Under the pieces are notes generated by a model. It saw only the letters and a program-made list of their open reading frames with translations, made no database searches and was not told the DNA's origin. Source: Pseudophaeobacter arcticus DSM 23566 (GTDB taxonomy: Bacteria > Pseudomonadota > Alphaproteobacteria > Rhodobacterales > Rhodobacteraceae). From it: a DNA stretch of 64,000 nucleotides. Positions 1 through 64,000 of the stretch are shown here, in pieces. Every line of letters starts with the position of its first letter. The first letter of the stretch is position 1. The stretch covers positions 1,752,729-1,816,728 of the forward strand of contig NZ_KI421507.1 of the NCBI RefSeq assembly GCF_000473205.1, written 5' to 3'. The translations under genes were made by a program, and so were the position numbers.

Positions 1-233
1 CCGGGCTGCCCAGCCCGTTTGAGGCAACCCGCTATCATTCGCTGGTGGTGGACCGCGAAACCCTGCCCGAATGTCTGGAAATCACGGCCGAACTGGAAGA
101 TGGCACCATCATGGGGTTGCAACACAAGGGGTTGCCGATGCACGGGGTTCAGTTTCATCCCGAATCCATTGCATCCGAGCACGGCCATGCCCTGCTCAAG
201 AACTTTCTTGATGACATGAAGGTGTCGGCATGA
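1..233 (+). CDS. trpG: Anthranilate synthase component II, glutamine amidotransferase (3' end only)
   Basis: This is the C-terminal part of the amidotransferase subunit that releases ammonia from glutamine for anthranilate synthesis, the first step of the tryptophan pathway. The 5' part lies outside the window; the reading frame is open from base 3. The segment RYHSL and the motif GVQFHPESI, containing the His-x-Glu of the class I amidotransferase triad, are visible. The catalytic Cys is upstream of the window. The stop overlaps the trpD start in an ATGA, so translational coupling is likely. Identification by motif plus the trpD and trpC neighbours is secure. Confidence 0.93.
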
Positions 234-1255
234 GCGATCTGATCAAACCGCTGATTGGTGCCGCCGCCGACCGCCCGCTCAGCCGTGATGAGGCCATCCA
301 GGCCTTTACCCTGCTGTTTGAAGGCGAAGCCACCCCCAGCCAGATTGGCGGCATCCTGATGGCGCTGCGAACACGCGGCGAAACCGTTGACGAATACGCC
401 GCAGCGGCCTCGGTCATGCGGTCCAAATGCAACCCAGTCAAAGCACCTGCGGGGGCCATGGATATCGTCGGCACCGGCGGTGATGGCAAACATACCCTGA
501 ATATCTCTACCGCCACCGCCTTTGTGACCGCAGGCGCCGGGGTCGTGGTCGCCAAACACGGCAACCGCAACCTGTCGTCGCGCTCGGGCACCGCGGATGT
601 GCAGGCGCAGATGGGCATCAATGTCATGGTACCACCAAAGGTGGTCGAAGCGGCGCTGGCCAGCTGCGGTATCGCCTTCATGATGGCGCCGATGCATCAC
701 CCGGCGGTTGCCCATGTAATGCCGACGCGTCAGGAACTGGGTACAAGAACGATCTTTAACATCCTGGGTCCATTGACAAATCCCGCAGGTGTCACCCGGC
801 AGCTCACTGGTGCCTTTAGCCGCGACTTGATCCGTCCAATGGCGGAAACCCTGGGCCAGCTCGGGTCTGAGCGCGCCTGGCTGGTGCATGGCTCGGACGG
901 GACGGATGAGTTGACCATCACGGGGGTGAGCTGGGTTTCAGCGCTGGAGGAAGATGGTTCGATCCGTGATTTTGAGCTCCACCCGGAACAGGCCGGTCTG
1001 CCGGTGCATCCCTTTGAGGCCATCGTCGGCGGCAGCCCCGAGGATAACGCCGTGGCGTTCCGGGCGCTTTTGAACGGCGATCAGGGCGCGTACCGCGATG
1101 CTGTTCTGCTGAATGCCGCCGCCGCTCTGGTGGTTGCCAACGCTGCCAATTCCCTGCCAGAAGGTGTTGAAATGGCAAAAGAAAGCATAGACTCCGGGGC
1201 AGCCAAGGGAAAACTGGACGCGCTGGCAAAGATCACCACGGCTGCTGCCGTATGA
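230..1255 (+). CDS. trpD: Anthranilate phosphoribosyltransferase
   Basis: The enzyme transfers phosphoribose from PRPP to anthranilate, the second committed step of tryptophan synthesis, in the cytoplasm. The 341-residue product has normal family length. Visible family motifs are the PRPP-binding [14 protein letters not shown] (about residues 81-94), [15 protein letters not shown] (about 107-121) and [11 protein letters not shown] (about 175-185). The start overlaps the trpG stop (ATGA), and the gene's own stop overlaps the next start (ung) in the same way, so the three are probably one transcript. Confidence 0.97.
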
Positions 1256-1995
1256 CCCAGACTGATGGCTTGGCCCCGCTAGGAGACAGCCACAACGCCC
1301 GCCCAGAACAAAACCTGGCGAACAGCCCGGCAGACCGTCTGACAGACCGCCTGGCAGACCGTCTGGGCGACTGGAGTGACCTGGCGTTTTTCTCCGAGAA
1401 CTGGCCAGGCATCAAAGCGCGCCTGGATGCAGACACCCGGAGTATTCTGCCACCCGAGCCACTTCGGTTTGCGGCTTTTGAGCTGACACCGCTGGCGCAA
1501 ACCCGCGTGGTCATTCTTGGTCAGGATCCCTATCCCACGCCGGGGCATGCCAATGGGCTGGCCTTTTCAGTCGCGCCGGACGTAAGGCCCCTGCCTCGGT
1601 CTCTTTCCAATATTTACAAAGAACTACAGGAAGACATTGGCCGTCACCCCGCCACAGGTGATTTGCAAAACTGGGCGCAACAGGGCATTCTGATGCTCAA
1701 CACCGCGCTTTCCGTACCCGCAGGCGAAGCCAATGGGCACAGGGATCTGGGCTGGGCGCCGCTTGTGGAACAGGTGCTCGCCAAGACCTCCCAAAAGCCA
1801 ACCGCCTATGTATTCTGGGGAAAACAGGCGCAGAGACTTGAAAAACATATCCATCCGGGCGATCACCTAATCCTGAAGAGCGCCCATCCTTCTCCGCTCT
1901 CTGCCCACCGCGGCTTCTTTGGCTCAGGGGTGTTTTCGGAGATCAACAGCTGGCTTGCCGCGCGTGGTTCCGTGCCAATCGACTGGTCAATCTGA
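1252..1995 (+). CDS. ung: Uracil-DNA glycosylase, family 1
   Basis: The protein removes uracil from DNA to start base-excision repair. Motif A reads [17 protein letters not shown] (about residues 85-101), with Pro where many family 1 enzymes have His. [14 protein letters not shown] and the DNA-intercalating loop [13 protein letters not shown] near residue 215 are intact. Length is 247 aa, including an N-terminal extension of about 60 residues that is low in complexity and contains three 4-residue repeats of the form xDRL. The start overlaps the trpD stop (ATGA), so a repair gene sits inside a tryptophan-biosynthesis transcript. The N-terminal extension is unlikely to be catalytic. Confidence 0.95.
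1330..1365 (+). repeat. 12-bp tandem repeat, three copies, in ung N-terminus
   Basis: Three consecutive 12-bp units related to GCAGACCGTCTG encode [12 protein letters not shown]. The unit length keeps the frame and the units differ at only one or two bases, which suggests slippage-type expansion in a non-catalytic extension. Confidence 0.85.
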
Positions 1996-2026
1996 GGGCA
2001 AGCAATGACAAACAGGAGGCAGGAGC

Positions 2027-2839
2027 ATGGCTGAAAATGTTCTGGACAAGATCAAGGCCTATAAGCTGGAAGAAATAGCCGCTGACAAAATCGCCAAGCC
2101 ATTGTCCGAGGTCGAAGCAGAAGCCCGCGACGCCTCTGCCCCCAGGGGCTTTGCCTCGGCGCTTTCCAGCGCCGCCCGCGACGGCTATGGGCTGATTGCG
2201 GAAATCAAAAAAGCCAGCCCCTCCAAGGGCCTGATCCGAGAAGATTTCAACCCTGCCGCGCTGGCACAGGCCTATGAACAGGGCGGCGCTGCCTGCCTTT
2301 CGGTTCTGACCGATACGCCGAGCTTTCAGGGCGCCAAATCCTTCCTGGTGGAGGCCAGAGAGGCCTGCTCCCTGCCCGCCCTGCGCAAAGATTTCATGTA
2401 TGATACCTATCAGGTTGCCGAGGCCCGCGCCCTGGGCGCCGATTGTATCCTGATCATTCTCGCTTCGGTGAGCGATGCACAGGCCGCCGAGCTGGAAGAC
2501 TGCGCCGTGGGTTGGGGAATGGATGTGCTGCTGGAGGTCCATGACGAGGCCGAGCTGGAGCGCGCCAGCCTGCTGAAATCCCCCCTGATGGGGATCAACA
2601 ACCGCAATCTGAAAACCTTTGAAACAACATTGGACACCACCCGTTATCTGTCGCGACTGGTGCCTGCCGGGCGCAGCATCGTCTGCGAAAGCGGCCTGTC
2701 CACTCCGCAGGACCTGGCGGATATGGCCCGCTATGGCGCCCGGGCCTTTTTGATCGGGGAATCCCTGATGCGACAAGAAGATGTGGCGCAAGCGACCCGC
2801 AGCCTGCTGGCGGACCCGCTGATCCCCGGGGCACTCTGA
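2027..2839 (+). CDS. trpC: Indole-3-glycerol phosphate synthase
   Basis: Catalyses ring closure of carboxyphenylaminodeoxyribulose phosphate to indole-3-glycerol phosphate. The 270-residue protein has the (beta/alpha)8 hallmarks: [12 protein letters not shown] (about residues 56-67), [11 protein letters not shown] (about 119-129), [10 protein letters not shown] and a phosphate-binding [11 protein letters not shown] near the end. A strong AGGAGG-type ribosome site lies just before the ATG. It is a single-function TrpC, not fused to TrpF. It is the last trp gene here; moaC starts two bases after its stop. Confidence 0.97.
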
Positions 2840-2841
2840 AC

Positions 2842-3312
2842 ATGGCTCTGACCCATTTTGACACCAAGGGCGACGCCCATATGGTTGATGTCTCCGACAA
2901 AGAGGTCACCGCGCGTGTGGCCGTTGCCGAGGGTCACATCACCATGGCCCCACAAACCTTTGAAATCATTTCCCAAGGCAAGGCCAAAAAAGGCGATGTG
3001 CTCAGCGTGGCGCGGCTGGCAGGTATTATGGGGGCGAAAAAGACGCCCGACCTGATCCCGCTGTGCCACCCGCTTGCCATTACCAAGGTCGCCGTTGATC
3101 TGTCGCTGGATCCCGATCTGCCCGGCGTCCGGGTGCAGGCCACCGTCAAGACCACCGGCCAAACCGGTGTAGAGATGGAGGCCCTGACGGCGGTGTCAGT
3201 GGCCTGTCTCACCGTCTATGACATGGCCAAAGCCGTGGATAAGGGAATGCAGATTGGCGGCACCAGGGTGGTGCTAAAAGATGGCGGAAAATCAGGGCGA
3301 TACGAGGCGTAG
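2842..3312 (+). CDS. moaC: Cyclic pyranopterin monophosphate synthase
   Basis: Second enzyme of molybdenum-cofactor synthesis, converting the MoaA product to cyclic pyranopterin monophosphate. The 156-residue length is typical. [12 protein letters not shown] near the N-terminus and the active-site stretch LIPLCHPL, followed by [17 protein letters not shown], are diagnostic. It starts two bases after trpC and its stop directly abuts the moeA start, so the Mo-cofactor pair is translated from the same message as the trp genes. Confidence 0.97.
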
Positions 3313-4485
3313 ATGATTTCAGTTTCCGAGGCCCGCGCGGCTCTTTTTCAGCTCAGCTCCGTGACCGAAGTTGAGCAGGTCCCCCTAGCCCAGGCCAATG
3401 GCCGGGTCTTGGCTCAGCCGGTCAGCGCCACGCGGGACCAGCCGCCCTTTTCCGCCTCGGCGATGGATGGCTACGCGCTAAAACGGCACGAAGTTGAACT
3501 GCATGCCATGTTTCAGGTCATCGGTGAGGCCGCCGCAGGGCATCGTTTTGATGGCACCCTAAAGGCCGGTCAGGCGGTGCGGATTTTCACCGGCGCGCCA
3601 GTTCCGGACGGCGCCGATTTTGTGGTTATTCAAGAGGATGTTGGCCGCAAGAAGGATCTGATCACCATCCTCAATCACCCCGGCGACTCGGACAATATCC
3701 GCCCCCGTGGCGGTGACTTCAGCATCGGCCAAACCGTCAATGCGCCGCGTCTCCTGCGGGCCTCTGATGTGGCGCTTTTGGCGGCGATGAATATCCCCGT
3801 GGTTCCTGTTTTCCGCCGCCCTGTGGTCGCCTTGATCTCAACCGGCGACGAATTGGTGATGCCTGGTGGCACCCCCGGTCCGGATCAAATCATCGCCTCA
3901 AATACCTTTGGTCTCAAGGCGATGCTGGAAGAGTTTGGCGCAGAGGTGCGGATTTTGCCCATTGCCAAAGACAATGAGCCCTCGCTGAAAATGGCCTTCT
4001 CTCTGGCGCGTGACGTCGATCTGGTTGTCACCATTGGCGGTGCTTCGGTTGGGGATCATGATCTGGTCGCCAAGGTCTCGGCTGATCTGGGAATGGAGCG
4101 CAGTTTTTACAAGGTTGCCATGCGCCCCGGAAAGCCGCTGATGGCCGGGCGCATGGGCAAGACCGCCATGGTCGGCCTGCCGGGAAACCCTGTTTCTGCA
4201 ATGGTTTGCGGGCATATCTTCTTGCGACCTATGATCCAAAGCATGTTGGGATTGCAGCCAGGGGTCGAACCGCTGCAAACCGCAACCCTAACCCATGAAC
4301 TGGCGGCGAACGGGCCGCGGGAACACTATATGCGTGCGACGGTTGCTGCAGGTAAGGTCACCGTTTCGCCCGCACAAGACAGCTCGTTGCTGACCGTTCT
4401 GGCCGATGCCAATGCCTTGCTTATCTTGCCGCCCAATGCGCCAGCGCAACGCCCCGGCGAGACCCTGCAATACCTGCCGATCTGA
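3313..4485 (+). CDS. moeA: Molybdopterin molybdenumtransferase
   Basis: Inserts molybdate into molybdopterin-AMP to form active cofactor. The 390-residue protein shows the MoeA domains: SAMDGYAL (about residues 50-57), FTGAPVPDGAD (about 95-105), the MoCF-like core STGDEL near residue 177 and TIGGASVGDHD near residue 240, and MRPGKPLMAG followed by GLPGNPVSAMV. A short beta-barrel MoeA C-terminal domain follows. The start codon immediately follows the moaC stop. The gene is followed by a 137-bp spacer holding the lexA promoter. Confidence 0.97.
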   Translation: MISVSEARAALFQLSSVTEVEQVPLAQANGRVLAQPVSATRDQPPFSASAMDGYALKRHEVELHAMFQVIGEAAAGHRFDGTLKAGQAVRIFTGAPVPDGADFVVIQEDVGRKKDLITILNHPGDSDNIRPRGGDFSIGQTVNAPRLLRASDVALLAAMNIPVVPVFRRPVVALISTGDELVMPGGTPGPDQIIASNTFGLKAMLEEFGAEVRILPIAKDNEPSLKMAFSLARDVDLVVTIGGASVGDHDLVAKVSADLGMERSFYKVAMRPGKPLMAGRMGKTAMVGLPGNPVSAMVCGHIFLRPMIQSMLGLQPGVEPLQTATLTHELAANGPREHYMRATVAAGKVTVSPAQDSSLLTVLADANALLILPPNAPAQRPGETLQYLPI

Positions 4486-4561
4486 ACCTGCCCAAGTGGG
4501 AAACTCCGGAATCCTCCAACAGTGAAAACCTCACAAAAGAGGCTGCGGTGTTCTTGTGTTG

Positions 4562-4590
4562 TTGACACAAAACGGGAACATGAATAGAAC
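4562..4590 (+). promoter_or_regulatory. lexA promoter with alphaproteobacterial SOS box
   Basis: A TTGACA hexamer at 4562-4567 is followed after 17 bp by TAGAAC (4585-4590). The sequence GAAC-N7-GAAC at 4576-4590 is the reverse complement of the direct-repeat GTTC-N7-GTTC operator known for alphaproteobacterial LexA. The box overlaps the spacer and -10 element, as expected for autorepression. Hexamer assignment is inference; the SOS box is seen directly. Confidence 0.8.
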
Positions 4591-4622
4591 AAAGCGCAAC
4601 AGATGTATTTGGAGGGACAGAA

Positions 4623-5375
4623 ATGCTAACCAAGAAGCAGTTGGATTTATTGAACTTCATACATCGGCGCCTGCAAAAGGACGGTGTTCCTCCCAGTTTT
4701 GATGAAATGAAGGTTGCCCTTGATCTGCGCTCCAAATCGGGGATTCACCGGCTCATCACTGCGCTAGAAGAACGTGGATTTATCCGGCGTCTTGCCCACC
4801 GCGCGCGGGCGATCGAAATTTTGCGCCTGCCAGAAAACATCGGGGGCGCCGCAGGCCTCTCCAGGGACGATAGCGCCACCGGGACGCGCGAAACTGGGAC
4901 GCGCGCAACCGGGACTGCAATCGACTTGGAAACGCACAGAAGCACCCGTGACGCCGCCCCGTCTACCACTTCTTCGGATTCTGTTATTGCCTCACTACAA
5001 ATTCCGGTCATGGGCCGCATTGCTGCAGGGGTGCCAATCGAGGCGATCAACGAGATCACCCATCAGATCGCAATCCCTCAAACCATGTTGTCTACCAATG
5101 GCAAACACTACGCATTGGAGGTCCGCGGCGACTCGATGATCAATGCAGGGATCAACGATGGCGACATCGTGGTGATCCGCGAAGCCGACACTGCGGATGA
5201 TGGGGATATCGTTGTTGCCCTAATTGCCGACGAAGAGGCGACGCTGAAGCGGCTGTTCCGCCGCAATGGTGCCATTGCGCTTGAGGCCGAAAACCCCGCC
5301 TATGAAACCCGTATCTTTGCAGAAGATCAGGTTAAGGTTCAGGGGCGGCTGGTTGGCTTGATCCGCAGCTACTGA
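4623..5375 (+). CDS. lexA: LexA repressor, SOS response regulator
   Basis: Represses SOS genes and self-cleaves when stimulated by RecA filaments. An N-terminal winged helix (residues 1-65; [21 protein letters not shown] as recognition region) is followed by a long linker, the Ala-Gly cleavage site in GRIAAGVP (about residue 138), the catalytic Ser in GDSMINAGI (about 174) and the catalytic Lys in ATLKRL (about 211). At 250 residues it is somewhat long because the linker carries a 15-bp tandem repeat encoding TGTR-type units. GGAGGGA precedes the ATG. Convergent with comEC. Confidence 0.97.
4878..4922 (+). repeat. 15-bp tandem repeat, three copies, in the LexA linker
   Basis: Three in-frame 15-bp units (ACCGGGACGCGCGAA and variants) encode [15 protein letters not shown] between the DNA-binding and protease domains. 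The linker tolerates length change, so expansion here should be near neutral or mildly affect cleavage. Confidence 0.85.
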
Positions 5376-5428
5376 CCTTTGGGCTTACGGGCTGGCAAGC
5401 CACTGCCACCACCTGGAGTCGGGACAGG

Positions 5429-7498
5429 TCAGGGGCGCGACCAGGGGCGGTTTCCGGCCAGTTCATTTGCGGTGACCAATGTGCCATCTCGAGCCATTTT
5501 GATGCTGCCACTGCGCCGCAGGTGATCCGGCCCCAGAACCTGGCAGCTGCCTTCTGGCGCAAGGGCCGTGTTGGCAATGACCAAATCTGCCGCGTGGCAG
5601 TTTACAAATTCACCAGCCTGCCGCTTGCCGGTAATATGCACAATCCGGCGTCCAAACACCCAGATATCCCTGTCTTGGCTGAGGGCCGTCCACCGCTGCG
5701 CAGCCTCACTATGTGACACCAGCGTGCCATCCGCCGCCAACCAGCTTTTGGCCGTGTACCCCTGACTGTTTGCTCGGGACAAAGCTCTGCCCTGCGGGGT
5801 CAACACCCCGACCAGCGCCCCATTGGCCGAAACAAGTAGAATTGGCCTATTCGCCTGCCCCCAAACTGCGATGGAAAATCCAATCAAGCCCAGCCCAGCC
5901 CATCGCAGCCGCCCCTGCCAGAGCAGCACAACCAGCGCCCCCAGGGTGAAAAGTGGCAGCACCCAATGGCCGGGCATCACCACCCCACTCTGCGCATGTG
6001 GAAAGGCCGCGACCCAGGCCGCAACCCCCAATATCCATTCAAGACCAATCTGCAGAAAGAAAACTCCGATCTGTTCGGCACCAAAAGGCGCCAGACAGAG
6101 GGATAATACCGCAGCAGGAACAACAACCAATCCCATGATGGGAACCGCCAGCACATTGCCAATAAGCCCGTAATGGGACAGGACATGAAAGTGGGCAGCA
6201 CCAAAGGGCGCGGTTGCGGCTCCGGCCACTGCCGAGGAAACAATCACCGTCAGGACCGGCCGTAGCCAGGCCGGACCCACTGCCAACTGCTGGGTTCTGA
6301 TCCAGCCAAACACCGCGACCAAAGCGGTGGTTGCGGCAAAGCTCATCTGAAAGCCGGGGCTCATCAGTGTATCCGGCCTGCGCAACAATACAAGTGTCGC
6401 CGCCACGGAAACGGCTCTTAAGGATAGGGCGCGCCGGTCCAGTAAAACCGCCATGAACAGGACCAGAACCATAATAAAGGCCCGTTCCGTGGATATGCTT
6501 GCACCAGAGATCCCGAGGTAGATGGCCCCCACCGCAAGCGCCGCCCCTGCAGAGATCTTTTTGATGTTCAACCGCAGGGCAATTGACGGGATCAAGCAGA
6601 GCGAAAACCGCAGCACTGTAAACACAAACCCGGTCAACAACCCCATGTGAAGCCCAGAGATCGCCAGCAGATGGGCCAGGTTGCTTGCCCGCAACGCCTG
6701 CAGATCTTCCGGGGCGACCCCGCTTCTGTCTCCTGCGATGATTGCAGCGGCGAATCCACCGGTTTTGGGCCCCAAACGGCGTTGCACTGCCTGGGACAGG
6801 CGATAGCGGAACCTGTGCAGATACAGCCCGGATTGCGCAGGCTGCAGAACCACAACCGGCACACGGGTATAGCCATTGGCACCAATTTTGTTGAACCAGG
6901 CATATCGGCGAAAATCAAACCCTCCCGGCTCGCTTGGGCCCTGGGGAGGCATCAAATGGGCAGTGGTGGCCACGGTTGCCCCCACCGCCGGGCTGTTGCT
7001 GCCAGCGGCCAGCGTCAACCGCACCCGTGCGGGACGCTTCCCAGGTGCCACACGCGCCAGCCGCACATGATCCAGGGTCACTCTAACGGCGCCACTACTG
7101 GCGCGATCCATGGCGATGACCCGCCCCTCGACCGGGCCATAGTAGCGAAACGACAGCACCGGCGCCTGCACGAGAGAGGTCCGTAACTGGGCCGCAGAAA
7201 AGCCCAGGCCAATGAGGAGGATCGCCCAGGCAACAATCGCCCGGGCATCCCGGCAACGGGTCAGAGGCAGTGCCACGAGCAGGGTCAAAGCCAGCAGACA
7301 CAAAGCAAAAATACCCGGGTCGCTGCGCAGCAGAAAGAACCACCCGATGCCAAGCCCGAGACAAACCGGGATCCAAGGCATCAACGATCCACGCTGCGCC
7401 AACAGGGCCTGATCAATGCGCAACAAGATCTGCAAGGTTGCTCCGGCTTCCGCGCCTCGGTACACAGGCAGAAAATCCGGCTCATTTTTGGTTTCCAA
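5429..7498 (-). CDS. comEC: ComEC/Rec2-family DNA uptake channel
   Basis: Inner-membrane protein of the natural-transformation machinery that passes single-stranded DNA into the cytoplasm. The 689-residue product shows the N-terminal ComEC domain (beta-rich, about residues 100-210), the competence core starting with [16 protein letters not shown] (about 275-290), numerous hydrophobic helices, and a short C-terminal region without a clear full metallo-beta-lactamase domain. The most upstream start is TTG at 7498; GTG at 7465 or ATG at 7381 are alternatives. With the TTG start only 14 bp separate it from divergent gltX. It lies convergent to lexA. Confidence 0.9.
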
Positions 7499-7512
7499 AG
7501 GCAGATCACCTC

Positions 7513-8925
7513 ATGTCCAAACCCGTCGTCACACGCTTCGCCCCCTCTCCTACAGGCTATTTGCACATTGGTGGCGCCCGTACCGCCCTGTTTAACTGGC
7601 TTTTTGCGCGCGGCCGCGGTGGCAAGTTTCTTTTGCGTATCGAAGACACCGATCGTGCGCGCTCCACGCCCGAGGCAACGGCCGCTATCTTGCAAGGCAT
7701 GAACTGGCTGGGTCTGGATCATGACGGCGAAATTGTCAGCCAGTTTGAAGGCGCTAAACGCCATGCCGAGGTCGCAGAACAGCTGCTGGCCGAGGGTAAG
7801 GCCTATAAATGTTTCGCCACCCAGGACGAAATTGCAGCTTTTCGGGATGCCGCAAAAACTGAGGGAAAATCAACGCTCTATCGCTCCCCCTGGCGGGACG
7901 CCAACGCCGAGAGCCACCCGGATGCCCCCTATGTGATCCGCATCAAGGCCCCGCAGGAGGGGGTCACGGTGATCCAGGATCAGGTGCAGGGCGATGTCAC
8001 GATTCAGAACAACCAGCTGGATGACATGATTCTGCTGCGCTCAGACGGCACGCCGGTCTACATGCTGGCGGTGGTGGTTGATGATCACGATATGGGCGTG
8101 ACCCATGTGATCCGGGGCGACGATCATTTGAACAATGCAGCCCGCCAGATGGTGATCTATGATGCGATGGGCTGGGATATTCCGGTCTGGGCCCATATTC
8201 CACTGATCCACGGGGCGGATGGCAAAAAGCTCTCCAAACGCCATGGCGCGCTTGGCGCCCAGGAATATCAGGCCATGGGCTACAGCGCTGCGGGGATGCG
8301 GAACTATCTGGCCCGCCTGGGCTGGAGCCATGGTGATGACGAATTTTTCACTGATGCCCAGGCACAGGAGTGGTTCGGGCTTGCGGCCATTGGCAAAAGC
8401 CCGGCCCGATTTGACACAAAAAAGCTGGAGAACCTGTCGGGACAACATATTGCTGTTAGCGATGACGCTGCACTGCGGCAAGAAATTCAGGAATACTTGA
8501 TCGCTGCTGGAAAAACACCGCTAGATGACGTAAAGTCAGCAAATCTTGAACGTGCGATGTATTGCCTCAAGGACCGGGCCAAAACTTTCCCTGACCTGCT
8601 TGAAAAAGCTCATTTTGTTCTGACATCCCGGCCAGTTGAACCAGATGAAAAAGCCGCCAAGGCACTGGCAAATGTATCCGACGGTATACTGGCTCAATTG
8701 ACGCCGCAGTTGCAAAGTGTTAGCTGGACCCGTGACGATCTTGAGGCGCTTTTCAATACATTTGCAGAAGCCCATGACACCAAGTTCGGCAAACTGGCCG
8801 CCCCCCTGCGGGCCGTGTTGGCCGGTCGCGCCGCAACACCGTCGGTGTTTGACATGATGCTGATCCTGGGCCGCGAAGAAACAATGGCCCGGCTCAACGA
8901 CGCCACAGGCTACCCCTGTCCTTAA
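7513..8925 (+). CDS. gltX: Glutamyl-tRNA synthetase
   Basis: Charges tRNA-Glu (and often tRNA-Gln in alphaproteobacteria, with later amidation). The 470-residue class I synthetase has the HIGH-type motif in [16 protein letters not shown] (residues 8-23) and the KMSKS-type motif KKLSKRHG (about 237-244). The ATG at 7513 is chosen because the family N-terminus ([11 protein letters not shown]) begins within four residues; the open frame extends further upstream without homology. Many alphaproteobacteria carry two gltX copies; which paralogue this is cannot be told here. Confidence 0.96.
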
Positions 8926-9043
8926 CTGGTCAGTAAGCCTGTTTCTATACGACCTCACCTGCGCGATCCGCGCGCAGGTTCTGCCTGCACCGTGCCCGGG
9001 AGGAAATTCCGGGTATTCGTGCCTGATACAGGAAGGGACATCT

Positions 9044-10339
9044 ATGACCGAGACACAGAAGACCGCAAAGCTCAGCCTGAATGGCCAAGACTATGAGCTT
9101 CCCATTTTCTCGCCAACCGCCGGCCCTGATGTTCTAGACATCCGCAAACTCTATGCCCAGGCCGGCGTTTTTACCTATGATCCGGGCTTCACCTCGACCG
9201 CCAGCTGCGACAGCACCATCACCTTTATTGATGGTGGCAAGGGCGAGCTGCTGCACCGAGGCTACCCGATTGATCAGCTGGCCTCGCAGTCGCACTACCT
9301 GGAAGTCTGTTATCTGCTGCTTTATGGTGAGCTACCAACTGCGACACAGCTGGAAGATTTTGAAGCCCGTGTGACCCGTCACACCATGGTGCATGAGCAA
9401 ATGCACAATTTCTTCCGTGGGTTCCGCCGCGATGCGCATCCAATGGCAACCCTGGTTGGCGTTGTGGGGGCGATGTCTGCCTTCTATCACGATTCCACCG
9501 ATATTTCCGATCCCTGGCAGCGCGAAGTGGCCTCGATCCGTCTGATCGCCAAACTGCCGACAATTGCAGCCATGGCCTATAAATATTCCATCGGTCAGCC
9601 TTTTGTGTACCCACGCAACGACCTGGATTATGCAGCCAACTTCCTGCACATGTGCTTCTCGGTGCCCGCCGAAGACTACAACGTGAACCCGATCCTGAGC
9701 CGCGCAATGGACCGGATCTTTACCCTGCACGCAGATCACGAGCAAAACGCCTCGACCTCGACCGTGCGCCTGGCCTCGTCTTCGGGTGCAAACCCATTTG
9801 CCTGTATCGCTGCGGGCATCGCCTGCCTTTGGGGCCCTGCCCATGGTGGCGCCAACCAGGCCTGCCTGGAGATGCTCAAGGAAATTGGGACCGTTGACCG
9901 CATTCCTGAATTCATCGCCCGCGCCAAAGACAAGGATGATCCCTTCCGTCTGATGGGCTTTGGTCACCGTGTTTACAAAAACACCGACCCGCGCGCCACG
10001 GTTCTGAAACAGTCCGCTGATGAGGTGCTCGAACTTCTGGGCGTCGAAGACAACCCGCTACTGCAGGTTGCCAAAGAGCTGGAACAGACGGCGCTGAATG
10101 ATCCCTATTTCAAAGAGAAGAAGCTGTTCCCGAATGTGGACTTCTATTCCGGCATCATTCTCGAAGCGATGGGTTTCCCCACCTCGATGTTCACCCCAAT
10201 CTTTGCTCTGTCGCGCACCGTTGGCTGGATCTCGCAGTGGAAAGAAATGATTGCAGATCCACAGAACAAAATTGGTCGTCCACGCCAGCTCTACCTTGGG
10301 CAAACCGCGCGCGACTACGTGGATATCGAAAACCGCTAA
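9044..10339 (+). CDS. gltA: Citrate synthase, type II
   Basis: Condenses acetyl-CoA and oxaloacetate at the entry to the TCA cycle. The 431-residue length and N-terminal beta domain fit hexameric type II enzymes of Gram-negative bacteria. Visible active-site segments are [11 protein letters not shown] (His near residue 232), [10 protein letters not shown] (about 267-276) and [14 protein letters not shown] (about 306-319), and [12 protein letters not shown] near the C-terminus. A GGAAGGGA ribosome site precedes the ATG, and a clear intrinsic terminator follows. Confidence 0.98.
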
Positions 10340-10362
10340 ACGTTCTCGTTGTACAAAATAAT

Positions 10363-10390
10363 AGCCTCGCCATTTTGGCGGGGCTTTTTT
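10363..10390 (+). terminator. Intrinsic terminator of gltA
   Basis: A 9-bp stem AGCCTCGCC/GGCGGGGCT with a five-base loop is followed by six T residues, ending 51 bases after the gltA stop. Confidence 0.9.
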
Positions 10391-10679
10391 GTCGGCTGAC
10401 CGCTCTCAAACAGGTCATCCACAAAATCACCCAGTGAGTCGCCAGCATCCAAGTCAGGTATTTTTGCGGCCACCAGCGCTCAAATAGGGGTCAACCCTGG
10501 CCCTCTTTGTGACCATTTTCAGCAATTGGTTCCCGGTGGGCGACAATCACCGCAGCGTTAAATCATTGTGGAAGCTCTGGTTCCGTTTTCCAGACAATCT
10601 GTCTCTTATTGTCTTGTTCCAATGCCCCAACCAGAGGTAATTTAAACAAAATATTGATCACTTTCTGGGGGACATTTCT
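10391..10679. other. Intergenic region, no gene seen
   Basis: No convincing ORF or RNA structure between the gltA terminator and the RTX-like gene. It presumably carries that gene's promoter; the last bases (TCTGGGGGACATTTCT) provide a purine-rich ribosome site. Confidence 0.5.
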
Positions 10680-11582
10680 ATGATGTGGATGGCGCTTTTG
10701 GGTATCGGCCTGGTTGCCGGTATCGCCTTTATTATTGACGACGACGATGATGATGTACCTGCTGACACCGGCAGCGGCAGCGATTCCGGCGGGGACACGG
10801 GGGGCGGTTCTGATGTCGACTCCTTTATTGGTGCCAGCGGTGATGACGACATCGACGGGGACGCGGAAAACAACACGCTCCTGGGCAAGAATGGCGACGA
10901 CAGTCTTGACGGCAAAGAAGGCGATGACCGCGTCTTTGGCGACGGCGGCCAGGACAGCGTCGATGGTGGCGAAGGCGACGATGAAGTCTTTGGCGGCAAC
11001 GGCAAAGATCTGGTCCTGGGTGGTGAGGGCAATGACCTTCTCCGCGGCGGACGCGACGCAGATCTTTTGGTTGATACCTCAGGGGCTGACACCATCTATG
11101 GCGATACCGGCAATGACGTGATTGTCTCCAGTGGCAATCTTGACCCGGCCACTGAAAACGACATTGTCGCGGTTCTTGCGCAGCCGATGGACTTTATCTC
11201 CGATGCCGATACCGAAGGCGATGTTGTTGATGCTGGTAACGGCGATGACACCGTCATCTTTGGGGTAAATGATACCATCACCGGCGGCGCCGGCGAAGAC
11301 ACCTTCATGGCGCTGTCCTGGCTGGAAGGCGGTGAAGCGGCAACCATAACCGATTTTGATCCGGATGAAGACAACCTGATCTATTCCTATGACGCGTCAC
11401 AAACAGAGCCAGTCATGACCGTAACCATGCAGGACAATGACAGCGGCTCCTCTGACGCGCTGATCTCTGCCAATGGTCATTTGGTTCTGCGGGTCGAAGA
11501 TCAAGACCCCGCCACCTTTGATCTGACCAAACATCTGGTTCTGATCGAGGGCTCAGGCACAGCTGCAGCTGCCACTGCCTAG
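10680..11582 (+). CDS. Membrane-anchored RTX-type calcium-binding protein
   Basis: Short N-terminal hydrophobic helix (residues 3-19) is followed by a run of aspartates, then about eight glycine/aspartate-rich nonapeptides of the GGxGxD type (residues 60-190; for example GGEGDDEVFGGNGKD), and a C-terminal beta domain with ITDFDPDEDNLIYSY. RTX repeats form Ca-binding parallel beta rolls outside the cell. Unlike classical RTX exoproteins it starts with a membrane helix, so it may stay tethered. The precise role is unknown. ATG at 10680 has a GGGGGA site upstream; ATG at 10683 is the alternative. Confidence 0.8.
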   Translation: MMWMALLGIGLVAGIAFIIDDDDDDVPADTGSGSDSGGDTGGGSDVDSFIGASGDDDIDGDAENNTLLGKNGDDSLDGKEGDDRVFGDGGQDSVDGGEGDDEVFGGNGKDLVLGGEGNDLLRGGRDADLLVDTSGADTIYGDTGNDVIVSSGNLDPATENDIVAVLAQPMDFISDADTEGDVVDAGNGDDTVIFGVNDTITGGAGEDTFMALSWLEGGEAATITDFDPDEDNLIYSYDASQTEPVMTVTMQDNDSGSSDALISANGHLVLRVEDQDPATFDLTKHLVLIEGSGTAAAATA

Positions 11583-11612
11583 GTCTGATCACTGCTAAAA
11601 ACATCCAGGGGA

Positions 11613-11648
11613 AAGCCGCGTTGGGATCTGCTCCTCACGCGGCTTTTC
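11613..11648 (+). terminator. Terminator after the RTX-like gene
   Basis: Inverted repeat AAGCCGCG (11613-11620) / CGCGGCTT (11638-11645) followed by a short TT-rich tail. The 17-base loop is long, so efficiency is uncertain. Confidence 0.6.
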
Positions 11649-11709
11649 TGTATCCGCCAGCGCCTGCGGGACAAGGTAAACCACAAAAAAAGCAAAGCGA
11701 GGGGGCGCC

Positions 11710-12603
11710 CTAGGCGGCTGCCCCTTGCATCTGGGCGAGCACACTGGCCGGGCTGCCTGGCGCTGTCATAAAGGGCGCCATGTCTGCATCATTGGTGCAG
11801 GCCACCTCGCCAGACAAAATACGGCTGGACATTGAGCGCTGGCTGATACCATGGGCCCTCAGGAATTCGGCATCCTGATGCGGGCGAAACTCCCCCTGCG
11901 ACTCGGGGTCGGAAAGATACTTGCCGATCACTTTTGGCACCCGGGTTTGCTTTAGGTTGTTGCCTTTCAATACCGACCAAAAGAACCCATCCCCCATGGA
12001 GCGGATCACTTCACCGTTGTTGAAATAGGATGGATACCATTTTCCGATCATATGGACATCCCACAGCGTTGCAGGGCCAAAGGTCCCGCGCTCTCCGGTG
12101 CCGCTGCCCAAGCGCAGGTTTTGATCCAGTACCGGGGGCCAGGTGGGTTTGAAATGGGTGTAGTCAATATCTGTCAGATCAAAGGGCTCTGCCATATCCT
12201 TTTCGTCAAAACAGATCTCCCATTCGCCACAGACCAGCGCCGAATTTGTCTCCAGCGCCGTTCCCGCCAACAGCCCCACCGCATCGCGTGCCAGGCGATC
12301 ATCCATATTGAGGTTCATCACATAGGGCGTCGTCGACAGGGCGGTTCCGGCGGACCAGGCTTCATAGATGCTCAGTGGTTCATCAAAACTGTGCCAGGGC
12401 GCATCCAGCCAATCTGGTGCCGTATCGCCGTTGTCAAAGATGTAGCAGGGTTGAACATTTAACGTCTGGGACTTCAAATTCTCCCAATGAGCCCGCAGCA
12501 GGTCCAACTTGTTTTTCTGTTGATGCCACACCGCGCAAAAGACCGTGACGATGGGCTGTTGATCCTGCGCGAGGCTGGACAGATTATGGGAGGTGAATTT
12601 CAC
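11710..12603 (-). CDS. Glycosyltransferase family 2-like protein
   Basis: The product of about 297 residues has the layout of a GT-A-fold glycosyltransferase: an N-terminal strand/loop (PIVTVFCAVWHQ), a nucleotide-binding region, and a DxD-like LNMDDRLARDAVG near residue 105, followed by GDGFFWSVLKG. The donor and acceptor cannot be assigned. GTG at 12603 is preceded by AGGA at 11 bases; ATG at 12657 would add 18 residues lacking a good ribosome site. It lies downstream of the crotonase gene on the same strand. Confidence 0.6.
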   Translation of the reverse strand: MKFTSHNLSSLAQDQQPIVTVFCAVWHQQKNKLDLLRAHWENLKSQTLNVQPCYIFDNGDTAPDWLDAPWHSFDEPLSIYEAWSAGTALSTTPYVMNLNMDDRLARDAVGLLAGTALETNSALVCGEWEICFDEKDMAEPFDLTDIDYTHFKPTWPPVLDQNLRLGSGTGERGTFGPATLWDVHMIGKWYPSYFNNGEVIRSMGDGFFWSVLKGNNLKQTRVPKVIGKYLSDPESQGEFRPHQDAEFLRAHGISQRSMSSRILSGEVACTNDADMAPFMTAPGSPASVLAQMQGAAA

Positions 12604-12688
12604 GACAATAAATCCTAAAACGTCTAATGCGCCGAGAGGACGATCCACCCAACGCATAGAGTCTTAGGGTTTCATACCTAATTGACCG

Positions 12689-13465
12689 TTAACGGCCCTC
12701 GAATGTGGCGGGGCGTTTTTCCAGAAAGGCGGTGACGCCCTCATTGAAATCACGGGTTTTGCCACATTCCCCCTGCAGGCTCGCCTCAACCGAGAGCTGT
12801 TCCGGCAGGCTGTTGCCATAGCTGGCGCGGATCGCGGTTTTGATGGCGCCAAAGGCCTTGGTTGGGCCATTGGCCAGATAGGCCGCGCGTGCGCGCCAAT
12901 GGGCTTCAAAGTCATCATCCGGGATGGCCTCCCAGATCATCCCCCAGTCGCTAGCCTGTTTGGCAGAAATCTTATCCGCAAACAGCGCGGCCCCCATGGC
13001 CTTGGCCAGGCCCATTTGGCGCGGCAGGAACCAGGTGCCACCGGCATCCGGCATCAGGCCAATGCGGGCAAAAGCCTGCAGGAAATAGGCGCTTTCGGTC
13101 GCAATCACCACATCTGCCGCCAGGGCCAGATTGGCGCCTGCGCCAGCAACCGGACCGTTAATGACAGAGAGGGTCGGAACCGGGCAGTCATAGATGGCCT
13201 CCAGCATCGGGGTGTATTCATCCCGCAGGGTGCGTTCCATATCAATGTCGCCATTGCCAGAAGCATCGCTCAGATCCTGGCCCGAGCAAAACGCCCCCCC
13301 GGCCCCGGTGAGCACAACCGCGCGGGCCTCGGATGCCGCGCGTTTCATTGCATGCGTGATCTCTGCCCGCATCTGGCCTGTCAGCGCATTCATCTTGCCT
13401 GGGCGGTTCAGCGTGACAATCGCCAGATCATCCTCACAGGTGTACAGGATTTCCTTGTAGTCCAT
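12689..13465 (-). CDS. Enoyl-CoA hydratase/isomerase, PaaG-like
   Basis: A 258-residue crotonase. The oxyanion-hole motifs FCSGQDLSDASG (about residues 63-74) and NGPVAGAGANLALAADVV (about 104-121) and the segment LMPDAGGTWFLPR (about 137-149) match the PaaG subgroup, which isomerises ring-epoxidised phenylacetyl-CoA. The Asp in LMPDAGG is the expected catalytic acid, with no hydratase-type Glu there. No other paa genes lie nearby, so the substrate is uncertain. ATG at 13465 is chosen over a longer frame because the family N-terminus begins there and GAGG precedes it. Confidence 0.85.
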   Translation of the reverse strand: MDYKEILYTCEDDLAIVTLNRPGKMNALTGQMRAEITHAMKRAASEARAVVLTGAGGAFCSGQDLSDASGNGDIDMERTLRDEYTPMLEAIYDCPVPTLSVINGPVAGAGANLALAADVVIATESAYFLQAFARIGLMPDAGGTWFLPRQMGLAKAMGAALFADKISAKQASDWGMIWEAIPDDDFEAHWRARAAYLANGPTKAFGAIKTAIRASYGNSLPEQLSVEASLQGECGKTRDFNEGVTAFLEKRPATFEGR

Positions 13466-13603
13466 CAAAGCCTCATATTTCTCAAACGCGGGTCTCGTAT
13501 ACGCGGGGCCGGTTCTGCGACCGCACTGCCCCGGTTTACCCGCAACCGTGGCGCAAAGCACAAGCAGGCGAAAGCCAAACCCCGCGTCACCACATCCAAA
13601 TTG

Positions 13604-14158
13604 TCACTCGTCGAGAATCTGGCTTAGCCGGGCCTGTTCCTCATCGCTCAGCGCCGGATCCGCATCCCCGGCAGCCCGCCCCCGGCCACGCATGTAGCCA
13701 GCAGCAACCATCAGTGCCAACAGCAGCATCAAAGGGCCAGCAGCCCACAGCAGCCAATTGGCACCCGAGGTGGTGGGCCGCAACAGCACGTATTCGCCGT
13801 AGCGCTCGACCACAAAGTCGATCACCTCGCCATTGCTGTCGCCTTCCACCAGGCGCTCGCGCACCAGAATGCGTAGATCACGGGCCAGTTCAGCATTGGA
13901 CTCGTCGATGTTTTCATTTCGGCACACCAGACAGCGCAGACCTTTGGACAACTCCCGGGCGCGGGCCTCCAAAGCCGGATCCGACAGAACCTCATCCGGT
14001 TGCACCGCCATGGCGGGCGTCGGCAGGGCTGTCAAAGCGGCCAAGGCGCAAAACAGCGCCAGGACACAGGCTGACAGGGCGCGGGCTGACTGAGCGCGGG
14101 CTGACTGAGCGCGGGCTGTCAGGGCGCGGGCTGGCGTCCAGGTCTTTAGGATAGTCAT
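13604..14158 (-). CDS. ccmH: Cytochrome c maturation protein CcmH
   Basis: Periplasmic membrane-anchored thioreductase of System I that keeps the apocytochrome c CxxCH cysteines reduced for heme attachment. The active-site LRCLVCRNENIDESNAELA (CxxC) lies near residues 72-90, and a C-terminal transmembrane helix (about 138-158) is present. At 184 residues it is a short CcmH without the CcmI-like TPR extension. The N-terminal signal region is inflated by four 5-residue repeats (ARALT/ARAQS). Its ATG overlaps the ccmF stop. Confidence 0.95.
   Translation of the reverse strand: MTILKTWTPARALTARAQSARAQSARALSACVLALFCALAALTALPTPAMAVQPDEVLSDPALEARARELSKGLRCLVCRNENIDESNAELARDLRILVRERLVEGDSNGEVIDFVVERYGEYVLLRPTTSGANWLLWAAGPLMLLLALMVAAGYMRGRGRAAGDADPALSDEEQARLSQILDE
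14079..14133 (-). repeat. 15-bp tandem repeat, four copies, in the ccmH signal region
   Basis: The decamer GCGCGGGCTG recurs at 14079, 14094, 14109 and 14124, spaced exactly 15 bp. On the coding strand it encodes ARALT-ARAQS-ARAQS-ARALS before the hydrophobic core of the signal sequence. Confidence 0.9.
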
Positions 14159-16125
14159 TCTGCCGCCACCCCTGCTGGTGCGTTTGTGCCACCCTGGCCT
14201 TTGGTTGCACCCGCAGCCACCCGAAAGCGACGATCGCTCAGGCTCAGGAGGCCGCCAAGGGCCATCAACAGGCAGCCGCCCCAGATCCAGTTGGCCAGAG
14301 GTTTGATATAGGTGCGCACGGTCCAGCCGCCGCCCTCCTGTTGGTCGCCAATGACCACATAGAGGTCACGCAACAAACTAAAATCGATTGCCGCCTCGGT
14401 TGTGGGCATTTTGGCCACCGGATAGTTGCGCTTTTCAGGATGCATCACCGCGACATGACGCCCCGCACGGGTCACGCTGACAGTTGCCATGGTGGTAAAG
14501 TAATTTGGCCCCCGCGCGTTTTCGACCCCGTCCAGCGTCAGCTCATAGGCGCCAACCGTAAAGGGGGAGCCAATCTGCGCCACACGGATATCTTCGACAT
14601 CCCAGGCAGTCAGCCCGGCAATGGCAAAGATCGTAACGCCCAGCCCGGCATGGGCCGTGGCTTTGCCCCAGTCAGCACGTGGCAGGCGCATCAGACGCGC
14701 CATGCTGCCGGTCCGCCCCCACAGGTCAACCAAGGCCCCAAACACCACCCAGGAGCCCAGGAACAACCCAATCGGCCCCAGAGCCGAACGCCCGGTCTGC
14801 ATCGCCCAGGCCAGCACGCCCAGGGCCAGTGCCAAGGCAAAGACATAGCGCAGCTTTTTCAGGGTTCGCCCCAGATTGCCGCGCTTCCACGGCAACATCG
14901 ACCCGATGGGCAGAACGGCCCCCAGAAGCACCATAAAGGGCGTGAAGGCTGCGTTGAAAAACGGCGGTCCAACCGAGAGCTTACGATCAAAGGCCATTTC
15001 CGCCACAATGGGCCAGAGGGTGCCAAAAAACACCACAAAACAGCCAACGGCCAGCAGGAGGTTATTGGCGACCAGGGCGCCTTCGCGGCTGACCAGTCCA
15101 AAGACCCCGCGCGCCTGCATCGCCTGGGCGCGGGCAGCAAACAGTGTCAACGCCCCCCCGGTAAAGAAGGCCAGGATGAACAGGATGAAAATCCCGCGCT
15201 CGGAGTCATTGGCAAAGGCATGTACCGAGGTCAAAAGCCCCGAGCGTACGATGAATGTCCCAACCAGCGAGAAGCCAAAGGCGAGGATTGCCAGCAGGAT
15301 CGTCCAGCTTTTCAACGACTCACGTTTTTCCACGACAATTGCCGAATGCAGCAGCGCTGCCGCCAGCAGCCAGGGCATGAAGGAGGCGTTTTCAACGGGA
15401 TCCCAGAACCAGAACCCTCCCCAGCCGAGTTCATAATAGGCCCACCAGCTGCCAAGCGCGATGCCAATGGTCAAAAAGATCCAGGCCGCCAGCGTCCAGG
15501 GGCGCACCCAGCGCGCCCAGGCGGCGTCGACGCGGCCTTCGATCAGGGCTGCCACCGCAAAGGAAAAGGCCATCGAGAGGCCCACATAGCCCAGGTACAA
15601 AAACGGCGGGTGAAAGGCGAGCCCGGGATCCTGCAGCAGCGGATTCAGATCCTGGCCATCAAAGGGCGGCACAGCGAGCCGCAAAAACGGGTTTGATGTG
15701 AACAGAATAAAGGCAAAAAACGCCACCCCGATCGAGGCCTGCACCGCCAGGACTCGGGCCTTCAGGGTCTGCGGCAAGCCGCCGCCAAACACCGAGGCCA
15801 CCGCGCCAAACAAGGCGACGATCAACACCCAGAGCAGCATCGAGCCCTCATGGTTGCCCCAGGTTCCTGAGATTTTATACAGCATCGGTTTGGCGGAATG
15901 GCTGTTCAGCATCACCAGCCGCAGCGAGAAATCCGAGGTCACAAAGGCCCAGACAAGGGCCCCAAAGGCAAAGGCGGTAAAGAAGAACTGCGCCTGTGCT
16001 GCGGGCTCGGCCACGGCCATCCAGCCGGGCCAGCGTTTATGGGCGCCAATCATTGGAACCACCATTTGAACGATGGCAATCATGAAGGCGAGGATGAGGG
16101 CGAAATGTCCGAGCTCTGTAATCAT
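14155..16125 (-). CDS. ccmF: Heme lyase CcmF, cytochrome c maturation
   Basis: Large multi-spanning inner-membrane protein that accepts heme from CcmE and ligates it to apocytochrome c. The tryptophan-rich WWD-type segment WGGFWFWDPVENASFMPW (about residues 220-237), conserved histidines and about fifteen hydrophobic helices are visible; about 656 residues is standard. ATG at 16125 (MITELGHFAL) is preferred over an upstream TTG because it matches the known family start. The stop overlaps the ccmH start in ATGA, so the two are co-translated. Confidence 0.96.
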   Translation of the reverse strand: MITELGHFALILAFMIAIVQMVVPMIGAHKRWPGWMAVAEPAAQAQFFFTAFAFGALVWAFVTSDFSLRLVMLNSHSAKPMLYKISGTWGNHEGSMLLWVLIVALFGAVASVFGGGLPQTLKARVLAVQASIGVAFFAFILFTSNPFLRLAVPPFDGQDLNPLLQDPGLAFHPPFLYLGYVGLSMAFSFAVAALIEGRVDAAWARWVRPWTLAAWIFLTIGIALGSWWAYYELGWGGFWFWDPVENASFMPWLLAAALLHSAIVVEKRESLKSWTILLAILAFGFSLVGTFIVRSGLLTSVHAFANDSERGIFILFILAFFTGGALTLFAARAQAMQARGVFGLVSREGALVANNLLLAVGCFVVFFGTLWPIVAEMAFDRKLSVGPPFFNAAFTPFMVLLGAVLPIGSMLPWKRGNLGRTLKKLRYVFALALALGVLAWAMQTGRSALGPIGLFLGSWVVFGALVDLWGRTGSMARLMRLPRADWGKATAHAGLGVTIFAIAGLTAWDVEDIRVAQIGSPFTVGAYELTLDGVENARGPNYFTTMATVSVTRAGRHVAVMHPEKRNYPVAKMPTTEAAIDFSLLRDLYVVIGDQQEGGGWTVRTYIKPLANWIWGGCLLMALGGLLSLSDRRFRVAAGATKGQGGTNAPAGVAAE

Positions 16126-16221
16126 GTATTTGTCTATAGTCGTTACCGCGAAGCGGGCCAATGGCAAAACCCGCGTCCAGCCGCCGCAGTCCCATCACTT
16201 TTGCCAAAAACCAGCCTCAAA

Positions 16222-16256
16222 AACAAAAGCCCCCTCTGAGCCGGGCTCAGAGGGGG
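16222..16256 (-). terminator. Intrinsic terminator of ccmE (minus strand)
   Basis: A roughly 13-bp stem (CCCCCTCTGAGCC with GGCTCAGAGGGGG) reads on the minus strand into CTTTTGTTTTT. It lies between ccmE and ccmF and would separate argC-ccmE from ccmF-ccmH. Confidence 0.8.
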
Positions 16257-16355
16257 TAATCAATCGGGCCTAGGGTATGAGATGATCTGACATTATGAGC
16301 TGCCAGAATGATCTGACAGAGGCCAGCAGATCACCCACCAGATCACAAAACGCCT

Positions 16356-16799
16356 TTAGCTGTCCGGCTCTTGGTAGACACCCTGTTCTTTCAAAGCATC
16401 GACAACCTCTTTTGGCATGTAGGTTTCATCATGTTTTGCAAGAATTTCAGAGGCTTCAAAGACACCGTTTACGTATCTTCCGGTGCCGACCATCCCCTGG
16501 TTTTCTGCAAACAGATCCGGCAGCACACCGGAAAAGGTCACCGGAACGGTGGCGCCACCATCTGTCACTGAAAAGCGGACCGCTTCGCCCTGCCCCCGCA
16601 TCAGGCTGCCCTCTTCGACGAGGCCACCAATACGGAACACCTCGCTTGGCGACGGCGGCGCTTCGGCCACCTGGCTGGGCGAGCGAAAGTAGTTGATCCC
16701 ATCCCGCATCGCATAGCCGATCAGCCCGGTCGCCACCACCAAAGCAATGGCCGCAAGGGCAATGACCTGGATCCGGCGCTGTTTCTTGAGATTCTTCAT
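16356..16799 (-). CDS. ccmE: Periplasmic heme chaperone CcmE
   Basis: Holds heme covalently and delivers it to CcmF. The 147-residue protein has an N-terminal signal anchor (residues 10-29), an OB-fold core, and the heme-binding motif HDETYMP near residue 123 (His as covalent ligand, Tyr as axial ligand). It lies 22 bp downstream of argC on the same strand. A strong terminator downstream separates it from ccmF. Confidence 0.96.
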   Translation of the reverse strand: MKNLKKQRRIQVIALAAIALVVATGLIGYAMRDGINYFRSPSQVAEAPPSPSEVFRIGGLVEEGSLMRGQGEAVRFSVTDGGATVPVTFSGVLPDLFAENQGMVGTGRYVNGVFEASEILAKHDETYMPKEVVDALKEQGVYQEPDS

Positions 16800-16821
16800 C
16801 CTGCGGGCCTTTCGGGTGGTG

Positions 16822-17850
16822 TCACGGGAACAGTGGGGCCATCATCAGCCCGGCTGTTTCCTCTTCACCTAACATCAGATTGGCGTTCTGCAAGGCCTGA
16901 CCGCTGCTACCTTTTGTCAGGTTATCCAGCGCCGCAAAGACAATTGCACGGCCTTCGATCCGGTCAGCGGCAACGCCGATATGGCAAAAGTTCGAGCCGC
17001 GCACATGATGGGTGCTGGGCGCTTCACCAAATGGCAGCACCTCGAGGAAGGGCTCATCCTTGTAGGCTGCTTCGAACGCCTGATGCATCGCCCGGGCATC
17101 GCCTTTGACATAGACGGTGGCCAGAATGCCCCGGTTGGTTGGCACCAGATGCGGGGTGAACTGCACCTTCACCGGACGTCCCGCAAGCGCGGAAAACTCC
17201 TGATCAAATTCCCCCAGATGGCGATGGGTGCCACCAATGGCATAGGCGTTGTAGCCCTCGCTCAGCTCTGCATGCAGCAGGTTTTCCTTGAGCGCCCGAC
17301 CCGCACCAGAGACAGCGCATTTCAGATCAAGAATGATCTCGTCCAGATCAATCAACCCACCCGAGATCAGCGGCCGCAGCGCAAACTGGCCCGTGGCCGC
17401 ATTGCAGCCGGTGCCGGCGACCAGCCGCGCCGATTTGATCTCTTCGCGGTAAAACTCGCTGAGGCCATAGACAGCCTCTTCCTGCTGCTCCAGCGCGGCA
17501 TGCGGATTGCCGTACCATTTTTCATACTCAGCCGGATCCCGCAGCCTGAAATCAGCCGACAGATCTACAATCTTAAGCGTTTTTGGCAACGCCGCGATCA
17601 CCTCCTGGCTGGTTTTATGCGGCAGGGCACAGAAACACAGGTCGATGCCAGAAAAATCAATTTCACTGATTTTACAAAGCACTGGCAGCGACATGTGACG
17701 CAGATGCGGGAACACCTGAGCCATGGTCATCCCGGCCTTGCGCTCTGCTGCCAGGGCTGCAATTTCGATGTTTGGATGGTTCGCAATCAGCCGAACCAGC
17801 TCTGCGCCAGTGTAACCGCTGGCACCAAGAATTGCCACTTTATGGGTCAT
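16822..17850 (-). CDS. argC: N-acetyl-gamma-glutamyl-phosphate reductase
   Basis: NADPH-dependent third step of arginine synthesis. The Rossmann start [17 protein letters not shown] (residues 4-20), the catalytic Cys in [10 protein letters not shown] (about 151) and [16 protein letters not shown] mark the long type 1 AGPR family; 342 residues is typical. It probably forms a transcript with ccmE downstream. The spacer of about 134 bp to murI may hold its own promoter. Confidence 0.96.
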
Positions 17851-17984
17851 GTCAGACCTCGCATTTTGAATGTGTATTTGGGTTTCATGCCTCAGCGTGA
17901 AACGGGACCTAGAAGAAAAGTCGCGTGCCGTCCTTGCGCCAGATCATCGGGCGATGCTGCGGCATCCCCCTGATCCTGCAGGTA

Positions 17985-18794
17985 TCAGGCCGCTTGAAAG
18001 CGGATTTCTCGTCGGAGAAACTGGGTGGCCCGGTCGCTGACACGCGCAGGGTCTCCGGTGGTGAAATAGCCGCCTGTCCCCGTCCCGATCATATTCGGGT
18101 GGCGCTCAAGATAATCCGCCAGACTGTCGGCCACCAGATTACCCTGGCTAAAGACCTTGACCTCAGCCCCCAGCGCCGCCTGAAACTCGTTTTCCATCAA
18201 CGGGTAATGCGTGCAGCCCAGGATCGCAGCCTGCGGTTCCGGCATCTTGCGCTTCAGGGCATCCACATGGCTGCGCACCAGGGCCTCGGCCAGGATCATG
18301 TCGCCGTCTTCGATGGCGTCCACAATGCCGCCGCAGGCCTGGGCCTCCACATCGACACCAATGGCGCGAAAGGCCAGTTCCCGCTGAAAGGCCCGGCTGG
18401 ACACGGTGGCAGGTGTGGCAAAAAGCGCCACATGTTTCACCGCAACCTCGCGCGGTGGGCTGTTGTCGCCCCATTGCCGCTCGGTCATGGCTTCGATCAA
18501 GGGAACAAAAACGCCAAGCACCCGCTTGCCCTGAGGCAGCCCCTCTTCCTGCATCCGGCGCAGCGCTGCGGCTGAGGCCGTGTTGCAGGCCAGGATGACA
18601 AGATCACAGCCCCTGGACCACATGTCCGCAACGGCGGCCTTGGTCAGGTTGTAAATATCCTCTGCGTCGCGCACCCCATAGGGCGCACGGGCGCTATCGG
18701 CATAGTACAGAAAATCCACATCCGGCAGACGGGATTGGGCAGCTTTCAGGACGGTGAGCCCGCCCAGTCCGGAATCAAAGATACCTACAGCCAT
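17985..18794 (-). CDS. murI: Glutamate racemase
   Basis: Supplies D-glutamate for peptidoglycan. The two catalytic cysteines occur in ILACNTASA (about residue 70) and [13 protein letters not shown] (about 189-201), and the N-terminal [14 protein letters not shown] is diagnostic; 269 residues is normal. It begins 23 bp after the acyltransferase stop on the same strand, suggesting an operon. Confidence 0.96.
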
Positions 18795-18817
18795 GATCTC
18801 TCTTTCAGGCCTGCGCG

Positions 18818-19720
18818 TCAGGCGCGATGTTTCTCCTCAAACTCAAACCCATATTCGTAGGATTTGAGCGGCTTCGGAGACAGCTCATACGTGGCTTTGC
18901 GCAGGAAATCCATCATTCCTTTTGTATCCTTTGCCAAGGGTGTCAGGATATCGCGGCTGATCGGTTCACCAATCACCACTTTGACCGGGCTATCGACGCG
19001 TTTTTTGAACTCTTTGATCAACAGCCCCATCCGTAGGGTGGAATGCAAATGGCTGGCAATCTGGAACAGCCGCGAGGTATGGCCTTCAAAAAACACCGGC
19101 ACCACCACCGCATCGGATTTGGCAATCATCCGGGCGGTAAAGCCCCGCCAACCGGGATCCATCGGCTGAGAAAAGGGTTTTGCAGCGGTCGAAACCGTAC
19201 CGCCGGGAAAGATGCCTATGGCCCCACCCTGCCCCAGATACTCCAGCGCCTCGCGGCGGGTTTGCAGATTGTCGCGCAGCGCCTCTTTGGTGTTGTCAAA
19301 GGAGACCGGCAGGATGGCCTTGTTCAGATCCTCAGCCTTACGAAACACCTGATGCGCCAGGATGCGGAAATCGCCGCGGGTTTCGGCCAGAATATGCCCC
19401 ATCATCAACCCATCAAGAATACCATAGGGGTGATTGGCAATCAGGATCACTGGCTTATCCCTGGGGATATTGTCCAGGCTGCCGCGGGTGATATCCAGGG
19501 TCAGCCCATAGCGTTCTGCCATCACGCTCCAGAAATTGCGCCCCTCTGCCAGCTCACGCTCATAGCCGTCGGCCCGTTTGATCAGCCGCAGCCGCCCCGT
19601 GCTGTTTTCCAGCAGGCGGATCAGCGTGCGCCCCGGCGCTGAGGTCGCAGAATGGGCATAAGAAATATCACGGGCGATATGACGGGTAAGATGACGGCCT
19701 AGATGACGGTTTGGGGGCAA
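18818..19720 (-). CDS. PlsC-type lysophospholipid acyltransferase family protein
   Basis: Contains the acyltransferase signature [14 protein letters not shown] (block I, HX5D spacing) and the block III-like [10 protein letters not shown], typical of the hemolysin-like/PlsC family that acylates lysophospholipids or lyso-ornithine lipids at the inner membrane. The precise acceptor is unknown. No ATG is available at the N-terminus: TTG at 19720, preceded by GGGAG, is my choice; TTG at 19810 would add 30 residues. The start region contains an imperfect 12-bp repeat encoding RHxx units. Confidence 0.82.
19667..19714 (-). repeat. 12-bp imperfect tandem repeat in the acyltransferase N-terminus
   Basis: Four 12-bp units, plus-strand ATGACGGxxTAG-like, encode [16 protein letters not shown] on the minus strand. 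The divergence between units suggests an older expansion than those in ung or ccmH. Confidence 0.65.
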
Positions 19721-19819
19721 GCTGAAACTCCCGAGAAGGCGCAGAACCGGAAAACTGATGTCTAAGACACTGACGTAACACAGAGGTGACAACACGCAAT
19801 ATTGCGCCAAAGGGAAAGG

Positions 19820-19862
19820 CCAAAACGAAAGGGGATGTAACCCTATTGGTCACATCCCCTTT
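19820..19862 (-). terminator. Intrinsic terminator of the IOR gene (minus strand)
   Basis: An 11-bp stem AAAGGGGATGT/ACATCCCCTTT lies 31 bases after the IOR stop and is followed on the minus strand by TTTCGTTTT. Confidence 0.8.
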
Positions 19863-19893
19863 GCAGCCGCGAACGACAAACCCCTTAGCGGGA

Positions 19894-22800
19894 CTACTCG
19901 GCCGCGTCTTTTACCGGCGCGCCGGACTGCCGCAGGGCAATCAGCAGCTCTTCGCGGCGTTTGGCCGCTTTGGTTTCGCTCTCCAGTTTGACCGGCCCAA
20001 AGCCACGGATCTGCAAGGGCAGCTCTGCCAGTGCAATCAACGGCTCCAGGGTATTGGCATTTGCCTTGGGCAGCCATTCCTTCATGTCGCGCTCATACTG
20101 CTTGATCAGCGCCCGCTCCATTTTGCGCTCTGCGGTGTAGCCAAACACATCCAGCGGCGTATTGCGCAGCGGTTTCATCTTGGCCAGCAGGCGCAGCCAG
20201 CGGGTCATGCCGGGGCCGAACTTGCGCTTTTGCGGACGACCATTGACCATCTTGCCGCCAAAGATCGGCGGCGCCAGATTGTAAGAGACCTTCAGATCCC
20301 CCTCAAACTCAGCCGCCAGTTTTTCATGGCTCGACAGCAGCAGCCGGGCGACTTCGTATTCGTCCTTATACGCCAACAGCTTATGATAGCCCTTTGCCAC
20401 AGCTTCCTTGAGCCGTTTGTCGCTGATACTCTCCAGCAGCTTGCCATAGCGCTTTGCCAGGCCCACCCCCTGATAAGCCACCAGCTGATCACTGCGGAAG
20501 GCAATGATCTCTTCCAGGGATTTTGGCAGCTGCGCCACATTGTCAGGCTTGGCGATTTTGGCAGCCTCGGCGGGGTGCACAATTGCCCAGCGACCAATTT
20601 CAAAGGCGCGCAGGTTCCGGTCTACCGCCGCCCCGTTCAGGGTAATCGCCTCGATAATTGCCTGGTGGCTCACCGGGATCAGGCCCTGCTGCCAGGCTGC
20701 ACCAAAGACCATCATGTTTGAGAAAATCGAATCTCCCATGGTGGCACGGGCCAGCTCTGAGGCATCAAACAGGGACAGATTATCGCGCAGACGCGCCTGA
20801 AGAGCGACCTGCAAGCGGTCTGTTGGCAATTGGAAATTGGTGTCGCGGGTGAAATCACCGGTGATGATTTCATGGCTGTTGACCACGCCGCCGGTCTGGC
20901 CGGTTTTCATCAACCCAATGGTCTTGGCCCCGGCGCTCACTACCAGATCGCCGCCGATCAGCGCATGGGCCTCGCCGGTGGCGACGCGAATGGCGCTGAT
21001 ATCTTCGGGACGTTTGGCCAGACGGCAGTGGATATGCACGGCGCCGCCCTTTTGGGCGAGACCTGCCATTTCCATCATGCCCGCGCCCAAGCCATCAATC
21101 TGCGCGGCCTGGGCCAGCACCGCACCAATGGTCACAACGCCAGTGCCACCAACCCCGGTGATCACCACATTATGGGTGCCTTTGATTTCAGGCAGTTGGG
21201 GGTCAGGCAGGTTCGGCAGCTGCAAATCAGCGGTGGCTTCCTTGCGGATCTTGGCGCCCTCAACCGTCAGGAACGAGGGGCAAAACCCGTTGACGCAAGA
21301 AAAATCCTTGTTGCAGGAGCTTTGATCAATCGCCCGTTTGCGGCCCAGCTCGGTTTCCTTTGGAACAATGGAGACGCAGTTGGACTGGATGCCACAATCT
21401 CCGCAGCCTTCGCAGACATCCGGGTTGATAAAGACCCGCTGATCGGGATCCGGGAACAGGCCCCGCTTGCGACGGCGGCGCTTTTCTGCGGCACAGGTCT
21501 GGATATAGATGATGCCAGAGACACCCTCGATCTGTTCGAACTCTTTTTGCACCGCCATCAGTTCGGCGCGTTCGTGCATGCGCATGCCGGCCGGGAACAG
21601 CTTGGGGTCGACATCTTCCTTTTCGTCATAGACCACCGCGATGGTCTTCATGCCCATGGCCTTGAGCTCATGGGCGATCTGATGCGCTGTCAGCCCGCCT
21701 TCGGTCTGCTGACCGCCGGTCATGGCAACCGCATCATTATACAGGATTTTATAGGTGATATTGGTGCCCTCTGCGAGGGCAGCCCGTATGGCCTGAACGC
21801 CTGAGTGGTTATAGGTGCCATCGCCAAGGTTCTGGAACACATGGGGTCGATTGGAAAACGGCGCTTCGCCAATCCAGTTGGCGCCTTCACCGCCCATATG
21901 GGTAAAGCCCGTGGTCTCGCGGTCCATCCACTGCACCATGAAGTGACAGCCGATGCCGGCATAGGCGCGGCTGCCTTCGGGCAGTTTGGTGGATGTGTTA
22001 TGCGGACAGCCCGAACAGAAATAGGGCAAGCGCGCGGCGATCTCTTCGGCATTGTCGGCGCGTTTGGCATCCTCCAGCGCCGCCAGACCGGCCTTGACCG
22101 CTTCCGTGTCGCGACCTTCCTCAATCAAAATACCGCCGAGCTTTTCGGCAATCATGATGGGATCAAGCGCATATTTGGTTGGGAAAAGCTCTGCGCGATC
22201 AGGGGTTCCAACGCCCCCCTTATACCAACCATAGACCCGGCGACCGCGACGATCATCAAAGATCGCTTCTTTGATCTGCACCTCGATCAGCTTGCGCTTT
22301 TCTTCAACAACCACAATCAAATCAAGACCTTCGGCCCAGGTGTTGAAGCCTTTCATATCCATTGGCCAGGTCTGACCCACCTTGTAGGTGGTGATGCCAA
22401 GGCGTTCTGCCATGGTCTCGTCGATGTTCAGCAGCGACATGGCATGGACTAGATCCAGCCAGTTTTTACCCGCCGCCACAAAGCCGATCTTGGCGCCGGG
22501 TTTGCCCCAGACGCGCTTGTCCATCTTGTTGGCATGGCTAAAGGCCTCGGCCGCAAAGCGCTTGTAGTCAATGATCCGGTCTTCCTGCTGGAAGCGATCA
22601 TCCGCCAGACGAATATTCAGCCCCCCTTCTGGCACGTCAAACTCTGGCCGGACAAGCTGCACCCGATCCGGGTCGCCATCGACAACCGAAGTCACCTCGA
22701 TGGTGTCCTTCATCGTCTTCAGCCCCACCCAAAGCCCGGAAAACCGGCTCAATTCATAGCCATAGATGCCATAGTCCAGGATCTCCTGCACGCCAGCTGG

Positions 22801-23316
22801 GCTGACGATAGGCAGATAGCAATCCAGCAGCGACCATTCGGACTGGTGCAGCACGGTGGAGCTTTCGCCGGTGTGGTCATCGCCCATGGCAACCAGGACA
22901 CCGCCGTTTTTCGAGGTGCCGGCCATATTGGCGTGACGGAAGGCATCACCGGACCGGTCAACACCGGGGCCCTTGCCATACCACAGGCCAAAGACACCGT
23001 CATATTTGCCTTCTCCGCGGATTTCCGCCTGCTGCGCGCCCCAAAGCGCGGTGACAGCCAGATCTTCGTTGAGCCCAAATTGGAAGGTCACGTCAGAGGC
23101 CGTCAGGTGCTTTTCAGCGCGCTGCATCTGCATATCAACAGCGCCCAGCGGAGAACCGCGATAACCGGTCACCAGGCCAGCCGTGTTCAACCCTGCTGCG
23201 GTATCGCGGGCCTTTTGCATCATCATCAGACGCACCAAGGCCTGCGTTCCATTCAACATCACAGGTGACTTGCTCAGGTCATATTTGTCATTGAGCGAAA
23301 TTTTTTGCGTGCTCAT
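19894..23316 (-). CDS. Indolepyruvate ferredoxin oxidoreductase, fused subunits
   Basis: The 1140-residue protein oxidatively decarboxylates aryl-2-oxoacids from transaminated aromatic amino acids to acyl-CoA, reducing ferredoxin. The N-terminal pyrimidine-binding half and thiamine-pyrophosphate region (CSGCPHNTSTKLPEG) are followed by a ferredoxin-type cysteine cluster CEGCGDCGIQSNC and a C-terminal gamma-subunit domain starting TGVGGTGVVTIGAVL. The fusion of IorA and IorB parts is common in proteobacteria. ATG at 23316 is preceded by GGGAGGA; the frame upstream lacks homology. Divergent from a LysR gene that may regulate it. Confidence 0.93.
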   Translation of the reverse strand: MSTQKISLNDKYDLSKSPVMLNGTQALVRLMMMQKARDTAAGLNTAGLVTGYRGSPLGAVDMQMQRAEKHLTASDVTFQFGLNEDLAVTALWGAQQAEIRGEGKYDGVFGLWYGKGPGVDRSGDAFRHANMAGTSKNGGVLVAMGDDHTGESSTVLHQSEWSLLDCYLPIVSPAGVQEILDYGIYGYELSRFSGLWVGLKTMKDTIEVTSVVDGDPDRVQLVRPEFDVPEGGLNIRLADDRFQQEDRIIDYKRFAAEAFSHANKMDKRVWGKPGAKIGFVAAGKNWLDLVHAMSLLNIDETMAERLGITTYKVGQTWPMDMKGFNTWAEGLDLIVVVEEKRKLIEVQIKEAIFDDRRGRRVYGWYKGGVGTPDRAELFPTKYALDPIMIAEKLGGILIEEGRDTEAVKAGLAALEDAKRADNAEEIAARLPYFCSGCPHNTSTKLPEGSRAYAGIGCHFMVQWMDRETTGFTHMGGEGANWIGEAPFSNRPHVFQNLGDGTYNHSGVQAIRAALAEGTNITYKILYNDAVAMTGGQQTEGGLTAHQIAHELKAMGMKTIAVVYDEKEDVDPKLFPAGMRMHERAELMAVQKEFEQIEGVSGIIYIQTCAAEKRRRRKRGLFPDPDQRVFINPDVCEGCGDCGIQSNCVSIVPKETELGRKRAIDQSSCNKDFSCVNGFCPSFLTVEGAKIRKEATADLQLPNLPDPQLPEIKGTHNVVITGVGGTGVVTIGAVLAQAAQIDGLGAGMMEMAGLAQKGGAVHIHCRLAKRPEDISAIRVATGEAHALIGGDLVVSAGAKTIGLMKTGQTGGVVNSHEIITGDFTRDTNFQLPTDRLQVALQARLRDNLSLFDASELARATMGDSIFSNMMVFGAAWQQGLIPVSHQAIIEAITLNGAAVDRNLRAFEIGRWAIVHPAEAAKIAKPDNVAQLPKSLEEIIAFRSDQLVAYQGVGLAKRYGKLLESISDKRLKEAVAKGYHKLLAYKDEYEVARLLLSSHEKLAAEFEGDLKVSYNLAPPIFGGKMVNGRPQKRKFGPGMTRWLRLLAKMKPLRNTPLDVFGYTAERKMERALIKQYERDMKEWLPKANANTLEPLIALAELPLQIRGFGPVKLESETKAAKRREELLIALRQSGAPVKDAAE

Positions 23317-23483
23317 CCGGTCCTCCCAACCAAAAACTAGCTTGCAGTGCTTGACCCTGTGATAGGTCACAAATACTGACCTGTATAGGCAGTTTTTTTA
23401 CTTTTCCCTCGCGTCGGCGTGGAAAATTGATAAAAAACTATGATTTCATGTAATCTATTCAAGACTGATCGAAAGAGACGGAT

Positions 23484-24389
23484 ATGGATTGGGATAAGCT
23501 CAGAATTTTTCATGCAGTGGCCGATGCAGGCAGCCTGACCCATGCCGGGGACAAACTGAACCTGTCCCAGTCCGCAGTCAGTCGGCAGGTTCGCGCGCTG
23601 GAGGAAAGCCTAAACGCAACGCTGTTCCACCGCCATGCCCGGGGGTTGATTCTGACCGAACAGGGCGAGTTGCTGTTTGATGCCACCAAATCCATGTCGG
23701 CCCGGCTGGAGGCGGCTTCGGCGCGCATTCGCGACAGCGAGGAAGAAGTCTTTGGCGAATTGCGTGTCACCACCACCTTTGGTTTTGGCACGCTTTGGCT
23801 GGCGCCGCGTCTTACCAAACTGTTTGAGCAATATCCCAACCTCAAGATTGACCTGATGCTCGAAGAGCGGGTTCTGGACCTGCCGATGCGCGAGGCTGAC
23901 GTTGCCATTCGCATGAAAGAGCCAAGTCAGGCTGATCTGGTGCGCAAACGCTTGATGACCGTGCAGATGAAACTCTATGCCTCACGCAAGTATCTGGATC
24001 TGAATGGCACGCCCGAAAGTACAGAAGACATCAAAGATCATCGCCTGATCTGTCAAAACCAGCGCTCTGCCCAGGTGGGCTCGGCCTCAGTTCTGGTGCA
24101 GCGCCTGTTGACCCACAACCCAGGCTCCCTGCTCACCGTGAACAACTACTTTGGCGTCCTGCAGGGGGTTTTGCACGATCTCGGCATCGGGATTTTGCCG
24201 GATTACGTCACCGAGGATTTCCCCGATCTGGTGGAGGTTCTGCCCAATGAATATAACACCGGCGTGCCGGTCTACCTGGCCTACCCGGAAGAATTGCGCC
24301 ATTCGCAGCGCGTTTCGGCCTTTCGGGACTTTGTCCAGACCGAAATCATGGCCCATCGCAAACATATGAAAGAGCTGGGCAAATTATAG
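23484..24389 (+). CDS. LysR-family transcriptional regulator
   Basis: N-terminal winged helix-turn-helix (residues 1-60; LRIFHAVADAGSLTHAGDKLNLSQSAVSRQVRALE) followed by a periplasmic-binding-like effector domain; 301 residues is typical. It is transcribed divergently from the indolepyruvate oxidoreductase gene with 167 bp between starts, the usual arrangement for a LysR regulator and its target, so control of aryl-oxoacid catabolism is a reasonable inference. AAAGAGACGG precedes the ATG. Confidence 0.93.
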   Translation: MDWDKLRIFHAVADAGSLTHAGDKLNLSQSAVSRQVRALEESLNATLFHRHARGLILTEQGELLFDATKSMSARLEAASARIRDSEEEVFGELRVTTTFGFGTLWLAPRLTKLFEQYPNLKIDLMLEERVLDLPMREADVAIRMKEPSQADLVRKRLMTVQMKLYASRKYLDLNGTPESTEDIKDHRLICQNQRSAQVGSASVLVQRLLTHNPGSLLTVNNYFGVLQGVLHDLGIGILPDYVTEDFPDLVEVLPNEYNTGVPVYLAYPEELRHSQRVSAFRDFVQTEIMAHRKHMKELGKL

Positions 24390-24501
24390 CCTCTGTGGCG
24401 AAAGACAGAACCATGCCCGCAAGCCATGCAAAAATCGCATAGCGGAAATGCCGCTACACCTGCACTAAACATCTTGAAGGGTCAGCATCATAACCCTAAA
24501 T

Positions 24502-24584
24502 GGGGCCTATGAAGACGAGGCGAGAGCCTTACTTCATACCTCCCTGTTGGACTTCGGCCGAGCTTAGTGCTCGGCCTTTTTTTT
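24502..24584 (+). ncRNA. Candidate trans-acting small RNA with own promoter and terminator
   Basis: A short transcription unit: TTGAAG (24474-24479), 16 bp, CTAAAT (24496-24501), then a hairpin with outer stem TATGAAG/CTTCATA and inner GGC-GAGA-GCC (24508-24538), a single-stranded CCTCCC (24539-24544) able to pair with Shine-Dalgarno sequences, and a terminator hairpin GGCCGAGC/GCTCGGCC with eight T residues (24556-24584). The plan recalls the alphaproteobacterial mmgR/suhB-type sRNAs; that family match is from memory and untested. It sits between the LysR gene and purL. Confidence 0.65.
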
Positions 24585-24862
24585 GCCCTTACACCTGTGA
24601 ACAATGGCTCTGCCCCTTGCAAGCGCCGGGCTTTGCAAATTCGGTGATCGCTGCCGGACCGCCTGAAATTTCAACACTGCCCTTGGGGTCTGCGCAAACT
24701 CCGGGCGCCAACAGAACCATTGTTGTATTTTCCCACCCCAATCCTGCAAAAAACATCTCTGAGCCATTTCGACGCGATTGCCTCATGAGATACCCCCTTC
24801 CCCATCAGGCTGGCATGCTCTAAAAGCCGCCTCAGTAGCACCATGGGGGGCCATATCGCGCC
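24585..24862. other. Intergenic region upstream of purL
   Basis: No convincing gene. A 65-codon open frame on the minus strand (24589-24786) has reasonable composition but no recognisable family or ribosome site. The region should contain the purL promoter. Confidence 0.4.
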
Positions 24863-27028
24863 ATGCAAGAACCAGCCATCACATCCGAACTGATCGCAAG
24901 CCACGGCTTGAACGCCGAAGAATACGACATGATCCTCGAGATCATCGGGCGCGAACCCAGCTTCACCGAACTTGGCATCTTCTCGGCCATGTGGAACGAG
25001 CACTGCTCTTACAAATCCTCAAAAAAATGGCTGCGCACCCTGCCGACTGACGGCCCGCAGGTCATCTGTGGCCCCGGCGAAAATGCCGGCATCGTTGATA
25101 TCGGCGATGGCGATGCGGTGGTTTTCAAAATGGAAAGCCACAACCACCCCTCTTATATCGAACCCTATCAGGGGGCGGCGACGGGTGTTGGCGGCATCCT
25201 GCGCGATGTCTTTACCATGGGCGCGCGTCCCGTGGCCTCGATGAACTCGCTGTCCTTTGGCGAGCCCTCCCACCACAAGACCCGTCAGCTGGTCAACGGT
25301 GTGGTTGAGGGCGTTGGCGGCTATGGCAACTGCTTTGGCGTGCCCTGCGTCGGCGGCGAAGTCCGGTTCCACCCAGCCTATAACGGCAACTGCCTGGTCA
25401 ATGCCTTTGCGGCTGGTCTGGCAAAAACGGATGCGATTTTCTACTCCGCCGCTTCCGGCGTTGGCATGCCCGTTGTCTATCTCGGCGCCAAGACCGGCCG
25501 CGACGGCGTTGGCGGCGCCACCATGGCCTCTGCCGAATTTGACGACACGATCGAGGAAAAACGCCCCACCGTTCAGGTTGGCGACCCTTTCACCGAAAAA
25601 CGCCTGATGGAGGCAACGCTGGAGCTGATGCAGACCGGCGCGGTGATCTCGATCCAGGATATGGGCGCGGCGGGTCTGACCTGCTCAGCGGTGGAAATGG
25701 GCGACAAGGGCAAGCTGGGGATCAAACTGAACCTCGAAGATGTCCCCCAGCGCGAAGAAAACATGACGGCTTATGAGATGATGCTCTCGGAAAGCCAGGA
25801 ACGCATGCTGATGGTGCTGAAGCCCGAGCTTGAGGCCGACGCCCGTGCGGTGTTTGAAAAATGGGACCTGGACTTTGCCATTGTTGGTGAAACCATCGCC
25901 GAAGACCGCTTCCTCATCCTGCACAATGGTGAGGTCAAGGCGGATCTGGTCCTGTCAAAACTCGCCTCCACCGCGCCAGAATATGACCGCCCCTGGGTCC
26001 CTACGCCTGCGGCAGTGCCGCTCACCGATGCGGATGTGCCCACCATTGATCCCATCGATGGGTTGAAGGCGCTGCTGGCCTCGCCCAACTACGCCGGCAA
26101 ACAGTGGGTCTACGAGCAATATGACACCACGGTCATGGGCGACACAGCCCGCCGCCCCGGCGTTGGGGCGGGTATCATCCGGGTGCATGGCACCGACAAA
26201 CGTCTCGCCTTTACCTCGGATGTGACACCGCGCTACGTCAAGGCAAACCCGGTTGAGGGTGGCAAACAGGCCGTGGCCGAAGCCTATCGAAATCTGACAG
26301 CTGTTGGCGCCAAGCCATTGGCAACAACTGATAACCTGAATTTTGGCAACCCAGAGAAGCCCGAGATCATGGGCCAGTTTGTTGGCGCCATTCAGGGCAT
26401 TGGTGAGGCCGTGGCGGCGCTGGATATGCCCATCGTGTCGGGCAATGTCTCGCTCTACAATGAAACCGACGGTCAGGGCATTCTGCCGACGCCGACCATT
26501 GGCGCCGTTGGTCTGATTGCTGCAGGCGAAGAGGCCATCATCGGCCAAGCCCGCGACGGTCATATTGCGCTGCTGATCGGCGAAACCCTGGGCCATCTGG
26601 GCCAATCTGCCCTGCTGGCAGAGGTGTTTAACCGCGAAGACGGCGATGCCCCTGCGGTTGATCTGGCGGCGGAAAAGCGCAACGGGGAATTCATCCGTGC
26701 CAACCGCGGCTTGATCAAGGCCTGTACTGATCTGAGCGATGGCGGTCTGGCACTGGCGGCGTTTGAGCTGGCCGAAGAAGCAGGTGTTGGCGTCCAGATC
26801 GACGCAGGCGACACCCCGACCCTGTTTGGGGAAGATCAGGCGCGCTATCTGGTGGCCTGCAACTTTGACCAGGCCGAAGGTCTGATGCTGGCAGCTGGCA
26901 AGGCAGGTGTCACCCTGACCACCGTAGGCAAATTTACCGGCGACAGCGTCAAAATTGGTGGCTCCGAGGCGCCGCTGGCTGAATTGCAAGCGGTCTTCCG
27001 GGCGGGCTTTGCTGACGCGGTGGCGTAA
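24863..27028 (+). CDS. purL: Phosphoribosylformylglycinamidine synthase subunit PurL
   Basis: ATP-dependent amidation of FGAR to FGAM in purine synthesis, working with PurS and PurQ encoded elsewhere. The 721-residue small-type PurL shows [16 protein letters not shown] (about residues 37-52), [27 protein letters not shown] (about 90-116), [13 protein letters not shown] and [10 protein letters not shown], and a C-terminal AIRS-type domain with [12 protein letters not shown] stem-loop terminator follows the stop. Confidence 0.97.
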
Positions 27029-27058
27029 AACCGCGCCGCACTCGCTCTGTATCTCATC

Positions 27059-27087
27059 AAAGGCGCGCAAAACCAGCGCGCCTTTGC
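27059..27087 (+). terminator. Stem-loop after purL
   Basis: Perfect 10-bp stem AAAGGCGCGC/GCGCGCCTTT with a 7-base loop, 31 bases after the purL stop. The T tail is only three bases. Confidence 0.6.
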
Positions 27088-27203
27088 GCGTATTACTGAC
27101 CACCCTCCGCCCTATTTGTGCTGATTACAGTGGCCTTGAGTGCTTGCACTACCCCCAAGGCCACCCTAAGTTTCAAGCAAGACCAAAGCCAAGGATCACC
27201 CCT

Positions 27204-27440
27204 ATGCCAATGCAAGCTCAAGAAATCGAAGACCTCCTGCGCCAGTCCTTTCCGGATGCGGAAATCCAGGTCGCAGGCCAGGATGGGGTTCATATGTCCG
27301 CCATGGTGGTGGATGAGAGTTTTCGGGGCAAAAACCGGGTGCAGCAGCAGCGCGCAGTCTATGCCGCGCTCAAGGGCAAAATGGACGGCGCCAACGGAGA
27401 GTTGCACGCCCTGGCCCTGACCACCAAGGCGCCTGAGTGA
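27204..27440 (+). CDS. BolA-family protein
   Basis: A 78-residue BolA-like protein, a class II KH-like fold that binds [2Fe-2S] clusters together with CGFS monothiol glutaredoxins in iron homeostasis. EIEDLLRQSFPDAEIQV and the region ending FRGKNRVQQQRAVYAAL fit the family; the short length suggests the YrbA/IbaG-like branch. ATG at 27204 follows AAGGA. The CGFS glutaredoxin gene lies just downstream, matching the known partnership. Confidence 0.9.
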   Translation: MPMQAQEIEDLLRQSFPDAEIQVAGQDGVHMSAMVVDESFRGKNRVQQQRAVYAALKGKMDGANGELHALALTTKAPE

Positions 27441-27604
27441 ACAAAATCTTGATCGTCATTGCTGCTCTGGCAGTGCTGGCGGTCTGGATTTATTTTGAAC
27501 TCGAGCCATATATCGAACAAGACCGCGACAGGCGGAACCGCCGAAAGGAAAAGACAGATGAGCGACGCAAAGACCCGCATCGACGAAACCGTAAAAGCCA
27601 ATGA
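27437..27604 (+). CDS. Candidate small single-helix membrane protein
   Basis: A 55-codon frame starts with GTG overlapping the bolA stop (GTGA). The product has one hydrophobic helix (residues 4-19, ILIVIAALAVLAVWIYF) followed by a strongly basic/charged tail. The last 47 bases overlap the grxD coding region in another frame, which is unusual; the real protein could instead be a transcript-only coupling frame. No family recognised. Its position between two Fe-S partner genes makes it worth recording. Confidence 0.4.
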   Translation: MNKILIVIAALAVLAVWIYFELEPYIEQDRDRRNRRKEKTDERRKDPHRRNRKSQ

Positions 27605-27920
27605 CGTTGTGCTCTTCATGAAGGGCAACAAGGACATGCCCCAGTGCGGGTTCTCCTCGCGCGTGGCTGGCGTGCTGAATTATATCGGCGTTGATTACAC
27701 CGATGTAAACGTGCTGGCCGACGAAGAAATCCGCGCCGGCATCAAGGAATATTCCGACTGGCCCACCATTCCGCAGCTCTACATCAAGGGTGAGTTTGTC
27801 GGCGGTTGCGACATCATCACCGAGATGACGCTTTCGGGTGAACTGGACGGTCTGTTTGCCGATAACAAAATCGCCTTTGACAAGGACGCCGCAGACAAGA
27901 TCCGCGAAGCCAACGGCTAA
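27558..27920 (+). CDS. grxD: Monothiol glutaredoxin Grx4 family
   Basis: Fe-S cluster carrier glutaredoxin of 120 residues. The CGFS active site lies in FMKGNKDMPQCGFSSRV (about residues 16-32), and WPTIPQLYIKGEFVGGCDI contains the glutathione-binding TIPQ and GGCD segments. ATG at 27558 is chosen for the family N-terminus MSDAKTRID and the purine-rich AAAGGAAAAG upstream. Functional partner of the BolA-like protein encoded just before; a strong terminator follows. Confidence 0.95.
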   Translation: MSDAKTRIDETVKANDVVLFMKGNKDMPQCGFSSRVAGVLNYIGVDYTDVNVLADEEIRAGIKEYSDWPTIPQLYIKGEFVGGCDIITEMTLSGELDGLFADNKIAFDKDAADKIREANG

Positions 27921-27978
27921 ACATCCCCCCACCCGGCCCGCAGTTTCCATGTCACGCCGGGACCTGCACAGATACAAA

Positions 27979-28013
27979 AGCCCTTTCCGGCAGATACCGG
28001 AAGGGGCTTTTTG
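27979..28013 (+). terminator. Intrinsic terminator after grxD
   Basis: Stem AGCCCTTTCCGG/CCGGAAGGGGCT with a six-base loop followed by TTTTTG, about 60 bases after the grxD stop. Confidence 0.9.
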
Positions 28014-28099
28014 TTGCTTGCAAGAAACGTTCCCAGATCACCCAGGTTCACACAGATTTCACGCGGGATCGCCCCATGTTCACCTGATGCAGCCCAAGC

Positions 28100-28498
28100 C
28101 TATTCAGCTGCGGATTTTTCTTCGATCTGTTGCGCCAAGGATTCGGCGCGGGCCGCCAGTTCCGCCAGGGCTTCGGGCACTTGTGGTGGCACAACAGGCA
28201 CCTCGATGCGCTCGGGCTCGGGGGCGGGCGTGTTTTTCAACGCTTCCAGCTCTGCCACGCGCTCTGCCAGTTCGGCCTCCACCTCTTTGATGCGATCCTC
28301 GACGGCTGCGGTTTTATCGGCCAGCATCAGACCCGCCATCAACAGCATCCGCGCCTCGGGCATCCGGCCAATCTGATCCGACAGGACCTGGGCTTCGTCA
28401 TCCAGCATCTTGGCGGCGGAATGCAGATAGCTTTCTTCGCCCAACTGGCAGGAGACTTCAAATCCACGCCCACCGATATGAATAGTTACTTCTGGCAT
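28100..28498 (-). CDS. zapA: Cell division protein ZapA
   Basis: Cytoplasmic FtsZ-ring stabiliser. The 132-residue protein begins with the ZapA fold (PEVTIHIGGRGFEVSCQLGEE), has the typical AAKMLDDEAQ and LLMAGLMLADK segments, then a coiled-coil that extends with a Pro-rich C-terminal tail. The start shares a base with the upstream gene's stop (TGATG), so both are probably translated together. Confidence 0.92.
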   Translation of the reverse strand: MPEVTIHIGGRGFEVSCQLGEESYLHSAAKMLDDEAQVLSDQIGRMPEARMLLMAGLMLADKTAAVEDRIKEVEAELAERVAELEALKNTPAPEPERIEVPVVPPQVPEALAELAARAESLAQQIEEKSAAE

Positions 28499-29277
28499 CA
28501 GACTTCTTCCCCTTCCGGCAGGTTTTGTTCTGGCAGGGTTTGTGCATTGGCCAACAGCGGTTCGAGCTTGGCCAGCACCGCATTCACCTGCGCCTGTTCG
28601 TTGGCCTGGGCCGCACGCAGGGCTTCGTTGGTGCTGTGCAACGCATCATTGGCAAGGCGCAGCTCATCCAGCTGAGCCTGGAACTCATGGTCCTTGGGCA
28701 CCACAGCGGCCGCCGCCTGTGCCTCGGTCAGCTGCGCCTTCAGCGCGGAAATTTCCGCCTCCAGCGCCGCCTGATCCACCGCGCCCCCGACATCGCCTGC
28801 CATGTCCCCCGAAGAGGCTTCCTCGACCTGGGTCAGCAACTGCTGGTGAGCGTTTTTTAGATCGGTGAGTTCGGTTTCCAGAGCTTCCTTTTCAGCCGCC
28901 ATACCGTTGCCTGCGCTTTCCAGCGCCCCTTTCAGCCGGGTAATTTCCAGCTTCAAAGCATCCTTTTCATCGGTATTGCCGACCTCATTGCGCAACAGTT
29001 CCAGCTCTGCCTGCAGCGCGGCCATGTCGCCATTGTCAGCAGCAGGTGCAGCCTGCTCTGCCTCTTTGAGACGGCTGTGCAGCACCTTCACCCGTTCCTC
29101 AAGCTGGGAATTGGCGGTTTTTTCTTCTTCCAGCGCGCGCTCCAGATCGGAATTATCCGCAGCAGCCCGGGCCTCTTCCTTGGCCTCGACGCGGGCCTGC
29201 TCCAGCTTTTCAACCCCCGAGCCAATCCGCTCCATGGCGGCTAGAATACGTCCCTGCAACTCTTCGATCTGCGTCAT
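28498..29277 (-). CDS. Coiled-coil protein encoded upstream of zapA
   Basis: A 259-residue protein almost entirely of heptad-like, Glu/Ala/Leu/Gln-rich coiled coil; no membrane segment or catalytic motif. The TGATG junction with zapA indicates tight coupling. I infer a structural or division-ring partner for ZapA, analogous to (not homologous by visible motif with) ZapB-type coiled coils. This gene pair is often seen in Rhodobacteraceae. Divergent from tkt. Confidence 0.75.
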   Translation of the reverse strand: MTQIEELQGRILAAMERIGSGVEKLEQARVEAKEEARAAADNSDLERALEEEKTANSQLEERVKVLHSRLKEAEQAAPAADNGDMAALQAELELLRNEVGNTDEKDALKLEITRLKGALESAGNGMAAEKEALETELTDLKNAHQQLLTQVEEASSGDMAGDVGGAVDQAALEAEISALKAQLTEAQAAAAVVPKDHEFQAQLDELRLANDALHSTNEALRAAQANEQAQVNAVLAKLEPLLANAQTLPEQNLPEGEEV

Positions 29278-29542
29278 ACCTGTCCCTCACCCCTCATCAC
29301 TTCTGCTGGTGCCTGCCTCTGTGTCCTGTGCAGCACCTGCTGGCCGTCAGCGCGAATCGCTTTACACCAGCCGCGTTGCCAACAGCTTAACGAAGTCAGG
29401 AGTAAAACACCCCCTCTTTGCTTTCAAGCACTTGCAGCCATGACTTCGCCTTCCCGGCAGGGAATGGCGCAGAAAGCTTGATCTTTGGGCTGTCACTGCT
29501 ATTGAGCGGCGGACCAGCCTGGTAACCCAAAGGAAAACTTCA

Positions 29543-31564
29543 GTGGATCTGACAGCCCTGCGCACCGCCAACCCCGAACATTGGAACAAGGCCGCCGCCA
29601 TTCGCGCGCTTGCCCTTGACGCCGTCGCCGCCGCCAACTCCGGCCACACCGGTATGCCCGTCGGCATGGCCGATGTCGCCACCGTGCTGTTTGAAAAGCA
29701 CCTGAAGTTTGATGTCGCGGCCCCCCAGTGGCCAGACCGGGACCGCTTCATCCTCTCTGCCGGTCACGGCTCGATGCTGATTTATTCCCTGTTGTACCTG
29801 TGCGGCGACAAACAGGTGACACTGGACCAGATCAAAAATTTCCGCCAGATGGGGGCGCTGACAGCGGGCCACCCGGAAAACTTCCTGCTCGACGCGGTTG
29901 AGACCACCACCGGCCCGCTGGGTCAGGGGATTTCTAACGCTGTTGGCTTTGCCATGGCCGAAGAAATGCAGCGCGCCCAATATGGCCGCAAGGTTGTCGA
30001 TCACCACACCTATGTCATCGCCGGCGATGGCTGCCTGATGGAAGGCATCAGCCAAGAGGCCATCGGCCTGGCTGGCCGTCATTCGCTCGGCAAGCTGATT
30101 GTGCTGTGGGACAACAACAACATCACCATCGACGGCACTGTTGAGCTCTCGGACCGCACCAACCAGGTGCAGCGCTTCCGCGCCTCTGGTTGGCAAGTGA
30201 TCGAGATCGACGGCCACGACCCCGTTGCCATCGACGAAGCGCTGACAGCCGCCAAGAAATCGAAGAAACCTTCGATGATTGCCTGCAAAACTCATATCGC
30301 TTTGGGCCATGCCGCACAGGACACCTCCAAGGGCCACGGCGCGCTCACGGATGCGGATCAGATGGCCGCCGCCAAGGCCGCCTATGGCTGGACAACCGGC
30401 CCCTTTGAGGTTCCCGCCGATATCAAATCCCAGTGGGAAGCCATCGGTGCCCGTGGCGCGACAGAACGCGCAGCCTGGGAGGCCCGCTTTGCCGAGGTCT
30501 CGCAGCAGAAACAGGACCGTTTCAACCGCGCCTATGCGCTGGACGCTCCCAAAAAGCTGTCGGCCACCATCAAGGCGCTGAAAAAGCAGGTGTCTGAAGC
30601 GCAACCAAAGGTTGCCACCCGCAAGGCCTCTGAAATGGCTTTGGAGGTGATCAACCCGATCATGCACGAAACCGTGGGTGGCTCGGCTGACCTCACTGGA
30701 TCGAACAATACCAAAACCGGCGATCTGGGTGTGTTTGACACCGACAACCGCAAGGGCCGCTACGTCTATTGGGGCATCCGCGAGCACGGTATGGCCGCCG
30801 CGATGAACGGCATGGTGCTGCACGGCGGCATCCGCGCCTATGGCGGCACCTTCTTCTGCTTCACCGACTACGCCCGCCCCGCCATGCGTCTCGCGGCGCT
30901 GATGAAGATCCCGACAGTGTTTGTGATGACTCACGACAGCATCGGCGTTGGCGAAGATGGCCCAACCCACCAGCCGGTTGAGCATCTGGCAATCTGCCGC
31001 GCCACGCCCAACACCTATGTGTTCCGCCCTGCGGATGCGGTTGAGGCAGCTGAGGCCTGGGAAGTGGCCCTCACCGAGAAGGACACCCCTTCGGTGATGA
31101 CCCTGACCCGTCAGAACCTGCCCACCCTGCGCACCGAGCACAAGCTGAGCAACCTCACCGCCAAGGGCGCCTATGTGCTGGCCGAGGCGACCGGCAAGCG
31201 TCAGGCCATCCTGATCGCCACCGGGTCCGAGGTGTCATTGGCGATGGAAGCCAAGGCCAAACTGGAAGCCGAAGGCATCGGCACCCGCGTGGTTTCCATG
31301 CCCTGCATGGAGCTGTTTGCCGCCCAGGACGAAGCCTACCGCCGCAAGGTCCTGCCCGCAGGCCCCGTGCGCGTCGGCATCGAGGCCGCAATGCGGGCCG
31401 GCGGCTGGGATCGCTGGTTGATGGGCGAACGTGGTCAGGACAAAAAGGCCGGATTTATCGGCATGGACCGCTTTGGTGCCTCGGCGCCCGCAGGTGAGTT
31501 GTTCGAAAAATTCGGCATCACCGCCGAGGCCACCGTTGCCAAGGTAAAAGAGCTGCTGGGGTAA
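29543..31564 (+). CDS. tkt: Transketolase
   Basis: Thiamine-dependent two-carbon transfer in the pentose phosphate pathway. The 673-residue enzyme shows [15 protein letters not shown] (about residues 30-44), the TPP motif [13 protein letters not shown] (about 156-168) with [10 protein letters not shown], and the pyrimidine domain with [14 protein letters not shown] and [16 protein letters not shown]. The start is GTG at 29543 with AAAGGA eight bases upstream. A strong terminator follows. Confidence 0.97.
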
Positions 31565-31587
31565 AACCACAGTTTAGTAAGACCACA

Positions 31588-31616
31588 AAGGGCACCCAAA
31601 TGGGTGCCCTTTTTTG
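31588..31616 (+). terminator. Intrinsic terminator of tkt
   Basis: Stem AAGGGCACCC/GGGTGCCCTT around AAAT followed by TTTTT; 24 bases after the tkt stop. Confidence 0.92.
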
Positions 31617-31713
31617 TCATGTTTTTTGTCATGTAATGTCAGCTAGGCGGACAGTGCTGCTTTTGAACCCATTCAGAAAAACCATCGCGTCCGAACCGAG
31701 GGGTGGGAAGCAA

Positions 31714-31765
31714 AGCGCCCGCCCCGTGGGGGCGGTTCGGGCGCTGCCAAAGCGGCGCTTTGGCA
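31714..31765. repeat. Pair of adjacent perfect palindromes
   Basis: Two back-to-back hairpins: AGCGCCCG/CGGGCGCT (31714-31745) with a further GC-rich inner arm, then TGCCAAAGC/GCTTTGGCA (31745-31765) with a GGC loop. Looks like an intergenic palindromic repeat unit rather than a terminator, since no T run follows on either strand. Confidence 0.6.
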
Positions 31766-31875
31766 ATTGGCGAAACACCTGATTGTGGCAGCCATTGAAG
31801 GCTCGCTATGTGAACAAATCTACCAAATTGAGCGGCTCATACCACGCCAATTCACACCATAGAACTTTGACAGTT

Positions 31876-32847
31876 TTAGTGGCTTGCTTTCGCGCTTGTG
31901 AACATACCCATCACCGGCCCGATCACCTTGGTCGCTATGGGGATCAGCGCCAGCCCTAGGGTCACGCCAAAGATGCCGTCCATGGTGGCCTTGGCGCTCC
32001 ATTCGACAAATCCGGCCCAGCCTGCAGGCACCGCGTGACCTGCGGCATAGGCGAGGTCATGGATATGATGGCCCAACCAGCCAAAGCCCAGAACCTCCAG
32101 CCCGTGGATGATGATGGATCCACCAACCCAGAGCATCGCGGCGGTGCCCACAACAGACAACAGCCACATCAGCACCGGCATGAATTTCACCATGCCGCGC
32201 CCCAGCCCACGACCAATGGGCGTTGGCGCATTCTGAGTGAGGAACAGGCCCACATCGTCCATCTTGACGATCAGCGCCACCGATCCATAGACCGCAAGCG
32301 TCACGCCGATGCCCACAACCGCCAGCGTCGCCGCCTGCATCCAGACATTGGGGGCCTCAATCGCCGCCAGGGCGATGGTCATGATCTCGGCCGAGAGGAT
32401 AAAATCGGTCTTGATGGCGCCTTTGATCTTTTGCTCTTCCAGATGGCCTGGGTCCTTGATGCTCATGTCCTGCTCGATCTCATGGCTGGCATGGGGAAAG
32501 AACACATGAAAGATCTTTTCGGCGCCTTCAAAGCACAGATAGCTGCCGCCCAGCATCAACAGCGGGGTGATGGCCCAGGGGGCAAAATTTGCCAAGAGCA
32601 TCGCCACTGGCATCAACAGCACCAGCTTGTTGAACAGCGATCCACGGGTGATGCGCCAGATGATCGGCAACTCGCGCGCGGGATCAAAGCCTTGCACATA
32701 TTTTGGCGCCACAGCCGCGTCATCGATGATCACCCCGGCAGTTTTGGCTCCGGCCTTGCCCGCTGCCGCCGCCACATCATCAACCGAGGTCGCCGCCACT
32801 TTGGCAATGCCTGCCACATCATCCAGCAAAGCCAGCAAACCGCTCAT
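31876..32847 (-). CDS. DUF808 (YedI-type) inner membrane protein
   Basis: A 323-residue protein beginning SGLLALLDDVAGIAKVAATSVDDVAAA, the recognisable DUF808 start, followed by FDPARELPIIWRITRGSLFNKL and about six hydrophobic helices. The family is widespread in Gram-negative bacteria with no established function. The gene stands alone, divergent from gap with about 240 bp between starts. Confidence 0.9.
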   Translation of the reverse strand: MSGLLALLDDVAGIAKVAATSVDDVAAAAGKAGAKTAGVIIDDAAVAPKYVQGFDPARELPIIWRITRGSLFNKLVLLMPVAMLLANFAPWAITPLLMLGGSYLCFEGAEKIFHVFFPHASHEIEQDMSIKDPGHLEEQKIKGAIKTDFILSAEIMTIALAAIEAPNVWMQAATLAVVGIGVTLAVYGSVALIVKMDDVGLFLTQNAPTPIGRGLGRGMVKFMPVLMWLLSVVGTAAMLWVGGSIIIHGLEVLGFGWLGHHIHDLAYAAGHAVPAGWAGFVEWSAKATMDGIFGVTLGLALIPIATKVIGPVMGMFTSAKASH

Positions 32848-32912
32848 GTCAAAAACCCTTATTTGTGCCGCGCATGTGTTTGCAACCTACCCTATCTGTG
32901 CCGGGTGACAAG

Positions 32913-32999
32913 CGTTAGCGCCACCGATCTACATGCCGCTATTTCCGTTAACGCCACCGGGTAAAATCGTTAACGCCACCGGCATGGTTTTGCGCTAAC
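32913..32999 (+). promoter_or_regulatory. Operator-like repeat array upstream of gap
   Basis: CGTTARCGCCACCG occurs three times in the same orientation at 32913, 32946 and 32968, with start-to-start spacings of 33 and 22 bp, both multiples of 11. An inverted half-site GCGCTAAC follows at 32992-32999. Half-sites GTTARCG and CGCTAAC resemble LacI-type operators. The array lies within 180 bp of the gap start and would place bound proteins on one DNA face. The regulator is unknown. Confidence 0.6.
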
Positions 33000-33089
33000 A
33001 TGCTGTGTTTTCGCTATATTTGCCCCTTTAGCAGGAAACCAATGAGGTCTATACGCGACATCAAGATTTGCTCGCCTGGAGATATGCTC

Positions 33090-34091
33090 ATGACCATCAA
33101 AGTCGGGATCAACGGTTTTGGCCGCATTGGCCGCTGCACCCTGTCACACATTGCGGCCTCGGGGCGCGATGATATCGAAGTTGTCAAAGTCAACGCTACC
33201 GGCCCGCTGGATACGGCGGCACATCTGATCAAATACGATTCCGTGCACGGCCGTTTCCCTGGCGAAGTCACCATCGGCGAAGGCACCATGAACCTGGGCC
33301 GGGGCGACATGCAGATGTTCTCCACCTACAACATGGATGAGCTGGACTGGTCCGGCTGTGATGTGGTTCTGGAATGCACCGGCAAGTTCAACGACGGTGA
33401 AAAAGCCAAGGCCCACCTTGCGCGCGGTGCCAAAAAGGTTCTGCTCTCGGCGCCCGGCAAAAATGTCGACAAGACCATCGTTTTTGGCGTCAACGATGCT
33501 GAACTCAAAGCCTCTGACACCATGATCTCCAATGGTTCATGCACCACCAACTGCCTGGCGCCGCTGGCCAAGGTGCTGGATGACTCCTTTGGCATCGAAC
33601 ATGGTATCATGACCACCATCCACGCCTATACCGGTGATCAGCCAACGCTGGACCGCCGTCACTCGGATCTGTATCGCGCCCGCGCGGCTGCCATGTCGAT
33701 GATCCCCACCTCCACCGGTGCGGCCAAGGCCCTGGGCGAGGTTCTGCCCAACCTGAAGGGCCGTCTGGATGGCTCTGCCATTCGGGTGCCGACGCCAAAT
33801 GTTTCGGCTGTTGATCTGACCTTCCGCGCCAGCCGCGATGTCACCGTTGAGCAGATCAACGCCGCCATGCAGGAAGCCGCCGCTGGTCCGATGAAGGGTG
33901 TCCTGGGCTATGAGCCCGCGCCGCTGGTGTCGATCGATTTCAACCATTCCTCCGAGAGCTCGATCTTTGCACCGGACCAGACCCGCGTGGTAGAGGGTCG
34001 CATGGTACGCGTTCTGTCCTGGTACGATAACGAATGGGGCTTTTCTGTCCGGATGGCCGATGTGGCCGTCGCCATGGGGCGTTTGGTCTAA
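33090..34091 (+). CDS. gap: Glyceraldehyde-3-phosphate dehydrogenase, type I
   Basis: NAD(P)-dependent glycolytic/gluconeogenic enzyme of 333 residues. The Rossmann start VGINGFGRIGRCTL, the catalytic Cys in SNGSCTTNCLAPL (about residue 153) and the substrate segment SWYDNEWGFS near the C-terminus are intact. ATG at 33090 is chosen for the family start and a GGAG site eight bases upstream; the open frame extends to 33000. An array of operator-like repeats precedes it and a small conserved-looking membrane ORF follows. Confidence 0.97.
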   Translation: MTIKVGINGFGRIGRCTLSHIAASGRDDIEVVKVNATGPLDTAAHLIKYDSVHGRFPGEVTIGEGTMNLGRGDMQMFSTYNMDELDWSGCDVVLECTGKFNDGEKAKAHLARGAKKVLLSAPGKNVDKTIVFGVNDAELKASDTMISNGSCTTNCLAPLAKVLDDSFGIEHGIMTTIHAYTGDQPTLDRRHSDLYRARAAAMSMIPTSTGAAKALGEVLPNLKGRLDGSAIRVPTPNVSAVDLTFRASRDVTVEQINAAMQEAAAGPMKGVLGYEPAPLVSIDFNHSSESSIFAPDQTRVVEGRMVRVLSWYDNEWGFSVRMADVAVAMGRLV

Positions 34092-34166
34092 CCCGCCCGC
34101 TGATCGGCCTGATCGCCCTAACCGTAAAGGGCGGCAGGCTAACGGCGTGTCCCTCTTGAGATTTCT

Positions 34167-34199
34167 CGCCCGCTCAGGCATATCTGAGCGGGCGTTATT
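34167..34199 (+). terminator. Stem-loop after gap
   Basis: Perfect 11-bp stem CGCCCGCTCAG/CTGAGCGGGCG with a six-base loop followed by TTATT. The T tract is weak, so partial read-through to the small ORF at 34217 is possible. Confidence 0.65.
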
Positions 34200-34216
34200 C
34201 ATTCTGGCGGAGCCCC

Positions 34217-34360
34217 ATGACCAATAAGATTGCCATCTGGCTTGGCCTGTTGCTACTTTCCGGCGTGATCGCTGATCTCTTCCTGTCTGGTGGAGACAAT
34301 CTGCTTTTCCTGGGTAGAAAACTGTTTGAGCTCATCGACTGGGTCGCCTTCTGGCGCTGA
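34217..34360 (+). CDS. Small membrane protein downstream of gap
   Basis: A 47-residue ORF with ATG after GGCGGAG. One hydrophobic helix (residues 4-20, KIAIWLGLLLLSGVIADLF) and a second amphipathic hydrophobic stretch (LLFLGRKLFELIDWVAFW). Similar short ORFs after gap are known to me from other Rhodobacteraceae, where they are sometimes mislabelled as the dehydrogenase; that is recollection, not a search. Function unknown. Confidence 0.7.
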   Translation: MTNKIAIWLGLLLLSGVIADLFLSGGDNLLFLGRKLFELIDWVAFWR

Positions 34361-34588
34361 ACCACAGCCCTCCAGGGTGTTCCCCGGCTCTTCTGTTGAC
34401 GCAGGCTCCCGCCGCAATTCTCCTGGCACAGAAACTAAAGGTGGCACAGATAAAAAGGGCGCGGCCCTTGTCTGGCCACGCCCCCGTGTCATCATTTTGT
34501 ATCTGGGTCGCCCTGGTAAAGCTGTTATCTCACAAAACTGCCGGGCTCTGGCAGCGAACGCCCTACAGCGCCCGGCGGTGTCTCTGGT

Positions 34589-35086
34589 TTAGCCCTTGCC
34601 CAGCCGTTTGAGCAGCTCTTCAAAAACCAGCGGCGTGACAAAGCTGGAGACATCGCCATCCAAGCGGGCAATTTCCTTGACCAGCTTGGAGGCAATCGCC
34701 TGATGCCGGGCCTCGGCCATCAAGAACACCGTCTCAACCGAGCTGTCCAGCACGCGGTTCATACCAACCATTTGATATTCATACTCAAAATCAGCAACCG
34801 CCCGTAGCCCCCGGACAATGATCTGGGCGCCGACATCATGGGCGCAATCAATCAACAGGTTTTCAAAGGGGTGCACTACAATTTGGGTATCGGTCTGCTC
34901 GCTCAGTTTAGCGCATTCCGCCTCGATCATGGCCACGCGCTCTTCCAATGAGAACAACGGCCCCTTATCGCGGTTGATCGCAACCCCGATAACCAATTTG
35001 TCCACCAGCGCACTGGCCCGGCGGATGATGTCGATATGACCCAAAGTGATGGGATCAAATGTGCCTGGATACAAGCCGATACGCAT
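34589..35086 (-). CDS. coaD: Phosphopantetheine adenylyltransferase
   Basis: Penultimate step of coenzyme A synthesis. The 165-residue nucleotidyltransferase has the T/HxGH motif in YPGTFDPITLGHIDIIRRA (residues 6-24), IVRGLRAVADFEYEYQM (about 89-105) and the ATP-binding SSFVTPLVFEEL near the C-terminus. Stands alone on the minus strand; the 228 bp between the small ORF and this gene shows no other feature. Confidence 0.97.
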   Translation of the reverse strand: MRIGLYPGTFDPITLGHIDIIRRASALVDKLVIGVAINRDKGPLFSLEERVAMIEAECAKLSEQTDTQIVVHPFENLLIDCAHDVGAQIIVRGLRAVADFEYEYQMVGMNRVLDSSVETVFLMAEARHQAIASKLVKEIARLDGDVSSFVTPLVFEELLKRLGKG

Positions 35087-35433
35087 AGGCCTCTCCTGCG
35101 CTAGTCTGGTTACAATCTAAGATCTTGGGCGGACCAAACAGCTAAACGCCCAAGGATGCAACAGGGTGAAAATACGCAGAGCAGAATTCCCGCGCGTCAT
35201 CTGGTCGCGACCCAACGTTTCTCCAGCACTGACTGTTCACATCGACCACCTACAAGGGCCGCTCAGGCCGTACCCTGTCGGGGTGCAGATCCGGCGCTAT
35301 CGGTCCCATCCGATCCGCGACAGGATCCCCACGACAGGGCACGGCCTGGGCAGCTGAATGCAGGGCGGCTGAATGGCAGTCAAAGAGACAGGGCATTTAA
35401 GACAGCGGGTTTAACAGTGCAAAAACCCGCAGG
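35087..35433. other. Intergenic region between coaD and the CBS gene
   Basis: No supported gene; the open frames here lack ribosome sites and family features. A weak hairpin GCGGGTTT/AAACCCGC (35405-35430) just after the CBS gene's stop may act as its terminator. The rest should contain the coaD promoter. Confidence 0.45.
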
Positions 35434-35868
35434 TCAGTGCCCCCTGATCATGCCTTCCAGCGCGTCTTTTTCCATGGCGATTTCTGTCAACTGTGCCTTG
35501 ACCACATCCCCCAACGAGACCAGGCCAATCATTTTACCGTCCTCGACCACCGGCATGTGACGGAAGCGTCCTTCGGTCATCTGCTGCAATACATTCTCGA
35601 CATTGGACTGGCTGGAGCAGGTCACAAGCTTGCTTGTCATATAGGCACTGACCGGTTTTTGCAGACAGCCTGCGCCACTTGTGCCCAGTTCCCGGACGAT
35701 GTCGCGCTCGGACAGGATGCCCTCGGCGGTTTGCCCGTCGGAAGAGACCACCACCGTACCAATCTTTTTGTCCGAAAGCAGAGCCGCCGCATCGGCAACC
35801 GAGGCATCTGGGGACACAGTTACAACTGGAATACCCGCCTTGGACTTCAGAATAAATTGAACCAGCAT
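35434..35868 (-). CDS. CBS-domain pair protein
   Basis: A 144-residue protein made of two CBS motifs (about residues 10-65 and 75-130; VVTVSPDASVADAAALLSDKKIGTVVV and FRHMPVVEDGKMIGLVSLGDV). CBS pairs bind adenine nucleotides and act as energy or ionic sensors; no attached enzyme domain is present, so the partner is unknown. ATG at 35868 has AAAGGAG upstream and is preferred over a longer frame to 35916. Confidence 0.88.
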   Translation of the reverse strand: MLVQFILKSKAGIPVVTVSPDASVADAAALLSDKKIGTVVVSSDGQTAEGILSERDIVRELGTSGAGCLQKPVSAYMTSKLVTCSSQSNVENVLQQMTEGRFRHMPVVEDGKMIGLVSLGDVVKAQLTEIAMEKDALEGMIRGH

Positions 35869-35923
35869 ATGCGCTCCTTTGGCAATTTTATTGCGTATTA
35901 CCAAGCGTTGCCGCAACGCCGCG

Positions 35924-36820
35924 TCAAGTCAAGGCCTCCAGCCGGGCCACCTCATCGCGGATGCCTTTGGTCAGGGCGCGCGCAAAGCGGTTGAGCCGCT
36001 CGCTGCGCTGGTCTCCTTGATGGCGTACCAGGTAGAAACTACGGGTGAGACTGATCTCCTCGGTCAAAACCTTGCGCAGCATCCGGTGCGCGGGCAGCGA
36101 GAAATCATGCGCCACACACAGCGCCGTGCCCTGGGCTGCCAGCTTGATCTGAACCGAGACCGAATTGGAGGCCAGCGCCACCCGTTCGATCCCCAGATTG
36201 CTGATATAGTCCAGCTCCTGATCAAAGATCATGTCTGGAATATAGCCGATCATTTTGTGCCCCTTGAGGTCTGCGAGCGTTTTGATCGGCGGGTGTTTGC
36301 GCAGGTAGTGATGCGACCCCACCATGTGCAGCTTATAATCTGTCAGTTTTTGCACCAAGAGCTGGCCTGCGGTAGGGGCGCTGACGGTCACCGCCATATC
36401 GGCCTCACGGCGGCTGAGATTGATCACCCGGGGCAAGGCCAGGATCTGGATATCCAGATCCGGGTGCTCCTCACAGATCTGGGCGCAAACCTGGGGCAGG
36501 ATGTAATTGGCGCTGCCATCGGGTGCCCCAATGCGGATCTGCCCTGACAGGGTATCGCTTGGCCCGGTGAGGGCCTCGGCCCCGGCCCGCATCGCCTGTT
36601 CTGCGGCCTCGGCATGAACCAAAAGCCGGTCCCCCGACGCACTGAGCGCATAGCCCTGGGGTGATTTGACAAAAAGAGGGGTTTCCAAAGCAGCTTCAAA
36701 ACGCGCAATGCGACGCCCGACCGTCGCCGGATCCATTTTTAGGATACGCCCGGCGCCAGACAGGCTGGCCTCGCGGGCAACCGCCAAAAACACTTTCATA
36801 TCATCCCATTGAGCATCCAT
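35924..36820 (-). CDS. LysR-family regulator divergent from mmsA
   Basis: A 298-residue LysR protein: winged helix-turn-helix (residues 5-62; MKVFLAVAREASLSGAGRILKMDPATVGRRIARFE) and an effector domain. The ArgLeu-rich HTH with DPATVGRR is typical of the group divergent from aldehyde dehydrogenases. The 146-bp spacer to mmsA makes the latter the likely target, by inference. Confidence 0.92.
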   Translation of the reverse strand: MDAQWDDMKVFLAVAREASLSGAGRILKMDPATVGRRIARFEAALETPLFVKSPQGYALSASGDRLLVHAEAAEQAMRAGAEALTGPSDTLSGQIRIGAPDGSANYILPQVCAQICEEHPDLDIQILALPRVINLSRREADMAVTVSAPTAGQLLVQKLTDYKLHMVGSHHYLRKHPPIKTLADLKGHKMIGYIPDMIFDQELDYISNLGIERVALASNSVSVQIKLAAQGTALCVAHDFSLPAHRMLRKVLTEEISLTRSFYLVRHQGDQRSERLNRFARALTKGIRDEVARLEALT

Positions 36821-36966
36821 CTGCGCGATCCCCTCAGTTTGATCGGGGCTTTACGCCCCCGTTAACCATTTGCGTTCCTGCAAACCCTGTTTGAAATCTT
36901 TCCCCTTTTCCGTTGTTTTTTGCAAGCCTAAGCTCGCGACAAGTCATCCATGAGGAGGTTTTTCTG

Positions 36967-38466
36967 ATGCAAGAGCTCACCCACTATATCAACGGTGAAC
37001 ACGTCAAAGGCACGTCGGGTCGTTTTTCTGACGTCTTCAATCCCGCCACCGGCGAAGTGCAGGCCAAATGCCCACTGGCCAGCAAAGAAGAGATGGCTCA
37101 GGCCGTCGCCTGTGCCGCTGCCGCTCAGCCTGCTTGGGAAAAAGTGAACCCCCAGCGCCGCGCCCGGGTGATGATGAAATTTGTCGACCTGCTGAACCGC
37201 GACATGGACAAGCTGGCCGAAACCCTGTCGCGCGAACACGGCAAGACCTTCCCCGACGCCAAGGGCGACATCCAACGCGGTCTGGAAGTGGTGGAATATT
37301 GCATCGGCGCGCCACAGCTGCTGAAGGGTGAATTCACCGACAGCGCCGGCCCTGGCATTGACATGTATTCCATGCGTCAGGCCCTGGGCGTGACTGCGGG
37401 TATCACCCCGTTCAACTTCCCGGCGATGATCCCCATGTGGATGTTTGCCCCGGCCATCGCCTGCGGCAATGCCTTTATCCTGAAACCATCCGAGCGCGAC
37501 CCATCGGTGCCTTTGATGCTGGCGGAACTGCTGGAAGAAGCAGGCCTGCCAAAAGGCATCATCCAGGTTGTGAACGGCGACAAAGAAGCCGTGGACGCGA
37601 TCCTGTTTGACGACACCATCCAGTCGGTTGGCTTTGTCGGCTCCACCCCGATCGCCGAATATATCTACGGCACCGGCTGTGCCCAGGGTAAGCGCGTCCA
37701 GTGCTTTGGCGGCGCCAAGAACCACATGATCATCATGCCCGACGCAGATCTCGACCAGGCGGCTGACGCCCTGATCGGTGCCGGCTACGGCGCGGCTGGC
37801 GAGCGCTGCATGGCGATTTCGGTTGCGGTTCCCGTCGGCAAAGAGACCGCAGACCGGCTGATCGAAAAACTGATCCCCCGTGTCGAGACGCTGAAGGTTG
37901 GCCCCTACACAGCTGGCGACGATGTCGATTACGGCCCGGTTGTGACCGCAGCTGCCAAGGCCAATATCGAACGTCTGGTGCAGACCGGTGTTGATCAGGG
38001 CGCCGATCTGGTAGTCGATGGCCGTAACTTCAGCCTGCAGGGCTATGAGGATGGCTTCTTTGTTGGCCCCAGCCTGTTTGACAATGTCACCACCGACATG
38101 GACATCTACAAGCAGGAAATCTTTGGTCCCGTGCTGTCCACCGTACGCGCCGAAACTTATGAGGAAGCGCTGTCCTACGCGATGGATCACGAATACGGCA
38201 ACGGCACCGCGATCTATACCCGCGATGGCGACACCGCCCGTGACTTTGCCAACCGGATCAACATCGGCATGATCGGCATCAACGTGCCAATTCCTGTGCC
38301 ACTGGCCTACCACACCTTTGGCGGCTGGAAAAAATCCGCCTTTGGCGATTTGAACCAGCACGGTCCGGACGCATTCAAGTTCTACACCCGCACCAAAACC
38401 ATCACCTCACGCTGGCCCTCGGGTATCCGTCAAGGCGGCGAGTTCAACTTCAAAGCAATGGACTAA
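36967..38466 (+). CDS. mmsA: Methylmalonate-semialdehyde dehydrogenase (CoA-acylating)
   Basis: Converts methylmalonate semialdehyde to propionyl-CoA in valine and inositol catabolism. The 499-residue enzyme has the MmsA-type YSMRQALGVTAGITPFNFPAMIPMWMF, the NAD segment VGFVGSTPIAEYIY and the catalytic Cys in GYGAAGERCMAISVAV (about residue 284). ATG at 36967 follows GAGGAGG. Followed by a strong terminator; divergent from a LysR gene. Confidence 0.96.
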   Translation: MQELTHYINGEHVKGTSGRFSDVFNPATGEVQAKCPLASKEEMAQAVACAAAAQPAWEKVNPQRRARVMMKFVDLLNRDMDKLAETLSREHGKTFPDAKGDIQRGLEVVEYCIGAPQLLKGEFTDSAGPGIDMYSMRQALGVTAGITPFNFPAMIPMWMFAPAIACGNAFILKPSERDPSVPLMLAELLEEAGLPKGIIQVVNGDKEAVDAILFDDTIQSVGFVGSTPIAEYIYGTGCAQGKRVQCFGGAKNHMIIMPDADLDQAADALIGAGYGAAGERCMAISVAVPVGKETADRLIEKLIPRVETLKVGPYTAGDDVDYGPVVTAAAKANIERLVQTGVDQGADLVVDGRNFSLQGYEDGFFVGPSLFDNVTTDMDIYKQEIFGPVLSTVRAETYEEALSYAMDHEYGNGTAIYTRDGDTARDFANRINIGMIGINVPIPVPLAYHTFGGWKKSAFGDLNQHGPDAFKFYTRTKTITSRWPSGIRQGGEFNFKAMD

Positions 38467-38490
38467 CCTCCAGCGCTTACTTTAAAAATG

Positions 38491-38523
38491 AAAAGAGCTC
38501 CGATGCATTTCGGAGCTCTTTTC
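38491..38523 (+). terminator. Intrinsic terminator of mmsA
   Basis: Stem AAAAGAGCTCCGA/TCGGAGCTCTTTT with a six-base loop, U-rich on the plus strand and near symmetric. Confidence 0.88.
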
Positions 38524-38690
38524 TATTTCGCAGGTCTATTTCGCAGGCCAAACTTGCTATTCCCAGGCCAAACACAGTTGCAACAATTTGAATGAATACG
38601 CAAAAGTGAAGTGCATAGGTCTTTTCACCCCGGCACAAGATCCCATATGGATACGGCACCCCTCGAAACAATTACTGTGTGACCAATTCA

Positions 38691-39290
38691 ATGTCTTCAA
38701 AACCTATCCATCGTCGTGCTGCCCTGCTGGGGCTTGGCGCATCTCTGGCCACTCCGGCATTGCTGCGGGCGCAATCCAGTGACGCATTTCCGCAGACTGA
38801 AGATCCAATTTCCAATCAACACACGGTTCAGCGCAATATTTCCTCGTTCCGGCAACAGAACTGGCAGGATCATTTTGACGAACTGGGCATTGGCTGTTTG
38901 CTGGCAGATGTCACATCGCGGGCGGTTCACTACTGGGGCAGCGACGGCGAAACCTATCGTCTCTACCCCTCCTCGGTGCCGATGTCGGAAGAGCTGACCA
39001 AACGCGGCTATACCAAGGTTGTCCGCAAGGCCGAAAACCCCACCTGGACGCCAACGGCTTCGATGCGCGAACGCGATCCGACACTGCCCGACCGGCTGCC
39101 AGGTGGCCCCGGAAACCCGCTGGGCACCCGCGCCATGTATCTGACCTGGCCGGCCTATCTGGTGCATGGAACCCATGACACCCGCAAGATCGGACGGCAA
39201 AGCTCTTCCGGCTGCATTGGTCTATATAATCAGCATGTTGAACAGCTCTACCCGCTGGTCAAAGTTGGCACCCAGGTGCGTATTCTTTAA
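38691..39290 (+). CDS. L,D-transpeptidase (YkuD family)
   Basis: Periplasmic cysteine transpeptidase forming or anchoring 3-3 peptidoglycan links. The 199-residue product has an N-terminal signal with an RR pair (HRRAALLGLGASLATPALLRAQ) and the YkuD core ending in YLVHGTHDTRKIGRQSSSGCIGL, where His, Ser and Cys match the HxxxxxxxxxxSxGC active site. ATG at 38691 is preferred to GTG at 38679 because it directly precedes the signal. Standalone gene. Confidence 0.92.
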   Translation: MSSKPIHRRAALLGLGASLATPALLRAQSSDAFPQTEDPISNQHTVQRNISSFRQQNWQDHFDELGIGCLLADVTSRAVHYWGSDGETYRLYPSSVPMSEELTKRGYTKVVRKAENPTWTPTASMRERDPTLPDRLPGGPGNPLGTRAMYLTWPAYLVHGTHDTRKIGRQSSSGCIGLYNQHVEQLYPLVKVGTQVRIL

Positions 39291-39356
39291 CCCGCCAAGG
39301 CAATCAAAGTGTGCCGGGCCTGTTGCATGGCAGCAGGCCCGCCCCAAGGCTCAGAC

Positions 39357-41225
39357 CTATGAGGCTTTAGTCTTGGGCTGGATGTCTTCTTCGTTCAAAA
39401 AAAGATGCGTCGGTGCCTGTCCAGCCCTTTGTCGCAGGACGGCCTTTTCCATCAAGTCCTGGAAATCCCGCAGATAGACCTCTGAATCATAAAGCGGCGT
39501 GTTCCAGAGATTGTCCTTCAGACGTTGTTTGATTTGCCCCAGGGCTTCTGGGTCCTGCGCCAGCTTTAGCGCCAGATCAAAATAGTCTTCTGCACTCTGG
39601 GTGATCAAATCCTCGCAGCCAATCGCGGTAAGCAGGCTGGCCGCCACACGCGAGGCAAACTGATCGCCAGGTTTGGTAATCAAGGGCACCCCAGACCACA
39701 GGGTCTCGCTGGCCGTGGTATGGGCGCAGCAGTTGAACGTGTCCAAAAACAGATCCGCCTGAGGCAACCGTGCAAGATGCGCCTCAATGCGCACCCGGCC
39801 TGCAAAAACCAAACGCTCTGGGCCAATCCCCCTGGCTGCCGCTTCGTCGGTGAGGTTCTTTTTCAGATGCTCGTTTGGCGCCAGAAGCCACAGAATGCTA
39901 TCGGGAACCGCATGCAAAAGCCGCATCCAGATATCATATTCGACCGGTGTGACCTTGAAGGGGTTGTTCAGGCTGCAAAAAATAAACTTGTCTTCTGGCA
40001 GCCCAAGCTCGGCTTTGGCCGTAATCGCCTCCGGATGTGCACGCAAATTGTCGTTCGCCTGATAGCAGTGCGGCATATACATGATTTTTTCGCTAAAAAA
40101 CTGGCGATTGCTGGCCGGAACCGTCACAGGATCACCAAGGAAATAGTCCATGGCAGCCATGCCGCTGGTGCCGGGATAGCCGAGATATGAGACCTGAACA
40201 GGCGCCGCCCGATGGGCAAAAATCAGCGGACGGCAGCCCTTGGTAAAGCCCTTCATATCGACCGCAATATCCAAGCCATCCGCGCAGGCCCGTTCCGCCG
40301 CTTCCTTGTCCGTCAGTCCCACCAAAGAGACATAGGATTCTGCGGCGGATCGGATTTGGCGGCCCAAAGCGGTATCTTCGAACTTTTGCAAATCATAGAG
40401 AAAGACTTCAAAGCGATCCCGGTCATGGTTTTCAAAGAACTTCCCCAACAAGAACATCGTGGCGTGATCATAAAAATCCGCAGAAAAATAGCCGATCCGA
40501 ATTTTGTCACCAGGCGTCACGCGCGGCTTGAACTTGTGGTTCTTCAATACGTTTTTCTGCAGCAAGCGATCACGACCAACGAGGTGGCTTTTGTGCAGCA
40601 TTGGATCATCGACAACCGACAGCAAATTAAACGGATTGCCCAGGGTTTTCCTCTTGTCCAGGACCTTCAGCATGTCCGGCAGTTTTGGGAAAAAACTCCA
40701 GTCGCTTTCCGCCATGCTGAGGTTGAGCAAATTGGAGATCGCCGGCACATTGGATGGTTCGACAGTCAGAGCCGCCTGAAAGAAACCTTTGGCATCATGG
40801 GGCTTTCCCCAGCTCTCCAATGTGTTTCCGATCGAGACAAGTATCTCTGAACTCTTGGGCTCCAGAGACAGGGCATGGGTCAGGTATTTCAAAGCCTCCA
40901 AATGGTTGCCAGTCTTCAAGAAAAAGCTTGCCAGGAGCGTGTAAAACCGGGTCTGCGTGGGGTATTTTTCCACCCCCTTTTGTGCCAGGAGGCCAACTTG
41001 GTTTAATTCATTGTTCACCTGCGCCAGCAAAATTTCCTTGTACAACAGATGCGAGTCCAATTCCCCGATGGCCGCCTGACCAACCAAGGGTTTCTTACCT
41101 CGCTTTTTGCCTGACCGAAGCGACGTCGATGCCCCCTTGTGGCGCAAAAACCCCTGCGATCCGCCCAAAGCAGTTTTGCCACGCGCATTTTTACCAAGAT
41201 CCAGAGAGAAGGTATTATTGACCAA
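39357..41225 (-). CDS. TPR protein with O-GlcNAc transferase (GT41-like) C-terminal domain
   Basis: A 622-residue protein: basic N-terminus, TPR-like helical repeats (residues 60-165), then a GT41-type catalytic half from about 230 (IRIGYFSADFYDHATMFLL, QVSYLGYPGTSGMAAMDYFLGD, FCSLNNPFKVTP, DLFLDTFNCCAHTTASETLWSGVP). Such bacterial proteins glycosylate proteins or cell-surface polymers; the substrate is not known. The start appears to be TTG at 41225 with GAGG seven bases upstream; no ATG exists nearby in frame. It is the last core-like gene before the island. Confidence 0.85.
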   Translation of the reverse strand: MVNNTFSLDLGKNARGKTALGGSQGFLRHKGASTSLRSGKKRGKKPLVGQAAIGELDSHLLYKEILLAQVNNELNQVGLLAQKGVEKYPTQTRFYTLLASFFLKTGNHLEALKYLTHALSLEPKSSEILVSIGNTLESWGKPHDAKGFFQAALTVEPSNVPAISNLLNLSMAESDWSFFPKLPDMLKVLDKRKTLGNPFNLLSVVDDPMLHKSHLVGRDRLLQKNVLKNHKFKPRVTPGDKIRIGYFSADFYDHATMFLLGKFFENHDRDRFEVFLYDLQKFEDTALGRQIRSAAESYVSLVGLTDKEAAERACADGLDIAVDMKGFTKGCRPLIFAHRAAPVQVSYLGYPGTSGMAAMDYFLGDPVTVPASNRQFFSEKIMYMPHCYQANDNLRAHPEAITAKAELGLPEDKFIFCSLNNPFKVTPVEYDIWMRLLHAVPDSILWLLAPNEHLKKNLTDEAAARGIGPERLVFAGRVRIEAHLARLPQADLFLDTFNCCAHTTASETLWSGVPLITKPGDQFASRVAASLLTAIGCEDLITQSAEDYFDLALKLAQDPEALGQIKQRLKDNLWNTPLYDSEVYLRDFQDLMEKAVLRQRAGQAPTHLFLNEEDIQPKTKAS

Positions 41226-41380
41226 CGTCTTGCCTCATTTGTGATATCCGCTATTGCCCACTGCGTATTTGCGCCGGTTGAACCAGGTGCAACCTTAGGG
41301 CAAAGCCAGTTAATGCCCTGTTACCAGCTCGAAATCTGTGCAATGGAACCTGTCCCGACAGCCACGCTACATGTCCCGCT

Positions 41381-41602
41381 ACTTGATATTGCAGTAACCG
41401 GAGGACCCCGGATGATCCCGGAAGAAGCCATGTTAAAAGGGACTTTCAACGATGTATAAAGGGGGGTGAAACCCCAAAGAGTTTGTCTTTCAACCCTGGC
41501 CTGGATCGCTCAGACCGGGGTATCAGGTGATATTGAGGCACTTCGCCTTTCAAACGCCCCTCCCCTACTGCGGCCCCTAAAAATAGCGCCTGGCGGGCCC
41601 GA
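41381..41602 (+). repeat. Imperfect long direct repeat, copy A
   Basis: A segment of about 220 bp starting ACTTGATATTGCAGTAACCGG and ending TAGCGCCTGGCGGGCCCGA, roughly alignable over its length with copy B at 46095-46325. Identity is high at the ends and low in the middle. It abuts the truncated IS110 gene at 41609. Both copies are preceded by TGTCCCGCTAC. Confidence 0.7.
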
Positions 41603-41608
41603 AGCGTC

Positions 41609-42037
41609 CAGCAGGCCGCGCAGCATATTGCTGAGCTGGGTCCGCTGCCGCACGACCAGATCGCGTGCACGATGGAGCAACAGCACGCCCTGCTGCTCTT
41701 CGGTCTTGATCGCCACGAAGCGCATTGTTGGGCGCGTGACAGCCTCGCAGATTGCTGCCGCGTCGATGACGTCCGACTTGCCACGTTTGACATAGGCCCT
41801 CACGTATATCGCAGGCATCAGGCGGACGTCATGGCCCGGCTTCCGGAATTGCCACGCCCAGTGGTGACCTGATCCACAGGCCTCCATGCCGATGAGGCAT
41901 GGCTCAAGGCTCTCGAAGAACTGCAAAAGCTGTGCACGCCTAAGTGACTTGTTGAATGCAACGGCCCCGTCCGCTGTGATCCCATGCACCTGAAAGATGT
42001 TCTTGGCCAGATCCAGACCGACTGTTGTAACCTGCAT
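41609..42037 (-). pseudogene. IS110-family transposase, N-terminal fragment
   Basis: The first 143 codons encode the DEDD/RuvC-like N-terminal half of an IS110 transposase: VTTVGLDLAKNIFQVHGI, CLIGMEACGSGHHWA, VRLMPAIYVRAYVKRGKSD and DVIDAAAICEAVTRPTMRF. The homology stops at about 41609, where the frame runs into repeat copy A; the C-terminal Ser-containing domain is missing, so it cannot be active by itself. Confidence 0.85.
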
Positions 42038-42106
42038 TGGGTGGCTCCTCTCATAGCAGTGATGGACAACTGCAGTATGGTGCAGGAGCCATCCACCCCA
42101 TCCGCG

Positions 42107-42727
42107 TCAACGCTCCATAGCCCCCTTGCCTGCGATGATCTTGTCGCGAAATTTCTCGATACGTTTGATGCGCGTCTCCAATTTCTTCGCGCCGTTGAGA
42201 TTAATGACATAGCTCCGTTGGCGACCCGGAGTCAGGGCGTGAAACGCCTCGGCAAGCTCACCATCCGCATCCAGCGCTTCGGCAAGTTCATCGGGTAGGT
42301 CAGGTGCAACAGTGTTCTTAGGTGGTTTCTTACCCTCTTCGGCGTAACCTTTCGCTTCATCCAGATAGGCGCGGATCGTCGCTTCCATCATCGCGGCTTG
42401 CTGGCTTGCGGTGAAATTCAATGTATTTGCATGCTGTGTGTTCGGCCCCGGCTTTTCCAACACATCTTCCGGGTCTTTCATCAATGCGGCGTTGAAGAAG
42501 CCGACCACGAATTTGTTCTGATACGCCCCCATGATGGCGATGTTGCGGCCCGCATGCATGTAGCAGGGGTGCCCCCATTTCACGGTCTCTTCCAAACCTG
42601 CTGACAAACAGATTTCGCGCAGCTTTCCAAGCCCATCCGCCCAGAGCCTCGTGGAGCAATCGGGCGTATCAAAGCGGTCGCACCGTCCACAGCCCTTGGA
42701 GAAAAAATCTTCAATGTCGGTAATCAT
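42107..42727 (-). CDS. YdeI/OmpD-associated family protein with DUF1801-like N-terminus
   Basis: A 206-residue protein. Residues 1-130 resemble DUF1801 (WADGLGKLREICLSAGLEETVKWGHPCY), and the C-terminus carries the YdeI motif ALTPGRQRSYVINLNGAKKLETRIKRIEK. YdeI relatives have been linked to resistance against peptides, but the function here is not shown. Last gene of a four-gene minus-strand operon; the start overlaps the end of the preceding 71-residue gene. Confidence 0.85.
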   Translation of the reverse strand: MITDIEDFFSKGCGRCDRFDTPDCSTRLWADGLGKLREICLSAGLEETVKWGHPCYMHAGRNIAIMGAYQNKFVVGFFNAALMKDPEDVLEKPGPNTQHANTLNFTASQQAAMMEATIRAYLDEAKGYAEEGKKPPKNTVAPDLPDELAEALDADGELAEAFHALTPGRQRSYVINLNGAKKLETRIKRIEKFRDKIIAGKGAMER

Positions 42728-42926
42728 TCGCTGCCCTTTCGACCTGTGCTCGGGTGAAGAGATAAAGACCGCCGAGCAGCATCAAAGCCAGCGCCGGAAG
42801 CGGTATGTAGAGATCCCACTCCGGCGGCGCGGGGCGGGTGCTGGCGACAAATACGGCGATCACGAGCATGGTGAAGATAATCGACATCCTGCGACGAAAA
42901 TGTCGGATTGATTGACTGATTTTCAT
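42711..42926 (-). CDS. Small two-helix membrane protein
   Basis: A 71-residue protein with two predicted membrane helices (about residues 14-30 and 42-58) and a basic N-terminus. It lies between the AHSA1-like gene and the YdeI gene with a 17-bp overlap with the latter. No family recognised. Confidence 0.65.
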   Translation of the reverse strand: MKISQSIRHFRRRMSIIFTMLVIAVFVASTRPAPPEWDLYIPLPALALMLLGGLYLFTRAQVERAANDYRH

Positions 42927-42938
42927 GAAAGCGCCCCT

Positions 42939-43343
42939 CTATCTATCGAGTGCGCGTTGAAGGTTGTCGAAAAAGGTCGCCCAACCGCTCTTCGCACCAC
43001 CAAGGGCCTGTTTCTGATCGGCATGGAAGCCGCTTTGCTCCATCCTGAGCCTGGTTCCGCGTGCGGTGGGCTCCAGCGTGAATGTCACAACCGTCTCAAC
43101 GTCAAATGCGCTCCAACTGTAGGCTAGGCTTCGCTGCGGTTCGATCTCCACGACCTTGCAATCAATCTCCCCCCATTCCGCCTGAAAGCGGAACCGATGA
43201 CCGACTTCCAAGCGGAAGTCACTTTGCATCAGCCAGTCGACCATAATTTCGGGCTGCGTCAATGCCCGCCAGACCTTTTCGGGCGGATGAGAAAACACGC
43301 GTTCAACAACGACCCTACGGGTTTCGCCCTGATCCCCGGTCAT
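42939..43343 (-). CDS. SRPBCC/AHSA1-family protein
   Basis: A 134-residue START-like protein: VVVERVFSHPPEKVWRALTQPEIMVDWLM and the C-terminal region ending WATFFDNLQRAL are typical of AHSA1-like proteins, which hold hydrophobic ligands. The ATGA overlap with the ArsR gene upstream is the standard ArsR-AHSA1 arrangement. Ligand unknown. Confidence 0.88.
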   Translation of the reverse strand: MTGDQGETRRVVVERVFSHPPEKVWRALTQPEIMVDWLMQSDFRLEVGHRFRFQAEWGEIDCKVVEIEPQRSLAYSWSAFDVETVVTFTLEPTARGTRLRMEQSGFHADQKQALGGAKSGWATFFDNLQRALDR

Positions 43344-43660
43344 TGGTCCATCCGCTTCAACACATCGTCGAGGCGGTCGAACTTGACCTCCCAGAAGCGT
43401 GTCATCTGGTCAGCCCATTCCACAAGCGGACGCAGCGCATCGGATCGTGCCGCATAGTGCGTTTCGCGCCCACGTTGCTGCCCGGCCACCAATCCGGCGC
43501 CCTTTAGAACCACCAAATGCTTCGATACCGCCGGCTGCGAGATTCCTGAACGTTCCGTCAGCGCCCTGACGGTCTGTTCACCTTCGAGGCAAAGATGCTC
43601 AAACAGGCGACGCCGCGTTGGATCGCCAAGGGATTTGAATAGAGTGTCATTTGGTTGCAT
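43340..43660 (-). CDS. ArsR/SdpR-family transcriptional regulator
   Basis: A 106-residue winged-helix repressor: LFKSLGDPTRRRLFEHLCLEGEQTVRALTERSGISQPAVSKHLVVLKGAGLV. It lacks the metal-site cysteines of ArsR itself, fitting the SdpR-like subgroup that pairs with AHSA1 proteins. A 45-bp dyad lies immediately upstream, most likely its own operator. Confidence 0.92.
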   Translation of the reverse strand: MQPNDTLFKSLGDPTRRRLFEHLCLEGEQTVRALTERSGISQPAVSKHLVVLKGAGLVAGQQRGRETHYAARSDALRPLVEWADQMTRFWEVKFDRLDDVLKRMDQ

Positions 43661-43668
43661 TAGGATTT

Positions 43669-43713
43669 CAATAGCCAGACAGTTATGATTTATTCATAAC
43701 CCTGTAGCTATTG
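43669..43713. promoter_or_regulatory. 45-bp dyad upstream of the ArsR operon
   Basis: Two nested pairs of perfect arms centred on 43691: CAATAGC/GCTATTG (43669-43675, 43707-43713) and GTTATGA/TCATAAC (43682-43688, 43694-43700). The dyad begins nine bases upstream of the ArsR start. Probable autoregulatory operator. Confidence 0.75.
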
Positions 43714-44175
43714 GATAGTCAAGAACTGACCTTCGCTGCACCCCGACGAATTAGAAAGCTGGACTCATAGCTGCCATGCGGTGTTGCAGAGCCATGGTTC
43801 TGCACCTGGTCGGCAATCGTTGCGGTTGCCCGTGACTGCCGTCAGCCCAACCACGACATTCATGCCAGAGGTGGCGATAACCTGCAGCAGGCGCGAACGA
43901 TCTTCCCAAAAGCCGCCATTCAGCAGGCGGTGGCGGCCCTGGCTGATGCTGCATCAGGCACGAATGACCGCGAAGCGCAGTTTGTGTACTTTGCAAAACA
44001 GTCACTTTCAATGACCTACTAGAGAGCTCTCCCTTGAGTAATTCGAGTAGGAGCGGTACGAAGACCCCGACAGAGCGCGATGTCAAAGTACGATCTCGTT
44101 TCGATTTTGGGCAAAAGCGTTTGGGGCAAAAACATCTGTCGTCCCCTACAATCACTCCGTTACTAGGTGGGCTAA
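43714..44175. other. Possible decayed gene fragment between ArsR and GT51 genes
   Basis: A plus-strand open frame ending at about 44022 encodes a 70- to 80-residue stretch (ending GTNDREAQFVYFAKQSLSMTY) without start codon, ribosome site or recognised family. Probably the tail of a truncated gene. The rest shows no feature beyond what may be the promoter of the GT51 gene. Confidence 0.35.
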
Positions 44176-44751
44176 GTGTTTTCTGATTTACAAATAATAG
44201 AAGCGAGTATTTCGAATGACATCGCTGACAATGAATTAATCCTCTCGCTTGGCGTCCAAAACGTTATTCGTGCCATGATTGTGGCAGAGGACAGGCGATT
44301 TTTTTCTCATTGTGGTGTGGATTTCAGGGGAATTACGAGGGCGGTTCTTAAATATTTGTCGGGAGGTAGGCTTGAAGGAGCGAGCACAATTGAGCAACAA
44401 TTTGTGCGCACAGCGCGCCGACGCTACGAAATCACCTTTGCTCGGAAATTTACCGAATGCGTATTGGCGGTTATTGTCTCCTCACGTCATAGCAAAGCGC
44501 ATATTGCCTACTCATACTTAGAGGTTGCATATTTTGGATGGCGTGCAAACGGTGTTCAACAAGCCGCTCGGCGCTTGGGAATTGATCTTCTGCATGCGTC
44601 AGAGGCTGAGGCTGCTACGCTTGCAGCCATGTTAAAAGTGCCGATGCCACGCTTCCCGTCTCAACGCTATGTTACACGTCATGCCCAGCGTGTGGAGTAT
44701 ATTTTAACAAATTGGAATGAAGTAGGAACACGAAATGGCTTTACTTTCTAA
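44176..44751 (+). CDS. Stand-alone GT51 transglycosylase-domain protein
   Basis: A 191-residue protein consisting only of a peptidoglycan-glycosyltransferase (GT51) core: AMIVAEDRRFFSHCGVDFRG (the catalytic-Glu EDxxFxxHxG motif, about residues 34-53) and RLEGASTIEQQFVRTARR (about 65-82; second conserved motif, here GASTIEQQ instead of GGSTITQQ). No signal peptide, membrane anchor or transpeptidase domain is visible, unlike MtgA or PBP1. Start is GTG at 44176. The 3' end overlaps the next gene by 17 bp. Base composition is AT-richer than the surrounding chromosome. Confidence 0.75.
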   Translation: MFSDLQIIEASISNDIADNELILSLGVQNVIRAMIVAEDRRFFSHCGVDFRGITRAVLKYLSGGRLEGASTIEQQFVRTARRRYEITFARKFTECVLAVIVSSRHSKAHIAYSYLEVAYFGWRANGVQQAARRLGIDLLHASEAEAATLAAMLKVPMPRFPSQRYVTRHAQRVEYILTNWNEVGTRNGFTF

Positions 44752-45421
44752 TTGGATCCGAGGGATGAGCTCTAGCTACCCTGATCCAACCTCATGGAAG
44801 GACCAAGGGGATTTGGCTAAGAAAGATGTCTTCCGGTTTACTCGCCTCTGGCTGTGTGAAGGAATTCCTTACGCGTTCCGAAACAATGCCGCAGCTTATG
44901 AGCTTGCACGTGAGAACTTCGGAAAAGTGCTGGGGGAACATCCGAGGAACGTTAGCATGACTGGCAGCGGTCGTCTAGGCTTCTCACTAGCGGGAACCAA
45001 ATTTGGCGCTGCCTATAATCCTGATAAATCTGACGTCGATCTATTTTTAGTATCGGATACATGGTTTGAAAAAATGACCGAAGACGCGGAGCTTTTCATC
45101 GCCAGGTTATCCGGAGGTCTCGCGGTCCCTAGAAATGAATTCGAAAAGAAATATTGGCCTGAAAACGCCCAGCGCTTGAAGCAAGGAATAATCAGAGGGC
45201 ACGTAAATCAGCACTATATACCGAATGTAGAGAGATATAAGGCTACACGTTCTTGCTACAAAGCTTGTCGAGCGTTTCAAGCCACCCTTGGTGGCGAGGA
45301 GGGAACAGCTGAGCCCAAAAAGGTAAGTGTTAGAATTTATCAAAATTGGGCTCGTGCAGAAAGCCAAATCGGTGGATCATTGCTCTTTGCCCTAAAGCAA
45401 ACCGGCCATGATATAAGTTAG
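44735..45421 (+). CDS. Nucleotidyltransferase-fold protein partnered with the GT51 gene
   Basis: A 228-residue protein with the NTase pattern: GSGRLGFSLAGTKFG (residues 77-91) followed by KSDVDLFLVS (about 97-106), i.e. the G-S and DxD metal-binding elements. No third domain is recognised; the C-terminal half is helical and basic. It overlaps the GT51 gene, has AT-rich composition and rare codons for this genome, and lies inside a repeat-bounded island. Could be a CD-NTase-like or tRNA/sugar nucleotidyltransferase-like effector; I cannot assign it. Confidence 0.65.
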   Translation: MALLSNWIRGMSSSYPDPTSWKDQGDLAKKDVFRFTRLWLCEGIPYAFRNNAAAYELARENFGKVLGEHPRNVSMTGSGRLGFSLAGTKFGAAYNPDKSDVDLFLVSDTWFEKMTEDAELFIARLSGGLAVPRNEFEKKYWPENAQRLKQGIIRGHVNQHYIPNVERYKATRSCYKACRAFQATLGGEEGTAEPKKVSVRIYQNWARAESQIGGSLLFALKQTGHDIS

Positions 45422-45910
45422 TACTAAGAGCAACTTTAAACCGAAACGCGGCGCTTACAAATATTCTTTCCTATCAGGGTCGGCTGATGTTGGTCGCGCT
45501 GGTCTGCCGATCTACGAACGAAGACTTTCCCTGCCAAATCAATGGCTGCTTCGGGCTGCGAGCAGCCGCTAGCGCCATTCGGGACTTAGAGGCTAACACT
45601 CGTCGTGAGCCCGACCAAAGAAGTATAGCGTGCCCATTTTGAAACCTGTCCGGGAGTGTGCCGTCCGCGTTCTGTGTAAACTGGAAGTCCTTGATCCAAA
45701 CAATGGAGGGGCGGCCATGTGGCGCTCTTTCCTGCCGGAGGTCGGCGCAGCTCTGAGGGCAATGCTACGGCCCTGAAGTTGGGAAGAATTGAAAGGCGTG
45801 CCCTAAGAGCTCGGCTCCGAGCACTTTAAAGCCTCTTCAAACGACCTTTAAAGAACTCGGCAGACGGACATTTTAAACGGTTCGGGATGCGCTATAACCG
45901 AGTTTGAAAT

Positions 45911-46072
45911 GGGAAGTGTCCCTTACTGCAATGCGAAGTGTCCCAAACTCACCTCGAAATTGGCACCAAAGGTGGGTGGCCTCGGGTCCAGTTCTGGCAT
46001 AGAAAACAGGGCGTTCGTCTAGAAAAATTTGCTGCAATGGGAAGTGTCCCGCACTGCAAAACTAAGTGTCCC
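45911..46072. repeat. Duplicated 34-bp unit with AAGTGTCCC pairs
   Basis: Copy 1 at 45911-45944 and copy 2 at 46039-46072 each contain two AAGTGTCCC motifs 22 bp apart around CTGCA, and are 128 bp apart. Regular two-turn spacing is typical of transposase- or integrase-binding sites at element ends. The element of origin is not identified. Confidence 0.6.
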
Positions 46073-46094
46073 GCTACACCCGCTGTTAGGAGAC

Positions 46095-46325
46095 ACTTGA
46101 TATTGCAGTAACCGGAAGACCCCGGATGAAGCCGGAAGATACCGGATAGAGCCATTTAAAACAGGCTTTAAGAGGAGTTTATGGGGTTTGAAAGCTAGGA
46201 GTGCGTTGTCTTTCAAAGATGGCCTAAATCGCTCTAACTGAAACGACAGACGATTTTGAGACACTTCCCCTTTCAAACTCCCTAACTTTCCTACAGCCCT
46301 TAAAAACAGCGCCTTGCGGGCCCGA
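46095..46325 (+). repeat. Imperfect long direct repeat, copy B
   Basis: Counterpart of copy A (41381-41602): begins ACTTGATATTGCAGTAACCGG and ends AACAGCGCCTTGCGGGCCCGA. The two copies bracket the 4.5 kb containing the IS110 fragment, ArsR operon and GT51-NTase pair. Confidence 0.7.
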
Positions 46326-46839
46326 TGTGACCAGCAAGGTTCAATTTCTCTACTTCCGAACTAGGAACTAGACTGCGTTGAGGCGGTCCCGTTCCTAGAA
46401 AGGGATTTAGTTATAGGTGGCAATCTCTTGATGAACTTTGGCAAGGCAGAACCGCGCTGCGAACTAGGAACAGATTTTGCGGTGTGAACGGGGTCCCCTC
46501 TCCCCTGCCCTGCGGCACCAAATAGAACGGTAGTTCTGCAAATTTATGAATGCTGCCGTTCTGGGGCGAAATCAGATCAGAGCTACTGAGTTGCAATACG
46601 CCAAACCCTCGTTCGCTGCGGCAGCAAAGACAAAATCCGTGCGGACTCACGCATTGCGAACAAACCTGCCTTTCGCCTTAGCCACGCGACTCTTGCTGAA
46701 TGTGAAAAGGCTTTGTAGGTTCACGGAGAGAACAAAGCCTCTCCACTGCATTGGAGCTCGTAGCCACGGGAGCGCACCGCCCGAAATGGAGCACATTTGG
46801 TTGGTTGAAAACCTGCCTGACGATTGTGGTCCACCGGAA

Positions 46840-46930
46840 CCACTTCATATAGGTGGAGCGGCGGACATTGACTGTCGCTGATGGAATGCAGTTTCGTGCT
46901 CATGCCATCTTTCGTCTGACCGATCAGGCG
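46840..46930 (-). pseudogene. IS5-family transposase remnant
   Basis: A minus-strand stretch reads IGQTKDGMSTKLHSISDS, matching the GxTKxGxxTKLHxxxD core near the middle of IS5/IS4-type transposases. Homology is lost on both sides; only about 26 codons are recognisable. Confidence 0.6.
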
Positions 46931-46961
46931 TCAACGTCGCCCTCTCACACCAAAGCGAGTG

Positions 46962-48290
46962 TTAGCGTTCATTAAACGCATTGTTCATAGTTTGATATAC
47001 CGGCTTAAGCATATAGGATAACAACGTTTTTTCTCCAGTCGTCATTTCTGCTACTACCGTCATACCAGCTTGCAGAGGGCGCATATATGCGCCGATCCCG
47101 ATTGAGCGGTTGTCCAATTGGATCGATGCGCGGAAATATGTTTCGCCGGTCTGCTCATCAATCAAAGGCACAGGTGACAGTGCTGCAACCCGGCCTTGGA
47201 TTTTTCCGAAACGCCGTACATCATAGGTATCAACGGTAAGATTAACTGGTTGTTTCAGCCCCACATGCCCGATTTCGTTGTTAGGGATGCGCGCCTCAAC
47301 CATCAGATCCAATCGTGTTGGCAGCAACTCAAAGATTGTCTCGCCCGGAGCAATTACCTCACCTTCATTGGGGAAGGCAACGGATTGCACTATTCCTACG
47401 CTAGGCGCAGTAATCTGCAGCTCTTCAAGTTTGCGATCGACAATTCTCAATGACACTGCAAGTTCACTGCGCATATCGCTCATCTCTTCGACCACATTCA
47501 GCATTTCTTCGCGCAAGGTCAAAGTTTGTTCGGCCATTTCCGCCTGGACAAGTGTTAGAGCGCTGCGGGTTTGGGCTAGACGGACTTCTCCGTCGGATGC
47601 CGCTGTGCGTAACGCATCCAGCTGATCGGCCTCGCGTCCGAGATCACGCAAAGTGGTCAAACCTTGCTTATACAGATGGCGAGCACGCGCCAACTCTTCC
47701 TGCTTACGTTCAACCCGCTCTAGTGTGAAACCCTGAGAGGTCTGGAGTATGTCCAGCGTTTCCTGCTGCTGAGCGATTGACAGACTCTTCACACGCTGGC
47801 TCTCAGCGTAGATTTCTAAAGTTGCGGCCGCGCGGTGCTGGTTTTTCTGGCGCAGCGCTTGCAGTTCGTCTTCGTTGATCACAGTTCCGCTTTCCAGTGT
47901 ACGCAAAACGGTCCGGGCGCGAGACAGCTTGCGATCAACGGTCGCTATCTGTTCACGTAGCCTTTGCTGTTCCTTATCCAGATCCGGATGGCGCAACTCG
48001 ACCAGCACATCACCCTCTTTAACTTGGTCGCCGTCTTGCACATGCACATATTCGACGATACCGCCTTCCATCACCTCGATTTGAGTATAGTCGCCAAGCG
48101 GCACGATCGTGCCCGGTGCTCGGGTGATCTGAGGCACATCTGTGCGTCCGGCTAAGACCACCAGCGCAACCACCATGCCAGAAAAGATCAAAGAGATTAG
48201 CGCTGCAAATCGCGATTGACGGCTTTTTTCTTTCTGCTTGGCCTTTGCAATCGGGCCGTTTCCCTGCTGCTTCTTGGATGATGTGCGCAT
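46962..48290 (-). CDS. HlyD-family type I secretion adaptor
   Basis: Periplasmic membrane-fusion protein of 442 residues: one N-terminal helix (about 28-46), a lipoyl-like half-motif (IEVMEGGIVEYVHVQDGDQVKEGDVLVEL), a long alpha-hairpin of coiled coil (residues 105-290), then the second lipoyl half and a beta-barrel with VRRFGKIQGRVAALSP. It connects the inner-membrane ABC proteins encoded upstream with an outer-membrane TolC-like channel not present here. Starts three bases after the upstream gene's stop. Confidence 0.94.
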   Translation of the reverse strand: MRTSSKKQQGNGPIAKAKQKEKSRQSRFAALISLIFSGMVVALVVLAGRTDVPQITRAPGTIVPLGDYTQIEVMEGGIVEYVHVQDGDQVKEGDVLVELRHPDLDKEQQRLREQIATVDRKLSRARTVLRTLESGTVINEDELQALRQKNQHRAAATLEIYAESQRVKSLSIAQQQETLDILQTSQGFTLERVERKQEELARARHLYKQGLTTLRDLGREADQLDALRTAASDGEVRLAQTRSALTLVQAEMAEQTLTLREEMLNVVEEMSDMRSELAVSLRIVDRKLEELQITAPSVGIVQSVAFPNEGEVIAPGETIFELLPTRLDLMVEARIPNNEIGHVGLKQPVNLTVDTYDVRRFGKIQGRVAALSPVPLIDEQTGETYFRASIQLDNRSIGIGAYMRPLQAGMTVVAEMTTGEKTLLSYMLKPVYQTMNNAFNER

Positions 48291-48292
48291 TT

Positions 48293-50383
48293 TTAGGTTC
48301 CCGTTGCTTTCATAACCGCCTGCACCTTTTTGATGGCCGCAGGTCCGGTATCATTGACGATGACACGATCCCCGTTCAGGTAAATCAGCCGGTCTGCCAT
48401 TTGCATAAACGAACGATCAGCAGTGGTGATCAGAACGGTCTTTGCACCGCGCTGATTTTCCAACCAATTCTTAAATCGATCACGGCGGGTCTGTGATAGG
48501 CCGTTAGTCGGTTCTGAGAATAAGAATATTGATGACTGCCGTGCCATGCTCCGGGCCAGCGCAATTGACTTGATCAGCTCGCTAGGTAGGCCCGCCACAA
48601 ATTGAGCGCTCAGGCGCGTATCACATCCTTCCGGCATGGCCTTGATTTCTTCAGAGATGCCAATGTGCTCCAATGCCGCAAGAATCTCCGCCTCACTCAG
48701 TGCCGGGGCAGCCAGGCGAAAATTTTGAGCCACGGTCCCGTGGAAGAGCTGAGGCGTGTAAGTTGAATAGGTTATTGATTTGCGCAGTTCATCCCGTGCG
48801 ATCTGACGGATGTCGATACCATCATGCTCTATTACGCCGGAGGAGGGTGACGCAAACCCGGTGGCCAAATCCAGTACCGCTGTCCGGCTGGCGGTATCCC
48901 GCCCCATGATTACTACAAGCTCTCCCGGTGTGCAGTCGAAACCGGCTGCTGTGAGCAGCGCGGGATTCAGCGGATCTGGGCGATGGTTCACCCCCTGGAA
49001 TGAAATTGCACCGCGCAGAGTTTTCTGATGAGACTGGTTCAAGCCCAGCTCTACTTCCTCTGTCAGCGATAACACCTGATCGGCCTGCTTCTGGCTCTTG
49101 CGAAATCCGGCAATCTGCCCAAGCGAAGATTGAAAGGCTTGAACTGGCGCGAGAACCTTGGAAACAAGGGCGATAGAGGCGATCAACGCACCAAAACTAA
49201 TACTGCCTGCTACCGCGCCATGTGCACAAAGAATGATGGCTCCGACCGAACCAAGTGCAACAATACTCTGCGACACGGCCTGAATCAGGTTGCGCAGCTG
49301 ACGAGCACGAGCGGTTGCTGTCTCCGATGCTTCCGCCAGCGGCATACAGCGGCGCAACCATTGTTCTTGCATGCCAAGATTGGCCATTGTGCGCTGATGC
49401 TCCACGGCATCCTGGATCACCGTTGAACTTGCTCTGCTGGCCTCTGCCGCGGCATGTTCCAGTCGCTTCTGGAATGGCATCGCAAGAGCCCCGATGCACA
49501 TCAGAAGTACCGCAAGCCCAAGTGTAAAAAGTCCGACAGAAGGGGCCAGATAAGTCAGAACTGCAAAGAACATCAGCGCAAACGGCAAGTCGATCAAAGT
49601 TGTCATCACCTGGCCGACGAACAGCTCTCGCAAGGATTCGAATTGACGGAAACGCGCAATTTGCTGACTCACACTGGACTTTTGCAGCTGCGGCAGCGGC
49701 AGGCTCATCAGCTTTCCAAAAAGCGCTACCGCTAGGGCGCGCTCCCCTTGCTGACCGACATAGGCCAGCGCCCTGGTTCGGACACTGCGGAACAGGAAAT
49801 CAGACGTTGCCAGAATAACTACACCCGCGACCAATGCCACCAGCAAGTCCACCGAACCGGAAGGAATCACGCGATCATAGATGGCCATGATCAAGAGCGG
49901 TGCCAGCAAGCCCAACAGGTTGGTCAGGAAACCCGCCAACAACAGGCCGGGTATCATCTGGTGCAGCGCCGCAAATGAAGCTCCAACCGTGCGATGCTCC
50001 CGGTGTGCAGGCTGATAACTGAATTTCTCGATCCGGATTACTGTGCAGGGATTGACCCGTGCTTCCAGAGTGCCAGGGTTTCCCCCATTCAATCCCGCAA
50101 TTTGTAGCATAGCTCCTTTGCGGCGCAGAGCTACGAAGCAGCTACGATTGGCTGGGATAACCAGCGCGGGGCAATCTGCATCGGTGATCTCGCTCTCTAG
50201 ACAGGCTACACGGGTATAGGGAACATCCAGATTCTCAAGAGTTTGGATCAAACCGTCAGGATCAAGCGTTTCAGTAAGATACGGGAATGCCTCTGCTATC
50301 GCTTCGTCGTTGCTCTGCCAGCCTCCGACAAGCAGCAGTTCCTTCAACAGTGCACCGGCGTTTTGAGTTGTGACCAGGCTCAT
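48293..50383 (-). CDS. Type I secretion ABC protein with C39-like domain and degenerate ATPase
   Basis: A 696-residue protein: N-terminal C39 peptidase-like domain without the catalytic Cys (residues 8-110), a six-helix membrane domain (136-420), then a nucleotide-binding domain whose motifs are eroded. The Walker A position reads GRDTASRT (Arg where Lys is expected), the signature reads AGLPSEL, Walker B reads FLFSEP (Ser for Asp) and the H-loop region reads TADRS. The Q-loop TPQLF is kept. ATG at 50383 overlaps the stop of the next ABC gene. Likely heterodimer partner of that protein. Confidence 0.88.
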   Translation of the reverse strand: MSLVTTQNAGALLKELLLVGGWQSNDEAIAEAFPYLTETLDPDGLIQTLENLDVPYTRVACLESEITDADCPALVIPANRSCFVALRRKGAMLQIAGLNGGNPGTLEARVNPCTVIRIEKFSYQPAHREHRTVGASFAALHQMIPGLLLAGFLTNLLGLLAPLLIMAIYDRVIPSGSVDLLVALVAGVVILATSDFLFRSVRTRALAYVGQQGERALAVALFGKLMSLPLPQLQKSSVSQQIARFRQFESLRELFVGQVMTTLIDLPFALMFFAVLTYLAPSVGLFTLGLAVLLMCIGALAMPFQKRLEHAAAEASRASSTVIQDAVEHQRTMANLGMQEQWLRRCMPLAEASETATARARQLRNLIQAVSQSIVALGSVGAIILCAHGAVAGSISFGALIASIALVSKVLAPVQAFQSSLGQIAGFRKSQKQADQVLSLTEEVELGLNQSHQKTLRGAISFQGVNHRPDPLNPALLTAAGFDCTPGELVVIMGRDTASRTAVLDLATGFASPSSGVIEHDGIDIRQIARDELRKSITYSTYTPQLFHGTVAQNFRLAAPALSEAEILAALEHIGISEEIKAMPEGCDTRLSAQFVAGLPSELIKSIALARSMARQSSIFLFSEPTNGLSQTRRDRFKNWLENQRGAKTVLITTADRSFMQMADRLIYLNGDRVIVNDTGPAAIKKVQAVMKATGT

Positions 50384-52083
50384 GCCACGTCCTTTCGCTG
50401 CTCGGCTGCGGTTTGTTCGGCATGGGCGTCCGCGTCCCAATCTGCAACCTCATCCCCCACCAAACAGGTCAGTTTGCATTCCACATCAGCAAGACCCTTC
50501 ATGCGGGGATCAGGGCTGTTCATCAAGATCGTCGGCTTTGGTGACAAGGAGGCCAAACACTCCGCCAAGTCCTCCCGCTCTGCGGTATCCAGTACCGCAG
50601 TCGGTTCGTTCAAGAGCAGGATGCGCGGACGTAACGCCAGCACACGTACCAGCGCAATCAACTGCCGGTTAACGGGATCGTTTTCAAAAGCGCTGCCAGA
50701 GCCTAGCTTTGTATTATACCCCATTGGCAGTCGATGAATCCGCTTTTCCAGCCCCAGCTTCGCCGCAAACTCTTTCGCCCGGGAAATATGCGTCTCATCG
50801 CCAAAAGCGCTTAGATTTTCTAATATCGTGCCCGACAGAATGGCTGGATCGTTTTCCAACACAACAATGGCATCCTGACCCCGCCTCGATACGAGTGACT
50901 GCGCTGAAACTCCGTCTATCAGCACTTCACCGGCTGCAGGACTACAATGCCCAGTTACAGCATCGTAAAGTGCCTGTATCTGCCAAATCGCATTGCTGCT
51001 GACCAAGCCGATCTGGCCTGGCGCCAATACCATGGAGCTTACTCCCGAGCGTTCGGAATCCCCGCTTCCTCCCTGGAGCCGGAGGTTGCGCAGGGTGATG
51101 TTTCCTTCGATCAGAGCTGCACACTTTGTTGAGACCGGGTCAATATCCAACGCATCAATTTCACGCAGCTTTCTCCAGGACAGAGCAACGCTCTCTGACT
51201 GCACCCATAGTGTCATCAATTTGGTCAACGGCTGTACAATCCGCCCGTTCAACAACATACATGCAGCCATTTCAGCGATCCCGATCTGCTGACGGATAAC
51301 CAAGAAAGCGCCAAACAGTCCCATAGCAGCCACAGAAACCTGCCCAAAGACAGCCCCGAAATTCTGAGCGAAGCCGGAAAACCGGATCAACCGATGGCTG
51401 AGATCAACTGTTTGATCTTCCAGCAGCTCAAACCGCCGCTTCATCTGGCGCTCCATCCGGTTGGCTTTGACGGTTTCGTTGCTCGACAGCACCTCGGACA
51501 AAAAAGCGTACCGGCGGCTGTCTAGCGATTTTCTCCTGTCAAATAGCGCCCATTGAGCGCGTTTCATTAACAGGGAAAACACCAGCACCGCCACCAGGCC
51601 TGTGATTGGCACAAGAACCAGCCAGCCTCCGATCAATGCCACCATCACCGCGAAAACCAGCATGAATGGCAAGTCAATCAACAGGGCATGGTTCTGCCCT
51701 GCGTGATGGTCACGCAGCTGAGCAATGGCGGAAAATCGATCAATATATGCCGACGCTGAATCCCGCGAAAATGCCTGAGTGTTGGCGTGTAATATCCGGC
51801 TCGCAAAACGCCGATAATTCGAGACTGCTGCCTTTTCCGCAGCCGCGTTCAGTAATGTCAAACGGCTCCACCGTAGCACTAATTCAACTCCCGCGCTCAC
51901 TAGGAGGAGGACAGTTAACATACGCAGTGTTTCAACTGACTGAAAGGGGATCACACGATCAAAAATCAAAAGAATAGAGATGGGAATAACTAATGCGACG
52001 ACGTTAAGTGACAGCGATGCAGCCAGAAGAGGCAGCTTCACGGCCAGGGAACTGTCACGCCCTTTGAAAGTCTTTTGTTCCAT
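50380..52083 (-). CDS. Second type I secretion ABC protein, degenerate ATPase
   Basis: A 567-residue ABC exporter half: six-helix membrane domain (about 10-320) and a nucleotide-binding domain lacking a P-loop (GLVSSNAIWQ where GxxGxGKST is expected, about residues 359-368), with a poor signature (GSGSAFEN), Walker B LLLNEP (Asn for Asp) and no switch His (MNSPDPR). The D-loop TAVLD is kept. No C39-like domain. ATG at 52083 is preferred to GTG at 52113. First gene of the three-gene secretion operon; divergent from the substrate gene. Confidence 0.87.
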   Translation of the reverse strand: MEQKTFKGRDSSLAVKLPLLAASLSLNVVALVIPISILLIFDRVIPFQSVETLRMLTVLLLVSAGVELVLRWSRLTLLNAAAEKAAVSNYRRFASRILHANTQAFSRDSASAYIDRFSAIAQLRDHHAGQNHALLIDLPFMLVFAVMVALIGGWLVLVPITGLVAVLVFSLLMKRAQWALFDRRKSLDSRRYAFLSEVLSSNETVKANRMERQMKRRFELLEDQTVDLSHRLIRFSGFAQNFGAVFGQVSVAAMGLFGAFLVIRQQIGIAEMAACMLLNGRIVQPLTKLMTLWVQSESVALSWRKLREIDALDIDPVSTKCAALIEGNITLRNLRLQGGSGDSERSGVSSMVLAPGQIGLVSSNAIWQIQALYDAVTGHCSPAAGEVLIDGVSAQSLVSRRGQDAIVVLENDPAILSGTILENLSAFGDETHISRAKEFAAKLGLEKRIHRLPMGYNTKLGSGSAFENDPVNRQLIALVRVLALRPRILLLNEPTAVLDTAEREDLAECLASLSPKPTILMNSPDPRMKGLADVECKLTCLVGDEVADWDADAHAEQTAAEQRKDVA

Positions 52084-52254
52084 ACCGGCCCCATACCACA
52101 CACTCTGGTGCACAAGACATTGAAACCCCTTAAGCCTTTATCAATTTAGCAGCATGCAGTGCGTAAGATTGAATTAAAATTCAAGCTATGCGTGTGAGAT
52201 TGCATTAACCGTTTTGTGTTAATGAAAAAATCAAATGTATTTCCGGAGGTTCTG

Positions 52255-55200
52255 ATGTCTGGCAAAGCCCATCATTCGATAAACCAGCCACACAATTTGA
52301 TAAAAGATCAAAAAGATAAGGAGACTTTTGCAGAGGGGCTGTCAAAGGGCGCGCAAGCCACACCCGAAGACCAAAGCCGCAGCACTCTCCACACTGGAGA
52401 AATTCAAGAAGGCGATGCTTCCGAAAGAAGCGCTTTTGATGGGTACGCAAATTTCACTGTGCAAGATGAAGAAACCTTATCCACCCAAGAGGCGCCCGGT
52501 GACAGCAGTCAAGACGCAGCTTTGCTTCTTCCTCATGATGGCTCCCCCGTTTTTTTTGATGCAGAATCTCCTCAAGACACAGGAAGAGACGCTGATGATG
52601 GTCAGATTGTTGCCCGGTCTCACCAAATTCCCAATGAAGGGACCGAGCATGCGATTGACGTTGGCGGTGCTCAGGCGCCATCGGCCCAACAAACTACTCA
52701 GACCGCTAACCGTAGCGCTGGAGATGGATCTCCAGAACCACTCAAAGAAAATAACGCACCGGAAAGCCTTTCGCTCTCTAACAGCACCATTGCCGAGAAC
52801 GCAGAAGGCGCAATCGTCGGCAACCTCTCCGCTGAGGATCAGGATGCGGGCGACAGCCACAGCTATTCTGTCTCCGATGACCGCTTCGAGGTTGTCGAGG
52901 GCCAGCTCAAGCTGAAGGACGGCGTATCGCTCGACCATGAGGCCGAAGCTGAGATCGATGTACAGGTCACCGTAATCGATAGTGCGGGCACATCGCACAC
53001 GGAAGACTTCTCAATCGAGGTGACAGATCAGAATGACGCCGTGACCGGCGTCGAGCTGACCGGCAGCACCATTGCCGAGAACGCAGAAGGCGCAATCGTC
53101 GGCAACCTCTCCGCTGAGGATCAGGATGCGGGCGACAGCCACAGCTATTCTGTCTCCGATGACCGCTTCGAGGTTGTCGAGGGCCAGCTCAAGCTGAAGG
53201 ACGGCGTATCGCTCGACCATGAGGCCGAAGCTGAGATCGATGTACAGGTCACCGTAACCGATAGTGCGGGCACATCGCACACGGAAGACTTCTCAATCGA
53301 GGTGACAGATCAGAATGAGGCTCCTGGCGGGTTAACACTTGAAGGGGAAAGTGAAAACCTTGTTGAAAATGGCAGCTTTGAAAACTTTAGTCTGGAAACC
53401 GGTCGTTGGCGCGCCTTCAAAGAGGACGATTCCGGCGGGTGGGATACTGATACCAGTATGGAAGTCTGGGACAATTTAGGCCGGACTGATGCTTCTGAGG
53501 GCGAGCAGCACCTAGAAATGGACTCTGGCCGCGGTGTCGATAGCATCAGTCAGACCATTCAGACCAACGAAGGGCAAGTTTATGATCTGGGCATCGATCT
53601 ACGCGAACGTCTTACAAATGGCACCGACACTGTCGAAGTCTATTGGAACGATAATCTCGTTGGTGAATTGGATCCTGACAGCAAGGAGTGGACGACCTTT
53701 GAAATGCAGGTGATCGGCACCGGCGAAGATAGGCTGGAACTGCGAGAGGCAGCCGATCAGAATGACAGCTATGGAGCACTAGTCGATAACATTAGGGTTA
53801 CTGCCGCGCAAAATGTTGTTGCTGAAAACGTCCGTGGTGCCATCGTCAATCGGGTTAACTTCGAAGATCCAGATGGCGATGACAGTCATATGTTCGAGGT
53901 ATCGGATGATCGCTTTGAAGTTGCCAATGGCTTTTTGCGCTTGAAAGAAACTGAAGCGCTCGACTTTGAAGACGCTAGCGAGATCGTCGTATCCGTCACA
54001 GTGACAGACACCGGCGGCCTCAGTGCCTCTGAAACCTTTACTGTTGAGGTGGCTGATACCGCCGATCTGACTCTCTCGTCAGGGTTTCATGCCCAATACT
54101 TCGACATGAACCAACAGCTCAGTTCACTGGAGGACATTGATTGGGGTGCCGAGCCAACTCATCAGGAGCTAGTCACAGAGATAAACTATGAGAATGGCAG
54201 TGATTCCTTTTGGGAAGACGGCTCCAAAGATACATTCGCTGTAGAAATTTGCGGCGCCGTGCAGGTGGACGAAGGGGGAATATACCGGTTCGATCTTGGC
54301 GGTGACGATGGCGCTCAATTAGTAGTGAATGGGAAACTTATCGTCGAAAATGATGGTCTCCATGCCTATCAGACTAAATCGGGCGAAGTGCAGCTAGATC
54401 CTGGCACCCACCATATTGAAGTGCGGTATTTCGAGAATTATGGGCATGCGGGCCTGAAACTCGAATGGGAAGGCCCTGGCATGGACGGGCCTGAGCTTGT
54501 GACAGCGCCGGATATCTCCGAAGCTCAAACCGTATCAGGCATGCCGATTGCGATGAACGTCGCCCATCCGGAGATTGAACTAAGCGAGACTACAAACCTA
54601 GTGCTGGACGGGCTGCCTGCAGGTACGGTTGTGGAAGCGGGCGGCAAGACGCTGATGGTGGAAGGCGGCAGCGCTGACATCACTGGCTTCGACACAGAAA
54701 TGCTTACAATTACGCCGCCTTATGATTATTCAGGTCAAGTCGATGCCACGCTCACCATGACCGATAGCAACGCTACGATAGGCAACACAGTCATTAGGCA
54801 GCCAATTACAATCAACGTGAACGAGGCCCAGATAACTGTGCCAACTGCAGAGTTGGTGACAGGATTCCGAGCTGACTACCTAGATGTGGACCAGCGGATC
54901 GGAAAGCTGGATGACGTGAACTGGGACGCTGACCCCACCCACCAGGACCATCAGGCAGAAATTGATTACAAAAACAGCAGTGAATCCTTTTGGGAAAGTG
55001 GTTCCAAAGATACGTTTGCAACCCGGATCCAAGGGCAGGTTACGGTTGAGGAAGGCGGTTCCTACACCTTTTTCACCTCCGCTGACGATGGTGTGGTTGT
55101 TTTTGCCAACGGGCAGGAGGTCGTCAAAGACGATGGCAATCACAGGTATCGTGAAGATTCCGGTCGGATCGAATTGGAACCCGGCACACACGACATTGAG

Positions 55201-55842
55201 ATTCGATATTTCGAGAATTACGGGCATGCAGGTCTGAAACTTGAATGGGAAGGCCCGGATTCGAACGGCCGTGAGACGGTACAAGCCGATCAGGACATCG
55301 CCGTTGATGTGAACGGCACATTGGATGTGGGCATCGGGCTAGAAGGTGCGAGTGACAGTGCGACCGTAGGAATTGAAGGCCTGCCCCGTGATACGATCTT
55401 GACTAGTGGCGACAATGCTCTTGTAACAGACGGCGGGCCAGTGGATCTTTCGGGTTGGAACATAAGCGCGCTCGAGGTTTCTCCACCACCCGGTTACGAA
55501 GGGGAAATCAAGGGGGAGATAGTTGTTAGCGACACTGCCTTCAATGGCGCACCTGTCACCTTCAGCTCTGATTTCACAATACCGGTTGGAGACACAACGA
55601 TTACGCCCGAACCTGTTTCTCAGGGTGAAGAGGGAATCGGTCCCGAAAGCAGCATGAGCTCTGGAGACGCTGCGTGGGATGCGTGGGATGCGTTTACAGA
55701 ACTAAGCGAGGAAGGCGGCCAAGATTACGATACCTCACAGGAAGATGTTCTGGAAGATGTTCTGGCCGAGCCAGTTATTGTTCAAGAGTCGCAAGAGATT
55801 TCTCAGATCAGCACTGAAACCTATGAGCGAACAGATTGGTAA
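52255..55842 (+). CDS. Large secreted protein with cadherin-like repeats and two PA14 domains
   Basis: A 1195-residue acidic protein, the probable substrate of the adjacent secretion genes. In order: a hydrophilic, low-complexity N-terminus (1-170); two nearly identical cadherin-like repeats (about 177-261, 271-355); a lectin-like beta domain (VENGSFENFSLETG, 364-515); a third cadherin-like repeat (519-600); and two copies of a PA14 domain plus beta module (PA14 at about 608-745 and 869-1004). No signal peptide and no RTX nonapeptides; the Ser/Glu-rich C-terminus would hold the type I signal. ATG at 52255 follows GGAGG. Adhesion or glycan binding is inferred. Confidence 0.82.
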   Translation: MSGKAHHSINQPHNLIKDQKDKETFAEGLSKGAQATPEDQSRSTLHTGEIQEGDASERSAFDGYANFTVQDEETLSTQEAPGDSSQDAALLLPHDGSPVFFDAESPQDTGRDADDGQIVARSHQIPNEGTEHAIDVGGAQAPSAQQTTQTANRSAGDGSPEPLKENNAPESLSLSNSTIAENAEGAIVGNLSAEDQDAGDSHSYSVSDDRFEVVEGQLKLKDGVSLDHEAEAEIDVQVTVIDSAGTSHTEDFSIEVTDQNDAVTGVELTGSTIAENAEGAIVGNLSAEDQDAGDSHSYSVSDDRFEVVEGQLKLKDGVSLDHEAEAEIDVQVTVTDSAGTSHTEDFSIEVTDQNEAPGGLTLEGESENLVENGSFENFSLETGRWRAFKEDDSGGWDTDTSMEVWDNLGRTDASEGEQHLEMDSGRGVDSISQTIQTNEGQVYDLGIDLRERLTNGTDTVEVYWNDNLVGELDPDSKEWTTFEMQVIGTGEDRLELREAADQNDSYGALVDNIRVTAAQNVVAENVRGAIVNRVNFEDPDGDDSHMFEVSDDRFEVANGFLRLKETEALDFEDASEIVVSVTVTDTGGLSASETFTVEVADTADLTLSSGFHAQYFDMNQQLSSLEDIDWGAEPTHQELVTEINYENGSDSFWEDGSKDTFAVEICGAVQVDEGGIYRFDLGGDDGAQLVVNGKLIVENDGLHAYQTKSGEVQLDPGTHHIEVRYFENYGHAGLKLEWEGPGMDGPELVTAPDISEAQTVSGMPIAMNVAHPEIELSETTNLVLDGLPAGTVVEAGGKTLMVEGGSADITGFDTEMLTITPPYDYSGQVDATLTMTDSNATIGNTVIRQPITINVNEAQITVPTAELVTGFRADYLDVDQRIGKLDDVNWDADPTHQDHQAEIDYKNSSESFWESGSKDTFATRIQGQVTVEEGGSYTFFTSADDGVVVFANGQEVVKDDGNHRYREDSGRIELEPGTHDIEIRYFENYGHAGLKLEWEGPDSNGRETVQADQDIAVDVNGTLDVGIGLEGASDSATVGIEGLPRDTILTSGDNALVTDGGPVDLSGWNISALEVSPPPGYEGEIKGEIVVSDTAFNGAPVTFSSDFTIPVGDTTITPEPVSQGEEGIGPESSMSSGDAAWDAWDAFTELSEEGGQDYDTSQEDVLEDVLAEPVIVQESQEISQISTETYERTDW
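52782..53318 (+). repeat. 282-bp tandem duplication inside the adhesin gene
   Basis: Bases 52782-53036 and 53064-53318 are identical except for one T/C difference (Ile/Thr). The 282-bp period equals one 94-residue cadherin-like unit. Near identity at synonymous sites points to recent duplication or gene conversion. Confidence 0.95.
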
Positions 55843-55981
55843 CACTCTGCTCATTCAAAAGCTGGCAGCAGCCAAAAAGAACAACGCTGGTTGATTGTCG
55901 TGTCATGCGCACCCGATAAGGCCCGTTATGTTGAGCATGGGGAAGGCCGACAATAAACACGAGCTTGGAGAACAGATGCGA

Positions 55982-56533
55982 CTAACCTGCCTTGACGGCA
56001 AGGTGCTGACGCAGCTCCTGAAGGGTTTTTCCCAAGGCAATTTCCATTGCAACCCCATCTGTGGGATCCGGCAACTGGGACATCATCTTATTGTATACCC
56101 ACAATGTTTCTAGCAGGTGCGCCTCTTTAGACATCTCAATTCCGTTGTTCGCATATTCCTCGGTCACAACCCCACTACAGAACATCAAACGCATAGAGTC
56201 GGCAGGGATAACGTGACCTGGCGATCCAAGGCTTGATTCCGTTCGTCCACTTGGACCGCCTCCTTGCTCCGGCTCAATAGGCTGTGCGGGCTGTTCGCTA
56301 CTAGGCAGCGGAATCGACATAGGCCCCTCACCTGTCAAAACCCAAGATGCCGAAATGCCCAAATGGGTACTTATGGCGGTTAGAAATTCACTTCCAACAG
56401 CCCTATCACCGCCAATATAGTTCTGAATCGTACGGTAACTGACACCCGTTCTTTTTGATAAATCTTTAATAGTCAAAGACTTACACTCACACACCTCGCG
56501 AATTCTCTCCGGTACACCCAATTGTTCACCCAC
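55982..56533 (-). CDS. Prophage repressor, XRE-type helix-turn-helix
   Basis: A roughly 183-residue protein with an N-terminal HTH (IREVCECKSLTIKDLSKRTGVSYRTIQNYIGGDRAVGSEFL) and an uncharacterised C-terminal half, transcribed away from the early genes. It presumably keeps the prophage silent by binding the palindrome at 56548-56559. GTG at 56533 is the likely start; the open frame continues across the operator and early promoter but without homology. Confidence 0.8.
   Translation of the reverse strand: MGEQLGVPERIREVCECKSLTIKDLSKRTGVSYRTIQNYIGGDRAVGSEFLTAISTHLGISASWVLTGEGPMSIPLPSSEQPAQPIEPEQGGGPSGRTESSLGSPGHVIPADSMRLMFCSGVVTEEYANNGIEMSKEAHLLETLWVYNKMMSQLPDPTDGVAMEIALGKTLQELRQHLAVKAG
56357..56368. 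promoter_or_regulatory. Second operator-like palindrome inside the repressor gene
   Basis: GCCCAAATGGGT differs by one base from the reverse complement of the main operator ACCCATTTGGGT. It lies about 190 bp away, inside the repressor coding region, and could serve looping or autoregulation. May be coincidence. Confidence 0.4.
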
Positions 56534-56537
56534 CTTA

Positions 56538-56566
56538 TTGACACTATACCCATTTGGGTGTAATGT
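56538..56566 (+). promoter_or_regulatory. Prophage early promoter with embedded operator
   Basis: TTGACA (56538-56543), a 17-bp spacer and TAATGT (56561-56566) read toward the transposition genes. The spacer contains the perfect palindrome ACCCATTTGGGT (56548-56559), placed so that repressor binding blocks polymerase. The repressor start is at 56533 on the other strand. Confidence 0.8.
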
Positions 56567-56609
56567 GAGTATGCAACGACACGATACAAGGCCGCAATGC
56601 GAGGGCAGT

Positions 56610-56894
56610 ATGACAAAACAAGATAAAATATTCCAGCCCGGGACCATCCTGCATGAGGTGATTGTGGGTGCATTTCGATCTTCGGGGTCAAGTTTCGAGG
56701 CTTGGTGCCGCACAAACGACGTCAAGCCAAGCACCGCCCGCACAGCCACCTACGGGCAGGCTGGAGGAGAAGTGGGCAGCGCTATGCTGGAACGCATCAT
56801 TGATGCCGCTGGGCGGGAGATGATCGAAATGGCCTATTCCAAGCGAGTGATCCGTGAGGCCGCAAAGCTCGAAAATGCACGGGGTGGAGCATGA
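56610..56894 (+). CDS. Small prophage early protein, probable DNA-binding (Ner-like position)
   Basis: A 94-residue protein that is the first gene after the early promoter. The segment SFEAWCRTNDVKPSTARTATYG has the look of a helix-turn-helix, and the position is that of Ner in Mu. ATG at 56610 is preceded by GAGGG; the frame is open to 56538 within the promoter. Function by position only. Confidence 0.7.
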   Translation: MTKQDKIFQPGTILHEVIVGAFRSSGSSFEAWCRTNDVKPSTARTATYGQAGGEVGSAMLERIIDAAGREMIEMAYSKRVIREAAKLENARGGA

Positions 56895-56959
56895 ACCCCC
56901 TCCCGTCCCCCACAGCTCAACCCGTCCCCTGCGCCTGCTTGCAGTCGGTTGAGCCACTA

Positions 56960-56996
56960 CCCCAGCGACACCGTGGATGGGTCGCTGGGGGCTTTT
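56960..56996 (+). terminator. Terminator- or attenuator-like hairpin in the early operon
   Basis: Perfect 10-bp stem CCCCAGCGAC/GTCGCTGGGG with an 11-base loop followed by GCTTTTG. It lies between the first early gene and the rest of the transposition operon, so early transcripts must read through or restart. Confidence 0.65.
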
Positions 56997-57061
56997 GCAA
57001 CACAGTCGCCACTCGCGAAGTCGGGTCCCGGCTCCGTCCTATTTTGGGCGGGCTGGGGCCA

Positions 57062-57178
57062 ATGGATCCGGACTGGTCCCTGACAGGTTCAGAACTCCTG
57101 GACGGCATCATCGGGGCGATCTGCGTCTTCGCCCTGCCCGTCCCCTCTTATTCATTGAGTTTCTGCAATGACCGATAA
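57062..57178 (+). CDS. Short prophage ORF, possible membrane peptide
   Basis: The reading frame from ATG 57062 encodes 38 residues with a hydrophobic stretch (LLDGIIGAICVFALPVP); its stop overlaps the following start. A longer frame from ATG 56891, overlapping the previous stop, would give 95 residues but crosses the hairpin at 56960-56996 and has poor composition. Weakly supported. Confidence 0.35.
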   Translation: MDPDWSLTGSELLDGIIGAICVFALPVPSYSLSFCNDR

Positions 57179-57470
57179 CTTCACAAGCCAGCGCACCTCC
57201 CTCGCCCCTGTTGCCTCCGCACTAGCAAGCGCCACGGCCGAGTACGCAACAAACCGAGCTGCTTCGGAGGAAGCCCATTTCGCTTTGAGCGAGGCTCGCC
57301 TTACAGGCGCTCAGAATGTGAGCGCACTCGCGGATCAATCTGACGCAGCGATCGAAGCCATGAGCGCCGCCCAGGAACAGATCGCCAACCTTATGGCGGA
57401 CCTCAAAGAGCAAGGTGTTCTCGACGGTTTCTACGCCTTCGCCGCAGCCCAAAACCGGCACCAGACCTGA
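57168..57470 (+). CDS. Hypothetical prophage early protein
   Basis: A 100-residue Ala/Ser/Gln-rich, probably all-helical protein (coiled coil from about residue 20 to 85). No family recognised. The stop forms TGATG with a following ATG, and the gene belongs to the early operon. Confidence 0.65.
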   Translation: MTDNFTSQRTSLAPVASALASATAEYATNRAASEEAHFALSEARLTGAQNVSALADQSDAAIEAMSAAQEQIANLMADLKEQGVLDGFYAFAAAQNRHQT

Positions 57471-57592
57471 TGCCCGGCGCGCAGATCATACGAGGCCCCT
57501 TCTGGCCAGGTCCGCGCATCCAAACTCACAGCCATGTCGCACAGAACGACAGGCCACAAGCAACTGAACCCCATTTCACTGGAGCATCCACA

Positions 57593-58483
57593 ATGACCCC
57601 TCCAAATTGGCAGAATACTCAATCGTTGCCGGTGGCAGACATCCAGGTGGAAGAGCGCCTGCGGATCGCCTCCAAGCCAGCGGTGGCCAGCATTGTGTCA
57701 TCCATTCAGGAAGTCGGCAGCATCCTGCAACCCTTGTTGGTGCGCCGGATCAAAACCGGCTATCGCCTGATGGACGGGCTGCACCGCCTGACCGCCGCGA
57801 AGCAGGTCGGCCTGAAAGAAGTGCCGGTCAAGGTGAGCGAATGCACCAATGACCAGGCCATCCGAATTGAGGTTGACGCCAACGTGGCCGGCGCACCGCT
57901 CACGCCTTTGGATATGGCAGTGTTTTTGGCCGCCCACAAAGAGCTGTACGAGCGGGAAAACCCCGAAGCGGCGCAGGGAAAGGCCGGTGCCCATGGCCGG
58001 TGGAATGCAACGGACATAATGTCCGTTGCATCTTTCAGCGCCAATGCGGCGGAAGTTTTTGGCAAGGGCGACCGCCACATTCGCCGCCTGATCAGCGTCG
58101 GTGAGAAGCTGTCCAAAGCTGAGATCGACCTTTTACGCAAAGCACCAAACAGGGTGCAGTTCATAGACCTGGAACACATCGCCAAATGCGGCGCACAAGC
58201 CGACCGCAGTGCAATCTGCGCCGCGCTGGGAGCGGGTGAAGCGAAAACCGCCAAGGAAGTTCTGGACCGCAAAAAGGCCCCAGGCGCGGCGGTGCTGTCG
58301 CCGCTCGATCAGCAGATTGCGAAGCTCAAAGACGCCTATTCGCGCGCTCAGAAAAGCGCCCGCCGGGAGTTCGTCCGGCTTCATAGCGACGAGCTGATTG
58401 AGCTGATCCATGAAATCAGCGCCGAGGAAGAGGGTGCCGCCGAAGTGGTCTCGTTTGCCAGCAAACGGGAGGCGGTCCAATGA
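57593..58483 (+). CDS. ParB/Spo0J-like prophage protein
   Basis: A 296-residue protein with a ParB N-terminal domain: LPVADIQVEERLRIA, VGSILQPLLVRRIKTGYRLMDGLHRLTAAKQ (contains the GxHR-type CTP-binding box as DGLHRL), then VKVSECTNDQAIRIEVDANV and a helical DNA-binding part. ParB-like genes next to muA are common in alphaproteobacterial Mu-like phages. ATG at 57593 with GGAG is preferred; ATG at 57470 would give 337 residues. The stop overlaps the transposase start (ATGA). Confidence 0.85.
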   Translation: MTPPNWQNTQSLPVADIQVEERLRIASKPAVASIVSSIQEVGSILQPLLVRRIKTGYRLMDGLHRLTAAKQVGLKEVPVKVSECTNDQAIRIEVDANVAGAPLTPLDMAVFLAAHKELYERENPEAAQGKAGAHGRWNATDIMSVASFSANAAEVFGKGDRHIRRLISVGEKLSKAEIDLLRKAPNRVQFIDLEHIAKCGAQADRSAICAALGAGEAKTAKEVLDRKKAPGAAVLSPLDQQIAKLKDAYSRAQKSARREFVRLHSDELIELIHEISAEEEGAAEVVSFASKREAVQ

Positions 58484-60633
58484 GCGACGACATAGCCCCC
58501 TCCCAAGAATGGTGGTCTGCAGAGCAGATTGCAGAGGCTTGCCTGCCCGGCCTTCCTGGGACGGCCCGAGGGGTAAACATCTTTGCTATGCGCGAAGGTT
58601 GGCGCGGTGCGCCAGGCGCGATTATGCGCAAGCCTGGGCGCGGCGGCGGTCTGTTCTATCACTGGTCCGTGCTGCCGTTTAACGCCCGTTTAAAGCTGAT
58701 TGAACAGGACGCTGTGTCCCAAGCGGAGCACCCCGAAGCAAACCGCGACCGTAGCCAGGTCTGGGCAGGCTATGAGCAGCTCAATCAAAAATCCAAAGAC
58801 GCCGCTGCAGAACGCCTGGACGCCCTCAACAAAGTTGAGCTGTTACATCTCAGCGGTGCGACCCATGTCGTGGCAGTTGAAGTGATCGCCAAGGAAAAAG
58901 ACGTCAGTCCCCGCACTGTCTATAACTGGTTGGCCATGGTTGAGGGTATCGCGGATGTGGACCGCCTGGCCTATCTGGCACCCCGCGTGCCCAAAAAACG
59001 CACTGCGCCGGAGGACCGTGCGAAGTACCTCCCCTTTATGAATTGGCTTCAAAGCGCCTTTCTGCGCTTGGAACAGCCTACATTTGCGCAGAGCTATCGC
59101 GCCGCCACTCGAGAGGCCGGTCGGCAGGGCTGGGACTACCCCATCCTGAAGACCGCCAAACGCTGGGTGGACGCTGAGGTGCCACGCACTACACAGGTGT
59201 TCAAGCGCCAGGGTATGAATGGCCTCATGCGCTGTTTCCCAGCGCAAATCCGCGACCGGTCCTCCCTATCGGCCCTGGAAGCGGTCAATGCCGATTGTCA
59301 CAAGATCGATGTCTTTGTGAAGTGGCCTGATGGCACGGTAAATCGCCCTCAGATCGTGGTGTTCCAGGACCTTTACTCAAACAAGTTCTTGTCCTGGCGG
59401 GTGGATCACGACCCCAACAAGGTCATGGTTATGGCCGCCTTTGGCGAGATGGTGGACAAGTGGGGCATTCCAAAACGCTGCCTATTTGATAATGGCCATG
59501 AGTTTGCCAACAAGTGGATGACCGCCGGAGCCCCTACCCGCTTTCGATTTAAAGTCCGTGAGACTGACCCAGTTGGCGTGCTGCCGCTCCTGGGCATCAA
59601 GATGCATTGGGCCACTCCTGCCCACGGACAGGCAAAGCCTATCGAGCGGGGCTTTCGTGATGTTGCCAGCGACGTGGCAAAGGATCCGCGCTTTGCCGGT
59701 GCTTACGTTGGCAACCGACCCGGCGCAAAACCAGAGAACTACGGCAGTCGTGCCATCCCGCTGGAAGAGTTTCTTGAGGTTCTGGAAGAGGGCTTTGAAG
59801 AGCACAATGCGCGCCCTGGGCGGCGGTCTGACACTGCAAACGGGCGATCCTTTGATGAGACATTTGCGGAGAGCTACGCCAAAACCACGCGCCCAAGGGC
59901 AACAGAAGAACAGCGTAATCTCTGGCTCATGGGGCAAGACACCAAGAAGCTGCACAAACAGAACGGCAGCCTCACCTTCCACAAGAACATCTATCACTGC
60001 GCCTGGATGAGCCAGGAGGCCAACAAGAATGTAGTTGTCCGCTTTGACCCTGAGGATCTGCACAGCGGCGTCCATATCTATGAGCCCACAGGCGAATACA
60101 TGGGCTTTGCTGAATGTCAGCAGAAAATCGGTTTCTTCAGCCATGAAGATGCCAGGGCTACAGCCAAGAAAAAGCGCGCAATCGTCAAAGCTGAAAAGAA
60201 ACTCGCAGAGCTGCACGCACCGTTTTCTCCGGACCAGCTTGCAGACGATCTGCGACAGACCCGCGCACAAACCAAAGTGACCCCCTTGGTAGAGGCCAAA
60301 GTCGTGTCACCAGTGTTTGCCAATCGCGTGTCCGCCTCAAACTTCCGGGACCACAACTCCCCTGCAGCCGAGGCCGCACAGGACGCCCTCATTTTTGAGA
60401 TGAGCACGGCCAAACAGAGACGCAAACCCAAAGCAGCACCAACAGAGACGTTCGCAGTGGCGAAAGATCCGGATGCGCGGTTCCACCAGGCATTGGAAAT
60501 CCAGGAACGGCAAAACGCAGGCGATCCGGTGGGCGAGCGGGAGGCGAGTTGGCTGGACGGGTATCAGACCCACCCGGAATTTGAGGCTCGCATTGAGCTT
60601 CACAAGAGCTTCGGCAGCAACGACGCCGGATAG
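58480..60633 (+). CDS. MuA-like DDE transposase
   Basis: A 717-residue phage transposase that performs strand transfer for integration and replication. N-terminal Mu-type DNA-binding domain (WWSAEQIAEACLPGLPGTARG, residues 11-31), helix-turn-helix domains, then the RNase H-like core: first Asp in VNADCHKIDVF (about residue 270), second Asp in CLFDNGHEFANKWM (about 335), Glu in GQAKPIERGFRDV (about 390). A Mu-type C-terminal domain follows from about 520. It ends in a region that should contact MuB. Confidence 0.93.
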   Translation: MSDDIAPSQEWWSAEQIAEACLPGLPGTARGVNIFAMREGWRGAPGAIMRKPGRGGGLFYHWSVLPFNARLKLIEQDAVSQAEHPEANRDRSQVWAGYEQLNQKSKDAAAERLDALNKVELLHLSGATHVVAVEVIAKEKDVSPRTVYNWLAMVEGIADVDRLAYLAPRVPKKRTAPEDRAKYLPFMNWLQSAFLRLEQPTFAQSYRAATREAGRQGWDYPILKTAKRWVDAEVPRTTQVFKRQGMNGLMRCFPAQIRDRSSLSALEAVNADCHKIDVFVKWPDGTVNRPQIVVFQDLYSNKFLSWRVDHDPNKVMVMAAFGEMVDKWGIPKRCLFDNGHEFANKWMTAGAPTRFRFKVRETDPVGVLPLLGIKMHWATPAHGQAKPIERGFRDVASDVAKDPRFAGAYVGNRPGAKPENYGSRAIPLEEFLEVLEEGFEEHNARPGRRSDTANGRSFDETFAESYAKTTRPRATEEQRNLWLMGQDTKKLHKQNGSLTFHKNIYHCAWMSQEANKNVVVRFDPEDLHSGVHIYEPTGEYMGFAECQQKIGFFSHEDARATAKKKRAIVKAEKKLAELHAPFSPDQLADDLRQTRAQTKVTPLVEAKVVSPVFANRVSASNFRDHNSPAAEAAQDALIFEMSTAKQRRKPKAAPTETFAVAKDPDARFHQALEIQERQNAGDPVGEREASWLDGYQTHPEFEARIELHKSFGSNDAG

Positions 60634-60650
60634 ATAATCAAAAAGAAGAA

Positions 60651-60683
60651 GCCGTCGCCTGGCTTGGACCCCGTGGCGACGGC
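60651..60683 (-). terminator. Hairpin between muA and muB genes, T-rich on the minus strand
   Basis: Perfect 9-bp stem GCCGTCGCC/GGCGACGGC with a 15-base loop. On the minus strand it is followed by TTCTTCTTTTTG, so it could stop antisense transcription; on the plus strand no T run follows. Confidence 0.5.
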
Positions 60684-60705
60684 AACCGATGGAATAGGAG
60701 CGAGC

Positions 60706-61449
60706 ATGTCACAGCAGATGGAAATCGGCAACAGCGTCCAACCCCTGACCAATGTGGCGGCGATGGCCACTTTGGTGAAGGAGTTGCAGGGCCGGACCTT
60801 TGGAATGCCAGGTCTTGGGGTGTTTTATGGCTATCCCGGCTATGGCAAGACCTTCGGCGCGATTTACTGCGCCACCACTTTTGACGTCATTCACATCTCC
60901 ATGCAGGGGGATTGGACCAAGAAGACCTTCCTGGAACGTCTCTTGATGGAGCTCGGTGTGCCACCAAAGCGCACTATCCCGGATATGGTGTCGCAGGCCT
61001 GCGAAGAGCTGGCCATCGACGGGCGCACCTTGATTGTCGACGAGTCTGATTATGCCTTCCGGCGCGGCATCATTGAGCTGATCCGCGATCTGCACGACGG
61101 CTCTGACACCCCCATTGTCATGATCGGCATGGAGGAGTTTCCACAGAAGCTCCAGAAGTACGAGCTGATCCATAGTCGCGTGATGTCCTGGGCGGCTGCT
61201 GAGCCTGCCATTCTGCGCGACGCCAAGCTTCTGGCCTCAGTCTACGCAGAAGGCGTGGAGATCAGCGAGGACCTATTGGACGCGATTATGGTCCGCAACA
61301 CCGGCAATGTGCGCCGCATGGTGGTTGATATTGCTCAGGTGAAAAGCGAAGCCCTGGCACAGGGTGTCGATGCAATGTCGCTGGAGGATTGGGGCGGGCT
61401 ACAGTTCCGCCGCAAGGATGCGCCGTCTCCACGCCGGGGGCTGAAGTAA
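60706..61449 (+). CDS. MuB-like AAA ATPase, transposition target selector
   Basis: A 247-residue ATPase with Walker A GYPGYGKTFGA (about residues 41-51), Walker B TLIVDESDYA (about 107-116) and an Arg-finger region. In Mu this protein captures target DNA and activates the transposase. ATG at 60706 follows AGGAG. The stop overlaps the next start (TAATG). Confidence 0.9.
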   Translation: MSQQMEIGNSVQPLTNVAAMATLVKELQGRTFGMPGLGVFYGYPGYGKTFGAIYCATTFDVIHISMQGDWTKKTFLERLLMELGVPPKRTIPDMVSQACEELAIDGRTLIVDESDYAFRRGIIELIRDLHDGSDTPIVMIGMEEFPQKLQKYELIHSRVMSWAAAEPAILRDAKLLASVYAEGVEISEDLLDAIMVRNTGNVRRMVVDIAQVKSEALAQGVDAMSLEDWGGLQFRRKDAPSPRRGLK

Positions 61450-62249
61450 TGCCCCTTTTGCCGCGCACACCTCGCGATCCATCGGAACAGAAGATCCTGG
61501 AGTATATCTGCGCCCAAGACCGCTTCACCTACTCAGATGTGGCTGAGCATTGCGACACAAGCAGCTGGGCGCGTAGGGTTTTCCTGAAGGAGCTGCAACG
61601 CCAGGGAATGGTAAAGCCCTGCGCGCGTGAAGGTAAAGTCCAGTATTTTTCGGTTGTTCGAGGCAATGGCCAACCACCTCAGTCGCTCATTGAGCTTCCC
61701 CCGATCCAACCCAATGGCACAGAAGAAAAAGCCATTTGGGCCTATATCCACGGTCACGCCTACTTCACTTTTGAGGACATAGCTCGGGTCTGCACTGTCG
61801 GAGCCATCCGCACCCGGTTTATGGGACGGCTGCGTAAACATGGCATCATTCGTGAATGGAGCCGCAGCCAGGGCAAGATCTTCTACACGGCAAAACAGCC
61901 TGAAGACCTCAGGGACCAGGCCAAGGCCGAGCGTGCATCGGATGAAGGCGCGATCTGGACCGCCATTCGCCATCAAAAGAAGTTCCGCCCCGTTGATCTC
62001 TTTGCAGCTCTTTCCCCCGCCCGCCCTGACATCACCCAGGGTGACATCCTGAACTACTGCCGGATTTTGAGAACCTCCGGATATCTGCGCGCAAGTGCCC
62101 GCACCCGAAGCCGCAAGATGGGCCCGGATACTTCCCTTATTCTCACCCGAAACACCGGCCCCTTGCCGCCTCAGCAAAAGCGCATGACCGTCGTCATCGA
62201 CAGCAATAAGGACAAGATCATCTACGCCTCCGGAGGTCGCCTTCAATGA
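61449..62249 (+). CDS. Prophage winged-helix-like protein
   Basis: A 266-residue protein with three similar segments, each like a winged helix (KILEYICAQDRFTYSDVAEHCD; AIWAYIHGHAYFTFEDIARVC; AIWTAIRHQKKFRPVDLFAAL), so probably a DNA-binding protein built from three repeats. No named family recognised. Overlaps neighbours at both ends (TAATG before, ATGA after). Confidence 0.7.
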   Translation: MPLLPRTPRDPSEQKILEYICAQDRFTYSDVAEHCDTSSWARRVFLKELQRQGMVKPCAREGKVQYFSVVRGNGQPPQSLIELPPIQPNGTEEKAIWAYIHGHAYFTFEDIARVCTVGAIRTRFMGRLRKHGIIREWSRSQGKIFYTAKQPEDLRDQAKAERASDEGAIWTAIRHQKKFRPVDLFAALSPARPDITQGDILNYCRILRTSGYLRASARTRSRKMGPDTSLILTRNTGPLPPQQKRMTVVIDSNKDKIIYASGGRLQ

Positions 62250-62623
62250 GCAGCGATAGAGAAGTCATTGCCCTGGACGCCTGGGGCGACACTCTGCCCG
62301 ACTGGATCACCGTGCTGGTGCAGGAATGCGACCGGTCTTCGCAGAACGCTGTTGCGGCGAAGATCGCCTTCAGCCCGGCCGTGGTCAGTCAAGCCATCCG
62401 CAACCGCTACAGCGGGAACATGCGCAGCATTGAAAGCCGGGTGCGGGAGGTCTTCATGAGTGCCCCGGTGCTCTGCCCCGCTCTAAAAACCAGGATCGAG
62501 AGTGCTGTCTGCCTGCAATATCGCCGCCGCGCTGAGACCTGGACCCATGGCAGTCCCTTCCGCGTCAAGATGATCCGCGCCTGCCGGGCCTGCCCCAAGT
62601 TCAACAAGAGTGATGAAGAATGA
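62246..62623 (+). CDS. Prophage helix-turn-helix protein with C-terminal cysteines
   Basis: A 125-residue protein. Residues 25-60 (QNAVAAKIAFSPAVVSQAIRNRYSGNM) look like a helix-turn-helix of the Cro/C type. The C-terminal half has four cysteines (CPAL, VCLQ, ACRAC), compatible with a zinc site. Role in early-gene control is inferred. Overlaps both neighbours by ATGA. Confidence 0.72.
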   Translation: MSSDREVIALDAWGDTLPDWITVLVQECDRSSQNAVAAKIAFSPAVVSQAIRNRYSGNMRSIESRVREVFMSAPVLCPALKTRIESAVCLQYRRRAETWTHGSPFRVKMIRACRACPKFNKSDEE

Positions 62624-62703
62624 AACCAGATCTTTCGCTCAAAACCAAGTTTGCCATCTGGCTCCGCAGACTAGCCGACCGGCTGGATCCCACCGGAGCC
62701 TGA
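62620..62703 (+). CDS. 27-residue basic prophage peptide
   Basis: ATG overlaps the previous stop (ATGA). The product MKPDLSLKTKFAIWLRRLAD... is short, basic and amphipathic. Overlap and coupling suggest it is translated; function unknown. Confidence 0.45.
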   Translation: MKPDLSLKTKFAIWLRRLADRLDPTGA

Positions 62704-62762
62704 CACCCCAGCGCCATTGAGCGCACAACCAACTACCAACTACCAACTAAAGGAAACACCCC

Positions 62763-63050
62763 ATGTCAAAGAAGATCACCAAACAGGACCTGATCCGAAG
62801 CATTGCAGAAGAGCTGGGTCAGACCCAGGAAGCCGTTGGCGCAACAATCGAAGCCCTCATTGGTCAGATCACCAATGCCGCAATGGCCAGCCAGGAGGTC
62901 AGCTTGCATGGCTTTGGCACTTTCAAGCGGTCTGAACGCGCAGCGCGGGCCGGGCGCAACCCCGCAACAGGTGTCTCCATCCAGATCGAGGCGTCTTCGT
63001 CTCTTGGCTTCAAGCCTGCCAAGGCCGTGAAAGACAAGCTGAACTCCTGA
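62763..63050 (+). CDS. HU-family DNA-bending protein
   Basis: A 95-residue HU/IHF-type protein: TKQDLIRSIAEELGQTQEAVGATIEALIGQITNAA and the DNA-contact arm region HGFGTFKRSERAARAGRNPATG. In Mu transposition host HU helps assemble the transpososome, so a phage-encoded copy fits. AAAGGAAA precedes the ATG. Confidence 0.93.
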   Translation: MSKKITKQDLIRSIAEELGQTQEAVGATIEALIGQITNAAMASQEVSLHGFGTFKRSERAARAGRNPATGVSIQIEASSSLGFKPAKAVKDKLNS

Positions 63051-63145
63051 CCCAAGCGAAACCCGTTCGGCCTAGCCGGACGTGGTCACCAGGGCGCGGC
63101 GGCCCTGGTCTGATGAGCAGCCAATCCACTGGAAAGGACACAGAC

Positions 63146-63307
63146 ATGGCACCATTCATTCTCGGGGCAGTCCTCTTAGTTGTCGGCGCTGTTCTGACCG
63201 CTGCCGAGGCACGGGCCTGCGCCTATGAGCGCAAAAACATCGGCCCAATCCTTGCCCTTGTCGGCGTCGGTTTCCTGGTCGGCGCTGGTATCGACACTCT
63301 TTTCTAA
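63146..63307 (+). CDS. Small two-helix prophage membrane protein
   Basis: A 53-residue protein with two hydrophobic helices (residues 3-20 and 33-49) and a short polar turn. ATG at 63146 follows AAAGGA; a longer frame from 63113 adds 11 residues. Role unknown. Confidence 0.6.
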   Translation: MAPFILGAVLLVVGAVLTAAEARACAYERKNIGPILALVGVGFLVGAGIDTLF

Positions 63308-63344
63308 AGCTTCCTCCCTCCCCCAATTTTGAAAGAAACCACCC

Positions 63345-64000
63345 ATGACCAACGCCCAGAATCCGACTCCTGAAACGGCATTCATGCCCGCCAAGATCCC
63401 CGATGGGATTGTCGTAGTAGACGGCAAGAATTACCGTACCAACGCCAAAGGGTCTCTAGTGCCCGTTGAGCTGGTCAAAGCGCAAGACGCGCTCCAGGAC
63501 GAAACCGTCCGCAAGATGATTGGCCATGGGAAGGCCTTGAGCGAGCAGATTGCCCGGTTCAAAGCCCATACCTTCAACGATATCGGCGCGTTTGAGGCAC
63601 TACTAGCCCAGCAATACGAGGCCAAAATCGGTGGCAAGAAAGGCAACAAAACCCTGTTCAGCTATGACGGGTTGTACAAGGTCCAGGTGCAGATCGCTGA
63701 GGCCTTTGACTTTGGTCCCGAATTGCAGATCGCCAAAGAGCTGGTTGACGAGTGCCTGAACGAATGGGCAGCAGATTCCGGCCCAGAGCTGCGCGCCATC
63801 GTCACCAAAGCGTTCAACACCGACAAAGAAGGCCAGATCAACCGCTCTGAAATCTTCATGCTGCTGAACCTGGACATCTCTGATGAGCGCTGGAAACGGG
63901 CGATGCAGGCAATCCGCGACGCCATGCGCGTGGTCGGCTCCAAAACCTATGTTCGGTTTTATGAGCGCCCCTCCCAGACCGCAGCCTGGGAAGCCATCAC
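63345..64000 (+). CDS. DUF3164-family prophage protein, partial at window end
   Basis: The frame from ATG 63345 stays open for 218 codons to the window edge. The sequence (IPDGIVVVDGKNYRTNAKGSLVPVELV; FSYDGLYKVQVQIAEAFDFG; DKEGQINRSEIFMLLNLDISDERW) matches DUF3164, a family common in the early region of Mu-like phages. Function unknown. The remaining C-terminus is outside the window. Confidence 0.82.
   Translation, partial: MTNAQNPTPETAFMPAKIPDGIVVVDGKNYRTNAKGSLVPVELVKAQDALQDETVRKMIGHGKALSEQIARFKAHTFNDIGAFEALLAQQYEAKIGGKKGNKTLFSYDGLYKVQVQIAEAFDFGPELQIAKELVDECLNEWAADSGPELRAIVTKAFNTDKEGQINRSEIFMLLNLDISDERWKRAMQAIRDAMRVVGSKTYVRFYERPSQTAAWEAI

Follow-up and report, generated by a model that had tools for sequence, protein, structure and literature searches.

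The two adjacent ABC exporter genes of a type I secretion locus in Pseudophaeobacter arcticus DSM 23566 encode proteins (ABC1 and ABC2) in which both nucleotide-binding domains (NBDs) have lost the motifs for ATP hydrolysis, and these losses are conserved among relatives. Since the pair is under selection there although its ATP-burning parts are gone, it probably works, broken as it looks, in a manner unknown for ABC pumps. ABC exporters are defined by their use of ATP, and the asymmetric ones, to our knowledge, each keep one working site. In the window, that is, the whole stretch of 64,000 nucleotides analysed, the two ABC reading frames overlap by four bases and are free of internal stops. 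Together with the gene of a cognate HlyD adaptor, which passes the TIGR01843 cut-off, and the open frame of a divergently encoded large protein (Table 1), they form a module whose frames are all intact, as the first-pass annotation had claimed. A neighbouring 228-aa protein encoded at 44735 gave no match in Pfam and PADLOC searches.

Table 1. Features of the module and positions of the ATPase motifs, numbered from the first letter of the window.
Feature	Position	Strand	Description
HlyD-type periplasmic adaptor	46962..48290	-	442 aa; TIGR01843 252.7 bits, cut-off 208.65
ABC1	48293..50383	-	696 aa from ATG; exporter TM domain, degenerate NBD
ABC1 H-loop position	48419..48421	-	Ala655; His in 0/74 rows
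ABC1 Walker B	48512..48529	-	residues 619-624, IFLFSE; Asp replaced by Ser, Glu kept
ABC1 signature position	48575..48589	-	residues 599-603, LPSEL in place of LSGGQ
ABC1 P-loop position	48878..48904	-	residues 494-502, GRDTASRTA; Walker A Lys replaced by Arg
ABC2	50380..52083	-	567 aa; exporter TM domain, degenerate NBD
ABC2 H-loop position	50512..50514	-	Pro524 in conserved SPDPR; His in 1/83 rows
ABC2 Walker B	50605..50622	-	residues 488-493, ILLLNE; Asp replaced by Asn, Glu kept
ABC2 signature position	50668..50682	-	residues 468-472, NDPVN, within conserved FExDPVNRQLIAL
ABC2 Walker A position	50980..51009	-	residues 359-368, GLVSSNAIWQ, no P-loop; Lys in 0/83 rows
ABC2 Glu297	51193..51195	-	later in TM6
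ABC2 Glu271	51271..51273	-	first turn of TM6 (predicted helix 269-310)
Intergenic region, ABC2 to large protein	52084..52215		132 bases, divergent; role inferred from layout only
Large protein, putative cognate secreted protein	52216..55842	+	up to 1208 aa, divergent; cadherin repeats, two PA14 domains
C-terminal tag YERTDW + stop	55822..55842	+	tag pattern matched nowhere else in the genome

The six-helix membrane domains previously ascribed to both ABC proteins are in line with PF00664 matches of 83.5 bits (ABC1) and 72 bits (ABC2) and with AlphaFold models predicting an NBD fold and long helices that fit the six-TM exporter fold. Matches to PF00005 are weak (40.3 and 28.6 bits, respectively, at a cut-off of 25), and the curated TIGR03375 cut-off of 693.1 bits is missed by ABC1 (334.6) and ABC2 (240) as well as by the four basal relatives tested (397.6–514.3 bits). 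The best PDB sequence match of the ABC1 family profile is HlyB (7sgr, 2.8e-69), and alignment to HlyB identifies the ABC1 N-terminus as a C39-like region. As VIA-align of the whole ABC1 chain resulted in an rmsd of 17–19 Å, with the domain arrangement being off (pTM 0.51), only its NBD match was used. Judged from profiles and models, both proteins appear to retain the exporter TM fold with a C-terminal NBD.

Alignment with intact relatives and HlyB, from which all motif losses were read, bears out the proposal that neither protein has a usable P-loop, that the signature and the H-loop His are missing in both, and that the Walker B Asp is substituted in each (Table 1). At the Lys position of the ABC1 P-loop, 72 of the 74 aligned rows of listed homologues have Arg and one has Lys; with Arg-Thr conserved at this site (R 97%, T 79%), GRDTASRTA is, from the alignment, a conserved Lys-to-Arg variant and not noise. 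The Q-loop Gln is replaced by Tyr in ABC1 and, depending on the alignment, by Glu or Asn in ABC2, and is retained in 14/74 ABC1 and 0/83 ABC2 rows. The catalytic Glu of Walker B is kept in both proteins (66/74 and 81/83 rows). Both composite ATP sites of the pair lack the Walker A Lys and LSGGQ, and what ATP hydrolysis calls for at Walker A, signature, Walker B Asp and H-loop is found in neither ABC1 nor ABC2. A displaced motif hidden by misalignment is ruled out by a free search for GxxGxGK[ST], which found none in the 73 ABC1 and 82 ABC2 proteins among the matches listed, and HMMER against HlyB gave the same ABC2 register. The loose string LSxG[QE] anywhere in the protein occurs, among these listed matches, in none of the 73 ABC1 and in three of the 82 ABC2 proteins.

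The same losses are seen in homologue clusters of both proteins, 73 for ABC1 and 82 for ABC2, the named ones belonging to the Roseobacter group; these were tallied from the best 120 matches each, with the window's own protein counted for ABC2, the untallied rows being distant ABC proteins, fragments and relatives that carry a P-loop. Values of dN/dS for the NBDs lie between 0.056 and 0.132 in 17 of the 20 usable cases (out of 30, from 15 locus pairs, four of them outside the window's clade, and with dS often above 1), and the TM domains (TMDs) and HlyD are likewise under purifying selection. Hence, the motif loss exceeds chance, being conserved family-wide at low dN/dS. Of 38 loci, 34 have the complete set of ABC2, ABC1, HlyD and divergent cadherin/PA14 protein together, and the remaining four are truncated at contig ends. 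The adjacent ABC1 and ABC2 genes are co-inherited (r 0.976), also with their HlyD, and the module is present on Phaeobacter plasmids too, where the two copies read contain no internal stops. Ordinary decay or a sequencing artefact, for which the motif loss as such might speak, thus has a practically negligible likelihood, and decay specific to this strain is contradicted by the losses common to the homologues and by dN/dS values well below 1. Because of the shared losses, purifying selection on the NBDs, linkage and co-inheritance of the module and the open plasmid copies, it is strongly supported that the pair is no product of simple decay. The argument made against decay in the first-pass annotation therefore stands: degeneracy is conserved across the family, and not a case of canonical homologues with inactivation in one strain only.

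In sequence comparison, the pair falls within a wide family of type I secretion ABC proteins that come in pairs, where it represents a strongly eroded branch. LSGGQ is absent from both halves in 60/60 aligned pairs, a hand-picked subset of loci including the window (most Roseobacter loci, L086 and L087 were omitted for size, and L189 is without a complete ABC1 NBD), and how far the remaining motifs have eroded varies widely. Basal ABC2 proteins keep Walker A and B and mostly show the signature [LI]PxG[IV]xQR, a uniformity of the best 120 matches, all tallied, that is partly by construction, as the 15 seeds, picked from the least eroded ABC2 proteins, already carried such signatures. On the window's branch, most of the remaining ATPase motifs are gone. 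One of the alignments omits L006, L071, L073, L075, L082 and L093, where the ABC protein is single or unresolved or the contig ends, and the second ABC frame in L032. The tree of ABC1 and ABC2, effectively unrooted, omits the L087 ABC1 and the two proteins each of L094–L096, which duplicate stretches of other loci. That the eroded NBDs merely distort the tree was dismissed, as a tree from TMD columns (60 ABC2 rows and nine intact exporters, without ABC1) keeps ABC2 apart from the intact proteins with an SH-aLRT of 99, in a quick search with several long branches. Searches of open-licence PMC papers turned up no description of a paired family with variant signature.

With HlyB and LssB/LapB exporters (TIGR03375, TIGR01846; HlyB 7sgr, 8dck), the module shares the fold, the partner HlyD, the C39-like N-terminus of ABC1 and a large multidomain putative substrate. 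In contrast to these, its ABC proteins are encoded as a pair scoring under the curated cut-off, both NBDs are without ATPase motifs, and the large protein shows no GGxGxD repeats, hence does not resemble an RTX-type substrate. Instead, 23 of 28 complete Roseobacter-type substrates end in YERxDW and the other five in near variants; several tagged proteins in the host genome were considered, but there is a single match only. The asymmetric exporters TmrAB, TM287/288 and TAP also consist of two different half-transporters with degenerate motifs, yet keep one canonical ATP site, as described in PMC7756269, in agreement with the earlier statement that only one site degenerates in known systems; in the window's pair, neither is canonical.

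Regarding a possible energy source, both TM6 acids of ABC2 are conserved as Glu in all rows of the window's clade and in 11/11 (Glu271) and 10/11 (Glu297; Ala in L044) further Roseobacter-type rows. The corresponding residues are Ala, Thr or Val in 12 of 14 intact relatives at position 271 and Gln in 33 of 49 basal rows at position 297. Set against the loss of Walker A, each acid shows only about four changes on the tree, and Glu271 is also present in L166, where Walker A, Walker B and H-loop residues remain.

As best overall explanation, at a confidence somewhat short of even, we propose a dedicated type I module with non-hydrolysing NBDs that runs on an ion gradient and folding energy. The first-pass annotation had considered an ATPase supplied elsewhere, another energy source or a scaffold. 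ABC2 and ABC1 would assemble into an inner-membrane heterodimer, served by an HlyD of their own, as we infer from gene adjacency and from natural ABC1/ABC2 fusions in some distant relatives, and a TolC-type protein from elsewhere in the genome would serve this module in exporting the divergently encoded cadherin/PA14 protein. The NBD-like domains might act as fixed docking domains for HlyD and the substrate, possibly for its YERxDW tail. Both the export role and the absence of ATP hydrolysis are deduced here from sequence. That the pair is a conserved non-hydrolysing translocator is rather probable. Tentatively, the driving force would be the inner-membrane ion gradient plus folding of the substrate outside, with Glu271 and Glu297, conserved in the branch, as candidate coupling residues; LmrA and MsbA are earlier examples of ABC exporters whose membrane domains couple to ion gradients, but also bind and hydrolyse ATP, and the energetic likeness is our proposal only. 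The full claim, export of a large protein across the envelope without any ATP hydrolysis, driven by gradient and extracellular folding, is doubtful, and HlyB-type secretion is described in PMC11026475 as energised by the ABC transporter.

The main competing explanation, itself on the unlikely side, is a mixed ring around HlyD in which the dead heterodimer is passive and specifies the substrate while an intact HlyB/LapB-type dimer hydrolyses ATP. Intact type I secretion ABC proteins of the host could be such energy suppliers: its genome holds intact ABC-HlyD sets at L214, L215 (adjoined by an OEP-family gene) and L216 as well as an intact ABC pair at L212, and the HlyB/HlyD entries 7sgr and 8dck in the PDB contain six HlyB chains. 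However, an HlyD of its own is inherited along with the pair, distant relatives likewise have the ABC2-ABC1-HlyD arrangement, and no third ABC exporter gene of the type I kind adjoins the module in the two plasmid copies read. Such a gene as part of the module was also rejected because other ABC proteins lie nearby in only four of 39 neighbourhoods (L015, L032, L042, L045).

A scaffold or sensor, in which the membrane pair no longer transports but keeps HlyD in place or regulates the surface protein, would suit the missing catalytic motifs and the single tagged protein in the genome; given purifying selection on TMDs and HlyD, the type I secretion operon layout and no other conserved export gene beside the module in the neighbourhoods compared, it appears improbable. 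Residual ATP use by ABC1 is quite improbable. Its conserved Arg-Thr P-loop (GxDxAxRT) together with the Walker B Glu could allow residual nucleotide binding, perhaps slow turnover without a classical signature, and basal members with altered signatures retain Walker A and B, but signature, Walker B Asp and H-loop His are gone from both halves and ABC2 is without any P-loop.

A selected pair with both sites lost, along with relatives at intermediate stages, makes the need of ABC export for ATP hydrolysis testable and raises the question whether ion gradients, folding or an engine borrowed from elsewhere can power protein secretion. The findings also suggest that type I secretion includes a large family with paired ABC proteins, the tested members of which fall under NCBIfam cut-offs. 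If the proposed reading is true, what was an ABC transporter would now work as a secondary or passive translocon for proteins, and living relatives would preserve intermediate states of this conversion.

The erosion of the ATPase motifs in both type I secretion ABC proteins of the window, ABC1 and ABC2, as claimed in the first-pass annotation, is confirmed, and the losses are common to the homologues of the clade, a strongly eroded branch with named members from the Roseobacter group. Clade rows were taken from the best 120 matches listed for each protein, among which at least 82 ABC2 clusters (41–100% identity, the window's own counted) and at least 73 ABC1 clusters (44–98% identity) belong to this clade. 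In these rows from the matches listed, plus the query (n = 74 for ABC1, n = 83 for ABC2), ABC1 has Lys at the Walker A position in 1/74 and Arg in 72/74, the Q-loop Gln in 14/74, the Walker B Asp in 4/74 and Glu in 66/74, and the H-loop His in 0/74. The corresponding values for ABC2 are 0/83 for the Walker A Lys, 0/83 for the Q-loop Gln (Glu in 77), 2/83 and 81/83 for the Walker B Asp and Glu, and 1/83 for the H-loop His. The lost motifs are replaced by new conserved stretches, for example, RTAVLDL and ATADRS in ABC1 and FExDPVNRQLIAL and SPDPR in ABC2. Nei-Gojobori dN/dS of the nucleotide-binding domains (NBDs) was calculated from 15 locus pairs, four of them from outside the clade, with many dS values above 1. 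Of the 30 comparisons, 20 gave usable ratios, 17 of them at 0.056–0.132 and the remaining three at 0.028, 0.203 and, for the closest pair, 0.324. Conservation of the losses and ratios well below 1 in this set support the earlier view that the locus is not simply decaying. In the available text of a review on degenerate sites (PMC7756269) and of one on type I secretion (PMC8277102), exporters with one degenerate site are treated and none with both sites lost is described; likewise, no description of the paired family was found by title or abstract start in open-licence PMC articles.

Features at the secretion locus of the window
Feature	Position	Strand	Remark
IS110-type transposase	41510-42037	-	one flank of the module
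228-aa protein	44735-45421	+	
HlyD adaptor	46962-48290	-	last of the ABC2, ABC1, HlyD series
ABC1	48293-50383	-	between ABC2 and the HlyD gene
ABC2	50380-52083	-	first of three consecutive minus-strand genes
Large protein, up to 1208 aa	52216-55842	+	divergent, upstream of ABC2
Helix-turn-helix regulator and ParB-like protein	55982-58483		other flank of the module

The ABC2 and ABC1 genes overlap by four bases. HlyD scores above the curated TIGR01843 cut-off (252.7 versus 208.65 bits); the nearest models for both ABC proteins are type I secretion ABC, yet they remain far under the cut-off (TIGR03375, 334.6 bits for ABC1 and 240 bits for ABC2 versus 693.1). The large protein, the putative substrate, bears cadherin repeats and two PA14 domains. 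Given its flanks, the module is suggested to sit in a mobile region. The 228-aa protein, without match in Pfam or PADLOC, is presumably a nucleotidyltransferase, judging from a motif around GSGRLGF and SDVDLF.

The four-gene module is complete in 34 of 38 Roseobacter-type loci, and the incomplete ones (L013, L016, L020, and L025) are all cut by contig ends. In all 38 pairs, those of 37 loci plus the window's own, the ABC1 frame starts before the ABC2 frame ends. The large protein is encoded divergently in 36/36, and any further gene family recurs in 6 of 39 neighbourhoods at most. Pairwise distances of ABC1, ABC2 and HlyD correlate at 0.95–0.98 (37 loci including the window), as joint inheritance would give. 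ABC2 is also present on eleven Phaeobacter plasmid records, and in the two examined (pGal_A255 and pP24_d) the four annotated module genes are all open. Within the window's genus, ABC2 of its type, assigned by score (at least 722 versus at most 343 bits), occurs in 3 of 12 genomes, its own counted.

YERxDW is the C-terminal end of 23 of 28 complete Roseobacter-type substrates, window counted, with near variants in the other five (L011, L017, L040, L041, and L046), and YERMDW ends the large protein of both plasmid copies. The DNA pattern of tag plus stop has one match in the 5.05-Mb genome, the large-protein gene. No such tag was found in the distant loci fetched, where some substrate-like frames (L085 and L088) carry RTX repeats. 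A single GGxGxD match is present in each of the L013, L024 and L026 substrates, the other Roseobacter-type substrates, several of them truncated, having none. On pP24_d (9489-19532), the large protein as annotated has 3347 aa, close to three times the length of its counterpart in the window, and ends in the same tag.

With the broad ABC2 model A3, similar pairs were found in other Alphaproteobacteria and other classes of the same phylum, named relatives including Thalassospira, Terasakiella, Kordiimonas and Magnetococcales. Of 38 such loci examined with flanks, 36 have HlyD in frame, and four (L176, L186, L187, and L195) encode natural ABC2-ABC1 fusions in which each half retains the Walker A Lys and lacks LSGGQ; L089 from the family search is another, the fused chains comprising about 1307–1484 aa. 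L195 has a second HlyD-like frame on the opposite side of the fused gene, and in L189 the two frames lie about 1.7 kb apart. Among 60 aligned pairs, LSGGQ is found in 0/60 ABC2 and 0/59 complete ABC1 NBDs, compared with LSxG[QE] in 14/14 intact exporters; the Walker A Lys is missing from 24 ABC2 and five ABC1 (window, L009, L014, L026, and L200). In less eroded, basal ABC2 (best 120 listed), signature positions 2, 4 and 7 are Pro, Gly and Gln, respectively, in 120/120, a uniformity partly by construction as the search was seeded with such sequences, and Walker A Lys and Walker B Asp are kept in 120/120, Walker B Glu in 115/120 and H-loop His in 79/120.

In the full-length tree, ABC1, ABC2 and intact exporters are each split from the rest by a branch (SH-aLRT 96, 99, and 84), compatible with one or separate origin of ABC1 and ABC2 and with one or two signature changes. 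The tree from transmembrane columns, built on ABC2 and nine intact exporters, separates the two groups (SH-aLRT 99). Parsimony on this tree, in which many forks are weak, needs 12, 12, 12 and 5 changes for ABC2 Lys, His, Glu and Asp, respectively, and site loss in ABC2 hence looks recurrent. From these sequence comparisons, a signature change in both halves would be the earliest step, probably followed by repeated loss of ABC2 sites and, later in Roseobacters, by further decay of H-loops and signatures. The ABC1 P-loop is still kept in many Roseobacters, and its loss in the window's clade would be the last step.

In the main alternative reading, the degenerate pairs could occupy passive places in a mixed ring with intact ABC proteins. 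The HlyB system reportedly holds three ABC transporters, with six HlyB chains per PDB entry, and intact sets are available for mixing in the host genome. Elsewhere in this genome (C6:624500-638000), another two adjacent ABC proteins, of 714 and 966 aa and with their motifs intact, are encoded next to a weakly HlyD-like gene. Most likely, judged from sequence, the pair still exports its tagged protein as a type I translocator, and its NBDs would act as fixed docking domains. According to the available text, LmrA without NBD behaves as a secondary transporter and LmrA requires Glu314 in TM6 (PMC6155054), and transport by MsbA is proton-coupled (PMC4979069), which sets a precedent for ion-coupled ABC exporters. 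Glu271, in the first turn of TM6, and Glu297 of ABC2 are candidate residues for ion coupling of the pair. Both are Glu in all rows of the window's clade, and further Roseobacter-type rows have Glu at 271 in 11/11 and at 297 in 10/11. Extracellular folding reportedly serves as a ratchet for RTX proteins (work by Bumba from 2016), and the cadherin repeats of the large protein could similarly fold outside as a ratchet.
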